From assembly GCA_009703055.1 (NCBI GenBank), contig WLGW01000010.1:1-40041 (forward strand): 40,041 nucleotides of DNA, read 5' to 3'. Of the stretch, positions 1 to 40,041 are shown one piece after another; position 1 is the first letter of the stretch, and the number at the start of each line of letters is the position of its first letter. Below the pieces are notes generated by a model that saw only the letters and a program-made list of their open reading frames with translations, was not told where the DNA came from and made no database searches. The translations under genes and the position numbers were made by a program. The DNA comes from Actinomycetota bacterium (GTDB taxonomy: Bacteria; Actinomycetota; Acidimicrobiia; Acidimicrobiales; Ilumatobacteraceae).

Positions 1-1
1 C

Positions 2-2194
2 ATCGCTGTTGGCAGCACCTCAATTGGTTCCAACTTCCGCACAGAGATGGCGATGCCATCGAGTGAGGCTCGCCAAGCAGAAGAAATGCTCTCGTCGGTT
101 CAATCAGGAGATGCCGGCGTCAATGGACAGATCGTCATCAAAACGGACAAGACCGTCATTGATGCATCCATCAAGAAGGAATTCACCGCTGCACTTGATG
201 TCATCGCGCAGATTCCCAACGTCTCGGTGAAGAGTCCTTACGAAAGCCCTACGCAGATCAACCAGAGCAAGACAATCGCTTTCGCAGAGATCAGTGTTCC
301 CCGCACGTACACCATGGTTGACATGGAAAAAGTTGTGGACAAGGTCTTCGCTGCATCAGAGAATGTGAAAAATGCTGGCATCACCATTGAATACGGCGGA
401 CAAATCTTTGAAACCTTTGAGATGCCAGAAAGCGAAGTGTTGGGACTTCTTGCCGCCGTCATCATTCTTGTAATCGCATTTGGTTCCATCATCGCGATGG
501 GTCTTCCCATTGGTGTCGCACTTCTAGGTCTTGCTGTTGCATCAAGCATCGTGGCGGTTGTCAGCAACTTCATGTCAATGCCTAATGAAGCAACTTCGAT
601 GGTTGCCATGATTGGCCTCGGTGTAGGTATCGACTACGCGCTCTTCATCGTGACGCGTTTCCGCGAAGCGATGCATGACGGTCTTTCTATTGAAGACGCT
701 GTTGTCGAAGCGATTGACACCTCAGGCCGTGCGGTCATGTTTGCGGGCATCACCGTCATCGTCGCACTTCTTGGTCTCCTTTCTATTGGCCTTGCATTCG
801 TCACGGGCTTTGCGGTTGCTATGGCAATCGGTGTTGCTGTGATGATGATCGGATCTGTGTCCCTACTCCCAGCACTTCTTGCAATGGTCGGAACACGTAT
901 TGAAAGCACTTCGTGGGCAGCAGTTGCTGCATTGGGTTCACTAGTGATCAGCGCAATGATTGCTGTTTTCACTCACTCAATTCTTTTCGTTCAAATTGGT
1001 GGTGCCATTGCAGCTGCTTTCATCATCATGCGTTTCTTTGTTGCCGGATTGAAGAAGCCATTGCCACACCGTGCACAGAACAACCACCAACACACCATCT
1101 GGTGGCGTTGGAGCCGCGTCGTGCAGCATCACCCATGGCGCGCATTAACCGTTTCCGTTGTCGGACTCGGACTTCTTGCAATGCCGATGTTCTCTTTGCG
1201 TCTGGGATTCAGCGACATGGGTAACGCACCTGAGGACACATCTGTGCGTAAGGCATACGACCTCATCAGTGAAGGCTTCGGTCCAGGATTCAACGGACCT
1301 CTTTATATTGCGGTGGGTGGCGAGACTGCCGCTGACCCACAAGCGATGCAACAGTTCGCACAAGTGATCGCAAAGACCGATGGTGTTGCAGCGGCATTCC
1401 CCGCACCAATGCCCAATAAAGAAGTCGGTCTCGTCATTGCGTATCCAAAGACTTCTCCACAAGATGAGGCAACCTCAGACCTGGTGCACAATCTGCGCAG
1501 CGACATCATCCCTGCAACAAATGTGTACGCAAAGGTGGGTGGCTTCACCGCAAGTGGCATCGACTTCTCTGATTACCTCAGCAAGCGTTTGCCATGGCTG
1601 ATCGGAAGTGTGCTGATTGTTTCGTTCTTCCTTCTGATGGCCGTCTTCCGCAGCATTCTTGTTCCGCTCAAAGCGGTTCTCATGAACTTGTTGTCAGTGG
1701 GCGCTGCGTATGGCGTGATCGTCGCGGTGTTCCAGTGGGGCTGGATGGCTGACGTCTTCGGTGTCGGCAAGCCAGGCCCCGTTGAAGCCTGGGCTCCCAT
1801 GTTCCTATTCGCGATCGTGTTCGGCTTGTCCATGGACTACGAAGTGTTCCTTCTGTCGCGTATGAAAGAGGAGTACAACCGCACGGGTGACAACTTCACG
1901 GCAGTGGCCGATGGTGTGGCAGCAACTGCCCGCGTCATCACCGCAGCAGCACTCATCATGGTGTGCGTGTTCGCTGCTTTTGTGCTCGCACCGGACCGCC
2001 AATTGAAGCTTTTTGGTATGGGAATGGCCGTCGCCGTCTTCCTTGATGCGACCGTCGTACGCATGTTGCTGGTGCCCGCCACCATGGAACTGCTCGGAGA
2101 TCGCAACTGGTGGATTCCAAAATGGCTCGATCGGGTCCTTCCCAAGATCGATGTTGAGGGAAGCCACCACACGGCCTCTCATCCAAACCCTTAG
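2..2194 (+). CDS. MMPL/RND-family membrane transporter (5' truncated)
   Basis: This is the C-terminal part (about 730 residues) of a proton-driven RND/MMPL exporter. The frame is open to the left edge of the window, so the first Met codons at 47 are internal. The visible protein holds the end of a periplasmic-type loop, a membrane bundle with the family signature GVGIDYALFIVTRFREAM, a second extracytoplasmic loop, and a second bundle with the matching FGLSMDYEVFLLSRMKEEY motif. This duplicated-half layout, with an Asp-Tyr pair in each half, is typical of MmpL proteins of Actinobacteria, which export lipids or hydrophobic compounds. The substrate cannot be read from sequence. It ends at TAG inside a hairpin and is followed by topA on the same strand. 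Confidence 0.9.
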   Translation: MAVGSTSIGSNFRTEMAMPSSEARQAEEMLSSVQSGDAGVNGQIVIKTDKTVIDASIKKEFTAALDVIAQIPNVSVKSPYESPTQINQSKTIAFAEISVPRTYTMVDMEKVVDKVFAASENVKNAGITIEYGGQIFETFEMPESEVLGLLAAVIILVIAFGSIIAMGLPIGVALLGLAVASSIVAVVSNFMSMPNEATSMVAMIGLGVGIDYALFIVTRFREAMHDGLSIEDAVVEAIDTSGRAVMFAGITVIVALLGLLSIGLAFVTGFAVAMAIGVAVMMIGSVSLLPALLAMVGTRIESTSWAAVAALGSLVISAMIAVFTHSILFVQIGGAIAAAFIIMRFFVAGLKKPLPHRAQNNHQHTIWWRWSRVVQHHPWRALTVSVVGLGLLAMPMFSLRLGFSDMGNAPEDTSVRKAYDLISEGFGPGFNGPLYIAVGGETAADPQAMQQFAQVIAKTDGVAAAFPAPMPNKEVGLVIAYPKTSPQDEATSDLVHNLRSDIIPATNVYAKVGGFTASGIDFSDYLSKRLPWLIGSVLIVSFFLLMAVFRSILVPLKAVLMNLLSVGAAYGVIVAVFQWGWMADVFGVGKPGPVEAWAPMFLFAIVFGLSMDYEVFLLSRMKEEYNRTGDNFTAVADGVAATARVITAAALIMVCVFAAFVLAPDRQLKLFGMGMAVAVFLDATVVRMLLVPATMELLGDRNWWIPKWLDRVLPKIDVEGSHHTASHPNP

Positions 2195-2209
2195 CCCATA
2201 AGGGTTTGG
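2183..2209 (+). terminator. Hairpin overlapping the MMPL stop codon
   Basis: There is a perfect 11-bp stem, CCAAACCCTTA (2183-2193) and TAAGGGTTTGG (2199-2209), with a 5-nt loop. The TAG stop codon lies at the top of the left arm. The T-run after it is weak (GCGTCTTGCCTT), so it may be an intrinsic terminator or a 3'-end stabilising hairpin between the transporter and topA. Confidence 0.5.
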
Positions 2210-2259
2210 GCGTCTTGCCTTGACAGGGGCCTACTAAATCACCTAACGATGAAAAAGGT

Positions 2260-4998
2260 ATGGCTAAATCACTTGTAATCGTCGAGTCTCCAGCGAAGGC
2301 AAAGACAATCTCTAAATATCTCGGTCCGGAGTTCGATGTTCGTGCTTCTGTGGGCCACGTTGCGGACCTCCCTAGTAAGGGGTTAGCCGTCGATGTTGAG
2401 AATGGTTTTAAGCCTTCTTATGAGTTGACGGAACGCGGTCGCACCGTGGTGAAGGAATTGAAAGCCCTTCTCAAAACCGCAGATGCTCTCTACCTCGCAA
2501 CCGACGAAGACCGCGAGGGCGAGGCCATCTCCTGGCACCTGCTTGAGCATCTCAAGCCCAAGGTGCCCGTGTACCGAATGGTGTTCCATGAGATCAATGA
2601 GAAGTCCATTAAAGAGGCAGTGGAGAACCCACGTGACCTTGACTACGGATTAGTTGATGCCGCCGAAGCCCGCCGCATCCTCGACCGTCTCTATGGATAT
2701 GAGGTATCCCCTGTTCTCTGGCGTCGCGTCAACCGTGGCTTGTCTGCTGGTCGTGTGCAGAGTCCCGCACTGCGCCTTGTGGTGGAACGTGAACGGGAAC
2801 GCATTGCTTTCCGATCAGCTGACTACTTCTCTCTTGAGGCGCTGACCTCTACATCACCCGCATTCACCGCAAAGTTGATTTCGGTCAATGGCACTCGCCT
2901 TGCCACGGGCAAAGACTTTTCTGAACTCGGCGTCGCCAACTCAGACGTTCTCGTGATGAACGGCGGACGTGCAGCGGAACTTGTGAAGGGACTCGAAGGG
3001 AAAGACCTTCTTGTTCGCAGTGTCGATGAAAAGCCATATCGCTCTTCGCCGAAGGCGCCGTTCACCACCAGCACATTGCAGCAAGAGGCCGGACGCAAAC
3101 TGCGTCTCTCTGGTCGTCAAGTTATGAGCGTTGCACAAGGACTCTACGAACGCGGGTTCATTACCTATATGCGTACTGACTCCGTCACGTTGTCTTCAGA
3201 GGCCATCAACGAGATTCGTTCATATGTCGAACGTCAACACGGATCAAAGTATCTGTATCCAAAGGGCCCTCGTACATTCCAAAACAAAGTGAAGAATGCA
3301 CAAGAAGCGCACGAAGCAATTCGTCCGGCACTTCCTTTGCGCTCGCCAGAACAAGTGTCATCAGAACTACGTGGTCAAGAACTCAGCGTGTATCGCCTTA
3401 TCTGGCAGCGAACACTTGCGTCGCAGATGGCAGACACCGACGGCAAGACCACAAGCGTGCGTTTGGGTGTTACTGCATCCGACTCTGAGCGCAGTGATTG
3501 TGAATTCTCTGCAAGCGGCACAACAATTACGTTCCCCGGTTACCGCGCTGCATACGAAGAGACACGCGATGAAGATGACTCGGAATCTGACGACGAGAAG
3601 GCAGCGTTGCTCCCTGATCTGGTGAAGGGACAAAATGTTCCTGTTCAGAAGTACACGGAGATTTCTCACACCACCACACCACCACCGCGCTACACCGAAG
3701 CGTCACTGGTGAAGATGTTGGAAGAGAAAGGTATTGGTCGTCCTTCCACTTGGGCGTCGATCATTTCGCAGATGGTGGATCGTGGCCATTATTTATGGAA
3801 GAAGGGAACGTCTCTTGTCCCGACATGGACTGCTTTTTCTGTGATCCGTTTGCTGGAAGACAACTTTGAATCTCTCGTGGATTATGAGTTCACCGCAGAC
3901 TTGGATAACGATCTTGACTCCATCGCACGCGGTGAGTTGAAAAAGGTTGATTGGCTCACGGCGTTCTACTTCGGCGGTGAGCACGAGCTTGGTTTGCGCA
4001 ACATCGTGACTGCCAACCTTGATTCCATCGACGCTGCTGTGTTGAACACCTTTTTATTAGGTGTTAATACAGAAGATGGCGCAGATGTTGTAGTCAAGCC
4101 CGGCTTGTACGGACCATATGTGCGTAGTGGCGAAATCACTGCGAGTGTGCCCGACACCATGACACCTGATGAGCTCACACTTGATGCTGCAATTGTTTTG
4201 TTGAAGGCACCAAAGGGAGATACTCCGATTGGTGAGTGGGAAGGTTTCCCGGTTTTTGCGAAGTCGGGTCGCTATGGCCCGTACGTGCAGTGGGGCACGA
4301 TGGATGAACCACCGACAGGTCTTGAGAAGCCAAAGATGGCATCGCTCTTCAAGACGATGAATATTGATCGCATCACTTTGGAAGATGCGATTGACCTTCT
4401 GAGACTTCCACGCATGGTGGGTGCAGACCCGGTTGATGGTGAAATCATCACAGCTCAGAATGGAAAATTTGGTCCCTACATTTCCAAGGGCAAAGACAGC
4501 CGTTCATTGCAGAATGAAGAACAACTACTCACAGTGACTCTGGAAGAAGCTCTAGCTCTTCTCGCCACTCCTCGTACCTATGGCAAAGGGAGGGCAGCCG
4601 CCAAGCCCCCTCTGAAAGAATTCGGCAATGATCCGATGAGTGGCCGGCCCGTCATCGGCAAAGAAGGCAAGTTCGGCGACTACATCACCGATGGTGAAAC
4701 CAATGCTGGTCTCACACGTGGTGACCGCATGGAAGTGATGACCAACGAGCGTGCATATGAACTGCTGCAGTTGCGCCGCGAGTACATCGAAGCCAATGGT
4801 GGGCCAAAGAAGAAGCCCAAGGGTGGATCTAGTGGCGTAAAGGCAAAACCAAAGCCAAAAAAACCAAGTGGTTCCGGCGGGGCTGCTGCCAAGAAAGCCC
4901 CAGCGAAAAAGGCCGCAGCTAAGAAGGCACCTGCAAAGAAGAAAGCTGCAGCTAAGAAGGCAGCCGCAAAGCCTGTTTCCAAGGATGAACCGTTCTAG
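2260..4998 (+). CDS. topA: DNA topoisomerase I (type IA)
   Basis: It relaxes negatively supercoiled DNA by transient single-strand cleavage in the cytoplasm. The N-terminus (LVIVESPAKAKTISKYLG) and DEDREGEAISWHLL form the Toprim Mg-binding domain. The catalytic tyrosine is Y303 in GFITYMRTDS, and RPSTWASIIS is another core motif. The C-terminal third carries several repeats of the form GxYGPYV or GKFGPYI (around residues 600-830) in place of zinc fingers, as in other actinobacterial TopA. A basic tail of Lys/Ala/Pro repeats (last 60 residues) probably binds DNA. At 912 aa it is full length. The start is ATG with AAAGG just upstream. The stop codon overlaps the tmk start by one base, so topA and tmk are probably translationally coupled. 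Confidence 0.97.
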   Translation: MAKSLVIVESPAKAKTISKYLGPEFDVRASVGHVADLPSKGLAVDVENGFKPSYELTERGRTVVKELKALLKTADALYLATDEDREGEAISWHLLEHLKPKVPVYRMVFHEINEKSIKEAVENPRDLDYGLVDAAEARRILDRLYGYEVSPVLWRRVNRGLSAGRVQSPALRLVVERERERIAFRSADYFSLEALTSTSPAFTAKLISVNGTRLATGKDFSELGVANSDVLVMNGGRAAELVKGLEGKDLLVRSVDEKPYRSSPKAPFTTSTLQQEAGRKLRLSGRQVMSVAQGLYERGFITYMRTDSVTLSSEAINEIRSYVERQHGSKYLYPKGPRTFQNKVKNAQEAHEAIRPALPLRSPEQVSSELRGQELSVYRLIWQRTLASQMADTDGKTTSVRLGVTASDSERSDCEFSASGTTITFPGYRAAYEETRDEDDSESDDEKAALLPDLVKGQNVPVQKYTEISHTTTPPPRYTEASLVKMLEEKGIGRPSTWASIISQMVDRGHYLWKKGTSLVPTWTAFSVIRLLEDNFESLVDYEFTADLDNDLDSIARGELKKVDWLTAFYFGGEHELGLRNIVTANLDSIDAAVLNTFLLGVNTEDGADVVVKPGLYGPYVRSGEITASVPDTMTPDELTLDAAIVLLKAPKGDTPIGEWEGFPVFAKSGRYGPYVQWGTMDEPPTGLEKPKMASLFKTMNIDRITLEDAIDLLRLPRMVGADPVDGEIITAQNGKFGPYISKGKDSRSLQNEEQLLTVTLEEALALLATPRTYGKGRAAAKPPLKEFGNDPMSGRPVIGKEGKFGDYITDGETNAGLTRGDRMEVMTNERAYELLQLRREYIEANGGPKKKPKGGSSGVKAKPKPKKPSGSGGAAAKKAPAKKAAAKKAPAKKKAAAKKAAAKPVSKDEPF

Positions 4999-5606
4999 TG
5001 GCTACACCTCTATATATAGCGCTAGAGGGCCTCGAGGGATGTGGGAAGAGCACGCACACAAAACGGCTCGGTGAACACCTCAACGCTGTCATCACGCGTG
5101 AACCAGGTGGCACTCGCATTGGCACTTTGCTTCGTGCAATTTTGGCCGACCCCGAGAACAGTGATCTTGATCGGCGCACCGAAGCGTTGCTCATGGCCGC
5201 GGACCGGGCCCAACACATGGCCGAGGTCATCAAGCCGTCACTTGCCCAGGGGCGTCATGTTGTCAGTGACCGTTCCATTTATTCAACGCTCGCGTATCAG
5301 GGGTATGGCCGCCAGCTGGGAACCGAGGCATTGCTATCCATCTCCACATGGGCGCTTCAGGACCGACTCCCCGACTTGGTCATCTACATCGATGTTCCAA
5401 CCGATGTCCTCAATGCTCGGTTGGCCAAGCGAGACCTCGACCGCTTTGAACGCGAAGGGGCTGACTTCTTCGCCCGCATCGCCGAAGGATTCCGCGAGCT
5501 TCGCGCTGCTGACCCCGAACGATGGATCATCATCGATGGAACTGTTCCCAAGGACGATGTGGAAGCTGCCATCCGAACTCAGGTGAACGACAGACTCAAT
5601 AAGTAA
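4998..5606 (+). CDS. tmk: Thymidylate kinase
   Basis: It phosphorylates dTMP to dTDP with ATP, an essential step of dTTP synthesis. The P-loop is GLEGCGKST (residues 11-19), followed by the TMP-binding TREPGGT motif and DRSIYSTLAYQGYGR. The lid region is Arg-rich (LAKRDLDRFEREG). At 202 aa it is normal length. It uses a GTG start that overlaps the topA stop (TAGTG). Gene order topA-tmk-holB is common in Actinobacteria and groups DNA topology, precursor supply and the polymerase clamp loader. Confidence 0.96.
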   Translation: MATPLYIALEGLEGCGKSTHTKRLGEHLNAVITREPGGTRIGTLLRAILADPENSDLDRRTEALLMAADRAQHMAEVIKPSLAQGRHVVSDRSIYSTLAYQGYGRQLGTEALLSISTWALQDRLPDLVIYIDVPTDVLNARLAKRDLDRFEREGADFFARIAEGFRELRAADPERWIIIDGTVPKDDVEAAIRTQVNDRLNK

Positions 5607-5609
5607 CCT
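5604..5609 (+). promoter_or_regulatory. Putative leaderless -10 (TAACCT) for holB
   Basis: TAACCT matches TANNNT and lies exactly 6 nt before the GTG of holB. It overlaps the tmk stop codon. The same spacing recurs at many genes in this window and supports both an internal promoter and the GTG start. Confidence 0.45.
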
Positions 5610-5615
5610 CTCATC

Positions 5616-6707
5616 GTGACTTCGGTGTGGGATTCAGTACTTGGGCAAGACCGTGCGGTCGACCATTTGCAACACAGCGTGGTGAATCCTGTGCATGCGT
5701 ACCTCCTCGTGGGGCCTGAAGGGTGCGGAAAAGAAGAAGCTGCTCGTGCACTAGCTGGTGTTCTTCTTGCTGGGAATGACGATAACTCTGACCGCAACAA
5801 CGACATGGCAGTTCGCGGCACGCATCCCGACATTCACGAAGTGAAGCGCGAAGGTGCGTCCATTCTGAAAGACCAGGCAGAAGAAGTCATCAAGATTGCG
5901 TCCACTACCCCGAAGGAAGGCAATCGCAAAGCGATCATCATGCACGAGGTGCACCTCATGCAGCCATCGGCTGCGGCGCGACTTCTCAAAACAGTTGAAG
6001 AACCACCTACTGGCGTTTTCTTTGTGATGCTTGCAGAACAAGTAGATGAATCACTCGTCACTATTGCGTCGCGATGCATGACAATTCACTTTGGCCCACT
6101 TGACCCTGCAGTGATTGAACATGTGTTGACATCTGAGGGCGTGAAACTCGATGTTGCGGCGGTTGCTGCCAAGTCTGCGCACGGAAGTCTCACTCGTGGT
6201 CGTCTTCTCGCAGCAGACAAACAACTTGCCCATCGTCGTGAGTTCTTTGCAAACATTCCACGACGCATTGATGGCACCGGCGCAACTGTTGCTGCCATCG
6301 TCGAACAGATTCTCTCTCTCATTGATGACTCTGTTGCACCTCTACAGCAACGACACGAACAAGAGATTGTGGATACAGAAAAAACACTTGCACTCATGGG
6401 AGTGAAGCGCGGTGGAAAGAAAGCGCTTGAAGATAAACACAAGCGAGAAATCCGTCGTTTCCGCACTGACGAGCTTCGCAATGGTCTGACAGAAGTTGCC
6501 AGTGTGTACCGCGACGAACTTGCGCGTAATGAACACATTCACCGGCCCGAGGGATACGTCACTGCGATTCATCGTTTGCATGAAGCAATGCGACGCTTAG
6601 GTCTTAATGTGAATGAAGCAATCTTGTTGCGCGACCTCATTTGGTCGTTGCCATCACCCTCTGCAGATGCTGCTCTGCAATTCGTTCTCGAAGGAAGTCA
6701 TGAATAA
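5616..6707 (+). CDS. holB: DNA polymerase III delta' subunit (clamp loader)
   Basis: It is a AAA+ clamp-loader component that helps load the sliding clamp. The N-terminus (WDSVLGQDRAVDHL, then HAYLLVGPEGCGKEEAA) shows a degenerate P-loop in which the usual Thr/Ser after GK is Glu40, which fits a non-hydrolysing delta' subunit. IASRC is the sensor/SRC motif. The four-Cys zinc module normally found just before the HPD motif is missing here: the stretch before GTHPDIHEV contains no cysteine. At 363 aa it is close to family length. GTG is used as start. It follows tmk by 9 nt and overlaps the next gene by 8 bp. Confidence 0.88.
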   Translation: MTSVWDSVLGQDRAVDHLQHSVVNPVHAYLLVGPEGCGKEEAARALAGVLLAGNDDNSDRNNDMAVRGTHPDIHEVKREGASILKDQAEEVIKIASTTPKEGNRKAIIMHEVHLMQPSAAARLLKTVEEPPTGVFFVMLAEQVDESLVTIASRCMTIHFGPLDPAVIEHVLTSEGVKLDVAAVAAKSAHGSLTRGRLLAADKQLAHRREFFANIPRRIDGTGATVAAIVEQILSLIDDSVAPLQQRHEQEIVDTEKTLALMGVKRGGKKALEDKHKREIRRFRTDELRNGLTEVASVYRDELARNEHIHRPEGYVTAIHRLHEAMRRLGLNVNEAILLRDLIWSLPSPSADAALQFVLEGSHE

Positions 6708-7110
6708 CGCATTTTGGAATCGCATGGCGGTTGTTGTCGGACTCTTTCTCGGCTTTGCAGGAGTCATGCACTTCGTGAGTCCGCAATTCTTCAACGACAT
6801 TGTTCCGCCATGGCTTCCCCCTTCAGAATCGTTCTGGACATATGCCAGTGGCGTTGTCGAACTTGTTGTGGCGTACTTGCTGCTGCGTCCATCGACTCGT
6901 CGCGTTGGCGCTATTGCCACCATTTGGCTGCTCATCGGCGTGTACCCAGCGAACCTCTACATGGCATGGGACTGGCGCAATGAACCATTCAGCGATCAGC
7001 TTGTTTCGTATGGTCGCTTGCCATTCCAGTTCCTCTTTATATGGGTCGCATGGAAGATTGCCCAGGCGCACTCCGACGCCGATAAACCAAAGGCCCCCGG
7101 CGACATCTAG
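6700..7110 (+). CDS. DoxX-like small membrane protein
   Basis: The protein has 136 aa with about four hydrophobic segments. It includes GLFLGFAGVMHFVSPQFFNDIVPPWLP near the N-terminus and a GVVELVVAYLLL helix, which resemble the DoxX/DoxD-like integral membrane family. The biochemical role of such proteins is mostly unknown; some are linked to redox processes. I chose the ATG at 6700 because AAGGAAG lies at good ribosome-binding distance, and the resulting overlap with the holB end fits an operon. The frame stays open upstream to 6613, but that part is hydrophilic, cysteine-rich and inside holB. Confidence 0.75.
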   Translation: MNNAFWNRMAVVVGLFLGFAGVMHFVSPQFFNDIVPPWLPPSESFWTYASGVVELVVAYLLLRPSTRRVGAIATIWLLIGVYPANLYMAWDWRNEPFSDQLVSYGRLPFQFLFIWVAWKIAQAHSDADKPKAPGDI

Positions 7111-7117
7111 AAAGTTT

Positions 7118-7153
7118 TGTACAAGACTGCCAACTGTTTTGTACAGTTGTACA
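7118..7153 (+). promoter_or_regulatory. TGTACA operator repeats and promoter of toxin-antitoxin operon
   Basis: Three copies of the palindrome TGTACA stand at 7118-7123, 7140-7145 and 7148-7153, the last ending 1 nt before the antitoxin ATG. A TANNNT hexamer (TACAGT, 7142-7147) sits between the last two copies, 7 nt before the ATG. Antitoxins of the Phd/YefM type usually repress their own operon by binding palindromes at the promoter, so these are likely the autoregulatory sites. Confidence 0.55.
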
Positions 7154-7154
7154 C

Positions 7155-7409
7155 ATGGCCAATATGTCGATCAGTCAAGCCCGAGAGCAATTGCCAGCCG
7201 TTATTGAGTTGTGCCAAACCGAAGCCGTCATTCTTGAGCGATACGGAAAACCTCAAGCTGTCATCATCAGTTATGAGCGATACGACGAACTGATGACGGC
7301 CCTTGAAGACATTGAGGATCTTGAGGCAATTGCCGAGATTGAGGCCGACATCGAGAAGAACGGGACTATTCCCTGGGAAGAAGTACGGCGGGACTTGGGC
7401 ATCGAATGA
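7155..7409 (+). CDS. Type II antitoxin, Phd/YefM family
   Basis: The 84-aa protein starts MANMSISQAREQLPAVIELC and continues with AVILERYGKPQAVIISYERYDEL, the standard Phd/YefM DNA-binding fold. An acidic helical tail (EDIEDLEAIAEIEADIE, ending PWEEVRRDLGIE) would wrap and neutralise the toxin. It overlaps the toxin gene by 4 bp (ATGA), so the two are co-translated. No Shine-Dalgarno is visible, and transcription probably begins at or next to the ATG. Confidence 0.9.
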   Translation: MANMSISQAREQLPAVIELCQTEAVILERYGKPQAVIISYERYDELMTALEDIEDLEAIAEIEADIEKNGTIPWEEVRRDLGIE

Positions 7410-7669
7410 CTCGCTACACAGTTGAGTTTTCGCGAGCAGCAGAGAAGGCACTCGCCCAACTAGAGCCACAGATACGCCGCCGGGTGGATGGAGCAATAAA
7501 GGTTCTTTCCATTGATCCGTATCCACCAAACTCGCGGCCGGTGAAGGGCACGAGCACATTCCGCTTACGTGCTAGCGATTATCGAATCATCTATCGAGTG
7601 AATCACGGTGTGCTTACGGTGATCATCTTTGACATCGGGCACCGGCGCAATATTTATCGCAAGTTCTAG
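7406..7669 (+). CDS. Type II toxin, RelE/ParE superfamily
   Basis: The 87-aa basic protein has the RelE fold signature: TRYTVEFSRAAEKALAQLEPQIRRRV at the N-terminus, then RPVKGTSTFRLRASDYRIIYRV and a final VIIFDIGHRRNIYRKF. The conserved Arg, Tyr and His-Arg residues near the C-terminus match RelE-type mRNA interferases, which cut mRNA in the ribosomal A site. ParE-like gyrase inhibition is less likely given the GHRRxIY ending. It is coupled to the antitoxin by an ATGA overlap and lies 47 bp upstream of the tRNA-Thr gene used as an integration site. Confidence 0.88.
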   Translation: MTRYTVEFSRAAEKALAQLEPQIRRRVDGAIKVLSIDPYPPNSRPVKGTSTFRLRASDYRIIYRVNHGVLTVIIFDIGHRRNIYRKF

Positions 7670-7716
7670 ACAGTGATGAGCCAGTCGAATCGGTCGGTAA
7701 AGTTGAACTCCTACCC

Positions 7717-7792
7717 GCCCAGGTAGCTCAGTCGGTAGAGCAACGCACTCGTAATGCGTAGGTCGTGAGTTCGATTCTCATCTTGGGCTCCA
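7717..7792 (+). tRNA. tRNA-Thr (anticodon CGU)
   Basis: The cloverleaf is complete. The acceptor arm GCCCAGG pairs with CTTGGGC (one G-U), the D arm is GCTC/GAGC, the anticodon stem ACGCA/TGCGT encloses loop CTCGTAA with anticodon CGT at 7750-7752, and the T arm GTGAG/CTCAT carries the TTCGATT loop. The discriminator is T and CCA is encoded. CGU reads the Thr codon ACG. The 3' 48 nt are repeated at 10631-10678, which marks this gene as an integration target. Confidence 0.95.
7745..7792 (+). repeat. att-like direct repeat, copy 1 (tRNA-Thr 3' part)
   Basis: These 48 bp, from the anticodon stem to the CCA end of tRNA-Thr, are identical to 10631-10678. Tyrosine-recombinase elements commonly use this part of a tRNA gene as attB and restore the gene on entry. 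This copy belongs to the intact gene. Confidence 0.85.
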
Positions 7793-7803
7793 GTTTCTAT
7801 AGT

Positions 7804-7809
7804 TAGAGT
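7804..7809 (+). promoter_or_regulatory. Putative leaderless -10 (TAGAGT)
   Basis: TAGAGT fits TANNNT and lies exactly 6 nt before the ATG at 7816. Confidence 0.45.
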
Positions 7810-7815
7810 TCTCAC

Positions 7816-8103
7816 ATGTCAGATGAAAACGCATTTCCAAGTTTTCCTCCGCCGCCTCCACCGCCCCCACCATCGCGACAAGAGAAACGTAGATCGCCAC
7901 TTGTGCTTAGTGGAATGATTTTTGGGATTTCCCCTCTTCTCTTCAGCCTTGTGGCTTCAATTTTCGTTGACAACGCATTCAACGAAAGTACGGCCCTGGG
8001 CTCTACTCCCTTGCTTATGTTTTTCACTTTGCCAATCGGTTTTGTCATGGTCATAGTCGGACTCGCCACCCGCACTCGAAACGTAACTAACCGAAGGAGA
8101 TAA
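7816..8103 (+). CDS. Small proline-rich membrane protein, unknown function
   Basis: The 95-aa protein begins with a cytoplasmic-type stretch containing nine consecutive prolines (from about residue 11), then a short basic segment (RQEKRRSP) and two hydrophobic segments (about 30-52 and 66-86), ending in a basic tail. It resembles the many small DUF4190-like membrane proteins of Actinobacteria with Pro-rich N-termini, but I cannot assign a family. It is the first gene after the tRNA inside the first repeat-bounded segment. Confidence 0.65.
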   Translation: MSDENAFPSFPPPPPPPPPSRQEKRRSPLVLSGMIFGISPLLFSLVASIFVDNAFNESTALGSTPLLMFFTLPIGFVMVIVGLATRTRNVTNRRR

Positions 8104-8147
8104 CTTCTTCAGTCTGTTTCTCGTATGAAAGTGATAATCACTTGTTG

Positions 8148-8183
8148 TGCGTAGGTCAGGGGTTCGATTCCCCGCTTGAACTC
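8148..8183 (+). repeat. Decayed tRNA 3' fragment (old att scar)
   Basis: TGCGTAGGTC is followed by a T-arm-like GGGG-TTCGATT-CCCC hairpin and CTTGAACTC. It aligns without gaps to the tRNA-Thr 3' half, with identity in the variable loop and T loop and changes in the T stem that still allow pairing. No 5' half is present, so it is not a tRNA gene. It could descend from a related tRNA carried by an earlier element. Confidence 0.55.
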
Positions 8184-8197
8184 TGATAGTTGGCGAA

Positions 8198-10537
8198 TCA
8201 CCACGTGTGAATATGAGTGCCCGCAGAAAGCGCGTAAATGCTTCCAGTCGGAAGCTCTAGTTCACATTCAGTTCCATTCGGAATATCACATGTAATGGTG
8301 CCTACACCATTCTCAAGAGACCATTCCACGCCAATACGTCCGTTTGGTCCATCATGATGCGTGCGAGCCCACGAAATACCAGCACCAGGTCGTGGTGCCA
8401 CCCGTACGCGCCGGTACCCGGGCTCTTGAATAGTTAACCCAGCAACGTATTGATGAAGAAAGGAAATCACCGCGCCTTTGCTGTAGTGATTCAAACTATG
8501 AGTTGCCTTATCGCCGACAATGCCGTCCCAGTCTTCCCAAATTGTTGAATATTGATTTGTCATGTACATCCATGACGGTTCTGTGTCCTGAAAAAGCAGG
8601 GAATATGCGGTGTCTAAGTGACCATGATCAGCAAGCACAGGAAGAAGCATCGGAGTTGCAAGAAATCCTGTTCCAAGATGCATATCTGCCTCATTAATCA
8701 ATTGAACAAGATCATCGGCGGTTCGCTGACGTAGCGAGTCTGGAACAAGTCCAAAAGCAAGCGCACGACATAAATTCGCTTGTGTACGCGGCATCAAGGC
8801 TCCTTCGTCATCAATGAATTCAGCACGCCATGCATCAAGGACATTTGCAGCTAATTCTGAATACCGTTGTGCTTCTTCATCCTTCCGAAGAAGCAAGCTG
8901 ATTTGTGCAAGTTGGTCAGCCGAGCGATACAAATACGCAGTTGCTACTGCGCCGTGATCCTGATTGCCAAGACTTGCAACATCCGTTTCAATATCAGCGC
9001 CTGGTTCTAACCACTCGCCGTAATGCCAACCGCTATCCCATAAGAATCGTTCATGAGGCAGCGGATTCGGCCGTTGCGCTTCTCGTAATGGATGACGCCG
9101 CCCCTCGGCTCTACGTGCGGCGAATTCAACCCATTGAGTCATCGACTCGAATTGCGCTGCAAGCATGTCAGTTCGCGCACTTGCCCGGTATAACTCCCAC
9201 GGAACATGTACTGCGGCATCACCCCATCCGGATGAACCGTGACTTCCTCGCCATACTGGCGCACCAGGAGATGGATCAGGGACAATGCTCGTTACTTTAC
9301 CATCGGGAAATTGATCAGCTGCGAGATCTCGCATCCACTTTGCTGACCAATCAAATACGTCATATAGATACGAAGCTGTCTCAACATAAATCTGCCAGTC
9401 ACCCGTCCATCCTGATCGCTCCCGTGTTGGACAGTCAGTAGGAATCTCGCAAGCATTTCCACGAAAACTCCAATCGGCAGCACGATGAAGTTGATTGATG
9501 CGCTCATCAGAACACTCAAAATCTCCCACTCGTTGAAGATCAGTGTGGACTACGACACTGACTATTGATGCAGAATCAAGAACACCATCAATTCCCTCGA
9601 CTTCCACAAAACGAAAACCTTTAGTGCTGTGCCGCGGTTCGAACACTGTGTTGTCACCTGCCGAATAAACACGATCTGTTTGGAAGGGAACATCATGAGG
9701 CTCCGAAAATGCTGCATCAGCAACATTCGACTGCGTCACTTCGCCTGCGGAGTTTGTCCATTCTCCATATTTCAACGTGACTTCGTTACCCTCAGGTCCC
9801 AGTCCAGACAATCTCACCCAGCCATTGCTGTTTTGACCAAAATCAACCACATGTCGTAGCGGTGCAATTTGAGTAATTGAAACTGGTGACAGTTCTTCTA
9901 TCCGTCGCACTGGCGGACCAAGAACCTCACACAAGTTGTCCATCGAATAATCAGCAACAGTGACTTGGTCCCAAGATGTGCGATCCGTACCTGCGACGCA
10001 CCAACCATTAACTCTTCTACGTAAATCATGCGTTTCACCGGCAATGAGATCTGCGGCAAGAATGTGGCTGGGTGACGAGCACCACGTGTCGTTTGTACTA
10101 ACTCTGATCTGTTGGCCATCCGCTAGCTCAATAATTAGCTCTGCAAGAAAAGAAACGTTGGGCCCATATGCGTCAATCTCTCTGATCACTCCGTGTTGAC
10201 CCCGCCACCATCCATCACTCAGAATTGCACCTATTGCATTGTTCCCAACATGCAGCAGATCAGTCACAACAAACGCATGCACTTGTAGATGCTTGCGGTA
10301 CGCGGTAAACCCAGGAGCTAGTTCGATGTCACCAACCCTCGATCCATTGATAAACGGTTCATAAACTCCATGTGCTGTCGCCCACAAGCGGGCAGAGACG
10401 ACATGGGAAGGTACGACAAACTCGCGTGCGAGGTGATACGCAGGACGATGCATCGCTGGCGAATCCACTGATTCAACAGGCTCAATCCATGAAGCTGTGA
10501 ATGCGGGCAGCCTGCTCGAACTACTACCTTCTGTCAT
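8198..10537 (-). CDS. Alpha-L-rhamnosidase (glycoside hydrolase family 78)
   Basis: It is predicted to remove terminal alpha-L-rhamnose from plant glycosides or polysaccharides. The order matches GH78: N-terminal beta-sandwich modules with YHLAREFVVP and ATAHGVYEPFINGSRVGD, a beta domain with VVDFGQNSNGWVRL, then an (alpha/alpha)6 barrel with DCPTRERSGWTGDWQ (from about residue 368; catalytic-region carboxylates) and SGWGDAAVHVPWELY, and a C-terminal beta domain. No signal peptide is seen, so it acts on imported substrates. I chose the ATG at 10537 (779 aa) because TATTCT lies exactly 6 nt upstream; the frame stays open to a further ATG at 10609. It lies between two copies of the tRNA-Thr repeat, which suggests acquired cargo. 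No sugar transporter is adjacent. Confidence 0.88.
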   Translation of the reverse strand: MTEGSSSSRLPAFTASWIEPVESVDSPAMHRPAYHLAREFVVPSHVVSARLWATAHGVYEPFINGSRVGDIELAPGFTAYRKHLQVHAFVVTDLLHVGNNAIGAILSDGWWRGQHGVIREIDAYGPNVSFLAELIIELADGQQIRVSTNDTWCSSPSHILAADLIAGETHDLRRRVNGWCVAGTDRTSWDQVTVADYSMDNLCEVLGPPVRRIEELSPVSITQIAPLRHVVDFGQNSNGWVRLSGLGPEGNEVTLKYGEWTNSAGEVTQSNVADAAFSEPHDVPFQTDRVYSAGDNTVFEPRHSTKGFRFVEVEGIDGVLDSASIVSVVVHTDLQRVGDFECSDERINQLHRAADWSFRGNACEIPTDCPTRERSGWTGDWQIYVETASYLYDVFDWSAKWMRDLAADQFPDGKVTSIVPDPSPGAPVWRGSHGSSGWGDAAVHVPWELYRASARTDMLAAQFESMTQWVEFAARRAEGRRHPLREAQRPNPLPHERFLWDSGWHYGEWLEPGADIETDVASLGNQDHGAVATAYLYRSADQLAQISLLLRKDEEAQRYSELAANVLDAWRAEFIDDEGALMPRTQANLCRALAFGLVPDSLRQRTADDLVQLINEADMHLGTGFLATPMLLPVLADHGHLDTAYSLLFQDTEPSWMYMTNQYSTIWEDWDGIVGDKATHSLNHYSKGAVISFLHQYVAGLTIQEPGYRRVRVAPRPGAGISWARTHHDGPNGRIGVEWSLENGVGTITCDIPNGTECELELPTGSIYALSAGTHIHTW

Positions 10538-10543
10538 AGGCCA

Positions 10544-10549
10544 AGAATA
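10544..10549 (-). promoter_or_regulatory. Putative leaderless -10 (TATTCT) for the rhamnosidase
   Basis: On the minus strand TATTCT is followed by 6 nt and then the ATG at 10537. This favours a start 24 codons inside the longest open frame. Confidence 0.45.
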
Positions 10550-10630
10550 GTTTGCTCCACCCAGATCTTCAGATGCACAGCTTTGATTTGAAAATGTGAA
10601 TCTTCGCATAGCGCGGTATCTCAGCCAAAG

Positions 10631-10678
10631 GCACTCGTAATGCGTAGGTCGTGAGTTCGATTCTCATCTTGGGCTCCA
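10631..10678 (+). repeat. att-like direct repeat, copy 2 (exact tRNA-Thr 3' end)
   Basis: This is a 48-bp exact copy of 7745-7792, including the CCA end. The sequence before it (from about 10610) keeps only scraps of a tRNA 5' half (GGTATCTCAGCC) and cannot form the D or acceptor arms, so it is not a working tRNA. It marks the far end of an inserted segment of about 2.9 kb. Confidence 0.85.
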
Positions 10679-10757
10679 TTTGCAGCAATGGTCTCGAGAG
10701 TCAAAGGAAGCCTCGAACATCCTCTAAGAAAACTTAGGCATCACTTTCTGTCTGTGC

Positions 10758-10763
10758 CAATAT
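10758..10763 (+). promoter_or_regulatory. Putative leaderless -10 (CAATAT)
   Basis: CAATAT lies exactly 6 nt before the ATG at 10770, with no Shine-Dalgarno in between. Confidence 0.4.
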
Positions 10764-10769
10764 CTCGCA

Positions 10770-11249
10770 ATGAAGGTTCTACGAATACTTGTTTTGACAG
10801 TGACAATCGCCGGACTGACTTCGTGCAGTGCATCAAGCACTTCCGACACATCAACCACGGCAACTACCGTTGCGGCAGTTGCCGCTCCAGATTGTTCGAA
10901 GGCAGCGATTGAGATGGGTGTAGGTGAGCCGACTGACATCTTCAATTGCTCAGGAGACTGGGCAGCAATCCAACCCAACTCCTATGTGGGTAGTTGTAAC
11001 GAATGTGAGTCAGTTTGGCTTTACAAATGGGAAGCGGGAGCCTGGAATCTTAAGGGTGTAGCTAACCAGTACGGAACACTCATGCCAAACGGCGGAAACA
11101 TGGGCATGACTGGACTTCTTAAAGACAAAATCTATACAGAGAACCTGACCGAGTATCCGTCCCAGGAGGTCGCATGCGAATTATGGCCGACTAATCGCTA
11201 CCCAGAAAATGTTTCGCTTACTGGTTGTTCACCAGATCCTGAAATGTAA
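10770..11249 (+). CDS. Lipoprotein of a four-cysteine family (paralogue A)
   Basis: The 159-aa protein has a lipoprotein signal peptide with lipobox LTSC (C19), then a Ser/Thr/Ala linker (residues 20-40). The mature domain has C42-x17-C60-x3-WA, a short CNEC segment, a WEAGAW turn, and a C-terminal VACELW...TGC pattern with C136-x16-C153. The same spacing is found in the lipoproteins at 16807 and 24439, so the three are paralogues of an extracellular domain that I do not recognise. The cysteines probably form disulphides. It starts a lipoprotein pair just after the second tRNA repeat. Confidence 0.75.
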   Translation: MKVLRILVLTVTIAGLTSCSASSTSDTSTTATTVAAVAAPDCSKAAIEMGVGEPTDIFNCSGDWAAIQPNSYVGSCNECESVWLYKWEAGAWNLKGVANQYGTLMPNGGNMGMTGLLKDKIYTENLTEYPSQEVACELWPTNRYPENVSLTGCSPDPEM

Positions 11250-11252
11250 CTT
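11247..11252 (+). promoter_or_regulatory. Putative leaderless -10 (TAACTT)
   Basis: TAACTT overlaps the stop codon of the preceding gene and lies exactly 6 nt before GTG 11259. This favours GTG over the ATG that follows it directly. Confidence 0.4.
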
Positions 11253-11258
11253 CTTGGG

Positions 11259-11825
11259 GTGATGTTCTTCAGAGCAGTTGTCGTTACCGGAATCTTGAGT
11301 GCTCTTGTAGCAGGCTGCAGCGCAGATTCCCAGAGTGCGACTTCGACCACCATTGCAGTGACTACAACAACTCAAACTCCGAGTTCTCCCTCTACCTCAG
11401 TCCAAATTGGCGGACCCACTTCTTCGGACATTCCGCCTTTTCCTACTTCGATTGATGGCTACGACCTAACCGGTCCGGTCCAAACCGATGAGATACGCGT
11501 TTTTGATTTTGCTTATGGAACGCCTTTCTCATTTGAGAGTCACCCGAATAGCTGCGGACATCAAATGTGGGTTGCACGATGGCGATCCTTGAACACCGAC
11601 GTACTTTTGCGTGGAGCCGCTCTGCTTTACGATGCAAATGAAGTTGAATACCCCACCACAAACATCAGTTCTCATGCACCATCCCTGTACGGATACATCA
11701 GTGGATTCGGATGTGAAAGGCCTGTCGTTGTCTGGGGGACGGTCATGAATGGAAACAGAGCAAATCTGGTCGATGTCACCATTGAATGGCAGTATTACGA
11801 CTTTGATGCAAGCGTTGACGGTTGA
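11259..11825 (+). CDS. Putative lipoprotein, unknown function
   Basis: The 188-aa protein has a signal peptide with lipobox LVAGC (C20) and a long Thr/Ser/Pro linker (residues 22-60), a common arrangement for actinobacterial lipoproteins that span the cell wall. The mature domain (about 65-188) contains two cysteines (in SCGHQMWVARW and GFGCERPVVVWG), alternating hydrophobic strands and aromatic residues suggesting a beta-sandwich. No known family is recognised. The start is GTG, chosen from promoter spacing; the ATG one codon later is the alternative. Confidence 0.7.
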   Translation: MMFFRAVVVTGILSALVAGCSADSQSATSTTIAVTTTTQTPSSPSTSVQIGGPTSSDIPPFPTSIDGYDLTGPVQTDEIRVFDFAYGTPFSFESHPNSCGHQMWVARWRSLNTDVLLRGAALLYDANEVEYPTTNISSHAPSLYGYISGFGCERPVVVWGTVMNGNRANLVDVTIEWQYYDFDASVDG

Positions 11826-11852
11826 TTGATAATCACAATCACAAGACAATTG

Positions 11853-11868
11853 CGGCAACAGCTTGCCG
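11853..11868. terminator. Small hairpin between convergent genes
   Basis: CGGCAA and TTGCCG pair across a CAGC loop between the end of the lipoprotein gene and the convergent gene at 11924. There is no clear T-run, so termination is only suggested by position. Confidence 0.3.
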
Positions 11869-11923
11869 TAAGACTATTTGTCAGAACAGTCTCTAATCAT
11901 CAACTAGGACTACGCAACATTCC

Positions 11924-12571
11924 TCAGAATTCAGGATCACATGTGCTTGAGTTTGCATTGTTCATCAGATTCGTTCTTAAGACCATTCGTTCTCCACTTG
12001 AGTATCGGATGGACAAAGAATCAAAACGCTGTTCCTTGTCTGAGAATATGAACATGCTTGCGGCAACGCACAAACTTTTGCCAGGTTCAAATGCATCTTG
12101 ATCTCTAAACAACGATGTTTCTATCCACAACGCACCATTGTTGTTAGAAATGTCAGTGACAAACGAAATCCATGTTGTGCTTCCAAAATTGGTGTCAACA
12201 TAGTTTTTAAACTCGCTCAAAGAGACACTAAATGATTGCGTCTCTATTGATGTCGTGACCACTGGCTTGTCTGAAAGAGACTTTGACGAAGATGTGATCC
12301 CCGTTTCAGACGGAGAAATGATGCTTCCAATCACAGATAGAAGTACAAAAATTCCAGCGATTGATCCAATTACTAATTTCCGCTTTTCTTTTGGAATTCG
12401 CACGATCAAGGCCTTGATAATCAAGAAAGGTCCAAAGACAACCCATTTCACAATCGTTTGTTGTTTCACAGCGGAGACTTGTCTTGGTCTGCGCGGAATC
12501 TCTTCTCTATTCTCGTCCATCAAAAAATCGTAGTACGGATGCCAGCGAACTAATTCAAAAGAATCTTCCAT
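11924..12571 (-). CDS. Membrane-anchored protein with extracytoplasmic domain, unknown
   Basis: The 215-aa protein has a hydrophilic N-terminal segment (DSFELVRWHPYYDFLMDENREEIPRRPRQ), two hydrophobic helices (about 40-57 and 67-84) split by a basic loop IPKEKRK, then a Ser/Thr-rich linker and a C-terminal domain of about 110 residues with two cysteines (LCVAAS and STCDPEF), presumably outside the cell. I chose the ATG at 12571 because AGGAGG lies 13 nt upstream; the frame can be extended 8 codons to a TTG that contains that site. The family is not recognised. It lies inside the second repeat-bounded segment and is convergent with the lipoprotein pair. Confidence 0.6.
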   Translation of the reverse strand: MEDSFELVRWHPYYDFLMDENREEIPRRPRQVSAVKQQTIVKWVVFGPFLIIKALIVRIPKEKRKLVIGSIAGIFVLLSVIGSIISPSETGITSSSKSLSDKPVVTTSIETQSFSVSLSEFKNYVDTNFGSTTWISFVTDISNNNGALWIETSLFRDQDAFEPGKSLCVAASMFIFSDKEQRFDSLSIRYSSGERMVLRTNLMNNANSSTCDPEF

Positions 12572-12613
12572 CGGGCGATCGATACCTCCTGGCAACTGAG
12601 ATTTCTTACATGT

Positions 12614-12647
12614 GGGTCGTGAGTTCGATTCTCTTCATGGGGCTCCA
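12614..12647 (+). repeat. att-like direct repeat, copy 3 (decayed tRNA-Thr 3' end)
   Basis: GGGTCGTGAGTTCGATTCTC is followed, after a short changed stretch, by GGGGCTCCA, matching the T arm and 3' end of tRNA-Thr with one indel. The next bases (TGTGCAGCAAGGG) also match those after copy 2 (TTTGCAGCAATGG) with two changes, so homology between copies 2 and 3 extends past the tRNA. It closes a second segment of about 2 kb. Confidence 0.65.
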
Positions 12648-12860
12648 TGTGCAGCAAGGGTTGCCTGACATTCAGTTCTGTAACACCACTGTCACAAGCG
12701 ATTGGGATGTCGGAAATTGTCAAGTCACCGAATGACTACGATTAACCACCTAGCGACAACTCAACAGTTCATTAATCCAATAATGAGCAAACAGGTTTTC
12801 GGCGATGTTTCTGCGATACATTCCCGAACTGGCGAAGATTGACCTCAAGAGAGGACCACT
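12648..12860 (+). other. Intergenic stretch after the third repeat
   Basis: This region of about 210 bp shows no convincing gene. A frame running to 12735 and ending NTTVTSDWDVGNCQVTE could be the remnant of an extracellular protein end. The ribosome-binding site of the next gene (GAGAGGA) is at its right end. Confidence 0.3.
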
Positions 12861-14816
12861 GTGACAACATCAAAACTATTCATTCGTTTGATTTTTTCCC
12901 TTACGGTTGCATCAATCCTGACTCAATTAGGGTGGACTCCGCCTAGTAGCGCAGCAACAACCGTTACCGGCGACAAAGCGACTGTCACCCAGATGCTGGA
13001 GAGTTCTGACTGCTTTCGAATTGCCTCAGGTGCATTGACATGTAATTCCGGTTCAGGTTCCGCAGTTACTGAAGTAGAGCAAGGCTCCTTGCTTGGAAAG
13101 TCAATCTCTGATTTCGAAGGCCTCCATAACGGAACGTACTGTGCGGTTACATCAGATGGATCGGCCCATTGCTGGGGTAATAACAACTCTGCGGCCGTTG
13201 GCGACAACACGGTTACGAATAGAACATCACCGGTGACAGTTACCTCAACTGGTGTCTTGTCCGGGGTCGCATTGCAGAAAATATCCACCCGTGATTGGGG
13301 GACGTGCGCTATCTCAACAACATCGAAGATGTATTGCTGGGGTTGGCAGGGAGGCTCAAAGAACAATCTAAAAATTGGCTCGAGCAACGAATACGTTCCA
13401 CCAACACTTGTATCTGATTCAGGATTAAGTTCGCTCTCTTGGAAAGACGTCCAGCTCTCAGGTGGCAATACCAGTGGTGGTGTCTGCGGGCTGACCACAT
13501 CGAACGAAGTCAAGTGTTGGAGACTGAATATGTGGTCAAATGCCACTGCGGTCTACTCCGTCGCAATTCCCACACTGACAAATGGAGAAACCCTCGAGAG
13601 CATCGAGTCGGTATATGCAAATTCAACAGGCTGTGTCACCAGCACCCTGGGTGCCGTCTACTGCTGGGGTTTTGCATCCCAATTTCCGGAGTTGACTGGC
13701 ATCGACACAACTAGAGCTATTCGCGTTCCATTTTCAACAGCTGCCGTGGACATCTTTCTGGCATACGGAAATGTCTGTGCGGTCCTAGCAACCGGTTCTG
13801 TGGAATGCATGGGTGATCGATATTACGACTACGTATCTCTGGGCGTGCGTGGCAACCCAATAGTCCGCATCGGTGGTACAGGGCCAAACGGCATATTGGT
13901 ATCCCAGATGGAGAGCAATCGTTTTCTATCCCAAGACGGTCGCCTTTGGTCTGCACCCAATTCGAGTGACGTGACTCGGCCTGCAACAATCGGCGAGGAA
14001 GTCACCCCGAAGACTCCAACAGTTGTCATCAGTTCTCTCGAATTAGAGGACTATTTACAAGGCAACAATTGTTCTGCGAGAACTTCCACGTTTAGTGCCT
14101 GTATCTCTCTGCAGGTGAGTTCACCGGGATCGAACACGTATCCCAAATATGCGGTGGACGTCTTCGCAAATTCTTCAGGCAGTTCCTTCATCGCAACTGC
14201 GGCAGACCTTAGCCAGAGAGACTCTTCTCTAGTGGTTGACGGCCGTAATTCCTATTGGGTTCGTATCAGAGCAACCAACTTCTACGGGACTACGACTTCT
14301 TCTCTCTTTAAGGTGGACAAGATTTACACATCACCATCGATCGATATAAGGGGATATGGTGCATCGACTGGTGTGGGTTACCTCGATCTTTACGCCAACT
14401 ACAACTCCGATAATGGCGGGATGAATCAAGTAGTAGTCGTTGAATTCCAACGTCGCGGAACATCAAGTTGGACCAACATATCTAGCGCATCCACTCGGAA
14501 TCTCAAGACCTCCAGTAGTTACACCGTCCGAGCGACAATCGTTACTCCCATGGGTACAGCAACCGATTCAAGGTCACTAAGTACTCCAAACCTGATGCGC
14601 AAGGTTCGCCTGTATCGAAACTCGCGAATCCTTGTTTCTAATGCATTCAGAATCGACTCGCCAGGAAAGCGAACATGGTCCGGATTCTCTGGATGTCAGA
14701 TTGTGGGCAAGTACCTCATCACAAGATCCACTTCAACATGCAGGCTCAAACTAAATATTGCCGCAGCCAAGGGATATGTTGCTAGCACTTGGACGTATAC
14801 GACCAGCCTCTCATGA
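12861..14816 (+). CDS. Secreted RCC1-repeat protein with C-terminal Cys-pair module
   Basis: The 651-aa exported protein has a signal peptide ending near PPSSAA (about residue 32). Residues about 45-370 contain RCC1-like repeats with paired cysteines, such as TYCAVTSDGSAHCWGNNN and GTCAISTTSKMYCWGWQG, which fold as a beta-propeller. Residues about 380-580 look like fibronectin-type strands (YWVRIRATNFYGTTTSS). The last 50 residues hold C612-x14-C627 followed by a beta-rich end, a module shared with four other secreted proteins here. The GTG start has GAGAGGA at proper distance. RCC1 propellers usually mediate binding; the ligand is unknown. It opens the run of exported proteins after the tRNA repeats. 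Confidence 0.8.
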   Translation: MTTSKLFIRLIFSLTVASILTQLGWTPPSSAATTVTGDKATVTQMLESSDCFRIASGALTCNSGSGSAVTEVEQGSLLGKSISDFEGLHNGTYCAVTSDGSAHCWGNNNSAAVGDNTVTNRTSPVTVTSTGVLSGVALQKISTRDWGTCAISTTSKMYCWGWQGGSKNNLKIGSSNEYVPPTLVSDSGLSSLSWKDVQLSGGNTSGGVCGLTTSNEVKCWRLNMWSNATAVYSVAIPTLTNGETLESIESVYANSTGCVTSTLGAVYCWGFASQFPELTGIDTTRAIRVPFSTAAVDIFLAYGNVCAVLATGSVECMGDRYYDYVSLGVRGNPIVRIGGTGPNGILVSQMESNRFLSQDGRLWSAPNSSDVTRPATIGEEVTPKTPTVVISSLELEDYLQGNNCSARTSTFSACISLQVSSPGSNTYPKYAVDVFANSSGSSFIATAADLSQRDSSLVVDGRNSYWVRIRATNFYGTTTSSLFKVDKIYTSPSIDIRGYGASTGVGYLDLYANYNSDNGGMNQVVVVEFQRRGTSSWTNISSASTRNLKTSSSYTVRATIVTPMGTATDSRSLSTPNLMRKVRLYRNSRILVSNAFRIDSPGKRTWSGFSGCQIVGKYLITRSTSTCRLKLNIAAAKGYVASTWTYTTSLS

Positions 14817-14834
14817 GCGAACATACCTCGATCA

Positions 14835-14870
14835 CTCCTGCCGAAGCCTTGAATCGGCAGTCGGCAGGAG
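14835..14870 (+). other. Switchable hairpin before gene at 14941
   Basis: CTCCTGCCGA (14835-14844) pairs perfectly with TCGGCAGGAG (14861-14870). The 7-bp core CTGCCGA can instead pair with an earlier TCGGCAG (14854-14860), because TCGGCAG is tandemly duplicated. Two mutually exclusive hairpins are therefore possible. No T-run follows, so it may be an attenuator-like or mRNA-end structure rather than a simple terminator. Confidence 0.35.
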
Positions 14871-14940
14871 GAAATTGAGAAGCGATGCAAAATGGGTATC
14901 TAAATTAGAATTCAACTCGTTGTTCAGAGGGGGTAGAACG

Positions 14941-15753
14941 ATGGAAATCGCAGGACGTTATGACTGGACTCTTCCCAGTGATTGGCGTGAGATAGGCGGG
15001 CTTTATGACCTTGCCGTTGACTACGCCTTGGATTTTTTCCACAACACCCGAGATGTTCAGTTCACGACCTCAGAATTGAGCGAAGTGGCTCACTCAATTG
15101 ATTTCATTCTTCAAGTTCCACCCAATCTGCGCCCACCGAGTTTCTCCAAAATCGACTCTTTTGTGCGTGAGCTGTACGGCATCAAGTTCAAAAAAGGGCG
15201 TGCTGCAATTGGCCTAGCACTCAATCCAATCGGCACAGTTCTGAGTCTCGGCGTCGGCCTAATGAAGAAGATGGAACTCGACGCAGCAGATTTAGTAACG
15301 CCCTTTCTCAAGGAATGGCAAGAGAAGATTGTCCATCAGCAGATCGAGAGGTGCATTGATTCAAAAATTAGCGCTGGAGCTAATCCACTATTTGACCAAC
15401 AACTGGGACGCCTCATCTACTGGTATGCATTCCAGGAGAGAGTGCTAATTGATTGTTCGCCAAATCTTCAACTCACCCCCGACTTAGCCAATGATGCAAT
15501 GAGGAGACACCGGATCACCTTGGAAGAGACTTACAACTCATCTGCCAAGAGATTTGACATTTGGTACGCATCTGATTTTTGCAAAGACGACGAAGAAGCC
15601 CAGCGCAAAATGAAAAGCTATCTACGAAAGATGGACCGTGGAGGCAAGATTGGAAAGGTCGAACGTGCGTGGTCGCAGTATGTTCAGATCATTGAAAGAC
15701 GTCATCAATATGTTCACTGGTATGCCGAACGAATGAATTGGGCTCGCAACTAA
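14941..15753 (+). CDS. Hypothetical cytoplasmic protein
   Basis: The 270-aa protein starts at an ATG preceded by AGAGGGGG; a longer frame exists upstream but overlaps the previous gene and the hairpin. It is mostly helical and rich in Trp, Tyr and Lys (for example SDWREIGGLYDLAVDYALDFF and RAWSQYVQIIERRHQYVHWYAERM). Residues about 90-110 (RAAIGLALNPIGTVLSLGVGLM) are moderately hydrophobic but short for a membrane span. No signal peptide and no recognised motif are seen. It stands alone among exported proteins and is flanked by hairpins, suggesting its own transcript. Confidence 0.65.
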   Translation: MEIAGRYDWTLPSDWREIGGLYDLAVDYALDFFHNTRDVQFTTSELSEVAHSIDFILQVPPNLRPPSFSKIDSFVRELYGIKFKKGRAAIGLALNPIGTVLSLGVGLMKKMELDAADLVTPFLKEWQEKIVHQQIERCIDSKISAGANPLFDQQLGRLIYWYAFQERVLIDCSPNLQLTPDLANDAMRRHRITLEETYNSSAKRFDIWYASDFCKDDEEAQRKMKSYLRKMDRGGKIGKVERAWSQYVQIIERRHQYVHWYAERMNWARN

Positions 15754-15760
15754 GATCTCA

Positions 15761-15784
15761 AATCAGTCATCTGAATGACTGATT
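15761..15784 (+). terminator. Hairpin after gene at 14941
   Basis: AATCAGTCAT and ATGACTGATT form a perfect 10-bp stem with loop CTGA, 7 nt after the stop codon. A second, weaker hairpin (CGGTTT/AAACCG, 15806-15824, T-rich loop) follows. The position fits transcription termination, though no T-run follows the first stem directly. Confidence 0.45.
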
Positions 15785-15847
15785 CCTAAAGTTCTCAAAA
15801 CCCATCGGTTTCTTTTTAAAACCGAGAGATGAGATAACCAATTCCTC

Positions 15848-15853
15848 TACTGT
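15848..15853 (+). promoter_or_regulatory. Putative leaderless -10 (TACTGT)
   Basis: TACTGT fits TANNNT and lies 7 nt before the ATG at 15861. Confidence 0.35.
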
Positions 15854-15860
15854 CCAATAC

Positions 15861-16760
15861 ATGTATCGAAAGTCATCCATTCATCATTGGGTCGCAGCTC
15901 TAGCCCTCGTTGCCACTTCGGCGGCATGTTCTTCAACCAGTTCTACTAATGCCGCCGTTGAAACAATTCCTACCTTTCCTGACAATGGCAAATCTCAGAG
16001 TGAACTCGTGTCACTTGCAAGCACATTGAAGTCTGTCGACTACTCCAAAATTTCAGAGAGCAGCTGCGGGAAGTATTCACTGATTGTTCAAAGAGACCAA
16101 GTGAGGTTTTACCAGTGGAATGGTAAAACATGGTTAGAGCAGTCTGATCTTCTTGGACAAGATTATGAATCAAATCCCTTTTCAGTTTTATCTGCAGATT
16201 ATTCAAACGATGGTGTTCTTGATTTTTTGGTTTCGTATAACAAGGACGGTCAACAAGGTGGCCACCAATTTGGCAAAATCTTTATGCAAGTCGATTGTGA
16301 ATGGAAGTGGGCAAGATTCAATGGGTCTGAGGATGTTTCAGAGTCGTTAGATCTATTGGCCTATGACAAATCGACTCAGGTTCTTACTGCATGGGATTAC
16401 GGCCCTGAGGGGCGAGCGAATGTCTCCATCACATTCAACTCAGAAACAAAAGAGTTTGATTTAGAGCTCACTGCCGAAGATTCATCGAATAGTGGCTCAA
16501 ATGGAGATGAGTCTCAAAATGCAGGTGAGACAGGAAATCAAAGCCCAACATGCATCTCACTACGAGACTTGTATAACGAAGGTTTTTACACTTCTGATCC
16601 ATATGAATTTGAAGCGGTGATGAACGACGCTGTGTACATCTTGAGGGGTGTCGGCTGGGGGATGATTGCTGATTCGATTGTTAGTTTTACTCTTCAAGGC
16701 CTACGTTCTGCGGCTCTTGGAGGAATCGCCAATTACCTGCGTGCTTACGACTGTGCATAG
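15861..16760 (+). CDS. Lipoprotein with VCBS/FG-GAP-like calcium-loop motif
   Basis: The 299-aa protein has a long lipoprotein signal with lipobox SAAC (C23). After a short linker, residues about 68-210 form a beta-rich domain containing DYSNDGVLDFLVSYN (about 113-127), which matches the Asp-rich calcium loop of VCBS/integrin-alpha repeats. A Ser/Asn/Gly/Glu-rich spacer (about 205-230) leads to a C-terminal domain of about 70 residues with two cysteines (PTCISL and YDCA) and a hydrophobic helix (GVGWGMIADSIVSFTLQGL). Its role is unknown; surface binding is likely. It is followed by another lipoprotein gene on the same strand. Confidence 0.7.
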   Translation: MYRKSSIHHWVAALALVATSAACSSTSSTNAAVETIPTFPDNGKSQSELVSLASTLKSVDYSKISESSCGKYSLIVQRDQVRFYQWNGKTWLEQSDLLGQDYESNPFSVLSADYSNDGVLDFLVSYNKDGQQGGHQFGKIFMQVDCEWKWARFNGSEDVSESLDLLAYDKSTQVLTAWDYGPEGRANVSITFNSETKEFDLELTAEDSSNSGSNGDESQNAGETGNQSPTCISLRDLYNEGFYTSDPYEFEAVMNDAVYILRGVGWGMIADSIVSFTLQGLRSAALGGIANYLRAYDCA

Positions 16761-16794
16761 AGAACGATCACAATCAAGGAGCTCTCGTTTGGTG

Positions 16795-16800
16795 CATGAT
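16795..16800 (+). promoter_or_regulatory. Putative leaderless -10 (CATGAT)
   Basis: CATGAT lies exactly 6 nt before the ATG at 16807 and supports that start over upstream codons in the same frame. Confidence 0.35.
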
Positions 16801-16806
16801 GTATCG

Positions 16807-17364
16807 ATGAAGAAAAAATTGCTAGTCACTTTGGCGGCTTGCGTATCTCTTGCTGCATGTAGTTCAACTGCGTCAGAATCACTCGTCTCGTCAACGTTGC
16901 CTACATCCAGTACTACAACCATCACTGATGTCTCCGAAGAGACCATTCCAATAACCACCTCCACGGTGGCCCCTATTCCCAGGTCCGCACTTCCAAAACT
17001 GGTGGACTGCCCACTTCAAAAAATATCCTCCGACACATCCGAAGTTTTCAAGGAAGTTATTCGTTGTGTCGATGGGTGGGCGGTCGGAATCCCTCAACGC
17101 TTTGTTGAAAAGTTCACTGGTGACACCGATGTGGAAGCTGAATGGATTCTGACGAACAAGCCAGGCAAGTGGACTGTGATGGGTGTCTGCCACATTTACC
17201 ACCCGATGACAGCAACTCTGACCATCTGCAACAACCCGTATAACGACGATGCAGTCGATGACACATTGATCCCACCGATGCCCGTGCAGTGCGTTCTTTG
17301 GTTTGGCGCAAGTCTCTCAGACAAGATTCCAGAGACCGGTTGCCCCGAAGACTCTTACAGTTGA
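16807..17364 (+). CDS. Lipoprotein of the four-cysteine family (paralogue B)
   Basis: The 185-aa protein begins MKKKLLVTLAACVSLAACSS with lipobox LAAC (C18), then a Thr/Ser/Pro linker to about residue 60. The domain follows the family pattern: C68-x18-C87-x3-WA, then a GKWTVMG turn, and at the end VQCVLWFG...PETGC with C162-x16-C179. It is therefore a paralogue of the proteins at 10770 and 24439. The longer frame upstream (to 16666) lies within the preceding gene and would hide the signal peptide, so it was not used. Function unknown; extracellular, membrane-tethered. Confidence 0.75.
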   Translation: MKKKLLVTLAACVSLAACSSTASESLVSSTLPTSSTTTITDVSEETIPITTSTVAPIPRSALPKLVDCPLQKISSDTSEVFKEVIRCVDGWAVGIPQRFVEKFTGDTDVEAEWILTNKPGKWTVMGVCHIYHPMTATLTICNNPYNDDAVDDTLIPPMPVQCVLWFGASLSDKIPETGCPEDSYS

Positions 17365-17422
17365 TTATCTTCGTTTCTTTATGAAATGAAGCTCGCCTGT
17401 CATCGCATTAATCGTCAAGGCG

Positions 17423-17428
17423 TAGCAT
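17423..17428 (+). promoter_or_regulatory. Putative leaderless -10 (TAGCAT)
   Basis: TAGCAT fits TANNNT and is exactly 6 nt before the ATG at 17435. Confidence 0.45.
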
Positions 17429-17434
17429 CAGTTC

Positions 17435-17938
17435 ATGAAGTCACGCTTGTTCCCTATTGCTGCGATTTGCATTAGCTCCTTGCTCATAACGCCAGTGACA
17501 ACCGCGCAGGCAACAAAAGTCCCTTCTGCTACAAAGCAATCTCTTCGCGTAATTGCCATCAGTGATCATTGTGTAGACGAGTTTGATGAAGAAGAAACCA
17601 TCTTTATCAATGAAGGCGATGCCGTCTGCAAAATCACGGTTCAAGTACGTGGCAGAGGAAAGACCAAGAGCAAAGTGCTTTTGCAATACATGGACGATGA
17701 TGAAGGTTGGATTAGCGCGGGCTACAAAGTCCTCACGACAAATGCATCCGGAAAAGCAACCTTCTCACTCGATACCACTTTTCCGAATGAGTACGGCGAT
17801 GACTGCTACGACAACGACAGTTATACACATCGCTTTGCTGTTGCTCGATCGGGTAGGCACAAGGCATTCAAATCTGCAACATTCGATGTCTCCTACACCT
17901 CAAGTGACACGAATCCCGCTTGCAGCTACGAGGAATAA
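17435..17938 (+). CDS. Small secreted beta-sandwich protein, unknown
   Basis: The 167-aa protein has a classical signal peptide cut after TTAQA (about residue 26). The mature part looks like one Ig-like domain: LRVIAISDHCVDEFDEEET, VCKITVQVRGRGKTKSKVLLQY, and NASGKATFSLDTTF, typical of bacterial extracellular beta-sandwiches. Four cysteines (in DHCV, AVCK, DDCY and PACSY) suggest two disulphides. Acidic patches (DEFDEEE, DDDEG, EYGDDCYDND) could bind calcium. No enzyme motif is seen. It is 12 nt upstream of the next lipoprotein gene, probably the same transcript. Confidence 0.68.
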   Translation: MKSRLFPIAAICISSLLITPVTTAQATKVPSATKQSLRVIAISDHCVDEFDEEETIFINEGDAVCKITVQVRGRGKTKSKVLLQYMDDDEGWISAGYKVLTTNASGKATFSLDTTFPNEYGDDCYDNDSYTHRFAVARSGRHKAFKSATFDVSYTSSDTNPACSYEE

Positions 17939-17950
17939 GCAAGAGATGTC

Positions 17951-19318
17951 ATGAAACGTCTTGTCATTGGATTGATCTGCGCAGTTCTGCTCGCCGCATG
18001 TGCAGGTAATGCCACTGAATCACGCGATTCTATTTCGCCCCAAACCAGCACGACATCGACGACTGATCCCAACAACCCGCTTGGATGTCCTGAGGATGGG
18101 ATCAATTATGGGTGCCCCACCGGGCCACTTGATACGACCCCAGATATCCCCGACGACGTTCTTTCCACGTCTTGCGAGAAAGTCAGAGCGACCAAACCTG
18201 ACAAGGTTGAGTACGAACCATTCGATTCACCAGGAATCATCACTACATCGCTTGCAATTGATTCCGATGGAAACAAAGTAATTGGCGGGTTGATGAGCGA
18301 TGTTCATGACTTTGAACCCTCAACCAAAATCAAGTCCGTGGGCATTGCAGGACGAACCTTTGAGTTCATCGCCAAGTTTGACGCGGAATCACAATTTCAA
18401 TGGATCCGCTGTTTCGGACAATCAAGCCCTATGCACTGGTATCGAGGAATCACCGTTGACGTAGATCGTCTTGGCAATGTGTATGCATGCGATTCGAAAC
18501 TGAGGAAGTTCACACCACAAGGCAAGCTCATGTGGGAAATGAACAGATCAGTCGAAAAAATTGTGACTTGCAAGACAAATCTGGCTGGAAACACTCTTGT
18601 GCAAGGCGAGACCACTCTGATGGTCGATTCCACTGGCAAAAAGAAATGGTCGATGAAGGGAACGTACTTTTCCTCTTTCTCCTCTCCGCGCGGCAAGAAA
18701 CTTTTCGCGGCCAGCAACACCGAATTGACCCAACTCACGACTTCTGGGAAAATGATTTGGTCAATCAAGTTTCAACGACGTAACGACATCGGTGCAAATG
18801 GCGTTCACATTGGTGCCGGAGATGAATTCCCTACAGAGAAGATTGGTCTTGCAACAGATACTGAAGGTAACGCCCTAGTCGCTATTCCTCTGAATAAATC
18901 AAATGACTTTGACCCGTCCGCAAAAACGAAGATGATTCGCCCGTACTGGATTCAAGACTTGGTCCTTGCGAAATACTCTCCGCAGGGCGCATTGCTGTGG
19001 GCCAACAAGTTGCGTATTCCTGGTGTGAAACTAAAGACCACAATGCGATTTGTTGATGGGTTTGATATTTCTATTCTTCCCACCGGCGAATTCATTGTCC
19101 TGGGTGGAGCGAGGACACAGTCGTATGCAAATCGAAACCGTCTCTTCCTGGCCCGATTCACGCCCGACGGAATTCAGAAGAAGTTTGAGTGGCTGTACCA
19201 GTACAACTCCTTCGTACATCAGTTGGGTCACGAGTTGGAAACTACTGAGAACGGTCAAGTTTTCGTGACATCAGAGTTTCAGGAAAACGCACCATTCCTC
19301 ATCAGTCCAACTAGTTAA
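17951..19318 (+). CDS. Lipoprotein with SBBP/PQQ-like beta-propeller
   Basis: The 455-aa protein has lipobox LAAC (C17), a Thr/Ser linker and Cys-containing segments CPEDGINYGCP. Residues about 95-440 show repeated blade-like units of the form LAIDSDGNKVIGG, VDVDRLGNVYACDSKLRKFTPQGKLMW, LTTSGKMIWSIKF and LATDTEGNALVAIPLNKSNDFDP, resembling SBBP/PQQ-type beta-propellers. The N-terminal blade (DVHDFEPSTKIKSV) and a later blade (KSNDFDPSAKTKMI) are clearly related, showing internal duplication. No catalytic motif is present; it is probably a cell-surface binding or structural protein. Confidence 0.7.
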   Translation: MKRLVIGLICAVLLAACAGNATESRDSISPQTSTTSTTDPNNPLGCPEDGINYGCPTGPLDTTPDIPDDVLSTSCEKVRATKPDKVEYEPFDSPGIITTSLAIDSDGNKVIGGLMSDVHDFEPSTKIKSVGIAGRTFEFIAKFDAESQFQWIRCFGQSSPMHWYRGITVDVDRLGNVYACDSKLRKFTPQGKLMWEMNRSVEKIVTCKTNLAGNTLVQGETTLMVDSTGKKKWSMKGTYFSSFSSPRGKKLFAASNTELTQLTTSGKMIWSIKFQRRNDIGANGVHIGAGDEFPTEKIGLATDTEGNALVAIPLNKSNDFDPSAKTKMIRPYWIQDLVLAKYSPQGALLWANKLRIPGVKLKTTMRFVDGFDISILPTGEFIVLGGARTQSYANRNRLFLARFTPDGIQKKFEWLYQYNSFVHQLGHELETTENGQVFVTSEFQENAPFLISPTS

Positions 19319-19334
19319 CAACAGCAGTTTGTGG

Positions 19335-19340
19335 CACAAT
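19335..19340 (+). promoter_or_regulatory. Putative leaderless -10 (CACAAT) for the TetR gene
   Basis: CACAAT is exactly 6 nt before the ATG at 19347, favouring this start over the TTG at 19329. Confidence 0.35.
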
Positions 19341-19346
19341 GAGCAA

Positions 19347-19982
19347 ATGAGCGAGAAAGTTGGTCAAACGCGTAAGAACGCCAATGGCCTTTCGACTGTA
19401 GAGACTCTGATTCGTTATGGCGTTGAGGAACTGCAACGCAACGGCTCTATCAATTTCAATCTTGAGAATGTTCTGCGTGAATCCGGAGTCGCTCGCGGTT
19501 CCTTGTATCACCACTTCGGAAGTCGTCACGGTCTGATCTCACATTGTGAAGCTCATCTCCTCAAGCAAACATTGAAATCAGAGAACGAACTGATCCGAGT
19601 TCTCATTGAGTCGGGTAAAGATGGCGAGGAGCTCTTTGCCATGTTGAGCTCCATCATTCTTTCGTTGGGTTCCGATGCGATGACGGATCAACGAGGCCGA
19701 CGTATTCGAACATTGGCAGCTGCAGTTGAAGACCCTGCGTTGCGCGAAATGCTGGCTGAATCACAGACAAAGGGCTCTGAATTTCTCGCAGAGTCTTATG
19801 AGTTAGCAAAGCAAAAAGGATTCATTAATCCGATTGTTGACACCAAAACTGTGGCTTATCTCACACAGGCCATGTTCTTGGGCCGGGTTCTTGTTGACAT
19901 CACCGATGATGCCGAATTGTCTAATGCAGTCAACGAGGCCATTGTTCTTGTGCTCAAAACCCTCATGAATCCTCAGAGGTAG
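19347..19982 (+). CDS. TetR/AcrR-family transcriptional regulator
   Basis: The 211-aa protein has the TetR N-terminal DNA-binding domain: an initial helix (ETLIRYGVEELQRNG) and the helix-turn-helix LENVLRESGVARGSLYHHFGSRHGLI (about 39-64), with the hallmark SLYHHF. The rest is an all-helical ligand/dimer domain (AMLSSIILSLGSDAM, RIRTLAAAVEDPALREML), as in regulators that control efflux or stress genes. Two palindromes of the same type, TAGAT-N4-ATCTA, lie directly downstream, between this gene and the secreted-protein gene at 20044. It probably represses that gene. It is the only DNA-binding regulator in the 12.8-28 kb exported-protein region. Confidence 0.85.
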   Translation: MSEKVGQTRKNANGLSTVETLIRYGVEELQRNGSINFNLENVLRESGVARGSLYHHFGSRHGLISHCEAHLLKQTLKSENELIRVLIESGKDGEELFAMLSSIILSLGSDAMTDQRGRRIRTLAAAVEDPALREMLAESQTKGSEFLAESYELAKQKGFINPIVDTKTVAYLTQAMFLGRVLVDITDDAELSNAVNEAIVLVLKTLMNPQR

Positions 19983-19985
19983 TAC

Positions 19986-19999
19986 TAGATAGTCATCTA
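19986..19999. promoter_or_regulatory. Operator half-length palindrome TAGAT-N4-ATCTA (site 1)
   Basis: TAGAT (19986-19990) and ATCTA (19995-19999) are inverted around AGTC. It shares both half-sites with the longer palindrome 31 bp downstream, about three helical turns away. Likely a secondary site for the TetR protein encoded just upstream. Confidence 0.55.
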
Positions 20000-20011
20000 A
20001 TTCTCAGATAT

Positions 20012-20035
20012 ATTTCTAGATAATTATCTAGAAAT
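20012..20035. promoter_or_regulatory. 24-bp perfect palindrome, probable TetR operator (site 2)
   Basis: The arms ATTTCTAGATAA (20012-20023) and TTATCTAGAAAT (20024-20035) are perfect inverted repeats. The centre TAGATAATTATCTA matches site 1. It ends 8 nt before the ATG at 20044, so a bound repressor would cover the promoter. Size and symmetry fit a TetR-family operator. Confidence 0.7.
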
Positions 20036-20043
20036 GAGTCCTG

Positions 20044-22998
20044 ATGAAGTCCCGATTTAGTCGTCTCCTTGGCGTTGCACTCCTTGCCACCACCGTTCTT
20101 GTCACACAGACATCTGCTGCACATGCCACAACACCATCACCGTTCGACGCGAGTTTCGGTTCAAACGGCTTGGCATCATTTGAGATTCCACTCCAGCGAT
20201 CCGAATCAATGGCCAAAGACATCATTACTGGTGCAAACGGAAACTTTCTTGTTCTTTACCAAGCCGAGGGTGGCAACGAATACGACACAGCAATAATTGG
20301 TAAGTACTCGTCAAGTGGTTCGCCAGACACTCAGTTTGGCATCAACGGGCGCACTGCTCCGCTCAGAATCAAAGGAGCAAACTTCGCCCTGCAATCCAAT
20401 GGAAAGATTCTTCTCACTGGATTTGAGGACATCAACAATGAAAGAAACATAGTCGTCTATCGCTTTACGGCGAACGGAATCATTGATGCAACATTTTCAA
20501 CTAGAGGCTCATACAAACTGCCACCATTCCCTGGTCAAGACATATTTGACCAGGAGATATTGATTGACATCAACAACGCTGACGGAACAATTCATCTGGG
20601 ATTTCAGATGCAAACCGTGTCAGGAGGTAATGCCACCTTTTTCTTCGTCACTCTGAATTCCACTGGCTACGTTGATGAGGACTGGGGCATTAACGGTGCA
20701 CGAGAAGTCATCCCCGTGCCAGACGGCGCACCCACATGGTCCGCACTCAACGCCATAAAAGTCCTCAGTGACGGATCCCTTCTCGGCATTGGAGCAGCAT
20801 GGAACGGTAGCGGTTCACGGGTGTTAGTGCTGACAAAGATTGACGTTGACGGTTATCTTGATACAACGTTTGATGGAGCATCGAACGGTAATGGCATTGT
20901 CTTTATTCAATTTGCATCGGAATCAGACGCCATTCTCACGGCAGCATTAGTTTTGCAAAATGACCATCTGGTTGTTGCTGGTGTTGTCGGCACATATGCA
21001 ACTGGACCTTGGTACTACGGCATCGCGAAAATTCTTAGCGACGGAACAGCCGATACGTCATTCGGGTCGAATGGATTCGCCTTGAGTACCTTGCAAGCTC
21101 CAGTGGATCAACCTTCCACAAAGCGCCTGCACGTGCAATCTGGCGGACAATACGTCTTCTCCATTAACTCCGGGACAACCGCCGGCTTTATGCGTGTTGA
21201 GTCAAACGGAACTTTCAGCAGCTCACCGAATTGTTCTCAATGTTTATGGACAGGAGAAAATGATGGTGCGCGAGCCCTATCACTGACTGTTCAATCAGAC
21301 AACAAAATTGTTGTAGCTGGATCATTGCGCACTCAGGGGGATTCAGTTCTTCGACGTTTCACTGCAAGTGGATCAGCAGATGGCTCATTCAGCAATCTTT
21401 CTATTGAATTTCGTTATGAAAAGTGGTCGTCAAATGCCATCGGCAGCAAACCTCAGCCAGACGGTTCAATCATCACCGTGGGTGGTGCATGGGTTCGGCG
21501 AGACTGGGACGAGATAACACGAGCGGCAATTTTCAAATTCACAGCCACTGGCGCAGCCGACACATCGTTTGGTTTAGGTGGATATCAACTTTTGTCTCCG
21601 CCCACTGATGATTATTCGATCGACATCGTTGACTTTGTCATTCAGCCCGATGGAAAAACTGTTGTCCTTGGAACAGGTCGTGACAACAACTCGACCAACC
21701 AAACCATCATGATGTGGCGAGTCAACGCCAATGGAACATTGGACAACACCTTTGGAACCAACGGAGCCATCATTACCTCTGATGGGACATACGACTTGGA
21801 GCCATACTCACTCCTCTTGACCGACAATGGCAAGTTCATTATCCCTGTCACGCGGTTTCAAAACTGGGTAGGTGCATCGTGGACATATCGATACACCTCA
21901 TCTGGTCAGTTGGATCCGTCGTACACCGATGCTGCAAACTTCGCTGGTGGTGTTCCAATTGTCATCGGCGATGGAGAAGGCAGCATTCACGTTGGAGCTC
22001 ACGCTTCAAACGGGTCCATCTACGTCGCAGGAGACACCAATATAAATAGTCAGTCACAAACCTATGTTGCCCGAATTTTGCCGAATGGCTCACTGGACTC
22101 TTCGTTTTCCGGCGGTTTCAAGTCTTGGCCAACACAATCACAAACACTTCCTGGGTACATCAATAGAATCCATGTGGACGACCAATCTCGAATTGTTCTT
22201 CTTGGTACAACCCAGACGCAGAATGTTCTTGCTCGGCTAGACGCAACTGGAACTTTCGATACAACTCTTAACGGCAGTGGTTCTCTTGTTTTCTTCTATC
22301 AAGATCCAGCACAAATAGATGATGAGGACGCAGAGGATCTCATGCCATTCAATGGTGGTTACATCATTGTTGGGGGCGGCGACTCCAATCGACCACGGAT
22401 GCGAGACCTCAATTATTCAGGTATCGCTCGCACGACTTTGAACGGAAGTCTTGATCAATCGTTTGGCACAAACGGAATTCTCCTGCCGTTTCCACAGTCA
22501 GAGACATATTTCCTAGACATTGCAGCACTGCCTGATGGCGCGAGTCTCATCACTGGCTACGTGATTGAGAATGACGAAGAGAAGATGCTTTTGGTCAAAA
22601 TTCCTTCGTTAACACCAACTCCTATTGCCCCACCAACCACCACACCACCCCCAGCCTCAAATCCTGTTGTGGCGATTCCACCAACCACCACACCACCCCC
22701 AGCCTCAAATCCAGTTATGGCGATTCCACCAACCACCACAATTCCTGTTGTTGTTTCATCTGTGGACGAGCCCATCAAGCTCGTTGTCACAGTGTCTCAA
22801 GCTGTCATTCTGAAGAGAGCCAAGGTCACGGTTCCGAAGGCCGGCAAGGTGTCATTGAAGTCAACAACGCCAAAAGTCTGCAAAGTCGTGAAGGCAAGAG
22901 TTCAAGCGGTAAATACCGGGACGTGTCGCATCAGTATCACTGTGACAACATCTGCAAAAAAGAGGTCAACCAAAACATTGTCATTCAAGGTGACATAG
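20044..22998 (+). CDS. Large secreted delta-60-repeat protein with C-terminal Cys-pair module
   Basis: The 984-aa protein has a signal peptide ending at about AAHA (residue 28). Residues 33-850 hold many units of the delta-60/DUF5122 type, with the recurring pattern LDTTFGTNG (seen as SPDTQFGINGR, ADTSFGSNGF, LDNTFGTNGA and LDQSFGTNGI) preceded by QPDGKTVVLG-like strands; such repeats form beta-propellers. A Pro/Thr linker made of a duplicated 16-residue unit (PPTTTPPPASNPV) follows. The last 50 residues hold C946-x14-C961 and a Lys-rich end. The probable TetR operator lies just upstream. Likely a long surface-exposed binding or adhesion protein; no enzyme motif is seen. Confidence 0.82.
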   Translation: MKSRFSRLLGVALLATTVLVTQTSAAHATTPSPFDASFGSNGLASFEIPLQRSESMAKDIITGANGNFLVLYQAEGGNEYDTAIIGKYSSSGSPDTQFGINGRTAPLRIKGANFALQSNGKILLTGFEDINNERNIVVYRFTANGIIDATFSTRGSYKLPPFPGQDIFDQEILIDINNADGTIHLGFQMQTVSGGNATFFFVTLNSTGYVDEDWGINGAREVIPVPDGAPTWSALNAIKVLSDGSLLGIGAAWNGSGSRVLVLTKIDVDGYLDTTFDGASNGNGIVFIQFASESDAILTAALVLQNDHLVVAGVVGTYATGPWYYGIAKILSDGTADTSFGSNGFALSTLQAPVDQPSTKRLHVQSGGQYVFSINSGTTAGFMRVESNGTFSSSPNCSQCLWTGENDGARALSLTVQSDNKIVVAGSLRTQGDSVLRRFTASGSADGSFSNLSIEFRYEKWSSNAIGSKPQPDGSIITVGGAWVRRDWDEITRAAIFKFTATGAADTSFGLGGYQLLSPPTDDYSIDIVDFVIQPDGKTVVLGTGRDNNSTNQTIMMWRVNANGTLDNTFGTNGAIITSDGTYDLEPYSLLLTDNGKFIIPVTRFQNWVGASWTYRYTSSGQLDPSYTDAANFAGGVPIVIGDGEGSIHVGAHASNGSIYVAGDTNINSQSQTYVARILPNGSLDSSFSGGFKSWPTQSQTLPGYINRIHVDDQSRIVLLGTTQTQNVLARLDATGTFDTTLNGSGSLVFFYQDPAQIDDEDAEDLMPFNGGYIIVGGGDSNRPRMRDLNYSGIARTTLNGSLDQSFGTNGILLPFPQSETYFLDIAALPDGASLITGYVIENDEEKMLLVKIPSLTPTPIAPPTTTPPPASNPVVAIPPTTTPPPASNPVMAIPPTTTIPVVVSSVDEPIKLVVTVSQAVILKRAKVTVPKAGKVSLKSTTPKVCKVVKARVQAVNTGTCRISITVTTSAKKRSTKTLSFKVT
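22630..22740 (+). repeat. 48-bp tandem repeat in Pro/Thr linker
   Basis: A 48-bp unit starting CCACCAACCACCACACCACC occurs at 22630-22677 and 22678-22725 with only a few differences (CTGTTG versus CAGTTA) and continues partially to 22740. It encodes PPTTTPPPASNPVVAI-type linker units. The near identity implies recent duplication and possible length variation. Confidence 0.8.
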
Positions 22999-23110
22999 CA
23001 AAATCGAGTTACGCGATCATTGAGTAAATCTCTACATTGCGCACAGTGACCCAGTCTGCGCCCGGCGCAACAGCTCCCCTCGTCAGACCACCCCCTCGGC
23101 ACTTGGACTG

Positions 23111-23134
23111 AGAAATGAATAGATATTCATTTCT
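23111..23134. promoter_or_regulatory. 24-bp palindrome upstream of the glycine-rich protein gene
   Basis: AGAAATGAATA (23111-23121) and TATTCATTTCT (23124-23134) are perfect inverted repeats around GA. It lies 16 nt before the ATG at 23151, just ahead of the TAGATT hexamer. It is probably a repressor-binding site; its sequence differs from the TAGAT-type operator at 20012. Confidence 0.55.
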
Positions 23135-23138
23135 GAGT

Positions 23139-23144
23139 TAGATT
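23139..23144 (+). promoter_or_regulatory. Putative leaderless -10 (TAGATT)
   Basis: TAGATT fits TANNNT and is exactly 6 nt before the ATG at 23151. Confidence 0.45.
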
Positions 23145-23150
23145 CACGAA

Positions 23151-24410
23151 ATGACAAAGACTCGTCGACTTTCTCTGGGCATCACCATTCTCTTCATGGG
23201 TGTCTTTGTTTCCAGTGAAGTCATCTCACAAGTACCCGCAGCTCTCGCCTCCGACACAACAGAGACATTTTCGTTCACCGGGACAGACTCCACATTCACG
23301 GTTCCTGCAGGAGTCACTTCTCTCAGCGTTGCGCTCTCGGGCGCTCAAGGCGGAATCGCTGCTATCAATGCCATCGGAACTCCTGGTCGGGGTGGTTTCA
23401 TCGCAGTCAACATTCCAGTGACTACTGGAGAAACTTTCAAGATTGTCGTTGGTGGTCAAGGACAAGGATTCACATTTGACCCTCCTATTGGTGTGGTTCC
23501 AGGTGGGTGGCCAAACGGTGGAGCAGGTTCAATCGGATCGCTTGATCCTCGGGGATTTGGTACTGGTGGTGGCGGATCAACAGCGATTTATCGCACGACG
23601 AACAATGTCGACACTCTCATTGTCGTAGCTGGCGGCGGTGGCGGCCATGACTTTTACTTCGGTGGAGCAGGCGGCATTACGGGGGAAAATTCATTGAGTA
23701 ACCCTGTCCCATTCGACATTATTAGTGAAGCGTCTGGTGGAACAGGTTCCGCAGGTGGCGCAGGTGCATGTTTTGATGATGACATCGATGCTCCTATCTC
23801 AGTGGTGTGCAGTGAAAGCGGTACATCAATGCAAGGCGGCTCCGCACACGTGTCATACGGAGGTTCTGGTGGCGGTGGTGGCTACTTCGGTGGCGGTGCA
23901 GGAATCACCAAAGGAAGTGGTTCCGGCGGATCATCGTGGTGGAACAATTCACTTGCGACAAAAACCAGTGATCTTTCTGGTGTCAGGAGTGGTAACGGTG
24001 AACTCAGCATCACGTACTCCGTTGCAGCGTCTACCACTACCCCATCTACGTCAACTTCAAGTACCGCACCAGTTGGCACAACTCCTCCTGCAACCATTCC
24101 ACCAGTTGTTACAACTCCTGCCACAACATCTCCACCACAATCCATCGGAATTACAGGTCAACAAAAGTTGTGTTCAGTGCGACGCGGAAAGTCCATTACT
24201 CGCACTTGCATTTCAACAAATGCGAAAATCACAATCCCATCAACGTCCAAGGTGGTCATCAGAGTTGCTGCATCATCCAGCAAAATCTGCAGAGTTTCTG
24301 GTGCCTCAGTAAAAACTCTCAAGATAGGAACATGTTCTGTGTCATTGACGGTCACACCCAAAAAAGGGAAAGCAAAGACCTATAAAACAAAAGTAACTGT
24401 TCTCAAATAA
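23151..24410 (+). CDS. Secreted glycine-rich protein with C-terminal Cys-pair module
   Basis: The 419-aa protein has a signal peptide cut near PAALAS (about residue 34). The domain begins FSFTGTDSTFTVPAGVTSLSV, followed by glycine-rich strands (GGQGQGF, GTGGGGSTAIY, VVAGGGGGHDFYFGGAGG, GGSGGGGGYFGGGAG) up to about residue 290. This is the bacterial glycine-rich domain that resembles the Gly-rich region of ALK-type receptors. A Thr/Ser/Pro linker (about 298-335) leads to a basic end with C380-x14-C395, the module also seen at 12861, 20044, 25347 and 36338. Probably a cell-surface or matrix protein; no enzyme motif. Confidence 0.8.
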   Translation: MTKTRRLSLGITILFMGVFVSSEVISQVPAALASDTTETFSFTGTDSTFTVPAGVTSLSVALSGAQGGIAAINAIGTPGRGGFIAVNIPVTTGETFKIVVGGQGQGFTFDPPIGVVPGGWPNGGAGSIGSLDPRGFGTGGGGSTAIYRTTNNVDTLIVVAGGGGGHDFYFGGAGGITGENSLSNPVPFDIISEASGGTGSAGGAGACFDDDIDAPISVVCSESGTSMQGGSAHVSYGGSGGGGGYFGGGAGITKGSGSGGSSWWNNSLATKTSDLSGVRSGNGELSITYSVAASTTTPSTSTSSTAPVGTTPPATIPPVVTTPATTSPPQSIGITGQQKLCSVRRGKSITRTCISTNAKITIPSTSKVVIRVAASSSKICRVSGASVKTLKIGTCSVSLTVTPKKGKAKTYKTKVTVLK

Positions 24411-24426
24411 TCCTTACTTTGCTCGG

Positions 24427-24432
24427 CAGAAT
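24427..24432 (+). promoter_or_regulatory. Putative leaderless -10 (CAGAAT)
   Basis: CAGAAT is exactly 6 nt before the GTG at 24439. Confidence 0.35.
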
Positions 24433-24438
24433 GAATCC

Positions 24439-25275
24439 GTGAAAAAAGCGCTTCTGCTTCTCCCCTTTCTCGTTGGGCTCGTTGCCTGCAGTGATTCTTC
24501 TCACTCAACTTCAACAACTACTCCCACAACAATCGTCAGTACATCTACTGCGTCTAACACGGCAACAACTGTTCCAAAATTCTTGAATCCTGCATCTGGT
24601 GAGAAAGAAATTGCCTGTAACAACAAGGCCATCAGCGCAAGCTACGGCGAGAAACTTCTTCTCGAAAAGTGCACCGCTACGTGGGCGTACGGTGACACTG
24701 ATCGCGACCGCTGGAATTGTCCCGATGACGGCTGTACACAAACTCGTCTCTTTCAACTCCAGGGGACGAAATGGGTCAACACCACTACGTGCCAGCGCTC
24801 ACTTCCGCTCACTCGATTCTTTATGAGTTGCTATATCCCGAATGTTGGCGCCGCCACTTTGAAGGAACTTCCTCCCAGTGATGTTGCATGCATCATCTGG
24901 CCAGCAAACAAATCATTGAAGTACGTCCCAGAGACGGGATGCGAAGCGGATCTTGCATCGGTGACTGCATCTTTGAACGAGAAGTGCACGGGATACTTCG
25001 CAGCCAGCGAACTACCCGTTGAAAAGTGTGATCAAGGTCTTGCTGTGAAACTGATGCAAGCGCGCCTCCGTACCGCTGGTTACAACACCAGTGTCGACGG
25101 CTATTTCGGTCCAGCAATGGCCTTCGCTGTCTTCAAGTTTCAGAAAGACAAAGGCTTGTTGCGCAGCGGCGCAATAGATGCCGCCACCTGGAAGGCCCTT
25201 GAGCCAGATCAATCCAAATTGCCAGGTACTGATGCAAACGCAGACGGCCTTATATCGCCAAATGAACTCCGCTGA
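24439..25275 (+). CDS. Four-cysteine lipoprotein (paralogue C) fused to peptidoglycan-binding domain
   Basis: The 278-aa protein has lipobox LVAC (C17) and a Thr/Ser linker. The family domain shows C60-x17-C78-x3-WA, GTKWVN, and VACIIWPAN...PETGC with C151-x16-C168. It is followed by a PG_binding_1 domain (about 197-254: LAVKLMQARLRTAGYNTSVDG, YFGPAMAFAVFKFQ), which binds peptidoglycan. The final residues DANADGLISPNE (265-276) match an EF-hand calcium loop (D-x-N-x-D-G-x-I-x3-E). It starts with GTG. The fusion suggests that the four-cysteine domain works at the cell wall. Confidence 0.82.
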   Translation: MKKALLLLPFLVGLVACSDSSHSTSTTTPTTIVSTSTASNTATTVPKFLNPASGEKEIACNNKAISASYGEKLLLEKCTATWAYGDTDRDRWNCPDDGCTQTRLFQLQGTKWVNTTTCQRSLPLTRFFMSCYIPNVGAATLKELPPSDVACIIWPANKSLKYVPETGCEADLASVTASLNEKCTGYFAASELPVEKCDQGLAVKLMQARLRTAGYNTSVDGYFGPAMAFAVFKFQKDKGLLRSGAIDAATWKALEPDQSKLPGTDANADGLISPNELR

Positions 25276-25325
25276 TTTGCCTTATATATAGAAGGCATTG
25301 AGAACAATCCCTGTCAATTCATCTA

Positions 25326-25341
25326 AACCATTGTTATGGTT
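25326..25341. promoter_or_regulatory. 16-bp inverted repeat with embedded -10 before the RCC1 gene
   Basis: AACCAT (25326-25331) and ATGGTT (25336-25341) are inverted around TGTT. The hexamer TATGGT (25335-25340), exactly 6 nt before the ATG at 25347, lies in the right arm, so a protein bound here would block a leaderless promoter. Confidence 0.4.
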
Positions 25342-25346
25342 CAGAC

Positions 25347-27950
25347 ATGAAGTCAGTTCTTGTCCGAATCACTCTCGCCATTGGACTCAGTGGATTCCTC
25401 GTCGCAGTGCCATCTTTTGAGACCGCCCCCGCTCATGCAACGGGCATTGATGCCATCTACAAGATCACATCCATCGAAACTGACGGTGTACCAGTGGGTT
25501 GTGTTGGTACGCATTGTCCCTCCACTCGCGTAAATACCCCTGCTTACGCACCGCAATCTTCATTCTCTGCAGACATTGCAACTGCAACAAAAATTGATAC
25601 TCACGGACAATGGGTCTCTTCGGGATACAGCGACATGGGTGGTTGCGCAATCATTGCGAACGGACTCAGGTGTTGGGGTCTTAACAACGGCGGCCAACTT
25701 GGAAATGGGACGACAACTGATTCACCAACGACTCCCGTCATCGCGGTCGATGGTGTGCAGCCGCTCACTGGAGTCACAGATGTTGCCTCCACTTCAGCAA
25801 CAACATGTGCTGTTATCTCTGGTGCACTGAAGTGTGTCGGTTTCGGTCTCAACGGCACAGGTAACTACAACGGTGTTGATTACAACACGTCGTGGGTCAC
25901 CCTCGTTGCAAATGGCGTCGCAGAAGTCATTCTTGGCGGCACTTGGCAACACTATGGAAACAGTATTCCCATCTGTTACCGCTCGACAGCTGGCAGAGTC
26001 TCATGTGGGTCAATAGGTAATGCGGTCAACTGGCAAACATCTCGATTCACCAATATTGTTGATATTGCAGTTGCTAGCGAGAACAACGGTGGATCTCTCT
26101 TGAAGTTCTGTGTCGCTGGAGGAATTTCGGCTTGTGTGTCTTTCGACAGTGGCGTCTTCCGAGACGAATTGATTGTTGATGGAGTGACAAATTCCGAAGC
26201 GGTGTACGCCCAGTCCATCATGATGTCTGGCTTGTGTTTCTACGCCTCAGGAACACTGTTGTGTGGCTCCATCACCGGTAACGAACTTCGCGTGAAGGCT
26301 GTTGCTGTGATTGCTAAGCCTCTATCAATGTTCTCTTCTCAATCCCATTCAATGGGCAAGCTTTACTTCGCCCTGACCAATGGAATCGTCTCGGTTGATT
26401 CTTGGGTGTTCTCCTGCAATGGCTGTGTTTCAAATACGGCTGGTTCGCTGACGCCTGTTTCTGCATTCACAACATCAACTTCATCTTCTTTCCATTATGT
26501 GACGTCAATTAATGGCTCTACCGACACGGCAAATCTGATTCCAATGACCGTTCAAACCGGCAGCAGAGTGACTCGCTCCTTAGCTCCCATCAAGGTGATC
26601 ACCGAATCTGGTGAGATTGTTCCTAATGTCTCCATTCGCTGGACCGCACCCGATGTTCCTGGTCTGCTCGGAAGCAGTACAACCAGCACATTGGCAAGCG
26701 GAGTCGACGGCACAGCGCGTGCAACCTTGGCTACAGGTCCCGTCATCTTCACGCTCTCCAGCACTCTTGGCATGAGCCAACTCGCCTCAGGAGCATCACT
26801 GCAAGCTGCTGCAATCACAAGCATTGTGAGTTCAACAGGCGAAGTAATCATTCGCGTTCCCAATGCTCCCGAAGTCTTCACACGAACAGTAAGTGTCGCA
26901 CTGCCCGACGGAACGCCAGTTCCCAATGCAAAAGTTCTGCTCCGAAACATCTTCCTGTCATACGCTTATCAATCAACGGGAAACAGCACATCAACGTGGG
27001 CACCCCAGGCCCGTGACCAACGGGGACTCTTTGGACAAGTCGGCTGTGTGTACTGCTATGTAGCAGCGCCGTCGTACATCACTGGAAGCAATGGAAGCGT
27101 GACCTTCAAATCATTTGCTCCACGTATTCGATCATCAGTCTTTGATGCGTCCATCGTGTACGACGATGGTGATATCAACCAGACGTTGAACCACAACTTC
27201 GCCTCAATCAGTGACACTGCAACAATGCCGTTCATGGCAACGGTGCAAGTTCCCACACCGGATGCTGATCCTGCGACGCAGGCGATCGATATCGTGAGTA
27301 CATCAGGATCGGGTGTATCGCTTGAGGTATCTGTACAGGACTCTGGCAGTGTCCCCGTTGCAGGTTTTGTTGGCACAGTTGAGACGGTGTGCTCCGACAT
27401 GGAGACCGGTGGATTGATTAGTTCAACTGCCACTCTCACTTCACTCTGCGGCAACGTTTCCGCAACGTCACTTCGCACGAGGGAAGTCACCGCACAAGGT
27501 GTTCGGAAAGCAAGTTGTTCAACGACTCCCACTGTCTCAACAGGCGCAAATGGTCGAGCCACAGTGCGCCTGTGCCCATCTGTTTCCACCAAGTACCGCG
27601 TGCGGGGCCAAGGAGCCCTTGCATCGAAAGTCATTTGCGTTCGTGTGAACGGGATCAATTGCGGAGCACCAGCAGCAACGATTGGTACAACGACGACAAG
27701 CACGACGACAGTGACAAAGCGTTATGCGAAGAATCGGATCGTCCCATTGACTTCCATTATCAAGCCAGCAAAGAACGCGGCAGTTTCATGGAAGGTCAAA
27801 GGCGGCTGTGCAATCAGTGGGAAAAACTTGGCCACCAAGTCCAAGGCAAAAACATGCACTCTCACATTGACTGAATCTGTGAAGAAAAAGGTCAATGGCA
27901 AGTTCACGACCACAAAAAAATCACGGACTGTCAAGATCAAAGTGTCGTAA
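25347..27950 (+). CDS. Secreted RCC1-like protein with Ig-like domains and C-terminal Cys-pair module
   Basis: The 867-aa protein has a signal peptide cut after APAHA (about residue 31). Residues about 75-340 carry RCC1-type repeats with paired cysteines (GGCAIIANGLRCWGLNNGGQLGNG, TTCAVISGALKCVGFG). The middle (about 400-760) has Ig/carboxypeptidase-regulatory-like strands (SLAPIKVITESGEIVPNVSIRW; TRTVSVALPDGTPVPNAKVLL). A Thr-rich linker leads to the C-terminal module with C821-x15-C837 and a Lys-rich tail ending TVKIKVS. It is a relative of the RCC1 protein at 12861 with more Ig-like modules. Likely surface-exposed and structural or binding; ligand unknown. Confidence 0.8.
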   Translation: MKSVLVRITLAIGLSGFLVAVPSFETAPAHATGIDAIYKITSIETDGVPVGCVGTHCPSTRVNTPAYAPQSSFSADIATATKIDTHGQWVSSGYSDMGGCAIIANGLRCWGLNNGGQLGNGTTTDSPTTPVIAVDGVQPLTGVTDVASTSATTCAVISGALKCVGFGLNGTGNYNGVDYNTSWVTLVANGVAEVILGGTWQHYGNSIPICYRSTAGRVSCGSIGNAVNWQTSRFTNIVDIAVASENNGGSLLKFCVAGGISACVSFDSGVFRDELIVDGVTNSEAVYAQSIMMSGLCFYASGTLLCGSITGNELRVKAVAVIAKPLSMFSSQSHSMGKLYFALTNGIVSVDSWVFSCNGCVSNTAGSLTPVSAFTTSTSSSFHYVTSINGSTDTANLIPMTVQTGSRVTRSLAPIKVITESGEIVPNVSIRWTAPDVPGLLGSSTTSTLASGVDGTARATLATGPVIFTLSSTLGMSQLASGASLQAAAITSIVSSTGEVIIRVPNAPEVFTRTVSVALPDGTPVPNAKVLLRNIFLSYAYQSTGNSTSTWAPQARDQRGLFGQVGCVYCYVAAPSYITGSNGSVTFKSFAPRIRSSVFDASIVYDDGDINQTLNHNFASISDTATMPFMATVQVPTPDADPATQAIDIVSTSGSGVSLEVSVQDSGSVPVAGFVGTVETVCSDMETGGLISSTATLTSLCGNVSATSLRTREVTAQGVRKASCSTTPTVSTGANGRATVRLCPSVSTKYRVRGQGALASKVICVRVNGINCGAPAATIGTTTTSTTTVTKRYAKNRIVPLTSIIKPAKNAAVSWKVKGGCAISGKNLATKSKAKTCTLTLTESVKKKVNGKFTTTKKSRTVKIKVS

Positions 27951-27968
27951 CTGGATTTCGTACGGCAC
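27942..27968 (+). terminator. Hairpin at the end of the RCC1 gene
   Basis: GTGTCGTA (27942-27949, overlapping the TAA stop) pairs with TACGGCAC (27961-27968) through one G-U pair. No T-run follows, and the right arm overlaps the -10 of the next gene. Possible weak terminator. Confidence 0.3.
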
Positions 27969-27971
27969 ACT
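27966..27971 (+). promoter_or_regulatory. Putative leaderless -10 (CACACT)
   Basis: CACACT is exactly 6 nt before the ATG at 27978. Confidence 0.3.
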
Positions 27972-27977
27972 AAGTGC

Positions 27978-28160
27978 ATGACCCCTGCTGCTGAACGTGC
28001 ACATGCAACTGCCGTAGCAGCAGGACGCGATTTCTATACAGACCCTGACACTGGGTTAATGGTGATGACATCGCTGTACCTGAAAAACCGTGGCTATTGC
28101 TGCGGAAACATCTGTCGTCACTGTCCATATGACCGTGGAGAGCAACCAACAAAGAATTAG
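27978..28160 (+). CDS. DUF5522-type cysteine-rich mini-protein
   Basis: This 60-aa protein contains YCCGNICRHCPYDRG near its C-terminus, the signature of a small conserved family (DUF5522) found across many bacteria. Four cysteines and one histidine within ten residues suggest metal binding, but the function is unknown. The N-terminal half (AAGRDFYTDPDTGLMVMTSLYLKNRGYCC) also matches the family. It ends tail-to-tail with the sulfatase gene, overlapping it by 4 bp, and marks the return to conserved chromosomal genes after the exported-protein locus. Confidence 0.8.
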   Translation: MTPAAERAHATAVAAGRDFYTDPDTGLMVMTSLYLKNRGYCCGNICRHCPYDRGEQPTKN

Positions 28161-29689
28161 TTCAGAGCTAAACGCTCAAACTGTTCACTAGGTGCGTCAA
28201 CTTCCGTTAGTGCAACTCGTAACAGTTCTTCTGCTTCTTTTGCGATGGAATCACCAATGCGATTCACTGTTTCGTCTGGGTCTTCAGCGCGATTGAACAT
28301 CAATGTCTCATACTGTTTCGCGTACGACCAGAACGGCAACAAGTCCCCTTCACGGAACGGTTGACGAATAACAGGAATCGTGCTTCCCGGCATGAAGTCG
28401 AGCACCGCACGATCATCTGGCATTGGCATTTTGTAATCCGGCATTGAGGCAATCGGCATCGTGCTCCAACGGTTCGACCACATGGAGTGTGGTGTATTCG
28501 CACCCGATGGTCCGCGTGTGTATCGCCAATCATTGGTCACGATTTGCACTTCTCGGCCCCACACACCAGTGAGTAACCAATCACGAACCTGTGATTGTTC
28601 ATTTGCAAGAACAGGCACAAGTGATTTGCCATGCGCCGTGTGCTTCACCGGCGCACCAAACACCTCAGCAATTGTCGCATGAATATCTGTTGATGTGGTG
28701 AGAGCATCATTCGTCGCGGGTGCAACACCGGGCCATGAGACCAACATCGGAATATGCCCGAGCGGTTTGTACACAGGCAAGCCGGGCTTCCCCCACACAT
28801 CGCGGCCATGCACATCAGTGTCACCTAAGTAATGGCCATGATCTGTACACAGAATCACAACTGTGTCTTCCCATGCATTTGTTGCATCAAGAGAATCAAG
28901 GACGCGGCCCAACCAATGATCAATCATGGACAACTTGCCGCCGTATTGCGCACGAATCTGTCGCGCATCACGTTCAGTCAAAATGCCCTGTTTATAGGCA
29001 TCAATTGCATATGGCGGCCATGTGAGGTGTGGCCCTTCCCAGGAATCGTCATATCGAGTCGCCCATTCTTCGGGTGTATCAAATGGTTCGTGCGGATCAA
29101 ACTCGTCGACAAACAAAAAGAACCGTTCACCCTTTGCGCGATGCACCGGCGCATCTTCAGCCAACCACTTTGCTGTTGCTTGCATTGTGCGTGGGCCAGG
29201 GAAGTCTTCTTCGCCACGGAAGTATCCACGAGAATTGTCGTAGTGCGTATGACCGCGACCATACGTCGGTGTGCCCAACCATGATGGGTCAGGTCGTGAC
29301 TTCCACGCATCACTCTCGTGACCACGTTCGTAATCCCATGCTGTGAAATCTGTGTGGTAATTCTCTCCACCCGTTTCAAACAGATGCGGATGGTCCGTAA
29401 TCAACTGCGTGATCACACCTTCGCGTCGAAGCGATGCAGTGATTGGTTCTTCCCACAATTCAATAGAGCCCCAAGGACGCCATAAAAAGTCCCACGCTCC
29501 AACGAGAATGTCATGACGTGCAGGAATACACGGCAGTGAACCTGTGTGATGATTCGTGAATCGCACCGAACGTGCTGCGAGACGGTCAAGGTTTGGCGTA
29601 TCAAAGTTTTTGCCGCCGTACGCACCCATCTCATGACGATTCAAACTGTCAAGGAGAAGAACAACGACGTTCTGAGGTGTTGCTGTCAT
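28157..29689 (-). CDS. Sulfatase (alkaline-phosphatase superfamily)
   Basis: The 510-aa protein would hydrolyse sulfate esters. The signature CIPAR (C54-x-P-x-R) is the type I sulfatase motif, whose Cys is converted to formylglycine by a maturase (not in this window). Metal-ligand regions include VVLLLDSLNRHEMGAYGG at the N-terminus and ILCTDHGHYLGD in the middle. PNLDRLAARSVRFTNHHTG is also typical. No signal peptide is seen, so it is probably cytoplasmic. The start ATG has GAAGGAG 7 nt upstream and overlaps the end of the hydrolase gene by 4 bp, so the two form an operon. Substrate unknown; an arylsulfatase or choline-sulfatase-like role is possible. Confidence 0.88.
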   Translation of the reverse strand: MTATPQNVVVLLLDSLNRHEMGAYGGKNFDTPNLDRLAARSVRFTNHHTGSLPCIPARHDILVGAWDFLWRPWGSIELWEEPITASLRREGVITQLITDHPHLFETGGENYHTDFTAWDYERGHESDAWKSRPDPSWLGTPTYGRGHTHYDNSRGYFRGEEDFPGPRTMQATAKWLAEDAPVHRAKGERFFLFVDEFDPHEPFDTPEEWATRYDDSWEGPHLTWPPYAIDAYKQGILTERDARQIRAQYGGKLSMIDHWLGRVLDSLDATNAWEDTVVILCTDHGHYLGDTDVHGRDVWGKPGLPVYKPLGHIPMLVSWPGVAPATNDALTTSTDIHATIAEVFGAPVKHTAHGKSLVPVLANEQSQVRDWLLTGVWGREVQIVTNDWRYTRGPSGANTPHSMWSNRWSTMPIASMPDYKMPMPDDRAVLDFMPGSTIPVIRQPFREGDLLPFWSYAKQYETLMFNRAEDPDETVNRIGDSIAKEAEELLRVALTEVDAPSEQFERLALN

Positions 29690-30390
29690 TGCGACACTCC
29701 TTCAAAAATGTTCTTTAACCACTTCAAGACTTCTTCAAACATGTGGTCGTGGCTGTTTGTCAACAGATGATCATCACCTTGCATAATGCGTAAGTCTCCG
29801 TAGCCGGCGATGGTGCGCACCATCTCACTGGCCTCTGCAGGAAGAATGTTGTCGCTGTCTCCGTGGAACATCAGTAATGGTTTGCCTTGTAATCCGCCAG
29901 CAATTTCGCATCCGGCGGATTGTGTTGCAAAGGTCACAACGCCCGCAACCATCTCTGATAATCCGACTGCGACGCGAATAGCGACTGCACCACCAAAGCT
30001 GTGTCCCATGAGAACAACGCGATCGACTCCGCTACCGATAAGTAACTGCACTGCAGCCGCAGCATCAACACAGCACGAGTCCATGTCGTTTGGCGCGCGA
30101 TAGCTCAACCGAATCGATGGAACTCCATATTCAGCAAGAGAATGCCCAAAATCGTTGTACAAACCGTTCCCTGGGCCCAACGTGCCACCCATTGCGCCAC
30201 CCAACATCACAATGCCGACATTGCGCGTTAGTTCACTGGGCTCGTGCCAGAGCAAGGACAACAATCCTCGGCGCGTGTACATCTCTACTTGCCGGATTGT
30301 CGGAGAGAGCAAACCCTGCTGGCTAGCCATAATGCCCAGAACATCCAGTGGTGTTTGTAGCCCGTCCTGACCAGCGTCGCTATCTGTCAT
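29686..30390 (-). CDS. Alpha/beta-hydrolase family protein
   Basis: The 234-aa protein has the nucleophile elbow GHSFGG (S131), a probable acid in FHGDSDNILP (D180) and a probable catalytic His in QGDDHLL (H208), giving a complete triad. The oxyanion-region LGGAMGGTLGPGNGLY is similar to dienelactone-hydrolase/peptidase-like subfamilies. It is transcribed with the sulfatase and is divergent from the MarR gene, with only 20 bp between start codons. TAGGGT lies exactly 6 nt before its ATG, supporting this start; a Met at codon 21 is the alternative. Confidence 0.82.
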   Translation of the reverse strand: MTDSDAGQDGLQTPLDVLGIMASQQGLLSPTIRQVEMYTRRGLLSLLWHEPSELTRNVGIVMLGGAMGGTLGPGNGLYNDFGHSLAEYGVPSIRLSYRAPNDMDSCCVDAAAAVQLLIGSGVDRVVLMGHSFGGAVAIRVAVGLSEMVAGVVTFATQSAGCEIAGGLQGKPLLMFHGDSDNILPAEASEMVRTIAGYGDLRIMQGDDHLLTNSHDHMFEEVLKWLKNIFEGVSQ

Positions 30391-30396
30391 GGGGTT

Positions 30397-30402
30397 ACCC
30401 TA
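30397..30402 (-). promoter_or_regulatory. Putative leaderless -10 (TAGGGT) in divergent 20-bp gap
   Basis: On the minus strand TAGGGT then 6 nt then the ATG at 30390. On the plus strand the same gap holds two GTTACC repeats (30394-30399 and 30403-30408), which may be a binding site for the divergent MarR protein. Confidence 0.4.
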
Positions 30403-30410
30403 GTTACCAG

Positions 30411-30920
30411 ATGAAGAACACAGAGACGCCGAACCCACTCTTCAATGATCTCGACCTCGAAACCGCGGCTCGAGTTGGTTTTGCGTGGCGCGATATCCGC
30501 CGCGGCACCACTGCTGGCGCTGCCCGCGATGTTGTGTACGGAGTTGGCGGAAGCGCAATTGAGCCTGGCCAAATGGACGCCCTTGATCTTCTCGTTACTG
30601 TCGAATCATGTCGCATGGGAGATCTTGCAGATCATCTGCGTATTGATCCCAGCACAGCAACACGCGCAGTACAACGTCTGATTAAAGATGGTCTTGCAGA
30701 ACGCGTCACACATGATGGTGATGGCCGCGTCGTAGCAATTGCAGCGACAGATCGTGGCCGGCGAATTCATGGCGAAGTGCACATTCGTCGTCGTGACCTC
30801 ACACTTGCAATCCTCAGTGAATACACACCTGAAGAGCGTTTCGTGCTTGCAGATTTTCTTGAGAGATTTACTGCCGCAATGGACACTGCCGTGAAGGCAC
30901 GAAAGCGACGCAGTCGCTAA
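30411..30920 (+). CDS. MarR-family transcriptional regulator
   Basis: The 169-aa protein has a winged helix: RMGDLADHLRIDPSTATRAVQRLIKDGLAERV, then the wing HDGDGRVVAIAATDRGRRIH, a clear MarR pattern. The preceding helix QMDALDLLVTVE and the C-terminal helices form the dimer interface. The start at ATG 30411 was chosen because the upstream part of the frame runs into the divergent hydrolase gene. It probably controls itself and the hydrolase/sulfatase operon across a 20-bp divergent gap. The ECF sigma gene starts 10 nt after its stop and may be co-transcribed. Confidence 0.85.
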   Translation: MKNTETPNPLFNDLDLETAARVGFAWRDIRRGTTAGAARDVVYGVGGSAIEPGQMDALDLLVTVESCRMGDLADHLRIDPSTATRAVQRLIKDGLAERVTHDGDGRVVAIAATDRGRRIHGEVHIRRRDLTLAILSEYTPEERFVLADFLERFTAAMDTAVKARKRRSR

Positions 30921-30930
30921 CACTTTCACG

Positions 30931-31515
30931 ATGGGGGCACGCGAAGATTTCACAAATGATGCGATGCAATACGCACCGCAACTGTTTGCCACCGCATTGC
31001 GCATGACACGCAATAGAGCAGATGCTGAAGACCTCGTGCAAGAAACCTTCCTCAAGGGGTGGCGTGCATTTGATTCCTATCAACAAGGAACCAACTTGCG
31101 TGCGTGGTTGTTTCGCATCATGACGAATACGTTCATCAATAAGTACAACTCTCAACAGCGCCGTCCGCAGGAAACCGAACTTGATGATGTGGAAGAGCTT
31201 TTCTTGTTTCGTCGTATGGGCGCTTTCGATCAATCAAAGATGAATCAGTCCGCCGAGGACCAGATGCTTGAACTGTTTACTGACGAAGAAGTAAAGAACG
31301 CCATCGAGTCATTGCCTGAAACCTTCCGCATTCCCGTCCTTCTCTCCGATGTTGAGGGCTTTTCATACAAAGAAATAGCCGAAATGCTTGAAGTTCCCAT
31401 TGGAACCGTGATGTCGCGCCTCCATCGGGGAAGAAAAGCGATGCAGAAGATGTTGTACGAGTACGCAAAAGAGCGAGGACTCGTCGACGAGTCCTTACTG
31501 GACCCACAGGATTAA
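30931..31515 (+). CDS. ECF sigma factor, SigR/SigH type
   Basis: The 194-aa sigma-70 family protein has region 2 ALRMTRNRADAEDLVQETFLKGWRAFDSYQ with AWLFRIMTNTFIN (core binding and -10 recognition), and region 4 IESLPETFRIPVLLSDVEGFSYKEIAEMLEVPIGTVMSRLHRGRK (-35 recognition). Sequence and the downstream zinc anti-sigma gene place it with actinobacterial SigR/SigH factors, which control thiol-oxidative and heat stress genes. The ATG start lies 10 nt after the MarR stop; AACACT is found 6 nt before it. Confidence 0.9.
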   Translation: MGAREDFTNDAMQYAPQLFATALRMTRNRADAEDLVQETFLKGWRAFDSYQQGTNLRAWLFRIMTNTFINKYNSQQRRPQETELDDVEELFLFRRMGAFDQSKMNQSAEDQMLELFTDEEVKNAIESLPETFRIPVLLSDVEGFSYKEIAEMLEVPIGTVMSRLHRGRKAMQKMLYEYAKERGLVDESLLDPQD

Positions 31516-31519
31516 GACC

Positions 31520-31762
31520 ATGGCCGACTGCCAAGAAACACTGAATGAGCTGGAGAGTTACCTCGACTCTGAGCTGTCAGAGGGTCGCGCCAACGAGATC
31601 ATCACTCATCTCAAGGGCTGCACCGACTGCCAAGGCGCCTATGAATTCCACGCAGATCTGCGTACGGCTATTAAGACCAAGGCCACAAATGAGGAGTTGC
31701 CTGAGGGCTTCCTCGATCGTCTCCGCGACTGCCTCGGTGACGACGTTCTCGGCAACGACTAA
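31520..31762 (+). CDS. rsrA: Zinc-binding anti-sigma factor, RsrA type
   Basis: The 80-aa protein has the ZAS motif: C4, H30, C34 and C37 (HLKGCTDC), with the second helix after it. In Streptomyces RsrA, thiol oxidation of these cysteines releases zinc and frees SigR. Its start is 5 nt after the sigma stop, so the pair is co-expressed at near-equal levels. All four metal ligands are present, suggesting a functional redox switch. I use the symbol by analogy. Confidence 0.87.
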   Translation: MADCQETLNELESYLDSELSEGRANEIITHLKGCTDCQGAYEFHADLRTAIKTKATNEELPEGFLDRLRDCLGDDVLGND

Positions 31763-31774
31763 AGCCGTTTTCCC

Positions 31775-31975
31775 ATGTTGGTGCCCCTCTCGGGGGTTGC
31801 ACTGGCTACGCTTGGAAATATGTTCGCAGCGTATGTATGGCACTACTGGGTGGGTCTCGTTCTTCTGATTGCCGCTATCGGCGCAGTTCTCCAGGCCGTT
31901 GTCGGATACCTCCTCAAGGTCAGCGCAATGCGTCACCCAAACCGTCGCCAGCGCCAAGCTCAGAAAAACAAGTAG
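31775..31975 (+). CDS. Small membrane protein, unknown
   Basis: The 66-aa protein has two hydrophobic stretches (VPLSGVALATLGNMFAAYVW and YWVGLVLLIAAIGAVLQAVVGYLL) and a basic tail RHPNRRQRQAQKNK, suggesting cytoplasmic ends. It lies 12 nt after rsrA and 21 nt before tilS on the same strand, and its coding frame fits the gap exactly, which makes it more likely real than a shadow. No family recognised. Confidence 0.6.
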   Translation: MLVPLSGVALATLGNMFAAYVWHYWVGLVLLIAAIGAVLQAVVGYLLKVSAMRHPNRRQRQAQKNK

Positions 31976-31996
31976 CACTCGCTGTCGGAGCCTCCA

Positions 31997-32881
31997 ATGA
32001 CGGACGGCGCCACACCACCTTTCGTGTTTGAGCCTCTTCTGGCTCGTTGCACTTTTCCCACTCGGGGCACGGCTGTTTCTCTCGCCATCTCTGGTGGTCC
32101 CGATTCCATGGCTCTTCTCTTGCTTGCACATGCGGCAGGGCTCAAGATCACAGCAATTCACGTCGACCATCAATTACGGCCGGATTCGTCGAATGATGCA
32201 GACATCATTCGTGCGATTACTGAACCACTCGGCATTCCGTTGGTTGTTCATACGGTTCATGTCGGCAATGGTCCCAATCTCGAAGCACGAGCCCGCACTG
32301 CGAGATACGCAATGTTTCCAACCGAAATCATGACGGGACACACGGAAGACGATCAGGCAGAAACAGTGCTCATCAACCTGTTACGTGGTGCCGGTGCACA
32401 AGGTCTTTCCGCGATGCGCCCAGGACACACGCGGCCACTCCTGCGGATTCGTCGTGACGAGACGCGCTCGTTGTGCTCATCGCTCAACATCACCATCGTT
32501 GATGACCTCACGAATACCGACACACGATTCCTTCGCAATCGAGTACGTCATGAGTTGCTCCCCCTCATGAGCGACCTCTCCCAACGCGACCCTGCTCCCC
32601 TCCTGGCACGCACCGCCGATGTTCTACGCGCCGACAATGACTTGCTCGACGAACTGGCTCGTGCGCTCGACCCCACCGATGCCAAGGCCCTGGCCGCAGC
32701 GCCCGCCCCCCTGGCCCACCGGGCGCTTCGCCAGTGGCTGGCAGACCCGTACCCTCCCGACCTCGCCACCCTGGAACGGATCCTCGCCGTCGCCCGAGGG
32801 GACGTTTTGGCCTGCGATATAGGAGAAAATCGGCAAATTCGTCGCAGCAAACAGAGGCTGACCCTCCACATCCTGGGGTAA
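31997..32881 (+). CDS. tilS: tRNA(Ile)-lysidine synthetase
   Basis: It converts C34 of tRNA-Ile(CAU) to lysidine, changing its codon reading from AUG to AUA, using ATP and lysine. The PP-loop SGGPDS is at residues 32-37, with HVDHQLRPDS and GHTEDDQAETVLINLLRGAGAQGLSAM as further catalytic-domain motifs, and NTDTRFLRNRVRHELLPLM as the tRNA-binding part. At 294 aa it lacks the longer C-terminal domains of E. coli TilS, as is usual in Actinobacteria. GGAG lies upstream of the ATG. The next gene is a phosphatase-like protein rather than hpt, which often follows tilS. Confidence 0.92.
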   Translation: MTDGATPPFVFEPLLARCTFPTRGTAVSLAISGGPDSMALLLLAHAAGLKITAIHVDHQLRPDSSNDADIIRAITEPLGIPLVVHTVHVGNGPNLEARARTARYAMFPTEIMTGHTEDDQAETVLINLLRGAGAQGLSAMRPGHTRPLLRIRRDETRSLCSSLNITIVDDLTNTDTRFLRNRVRHELLPLMSDLSQRDPAPLLARTADVLRADNDLLDELARALDPTDAKALAAAPAPLAHRALRQWLADPYPPDLATLERILAVARGDVLACDIGENRQIRRSKQRLTLHILG

Positions 32882-32937
32882 CTTGCAGAGCGGCGTTTTT
32901 CGTCGTTTTTGATTTCAGGACTGATTAGGAGATTCGG

Positions 32938-33447
32938 ATGCCCCCAAAGCTGCGCGGAAAATGGGCACTCGGAATTACCCCCCGCAACTTCACCTGGGTC
33001 ATTAAGGACCGCCTCGCCATCTGTGAGCGCCCTGGCGGCTACGGCGAGAACCACCGTCGCGTGCGCCGCCAAGAAGAGATCATCTGGCTTCGCGAGAACC
33101 ACTTCGACCTAGTGATCTCCAATATCGCTGCCCCACACAACCTGCACGCATACGAAGAACTCAACATGCCCTATCGTCATCGCCCACTCAGTGGCGCAGA
33201 CGACACCGATGCATTCCTTCGTTTGTTCTACAGAGAGTTGCAAGACCTTCTCGGTCGCAACATGAAGCTCGTCATGCATTGTGAAGAAGTCGGCGATCGC
33301 CTCCTCGGCATCGTTGGTGGCTACATCCGTTGGAGCGGCATGGTCGAAGACCCATCGCAAGCAATCATCATCACCGAGCGCATCGGTGGACGTCAGCTTG
33401 ATACATGGGCTCGCGAACTCATCCTCAACGTTCACACCCTTCGCTAA
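32938..33447 (+). CDS. Dual-specificity/tyrosine-phosphatase-like protein
   Basis: The 169-aa protein shows the PTP-like layout: strands ICERPGG and FDLVISNIAAPHNLHAYEELNMPYRHRPLSG, an acidic loop GADDTDAFLRLFYRELQDLL, then the P-loop-like HCEEVGDR (C115-x5-R121), followed by LLGIVGGYIRWSGM and a helical end. The HC-x5-R frame and helix pattern match dual-specificity phosphatases, but the usual Gly at the third loop position is Val, Gly falls one residue later, and the Ser/Thr after Arg is Leu, so activity is uncertain. AGGAGA precedes the ATG. It could be a phosphatase, a phospho-binding pseudoenzyme or a cysteine-based sensor. Confidence 0.6.
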   Translation: MPPKLRGKWALGITPRNFTWVIKDRLAICERPGGYGENHRRVRRQEEIIWLRENHFDLVISNIAAPHNLHAYEELNMPYRHRPLSGADDTDAFLRLFYRELQDLLGRNMKLVMHCEEVGDRLLGIVGGYIRWSGMVEDPSQAIIITERIGGRQLDTWARELILNVHTLR

Positions 33448-33468
33448 ACACCTGCAACAATTGATTCC

Positions 33469-34440
33469 ATGAAGGGTCGTCGCGTTCTCGTCACCGGCAT
33501 GGGTGGAGAACTCGGCTCTCTCGTCGCATCAATGGCTGAGCGCACGGAGTGGGCCGGCGACATTCTTGGTTTCGATGTTGATCCTCCGCGTCGACACTTA
33601 TCGCGTTCGCGGTTTGTGCGCGTGGAAGCAACGGAACATGACCGCATTGCAGAGCTTGTTCGCGAATTCAATCCACATGTGTTGTTACACGTTGGTGTCT
33701 GGGAACCACATGCGCGACTCGCAACGGCACAAGCCGAACTCTGTACGCAACTTGTTGCAAAGGCAGTGTTTGATGCTGCGCATCAATCGGAATCACTTGA
33801 AACAGTTGTTGTGCGCAGTGGCATCGAGATTTATGGTGCGGGTTCGTACTCGCCCGAGATTGCAATCGAGACAACACCTATTGCGCCCAACACCACATAC
33901 GGCAACATGTGCCTGAACATCGAAGAGCAAGCAACAGAACTACGCACTGCTCGCGGCATCAACGTGTGCACACTTCGTCTTGCGCCTGTTCTTGGTGCAC
34001 ACGTGCCAAGTCCGCTTGGGCGTTTATTGCGTCTGCCGGCGATTCCCTATTACGGACTCGGTAATCCCATCTTCTCTGTCGTCGAAGACCACGATGCAGC
34101 AGAAGCGTTTATCCTCGCCGCACAGCGTGATGCAGATGGTGTTGTCAACATCGTTGCAAATGGTGCCATCAGCATGTTGCGCGCCACCGCTATTGGTCGT
34201 CGACTTCCACTTCCATCATTTGGCCCTGGTTGGTGGCTTGCACAAAATGCTTCCTCGTTCGCCGGCGCACCAATGCCCGACCATGTTGCTGATCTCATTC
34301 AACACGGTCGCCTTGCTGCATCGAATGAAGCTGCACACTTGCTCCGTTTCGCACCGCGCCATTCAACGAATGAAGTTGTTCATCGGTTGTACGACTGGCC
34401 AAGTGTTGAGCGCATCCCTGCACGTCAGCAGGTGGCGTAA
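33469..34440 (+). CDS. NAD-dependent epimerase/dehydratase-like SDR, atypical
   Basis: The 323-aa protein has an extended-SDR Rossmann start RVLVTGMGGELGS (GxGGxxG at 10-16) and an acidic residue after strand 2 (FDVDPPR). In the catalytic region SGIEIYG and NTTYGNMCLN are aligned as in nucleotide-sugar epimerases, but the Lys of YxxxK is Cys148 after Tyr144, so the standard catalytic pair is incomplete. It may bind NAD without classical dehydrogenase activity, or use another residue. Its stop overlaps the next start (TAATG), placing it first in a three-gene operon with a hydrolase and an FAD oxidoreductase. Confidence 0.75.
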   Translation: MKGRRVLVTGMGGELGSLVASMAERTEWAGDILGFDVDPPRRHLSRSRFVRVEATEHDRIAELVREFNPHVLLHVGVWEPHARLATAQAELCTQLVAKAVFDAAHQSESLETVVVRSGIEIYGAGSYSPEIAIETTPIAPNTTYGNMCLNIEEQATELRTARGINVCTLRLAPVLGAHVPSPLGRLLRLPAIPYYGLGNPIFSVVEDHDAAEAFILAAQRDADGVVNIVANGAISMLRATAIGRRLPLPSFGPGWWLAQNASSFAGAPMPDHVADLIQHGRLAASNEAAHLLRFAPRHSTNEVVHRLYDWPSVERIPARQQVA

Positions 34441-35288
34441 TGCCGTTTGCAGTTTCCTCCGATGGTGCACGTCTTCATTACGAAGTCACTGGATTAACCA
34501 AGCGCGCACCTGTGTTATTGGTGCAGGGTCTCGGCGCTGAGAAGAACTCCTGGAACCTGCAACGTGCAGCACTGGCTCTTCGCCACCGCACTATTGCGTT
34601 TGACAATCGCGGTGCCGGCCGCAGCGACAAACCTGATGGCACATACAACCTTGAACAAATGGCTGATGACGCGATTGCAGTTCTTGATGCAGCAGGAATT
34701 GAATCAGCCCACGTTGTCGGTCTTTCCATGGGTGGCGCCATTAGCCAGATCATCACGCTGAAGTACCCACAACGCGTTCGCTCACTGACTCTTGTTGCCA
34801 CCGCTTGTCGTAATCATGAATGGCGCGAAGAACTCTTGTCTTCTTGGGCCACACTCGCGCAAACAGATGGCATGGGTGCAGTGGGGCGCGAAGCTGCTCG
34901 CTGGATGATTGGCCCACGCTCATTTCGCCGGCTTCTTCCCGCACTGGGCTGGATGGGGGCACAACAATTGTTCAACCCTGCCAATGCATTTGTCTCACAA
35001 ATCAATGCCATCTTGTCAACCGAAGACGAACACCTCACGGCAGACCTCTCCACCATCGCATGTCCTGCAATGGTTGTTGTTGGAAATCAAGATGTTCTCA
35101 CTCCTCGAGGTGACGCTGAAGAAATTGCTTCGCGCATCTCCACCGCAGAACTCGTCATCATCAGCGGTGGCGCACACGGATTACACATCGAACATGCAGC
35201 AACCTTCAATCGCGTGCTTCTTGAATTTCTTCATCGTGCCGAGAAAGTTTTTGTTCCGCACGGTCATGCAGTAGCGGCAGCTCTCTAA
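34440..35288 (+). CDS. Alpha/beta-hydrolase fold protein
   Basis: The 282-aa protein is close to the 3-oxoadipate enol-lactonase/haloperoxidase-like branch. The oxyanion region is LLVQGLGAEKNSW, followed by AFDNRGAGRSDKPDG, the nucleophile elbow GLSMGG (S96), the acid in VGNQDVLTP (D218), and the His in GGAHGLHIE (H246 or H249). No signal peptide. It overlaps both neighbours by one base (TAATG), so translation is coupled to the SDR upstream and the FAD enzyme downstream. A lipid- or ester-handling role with those enzymes is possible but not shown. Confidence 0.85.
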   Translation: MPFAVSSDGARLHYEVTGLTKRAPVLLVQGLGAEKNSWNLQRAALALRHRTIAFDNRGAGRSDKPDGTYNLEQMADDAIAVLDAAGIESAHVVGLSMGGAISQIITLKYPQRVRSLTLVATACRNHEWREELLSSWATLAQTDGMGAVGREAARWMIGPRSFRRLLPALGWMGAQQLFNPANAFVSQINAILSTEDEHLTADLSTIACPAMVVVGNQDVLTPRGDAEEIASRISTAELVIISGGAHGLHIEHAATFNRVLLEFLHRAEKVFVPHGHAVAAAL

Positions 35289-36235
35289 TGCGCGTCATTG
35301 TTGTCGGCGCCGGACTCTCAGGTTTGATGGCCGCACAATCACTCTCGGACAACAGACACGATGTCATTGTGTTCGACAAAGGTCGTGGTGTTGGCGGCCG
35401 ACTTGCCACACGTCGTATTGGCGACGCCACGCTGGATCATGGTGCACAGTTCTTCACCGTACGCAGCGAAGAATTCGCATCACATGTCAATACATGGTTA
35501 GACGCAGGTGTTGTGCACGAATGGTGTCGCGGTTTTGATTCGGAAGATGGTCACCCGCGATACGCGGGCAGCAAAGGCATGTCGGGTATCGCCAAACATC
35601 TCGCACAAGGTCTCGACGTTCGCACGAATGCTTTGGTGTTTTCTCTGGAGCGCACTGCAAGCGGTTACAACGTGATCACCGATGATGGCGTTGCACATGC
35701 CTGCGACAAGGTGTTACTCACCGCACCCATCCCGCAATCGTTTTCGCTGATGTTTGGTGGTGCGATTGAAATGCCCGATGAGATGCGCACCATTGACTAC
35801 GACCGCGCACTCGGCCTTCTCGCCGTTCTTGATTCCGATGCACACAACGTGCGATCACCTGGTGGTATGCAGAATCCCGACGATGTGTTCTCGTTCATCG
35901 GAGATAACTCCGCGAAGGGCATCAGCGCAACTCATGCACTCACCTTTCATGCGAATCCTGAGTGGAGTCGCACTCACTTCGACCTCGAGCTTGATGAAAT
36001 TCACTCTCTCTTGTTGACTGCAGCACGCCCTTGGCTCGGCGTTGCACAGATTCTGGAAAGCCAGCCAAAGAAGTGGCGTTTTGCAACTCCACGCACCACG
36101 TGGCCCGAACCTTTCTGGATCGATCCATCAGGCACATTGGCTCTTGCCGGCGATGCTTTTGCCGGGCCAAAGATGGAGGGCGCAGCGCTCAGCGGCCTCG
36201 CCGCCGCACAAGCCTTGGTCGCCACCTTCTCCTAG
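35288..36235 (+). CDS. FAD-dependent oxidoreductase, renalase-like
   Basis: The 315-aa protein begins MRVIVVGAGLSGLMAAQSL (GxGxxG, 7-12), with FDKGRGVGGRLATRR and DHGAQFFTVRS, the pattern of the small NAD(P)/FAD amine-oxidoreductase family that includes renalase-like enzymes. The C-terminal FAD contact GTLALAGDAFAGPKMEGAALSG is conserved. The substrate in bacteria is often an oxidised or isomeric nicotinamide nucleotide, but cannot be assigned here. It ends the SDR-hydrolase-oxidoreductase operon. Confidence 0.85.
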   Translation: MRVIVVGAGLSGLMAAQSLSDNRHDVIVFDKGRGVGGRLATRRIGDATLDHGAQFFTVRSEEFASHVNTWLDAGVVHEWCRGFDSEDGHPRYAGSKGMSGIAKHLAQGLDVRTNALVFSLERTASGYNVITDDGVAHACDKVLLTAPIPQSFSLMFGGAIEMPDEMRTIDYDRALGLLAVLDSDAHNVRSPGGMQNPDDVFSFIGDNSAKGISATHALTFHANPEWSRTHFDLELDEIHSLLLTAARPWLGVAQILESQPKKWRFATPRTTWPEPFWIDPSGTLALAGDAFAGPKMEGAALSGLAAAQALVATFS

Positions 36236-36247
36236 GAAAAATAGCTT

Positions 36248-36281
36248 TTGACGCATTAGTACTGGACTTTTCGTTTACAAT
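36248..36281 (+). promoter_or_regulatory. Possible promoter of the OmpA-domain protein gene
   Basis: TACAAT (36276-36281) within TTTACAATAAAT resembles a -10 box. The TTGACG upstream (36248-36253) is -35-like, but the 22-nt gap is too long for a standard pair. It would give a leader of roughly 50 nt containing AGGAG. Confidence 0.3.
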
Positions 36282-36337
36282 AAATCGGTCCGTCACTAGA
36301 CGGAATGTCCATATCTGACCAGCCACAGGAGTTCTGC

Positions 36338-38647
36338 GTGCGTCGTCTTTCATCCATCATCGCCGCGGTCGCCATAACAGCAACCGGCCTCACTTTTTCA
36401 CCATCAGTTGCATCCGCAGCCGGTGGTGAAGCAACTACTAAGACTGTTGCCATCGTCGCGCCGACCGCGGTGCCAAACGCCACCATCTTGCGAATGGTAC
36501 GTCTCAACAAGACAAACTCATTCTTGGTTGCAGGTATCGACTCAACCTCTGCAGGAGCCAACATTCATCTGTGGAAAATGAAGGAAGACCTAACGATTGA
36601 TTCGTCATTCAAGCCGGTTGACCTGGGCAATGACTTTGAGTACCCAACGGTGAGCAACTCGAGTTGCATCGCGAACATCAACCAAAATAGTCAACTCAGT
36701 GCTTGTTATCGCCTCGAGGCTTTCTCAGTTAATGAAACTGCAAACTCGTACGCCATCGCCTTCCGACGCAACCTCACCGCTTCAAACATCTCAACCGATG
36801 TAAGCACCATCGCAATCGGGAACCTGACGACAGGGGCCGTCACAGGAAAGAGCAATTTCTTCCCCACTGTGTCGGTTAATTCAGATCCAACATCGGCTTT
36901 CGCCTCTTACAGTGCTACCGACATTGTTGGCAACGTCTGCTCGACCGCCTTCGGTAGTTCTTACCAAAGCGTCCCACTCTTCTCGTCATTCATCGACATG
37001 TTCACCATGACCATCCGCCCAGATTCCTCGATCATCATTGGCGCAAGGTGCACCTACTCCCAGACAACTTTTAGTGGTCAGAATCAATCCGTAACGGACT
37101 ACATCACTACTGGACTCTTCGCATTGAAAACATCGAATGGTGCTCTTGTCCGTGATAGCTCATGGGGAACAAATGGTGTTTTGAAGACTTTTGATGACCC
37201 CACGAAATGCTCTCAGCCTGTCTTCAGCAGTGCCCCCGACTCATCACTTACCTCAGTTAACTCCGAGAAGATCTTTTCGGTCTCTCTTGTTACGACCTCT
37301 CCACGAGTGACAACACATCCTTTCAATCAAAGTGTCACTAGCTACAACGGCTGTAACACATCCGGAATGCCTAACTACACAGGGTCAACGCTCATTGCAT
37401 TTAAGGCAAACGGAACGATCAGTGCATCAACATCCTTCAACACAAGATTGAGCATCGCTCGATGGATTATCGACTCAAAAGGTCTTTGGAATAACACCAT
37501 CGTCAGCGGGTCGGGAAGTTCCGCCACAACGTCGTTGTTCCGATTGAACCTCAAGGGCGAACCAGACACCACTCTTGGTGCAAACGGCCAAAAGCCTCTC
37601 GCCAATCTTCCGGCCACTGTGACGGTTAATGGCGCTTCAGTCAACATGCGCTACTTCTTCATGGGAGTCGCCGCGACAGCAACGGGTAATTTGTTCACCG
37701 GTTTCACAACAACTTCAACAGCACCAAACATCTTCCAGTGCAACAATCAGGCAGTCGACTACGCGGAAACTCTGTATCCGTATTATGTGAACCTCCAAAG
37801 CGGTCTCGTTACTACCTACGGTACAAACGGTTTGGGCCAAGGTGTCACCACGCAGTATTCGACCGCCGATGTCTGCGGTAATGGTTCAGTTGGCGTTGCA
37901 TTTGTAAACAGCAAAGGCCAACTTTCTTCACTTCAGGTCACCAAAGCCATCGGCTCGCAGACTGTGGGCATCAAGTACACCGTGTGGAATGCCGCAGCAG
38001 GTGTCACCAGCGGTGGTGACGGAAGTGGTGTTATCGGTGGCGGCAGCACTGCCGGTCGCGTTGACACGAAGGTGTACTCCACCAAGTTGCCAACAGCAGT
38101 TCAACCAGACAGTGCACTCAGAGTGCTCACTGCCAAGCAAGCGCAAGATCTCGATATTCGCGTTTCAACTCCAAAGATCTGTATCGCCCTCACCACCAGC
38201 GTGATGATGGTGAACCCAGGTCGTTGTGTAGTTCGCATCATTGACGAAGACACCAAGCGAGTTCTTCGCACGATGACTACAACAGTGAAGAAGGCAGAAG
38301 TGGAAGCGGGCACAACTCTCACCACTGATGAACCAATCATGTTTAGGCAGGCAAATGTTCGCCTGTCGAAGCAAGCGCAAGCACAAGTTGCCGAGATTGC
38401 CGAAGCAGCAAAGACCGCAAGCCGTGTTGTCGTCATCGGACACTCCGCTGCACTCGGTGACGTCTCGGCGTACAGCTTTGCAATCTCACGTGACCGTGCG
38501 AATGCAGTCAAGGCTGCACTTATCAAGGCTGGAGTGAAGGCTCCGATCGAAACTGTTGCACTTTCATACAACCAGCCAGAAACAACAAAGAAGACGGAAG
38601 CTGCTCAGGCGAAGAACCGCCGCGCAGAAGTATTCATCTTCCCGTGA
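36338..38647 (+). CDS. Secreted protein with OmpA-like C-terminal domain
   Basis: The 769-aa protein starts at GTG with AGGAG 7 nt before it; an ATG 33 nt upstream in the same frame is less likely. The signal peptide ends around SVASAA (about residue 27). Residues about 35-560 contain delta-60-like strands (LFALKTSNGALVRDSSWGTNGV; LKGEPDTTLGANGQ) and a Gly-rich hinge. The Cys-pair module follows (C615-x14-C630). The final 110 residues are an OmpA-like domain (VVVIGHSAALGD, SFAISRDRANAVKAALIKAGV, NRRAEVFIF), which binds peptidoglycan in other bacteria. It is probably a wall-attached surface protein. Confidence 0.83.
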   Translation: MRRLSSIIAAVAITATGLTFSPSVASAAGGEATTKTVAIVAPTAVPNATILRMVRLNKTNSFLVAGIDSTSAGANIHLWKMKEDLTIDSSFKPVDLGNDFEYPTVSNSSCIANINQNSQLSACYRLEAFSVNETANSYAIAFRRNLTASNISTDVSTIAIGNLTTGAVTGKSNFFPTVSVNSDPTSAFASYSATDIVGNVCSTAFGSSYQSVPLFSSFIDMFTMTIRPDSSIIIGARCTYSQTTFSGQNQSVTDYITTGLFALKTSNGALVRDSSWGTNGVLKTFDDPTKCSQPVFSSAPDSSLTSVNSEKIFSVSLVTTSPRVTTHPFNQSVTSYNGCNTSGMPNYTGSTLIAFKANGTISASTSFNTRLSIARWIIDSKGLWNNTIVSGSGSSATTSLFRLNLKGEPDTTLGANGQKPLANLPATVTVNGASVNMRYFFMGVAATATGNLFTGFTTTSTAPNIFQCNNQAVDYAETLYPYYVNLQSGLVTTYGTNGLGQGVTTQYSTADVCGNGSVGVAFVNSKGQLSSLQVTKAIGSQTVGIKYTVWNAAAGVTSGGDGSGVIGGGSTAGRVDTKVYSTKLPTAVQPDSALRVLTAKQAQDLDIRVSTPKICIALTTSVMMVNPGRCVVRIIDEDTKRVLRTMTTTVKKAEVEAGTTLTTDEPIMFRQANVRLSKQAQAQVAEIAEAAKTASRVVVIGHSAALGDVSAYSFAISRDRANAVKAALIKAGVKAPIETVALSYNQPETTKKTEAAQAKNRRAEVFIFP

Positions 38648-38689
38648 TCGGTGCTCGCTCTGAGATGAGCGAATAACAAAAACGTTGGG

Positions 38690-39667
38690 TTAGGCCACAG
38701 TTGCAAGAAGAGCAGCTGTGGCCTTTCTCATTGCATCAGTCGTGATGCCTTGTGGCAATGCATCGCACGCACGTTCTGCATCGGCAACAAACGAACGAGC
38801 CGCATCAATCGCTGTTGCAACACCTGTTCCGTTTCGCACAATCTCAAGAACATGGAGACGTTCTGTCTCGTTCAATGGCTTACCCAAGATGGAGGCCAAT
38901 TCATCTGCTGCAGCGCCACCAGCAGCCAACGTGTGAAGAACAGGCAGTGTGTACACGCCCTCTTCCATGTCATGTCCAGCAGGCTTGCCTAACTGCGCAT
39001 CAGTTGCAGTGAGATCGAGAACGTCATCAACAATTTGGAACACCATGCCATATGCAGTGCCGTATGCAGTCAATGCATCAATCACGTCACGGCTGTGACC
39101 AGCAACAAGACCACCAATGCGTGCAGCCGTTGAATACAACGACGCAGTCTTTCCATCAATCGAAGACAAGTACGCATCGACAGGGCGCAACACGTTGTAG
39201 GTATGGCGAAGTTCCAGGATTTGTCCCTGGCACAACTCACCAATCGTGCGTGCCAGCAACTCGGCAACTTCCACACCTAAACCGGCGGCAATTTCAGAAG
39301 CCTTGGCGAGAAGAAAGTCGCCGGCCAAAATCGCCTGCAAGTTGCCCCATTTGGCATTGACGGTGTCTACTCCGCGGCGCTGCGTGGACTCATCCATCAC
39401 GTCGTCGTGGTACAAAGATCCCAGGTGCACTAATTCACAGGAGATTCCACCGAGGATTGCTTCGTGCGACGCAGGGGCATCATTGCCCACTTGTGAAGCC
39501 ACAATCGTGAAAACAGGGCGTAAACGCTTTCCACCTGCCGAAATCAGGTGAGATGCGATTTCCGTGAGATAGGCATCGGGCGTGGTCACAGCCCCCAAGA
39601 GGGCGTCTTCCACCCGCTGGCGGTCTTTGTCCATCGTTGGCAAACCAAGCAGCGGGGATGCGGTCAC
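38690..39667 (-). CDS. Polyprenyl diphosphate synthase (trans, long-chain)
   Basis: The 325-aa enzyme condenses isopentenyl diphosphate onto an allylic primer to form a long-chain prenyl diphosphate (quinone side chain). The first Asp-rich motif is HDDVMDE (D88, D89, D92), the second is QIVDDVLD (D214, D215, D218), both complete. SAGGKRLRP binds substrate. A small residue five positions before the first motif (G83) is consistent with a long product. The start is GTG; TAGCCT lies exactly 6 nt upstream. It ends in a hairpin shared with the convergent OmpA-domain gene. In many Actinobacteria this gene (grcC/hepT type) serves menaquinone synthesis. Confidence 0.93.
   Translation of the reverse strand: MTASPLLGLPTMDKDRQRVEDALLGAVTTPDAYLTEIASHLISAGGKRLRPVFTIVASQVGNDAPASHEAILGGISCELVHLGSLYHDDVMDESTQRRGVDTVNAKWGNLQAILAGDFLLAKASEIAAGLGVEVAELLARTIGELCQGQILELRHTYNVLRPVDAYLSSIDGKTASLYSTAARIGGLVAGHSRDVIDALTAYGTAYGMVFQIVDDVLDLTATDAQLGKPAGHDMEEGVYTLPVLHTLAAGGAAADELASILGKPLNETERLHVLEIVRNGTGVATAIDAARSFVADAERACDALPQGITTDAMRKATAALLATVA
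38693..38728 (+). terminator. Intrinsic terminator of the OmpA-domain gene, inside the convergent gene
   Basis: GGCCACAGTTGC (38693-38704) and GCAGCTGTGGCC (38712-38723) form a 12-bp stem with one G-U pair and a 7-nt loop, followed by TTTCTC. It lies in the last codons of the minus-strand polyprenyl synthase gene, so the plus-strand terminator is built from coding DNA. Confidence 0.65.
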
Positions 39668-39673
39668 GGTGCA

Positions 39674-39679
39674 AGGCTA
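39674..39679 (-). promoter_or_regulatory. Putative leaderless -10 (TAGCCT) for polyprenyl synthase
   Basis: On the minus strand TAGCCT is followed by 6 nt and the GTG at 39667. Confidence 0.4.
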
Positions 39680-39687
39680 CGGGCACC

Positions 39688-39708
39688 GCAGGGGTACTCA
39701 CTCCCTGC
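39688..39708. promoter_or_regulatory. Inverted repeat in the divergent clpC promoter region
   Basis: GCAGGG (39688-39693) and CCCTGC (39703-39708) are inverted around 9 nt, in the 93-bp gap between the divergent polyprenyl synthase and clpC starts. It may be a regulator site for the stress gene clpC; a clear CIRCE or CtsR box is not seen. Confidence 0.3.
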
Positions 39709-39760
39709 ACCGATACACTTCTGAGCAATATCCACCGATTTTCCAAACGGGGTGGTCCCA

Positions 39761-40041
39761 TTGTTCGAACGTTTTACAGACCGAGCCCGCAGGGTTGTTG
39801 TTCTCGCCCAAGAAGAGGCGCGTCTCCTCAACCATTCATACATCGGCACCGAGCACATTCTTCTCGGTCTCATTCATGAAGGCGAAGGCGTTGCCGCCAA
39901 AGCTCTTGAGTCTCTCTCCATCTCACTTGAGGCAGTGCGCGCTCAAGTCGAAGAGATCATCGGTCAAGGTGGGTCTTCCCCATCAGGCCACATTCCGTTC
40001 ACACCACGTGCGAAGAAGGTTCTCGAACTGTCATTGCGCGA
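39761..40041 (+). CDS. clpC: ATP-dependent Clp protease ATPase subunit ClpC (3' truncated)
   Basis: The first 93 codons of a ClpC AAA+ unfoldase. The sequence [19 protein letters not shown] starts exactly as ClpC does, followed by [25 protein letters not shown], the first N-terminal Clp repeat, and [14 protein letters not shown] at the start of the second. The start codon is TTG, preceded by GGGGTGG; no Met codon fits the conserved beginning. The gene runs out of the window. ClpC feeds substrates to ClpP and is often under stress control, in keeping with the SigR-type sigma factor 9 kb upstream, though no matching promoter was recognised. Confidence 0.93.

Follow-up and report, generated by a model that had tools for sequence, protein, structure and literature searches.

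A probable tandem array of integrase-less gene cassettes at the 3' end of a tRNA-Thr gene in Ilumatobacteraceae

Flexible genomic regions built up at RNA genes have been described in several bacteria. For the additive flexible genomic island fGI1 of Ca. Actinomarinales, exchange between genera is reported in the passages of PMC7771536 that deal with it. The additive fGI-2 of Ca. Methylopumilus repeats the last 20 bp of a tRNA, and its islands, as summarized in sections of PMC10872708, range from 330 bp to 42 kb and are mostly of unknown function. Among the Dehalococcoides islands at ssrA, which are treated as cis-mobilizable elements with accretion in the relevant part of PMC3146451, 15 were described without an integration module and were proposed to be mobilized with their neighbors.

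The locus analyzed here is from a freshwater actinobacterium (Actinomycetota bacterium, Ilumatobacteraceae; GCA_009703055.1, contig WLGW01000010.1, positions 1-40,041), and the whole stretch of 40,041 nucleotides is referred to as the window. Behind its tRNA-Thr gene, positions 7793-12647 make up an array of at least three tandem segments (0.39, 2.49, and 1.97 kb), which are probably integrase-less gene cassettes inserted successively at the 3' end of tRNA-Thr(CGU). An earlier sequence-only reading had proposed an inserted cassette at this position; it was right in kind and incomplete in anatomy.

Anatomy of the tRNA-associated array

The following features were identified in the window.

4998-5606, plus strand: conserved left flank, thymidylate kinase (tmk; Pfam PF02223)
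5616-6707, plus strand: conserved left flank, DNA polymerase III delta' subunit (holB; Pfam PF13177)
7717-7792, plus strand: tRNA-Thr(CGT), the insertion site and sole tRNA in the window (ARAGORN); attL (left att) is its 3' part, 7745-7792
7816-8103, plus strand: cassette 1 gene, 95-aa proline-rich small membrane protein starting 24 nt past the tRNA (membrane nature read from the sequence)
8139-8183, plus strand: degenerate att separating cassette 1 from cassette 2; its T-arm, AGGGG, is that of another tRNA allele
8198-10537, minus strand: cassette 2 gene, alpha-L-rhamnosidase, 779 aa from the conserved start (Pfam PF17389, PF08531, PF05592, PF17390)
10631-10678, plus strand: att copy closing cassette 2, exact repeat of the tRNA 3' part
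10679-12611, no strand assigned: cassette 3, with ORFs at 10770-11249 (plus), 11259-11825 (plus), and 11924-12595 (minus), none with a Pfam match
12612-12647, plus strand: att remnant closing cassette 3 (tRNA nt 42-76, 89%)
12648-28156, no strand assigned: rest of the variable island, with RCC1-like, DUF5122 beta-propeller, ALK/LTK glycine-rich, and peptidoglycan-binding proteins (Pfam, homology blocks)
28157-29689, minus strand: conserved right flank, a 510-aa gene closing the island, whose orthologues close the island in relatives (90.4% nucleotide identity to G008)

The exact 48-bp repeat reported by the sequence-only reading was confirmed, as bases 10631-10678 are identical to 7745-7792. 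The match ends at 48 bp (the preceding three bases are AAC versus AAG, one mismatch), and its occurrence by chance in 40 kb is negligible (approximately 8e8 pairs over 4^48, by arithmetic). It also holds that only the first copy is a full tRNA: ARAGORN returned a single tRNA, and the copy at 10631 does not have a complete 5' half. Two further 3'-end copies, at 8139-8183 and 12612-12647, had been missed, and all four copies in the window (7745, 8139, 10631, and 12612) are in direct orientation. The stretch 7793-10678, previously taken as a single 2.9-kb insert, consists of two tandem cassettes split by an older att remnant; a third segment follows, and the array extends to 12647. Each cassette terminates in a copy of the tRNA T-arm and acceptor end. 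The att at 8139-8183 has 75.6% identity to the resident tRNA but agrees at 39 of 48 positions with the AGGGG T-arm allele of sister species; an equivalent degenerate att is found in G030 and is not present on the G114 contig. This degenerate att may be inactive.

No Pfam family above the cut-off was obtained for the small membrane protein, and for 12 of its 13 homologues, a tRNA-Thr(CGT) end or an att copy precedes the gene by 24-160 nt. The rhamnosidase of cassette 2, which we take to be of the GH78 type, was first listed as a frame of 803 aa extending to 10609. An MTE start is common to all four copies of the gene in the genus, and in-frame stops precede it in G008 and G017. A promoter necessarily located inside the att was considered and dropped, as the conserved start codon at 10537 is 93 bp from the att. 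A promoter and terminator scan gave three promoter-like sites against a shuffled mean of 3.7 and seven terminator-like sites against 2.6, one of them being the tRNA's own 3' arm. When searched against the other 31 genus genomes (E <= 1e-10), positions 10679-14800, which include cassette 3, gave no DNA match apart from a 50-bp att match in G021; the first ORF of cassette 3 is a distant relative (about 24-27%) of a 260-280-aa gene near the island end in relatives.

The variable island around the array extends to about 28.1 kb, and its content and length differ among relatives between tmk-holB-doxX-tRNA-Thr and the 510-aa gene. No further att copy was found in 12648-28156 using an att profile (bases 1-20000) and a tRNA BLAST search against the whole genome. 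The left flank is widely retained, with tmk and/or holB located 5' of tRNA-Thr(CGT) in the genus and in the stretches of genera g2, g3, g5, g8, g23, g24, and g27; neither was found upstream in the stretches of genera g6 and g11.

Occupied and empty sites in related genomes

For the comparison, one genome per species was used. The rhamnosidase cassette was found in four of the 32 genus genomes, always lying behind tRNA-Thr(CGT) with a tRNA 3'-end copy on either side; three different neighborhoods were represented. In the window and G030, which share the order small protein, att, rhamnosidase, att, it follows the small-protein cassette; it comes after another cassette in G008 and directly behind the tRNA in G017. 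The sequence-only reading had assigned both genes to one cassette. Both do lie between the repeats and occur together in the window and G030, but they belong to separate cassettes, as in G008 and G017 the rhamnosidase is not accompanied by the small membrane protein. Cross-species homology of the cassettes begins and ends at the att copies or within a few nucleotides of them, the right att of G017 being without its last 5 nt.

The empty site in relatives that had been suggested as a check was found in G027, where the tRNA is followed by 13 nt and then the flank. In G020, the same tRNA is followed by 988 bp with an internal att copy and then by the flank of G027 (89.2% over 1128 bp); this insert holds another 557-bp stretch without a terminal att. 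The sequences rejoin past the att end at the 13th nt for G024 versus G020 and at the 7th nt for G016 versus G008. Against insertion, the sequence-only reading would have counted the same segment, with synteny, in all close relatives and no strain with a single repeat; no close rhamnosidase match was observed in 28 of the 32 genus genomes (many incomplete, 62-97%), and G027 has the single tRNA end.

The nucleotide identity of the cassette was compared with that of the adjoining tmk, holB, and doxX genes. It was 92.6% between the window and G030 (versus 72.7, 69.4, and 73.2%, respectively), 94.7% between G008 and G017 (versus 76.6, 73.2, and 73.3%), and 92.1% between the window and G008 (versus 91.6, 91.4, and 94.1%). 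In AU tests, the cassette topology was rejected by the core data (p 2.9e-60), and the core topology was rejected by the cassette data (p 6.5e-4). Judged by these sequence comparisons, the history of the rhamnosidase cassette departs from that of the core genome, and at least one cassette has moved between species. The proposal of insertion at the tRNA 3' end with attL- and attR-like repeats is thus borne out by the empty site of G027, the four occupied sites, and the incongruent trees.

At least one extra tRNA 3'-end copy was found, among the matches listed, in at least 10 of the 22 genus genomes having a whole-length tRNA-Thr(CGT) match of >=93%, and a second copy was found in eight of 15 stretches from other genera, most of which were picked since a second copy had shown. 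A full second tRNA-Thr was observed in G053. In a comparison of 15 att copies (some sharing descent) with the best tRNA allele, agreement reached 94% over nt 47-76, against 81% over nt 29-46. tRNA-Thr(CGT) was not retained as a unique site, as tRNA-Arg(CCT) also gave partial 3'-end matches in several genus genomes (context seen in G024). The four T-arm alleles required eight changes on a holB tree of 34 rows (minimum 3; mean of shuffles 12.1, with none of 200 shuffles as low); from the 37 loci, G018, G024, and G020 were left out because of too little holB, and G114 fills 41% of the columns. The alleles are clustered yet switching, which fits occasional replacement without proving it.

Integrases and the mode of insertion

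No integrase was found in the array by a PF00589 search of the window contig, and no recombination or transfer domain was found among the island ORFs given to Pfam scans. The sequence-only reading had proposed looking for an integrase elsewhere in the genome; the sole one found (genome 78.5% complete) was XerC-like, away from the array. It was not counted as evidence of a site-specific helper, since its gene adjoins dprA-like and sigma-factor-like genes (named from sequence), and a generic recombinase role is possible. Serine recombinases were rejected as the agent: PF00239 had no match in the window's genome and was detected in one of the 32 genus genomes (G012), where no tRNA-Thr(CGT) locus was seen. 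Searches of IMG/VR with the exact 28-nt att core in two T-arm alleles gave zero matches each. The presence of att on both sides, with no recombination or transfer gene found using PF00589, PF00239, and the Pfam scans, is one trait of a cis-mobilizable element with accretion. The other, joint movement with an adjacent autonomous element that bears the same att, would call for elements such as the integrase-bearing ones present at the site in G021 and G050.

Few integrases besides Xer-like ones were seen in the genus (PF00589 search). Tyrosine integrases adjoin tRNA-Thr(CGT) in G021 (372 aa), G050 (45% identical), G094 (34%, 1.8 kb from the tRNA), and G113 (decayed). Of eight integrase matches examined, four were beside tRNA-Thr(CGT) and two beside tRNA-Arg(CCT), and two had no tRNA in the stretch; with so few cases, the tie of this integrase subfamily to tRNA-Thr(CGT) is tentative. 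Other genus integrases with no link to this tRNA were G008:C32 and G026:C14 (no tRNA in the stretch) and G007:C57 (tRNA-Val on the contig). The four integrases adjoining tRNA-Thr(CGT) are the candidate helpers that would have moved the cassettes.

Of the readings considered, an additive flexible genomic island fits the array best, its integrase-less cassettes having been placed by site-specific recombination. In such a process, a tyrosine integrase would recognize the T-arm and acceptor part of the tRNA gene and recombine it with the attP of an incoming cassette. At each insertion, the 3' end brought by the cassette would complete the tRNA anew, and the previous 3' end would be shifted downstream to become attR. 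As none lies in the array, the integrase would be supplied in trans, probably from integrase-bearing elements visiting the same tRNA. Neighboring cassettes may travel as one once the intervening att decays.

A wider version of this reading is doubtful. It regards tRNA-Thr(CGU) by tmk-holB as a family-wide, integron-like capture platform in Ilumatobacteraceae, at which one dedicated integrase lineage would shuttle recombinase-less cassettes in trans and the tRNA-proximal cassette would be expressed from the tRNA promoter. The order and source of the insertions would be recorded in T-arm alleles, both those of the tRNA and those of the buried att copies, since every insertion would rewrite this arm and the acceptor end.

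Alternatively, every segment may have arrived as a full integrase-bearing element and may now be an immobile deletion derivative. Decayed integrases do occur at the tRNA-Thr(CGT) site in G113 and G086, and some att copies are eroded. We consider this unlikely, however, as none of the four species has an integrase in its rhamnosidase cassette despite movement of the cassette after their divergence, and recurring identical deletion end points would be needed, or deletion first and then movement of the shortened form.

Homologous recombination alone, with crossovers of linear DNA in the identical tRNA region and the 48-bp repeat, would explain an array without an integrase. The tRNA and about 25 bp upstream are 97-99% identical across species (window-G017, 97.0% over 101; window-G016, 99.0% over 104), providing a short left homology, and the block shared by the window and G030 starts at window position 7690, just upstream of the tRNA. 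The right ends of G008 and G017, however, share just about 24-35 bp of exact att within flanks about 70-77% identical; moreover, integrases are present at the same tRNA, and the copies found are directly oriented 3' ends, which makes this route quite improbable. Vertical inheritance with loss, local tRNA duplication, or assembly error is scarcely credible: the small-membrane-protein cassette, which follows the tRNA in several species, may be an old and vertically inherited one, and the second tRNA of G053 is complete, but the core tree was rejected for the rhamnosidase cassette, and the same order of small protein, att, rhamnosidase, and att was also assembled in G030.

Comparison with described islands and arrays

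The locus is comparable with several known systems. No earlier description of such cassettes in Ilumatobacteraceae was found in a literature search of limited reach. At a single tRNA, the locus documents precisely how single-gene cassettes lacking an integrase have passed from species to species, and it combines an empty site and discordant trees with candidate helper integrases. Confirmation of a trans-acting integrase would help explain how small-genome freshwater actinobacteria go on acquiring genes even though few integrases besides Xer-like ones were seen in this genus.

The tandem islands of Dehalococcoides likewise lie behind one RNA gene, each closing in a 3'-end repeat, but the relevant part of PMC3146451 describes a tmRNA gene and a serine integrase, in place of the tRNA-Thr and the putative tyrosine integrases proposed here. 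Tycheposons, as described in sections of PMC10872708, are another kind of cargo element that sits at tRNA genes in aquatic bacteria; they measure 4-200 kb and have a tyrosine recombinase, whereas the window cassettes measure 0.4-2.5 kb and none was found in them. An own tyrosine recombinase, the trait of tycheposons and autonomous elements, is present in other elements, e.g., those of G021 and G050. CALIN are cassette arrays without a local integrase that can be mobilized in trans, as in the window, but integrons and CALIN have attC sites between cassettes according to the passages of PMC11389934 concerned, where the window has tRNA 3' ends.

The traits of an additive flexible genomic island were all found, namely an equivalent variable location, tRNA-end copies, cassette addition and loss with an empty site, and exchange between lineages. 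The Ca. Methylopumilus fGI-2 resembles the window in having repeated tRNA ends in freshwater, genome-streamlined bacteria and differs in its tRNA-Lys and its family, Methylophilaceae (sections of PMC10872708). The fGI1 of Ca. Actinomarinales belongs to a marine order and has five tRNAs within one envelope-polysaccharide island (passages of PMC7771536), whereas the window has one tRNA-Thr(CGU) by tmk-holB in Ilumatobacteraceae, together with an empty site, a cassette whose incongruence was tested, and candidate integrases. Gene swapping by this route is known in such bacteria, and the array adds a good new example of it.

Cassette array downstream of tRNA-Thr(CGT)

The window is contig C2 of the assembly (1.58 Mb, 78.5% complete). 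The sequence-only reading had described an exact 48-bp repeat (7745–7792 and 10631–10678) bounding a single insert. The repeat was confirmed, but the one-segment anatomy was revised, since two tRNA-Thr 3′-end copies at 8139–8183 and 12612–12647 had been overlooked. Because of these further copies, the DNA downstream of the tRNA was divided into three segments (0.39, 2.49, and 1.97 kb including the closing copies), referred to as cassettes, each ended by a copy of the tRNA 3′ end (att). All four 3′-end copies in the window are in direct orientation.

7717–7792, plus strand: tRNA-Thr(CGT), the sole tRNA in the window
7793–8138: first segment, 95-aa small membrane protein
8139–8183, same orientation as the tRNA: degenerate 3′-end copy
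8184–10630: second segment, alpha-L-rhamnosidase with four Pfam rhamnosidase domains
10631–10678: exact 3′-end copy
10679–12611: third segment, three ORFs without a Pfam match
12612–12647, same orientation as the tRNA: 3′-end copy covering nt 42–76 (89%)

Upstream of tRNA-Thr(CGT), tmk and/or holB were located in the window's genus and in stretches from seven other genera (g2, g3, g5, g8, g23, g24, and g27), and they were not found in the stretches from g6 and g11. A conserved 510-aa gene, at 28157–29689 in the window, marks the end of the variable DNA in relatives; thus, the variable island in the window is approximately 20 kb. No att copy was found past 12647 (profile to base 20000 and BLAST of the tRNA over the whole genome), and, apart from a 50-bp att match in genome G021, the DNA of 10679–14800 matched nothing in the 31 remaining genomes of the genus at E ≤ 1e-10. 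The remainder of the island (12861–27950) encodes repeat proteins (RCC1-like, DUF5122 beta-propeller, ALK/LTK glycine-rich, and peptidoglycan-binding). A phd/parE-like toxin–antitoxin pair lies directly 5′ of the tRNA (7155–7669) and is patchy in relatives, being present in G016, G008, G029, and G019.

Occupancy of the site in relatives

A full-length tRNA-Thr(CGT) match (75–76 nt, ≥93%) was obtained for at least 22 of the 32 genus genomes. An extra 3′-end copy was present in at least 10 of the 22, on the contig of the tRNA in eight and on another contig in two (G021 and G005); this count is a lower bound, as the tRNA of several contigs lies at most a few hundred bases from the contig end. For other genera, eight of 15 fetched stretches, mostly picked for two copies already seen, contained a further copy on the same contig (G053, G048, G086, G099, G187, G118, G141, and G117), with cargo including methyltransferases, a sulfatase, a glycosyltransferase, and an MmeI-type restriction enzyme. 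In G053 (L090, 6591–7493), the second tRNA-Thr(CGT) is complete rather than a 3′ fragment, and a methyltransferase gene lies between both tRNAs. Within the window's genus, a G008 cassette encodes a PfkB kinase and a nucleotidase.

Some relatives have an empty site or one with other contents. In G027, the tRNA is followed by 13 nt and then by a flank matching that of G020 at 89.2% over 1128 bp, and G020 has 988 bp between the tRNA and this flank. These 988 bp include a small-protein cassette, whose att is identical to the G020 tRNA over 47 nt, and another 557 bp common to G024. G024 and G020 share the flank from the 13th nt past att, and the DNA preceding att differs; G016 and G008 share the flank from the 7th nt past the last G008 att.

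Of 13 homologues of the small protein, in 12 of the 221 family genomes, 12 are codirectional with a tRNA-Thr(CGT) end or an att copy and begin (for partial ones, the match begins) 24–160 nt after it. The sole exception, in G169, is on a 6.6-kb contig without tRNA-Thr. From this spacing, it might be guessed that the small protein is transcribed from the tRNA promoter.

The att copy at 8139 carries the T-arm allele AGGGG, and the resident tRNA carries GTGAG. The extra copy of G005 matches the tRNA end of genus g2 and differs from its own tRNA, though its contig has no gene in common with other loci and could be misbinned. These two copies suggest that 3′ ends were brought in or displaced from other alleles.

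History of the rhamnosidase cassette

A protein search at E ≤ 1e-100 matched the rhamnosidase in seven of the 221 family genomes; close rhamnosidases (91–100%) were limited to four (the window, G030, G017, and G008), and the remaining three showed 37–38%. Close relatives of the rhamnosidase occur in records titled as Acidimicrobiaceae, Ilumatobacteraceae, and Actinomycetota MAGs. tRNA-Thr(CGT) precedes the gene in all four close cases, immediately in G017, with the rhamnosidase as the third cassette in G008. In G030, the tRNA is followed by the small protein, a degenerate att, the rhamnosidase, an exact att, and a second small-protein homologue (46%). Between-species homology begins and ends at or near att copies, with a window–G030 block at 7690–10691 (92.4%) and a G008–G017 block of 2.5 kb (94.3%). 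A fifth, partial case was a G114 contig (L118, G114:C312), in which 31 rhamnosidase residues (87%) follow the small protein and the att between them is missing. This contig carries genus g1-like DNA, and it may be misbinned because the holB tree places it in the window's genus and G114 is filed under another.

The history of the rhamnosidase cassette does not fit plain vertical descent. The tmk/holB/doxX identities were 91.6/91.4/94.1% for window–G008 and 69–77% for all other pairs. These core genes favored (window,G008), and the two alternative quartet topologies were rejected (AU p of 2.9e-60 and 8.3e-8). For the cassette interior, the window showed 92.6% identity to G030, 92.1% to G008, and 90.8% to G017, and the other pairs showed 88.9% (G030–G008), 87.6% (G030–G017), and 94.7% (G008–G017). 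The cassette favored (window,G030)(G008,G017), with the alternatives rejected (AU p of 6.5e-4 and 9.6e-4).

Proposed recombination point, candidate integrases, and known systems

Comparison of 15 att copies with the best tRNA allele, omitting the window copy at 12612 (gap needed) and including some copies related by descent (window and G030), gave an agreement of 81% at nt 29–46 and 94% at nt 47–76, which suggests that exchange occurs in the T-arm/acceptor part. Integrases favor such sublocations within tRNA genes. Sublocations II and III are named in PMC3146451.

PF00589 was present in all 32 genus genomes; its only match in the window genome was a XerC-like gene adjoining a dprA-like gene (names judged from sequence). 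Among the genus contigs listed with a whole tRNA-Thr(CGT), a PF00589 match occurred only on G021:C119, which may stem from another strain or bin as G021 has tRNA-Thr(CGT) on a second contig too; the encoded integrase is 372 aa long, and a small HTH-like gene with no Pfam match lies after it. Family-wide, 35 of 221 genomes matched this integrase. Of eight matches examined, mostly top-scoring, four adjoin tRNA-Thr(CGT) (G021, G050, G113, where the integrase is broken, and G094 at 1.8 kb), two adjoin tRNA-Arg(CCT) (G064 and G024), and two had no tRNA within the stretch inspected. We favor the reading that the cassettes are mobilized in trans by tyrosine integrases of the G021/G050 type.

Adjoining the G050 tRNA-Thr integrase is a 320-aa protein without a Pfam match (L080, 7106–8068), which may, as a guess, be a replication initiator. 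The 8.5-kb att-bounded island of G086:C194 (L092) encodes an FtsK-gamma protein and an MmeI-type restriction enzyme and retains a fragment of an integrase (a 131-aa ORF with the C-terminal part only); its direct repeat extends 13 nt beyond the tRNA end. A second hot spot may exist at tRNA-Arg(CCT): partial 3′-end matches to this tRNA were observed in several genus genomes, and G024:C75 (L084) has an integrase adjoining it and a duplicate of the tRNA end at a distance of 8.4 kb. An integrase-family match on the contig bearing tRNA-Val(TAC) (L086, G007:C57) makes a third tRNA site in the genus possible.

No description of tRNA-linked genomic islands in Ilumatobacter or Ilumatobacteraceae was found in the literature collection searched. 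Islands of Ca. Actinomarinales (PMC7771536), Ca. Methylopumilus (PMC10872708), and Dehalococcoides (ssrA islands; PMC3146451) are described with the same design as the window's array, and the last source counts 15 islands without an integration module and names cis-mobilizable elements and accretion. Because these islands share its design, the array can be considered to be of an already known kind, with the Ilumatobacteraceae example being new.
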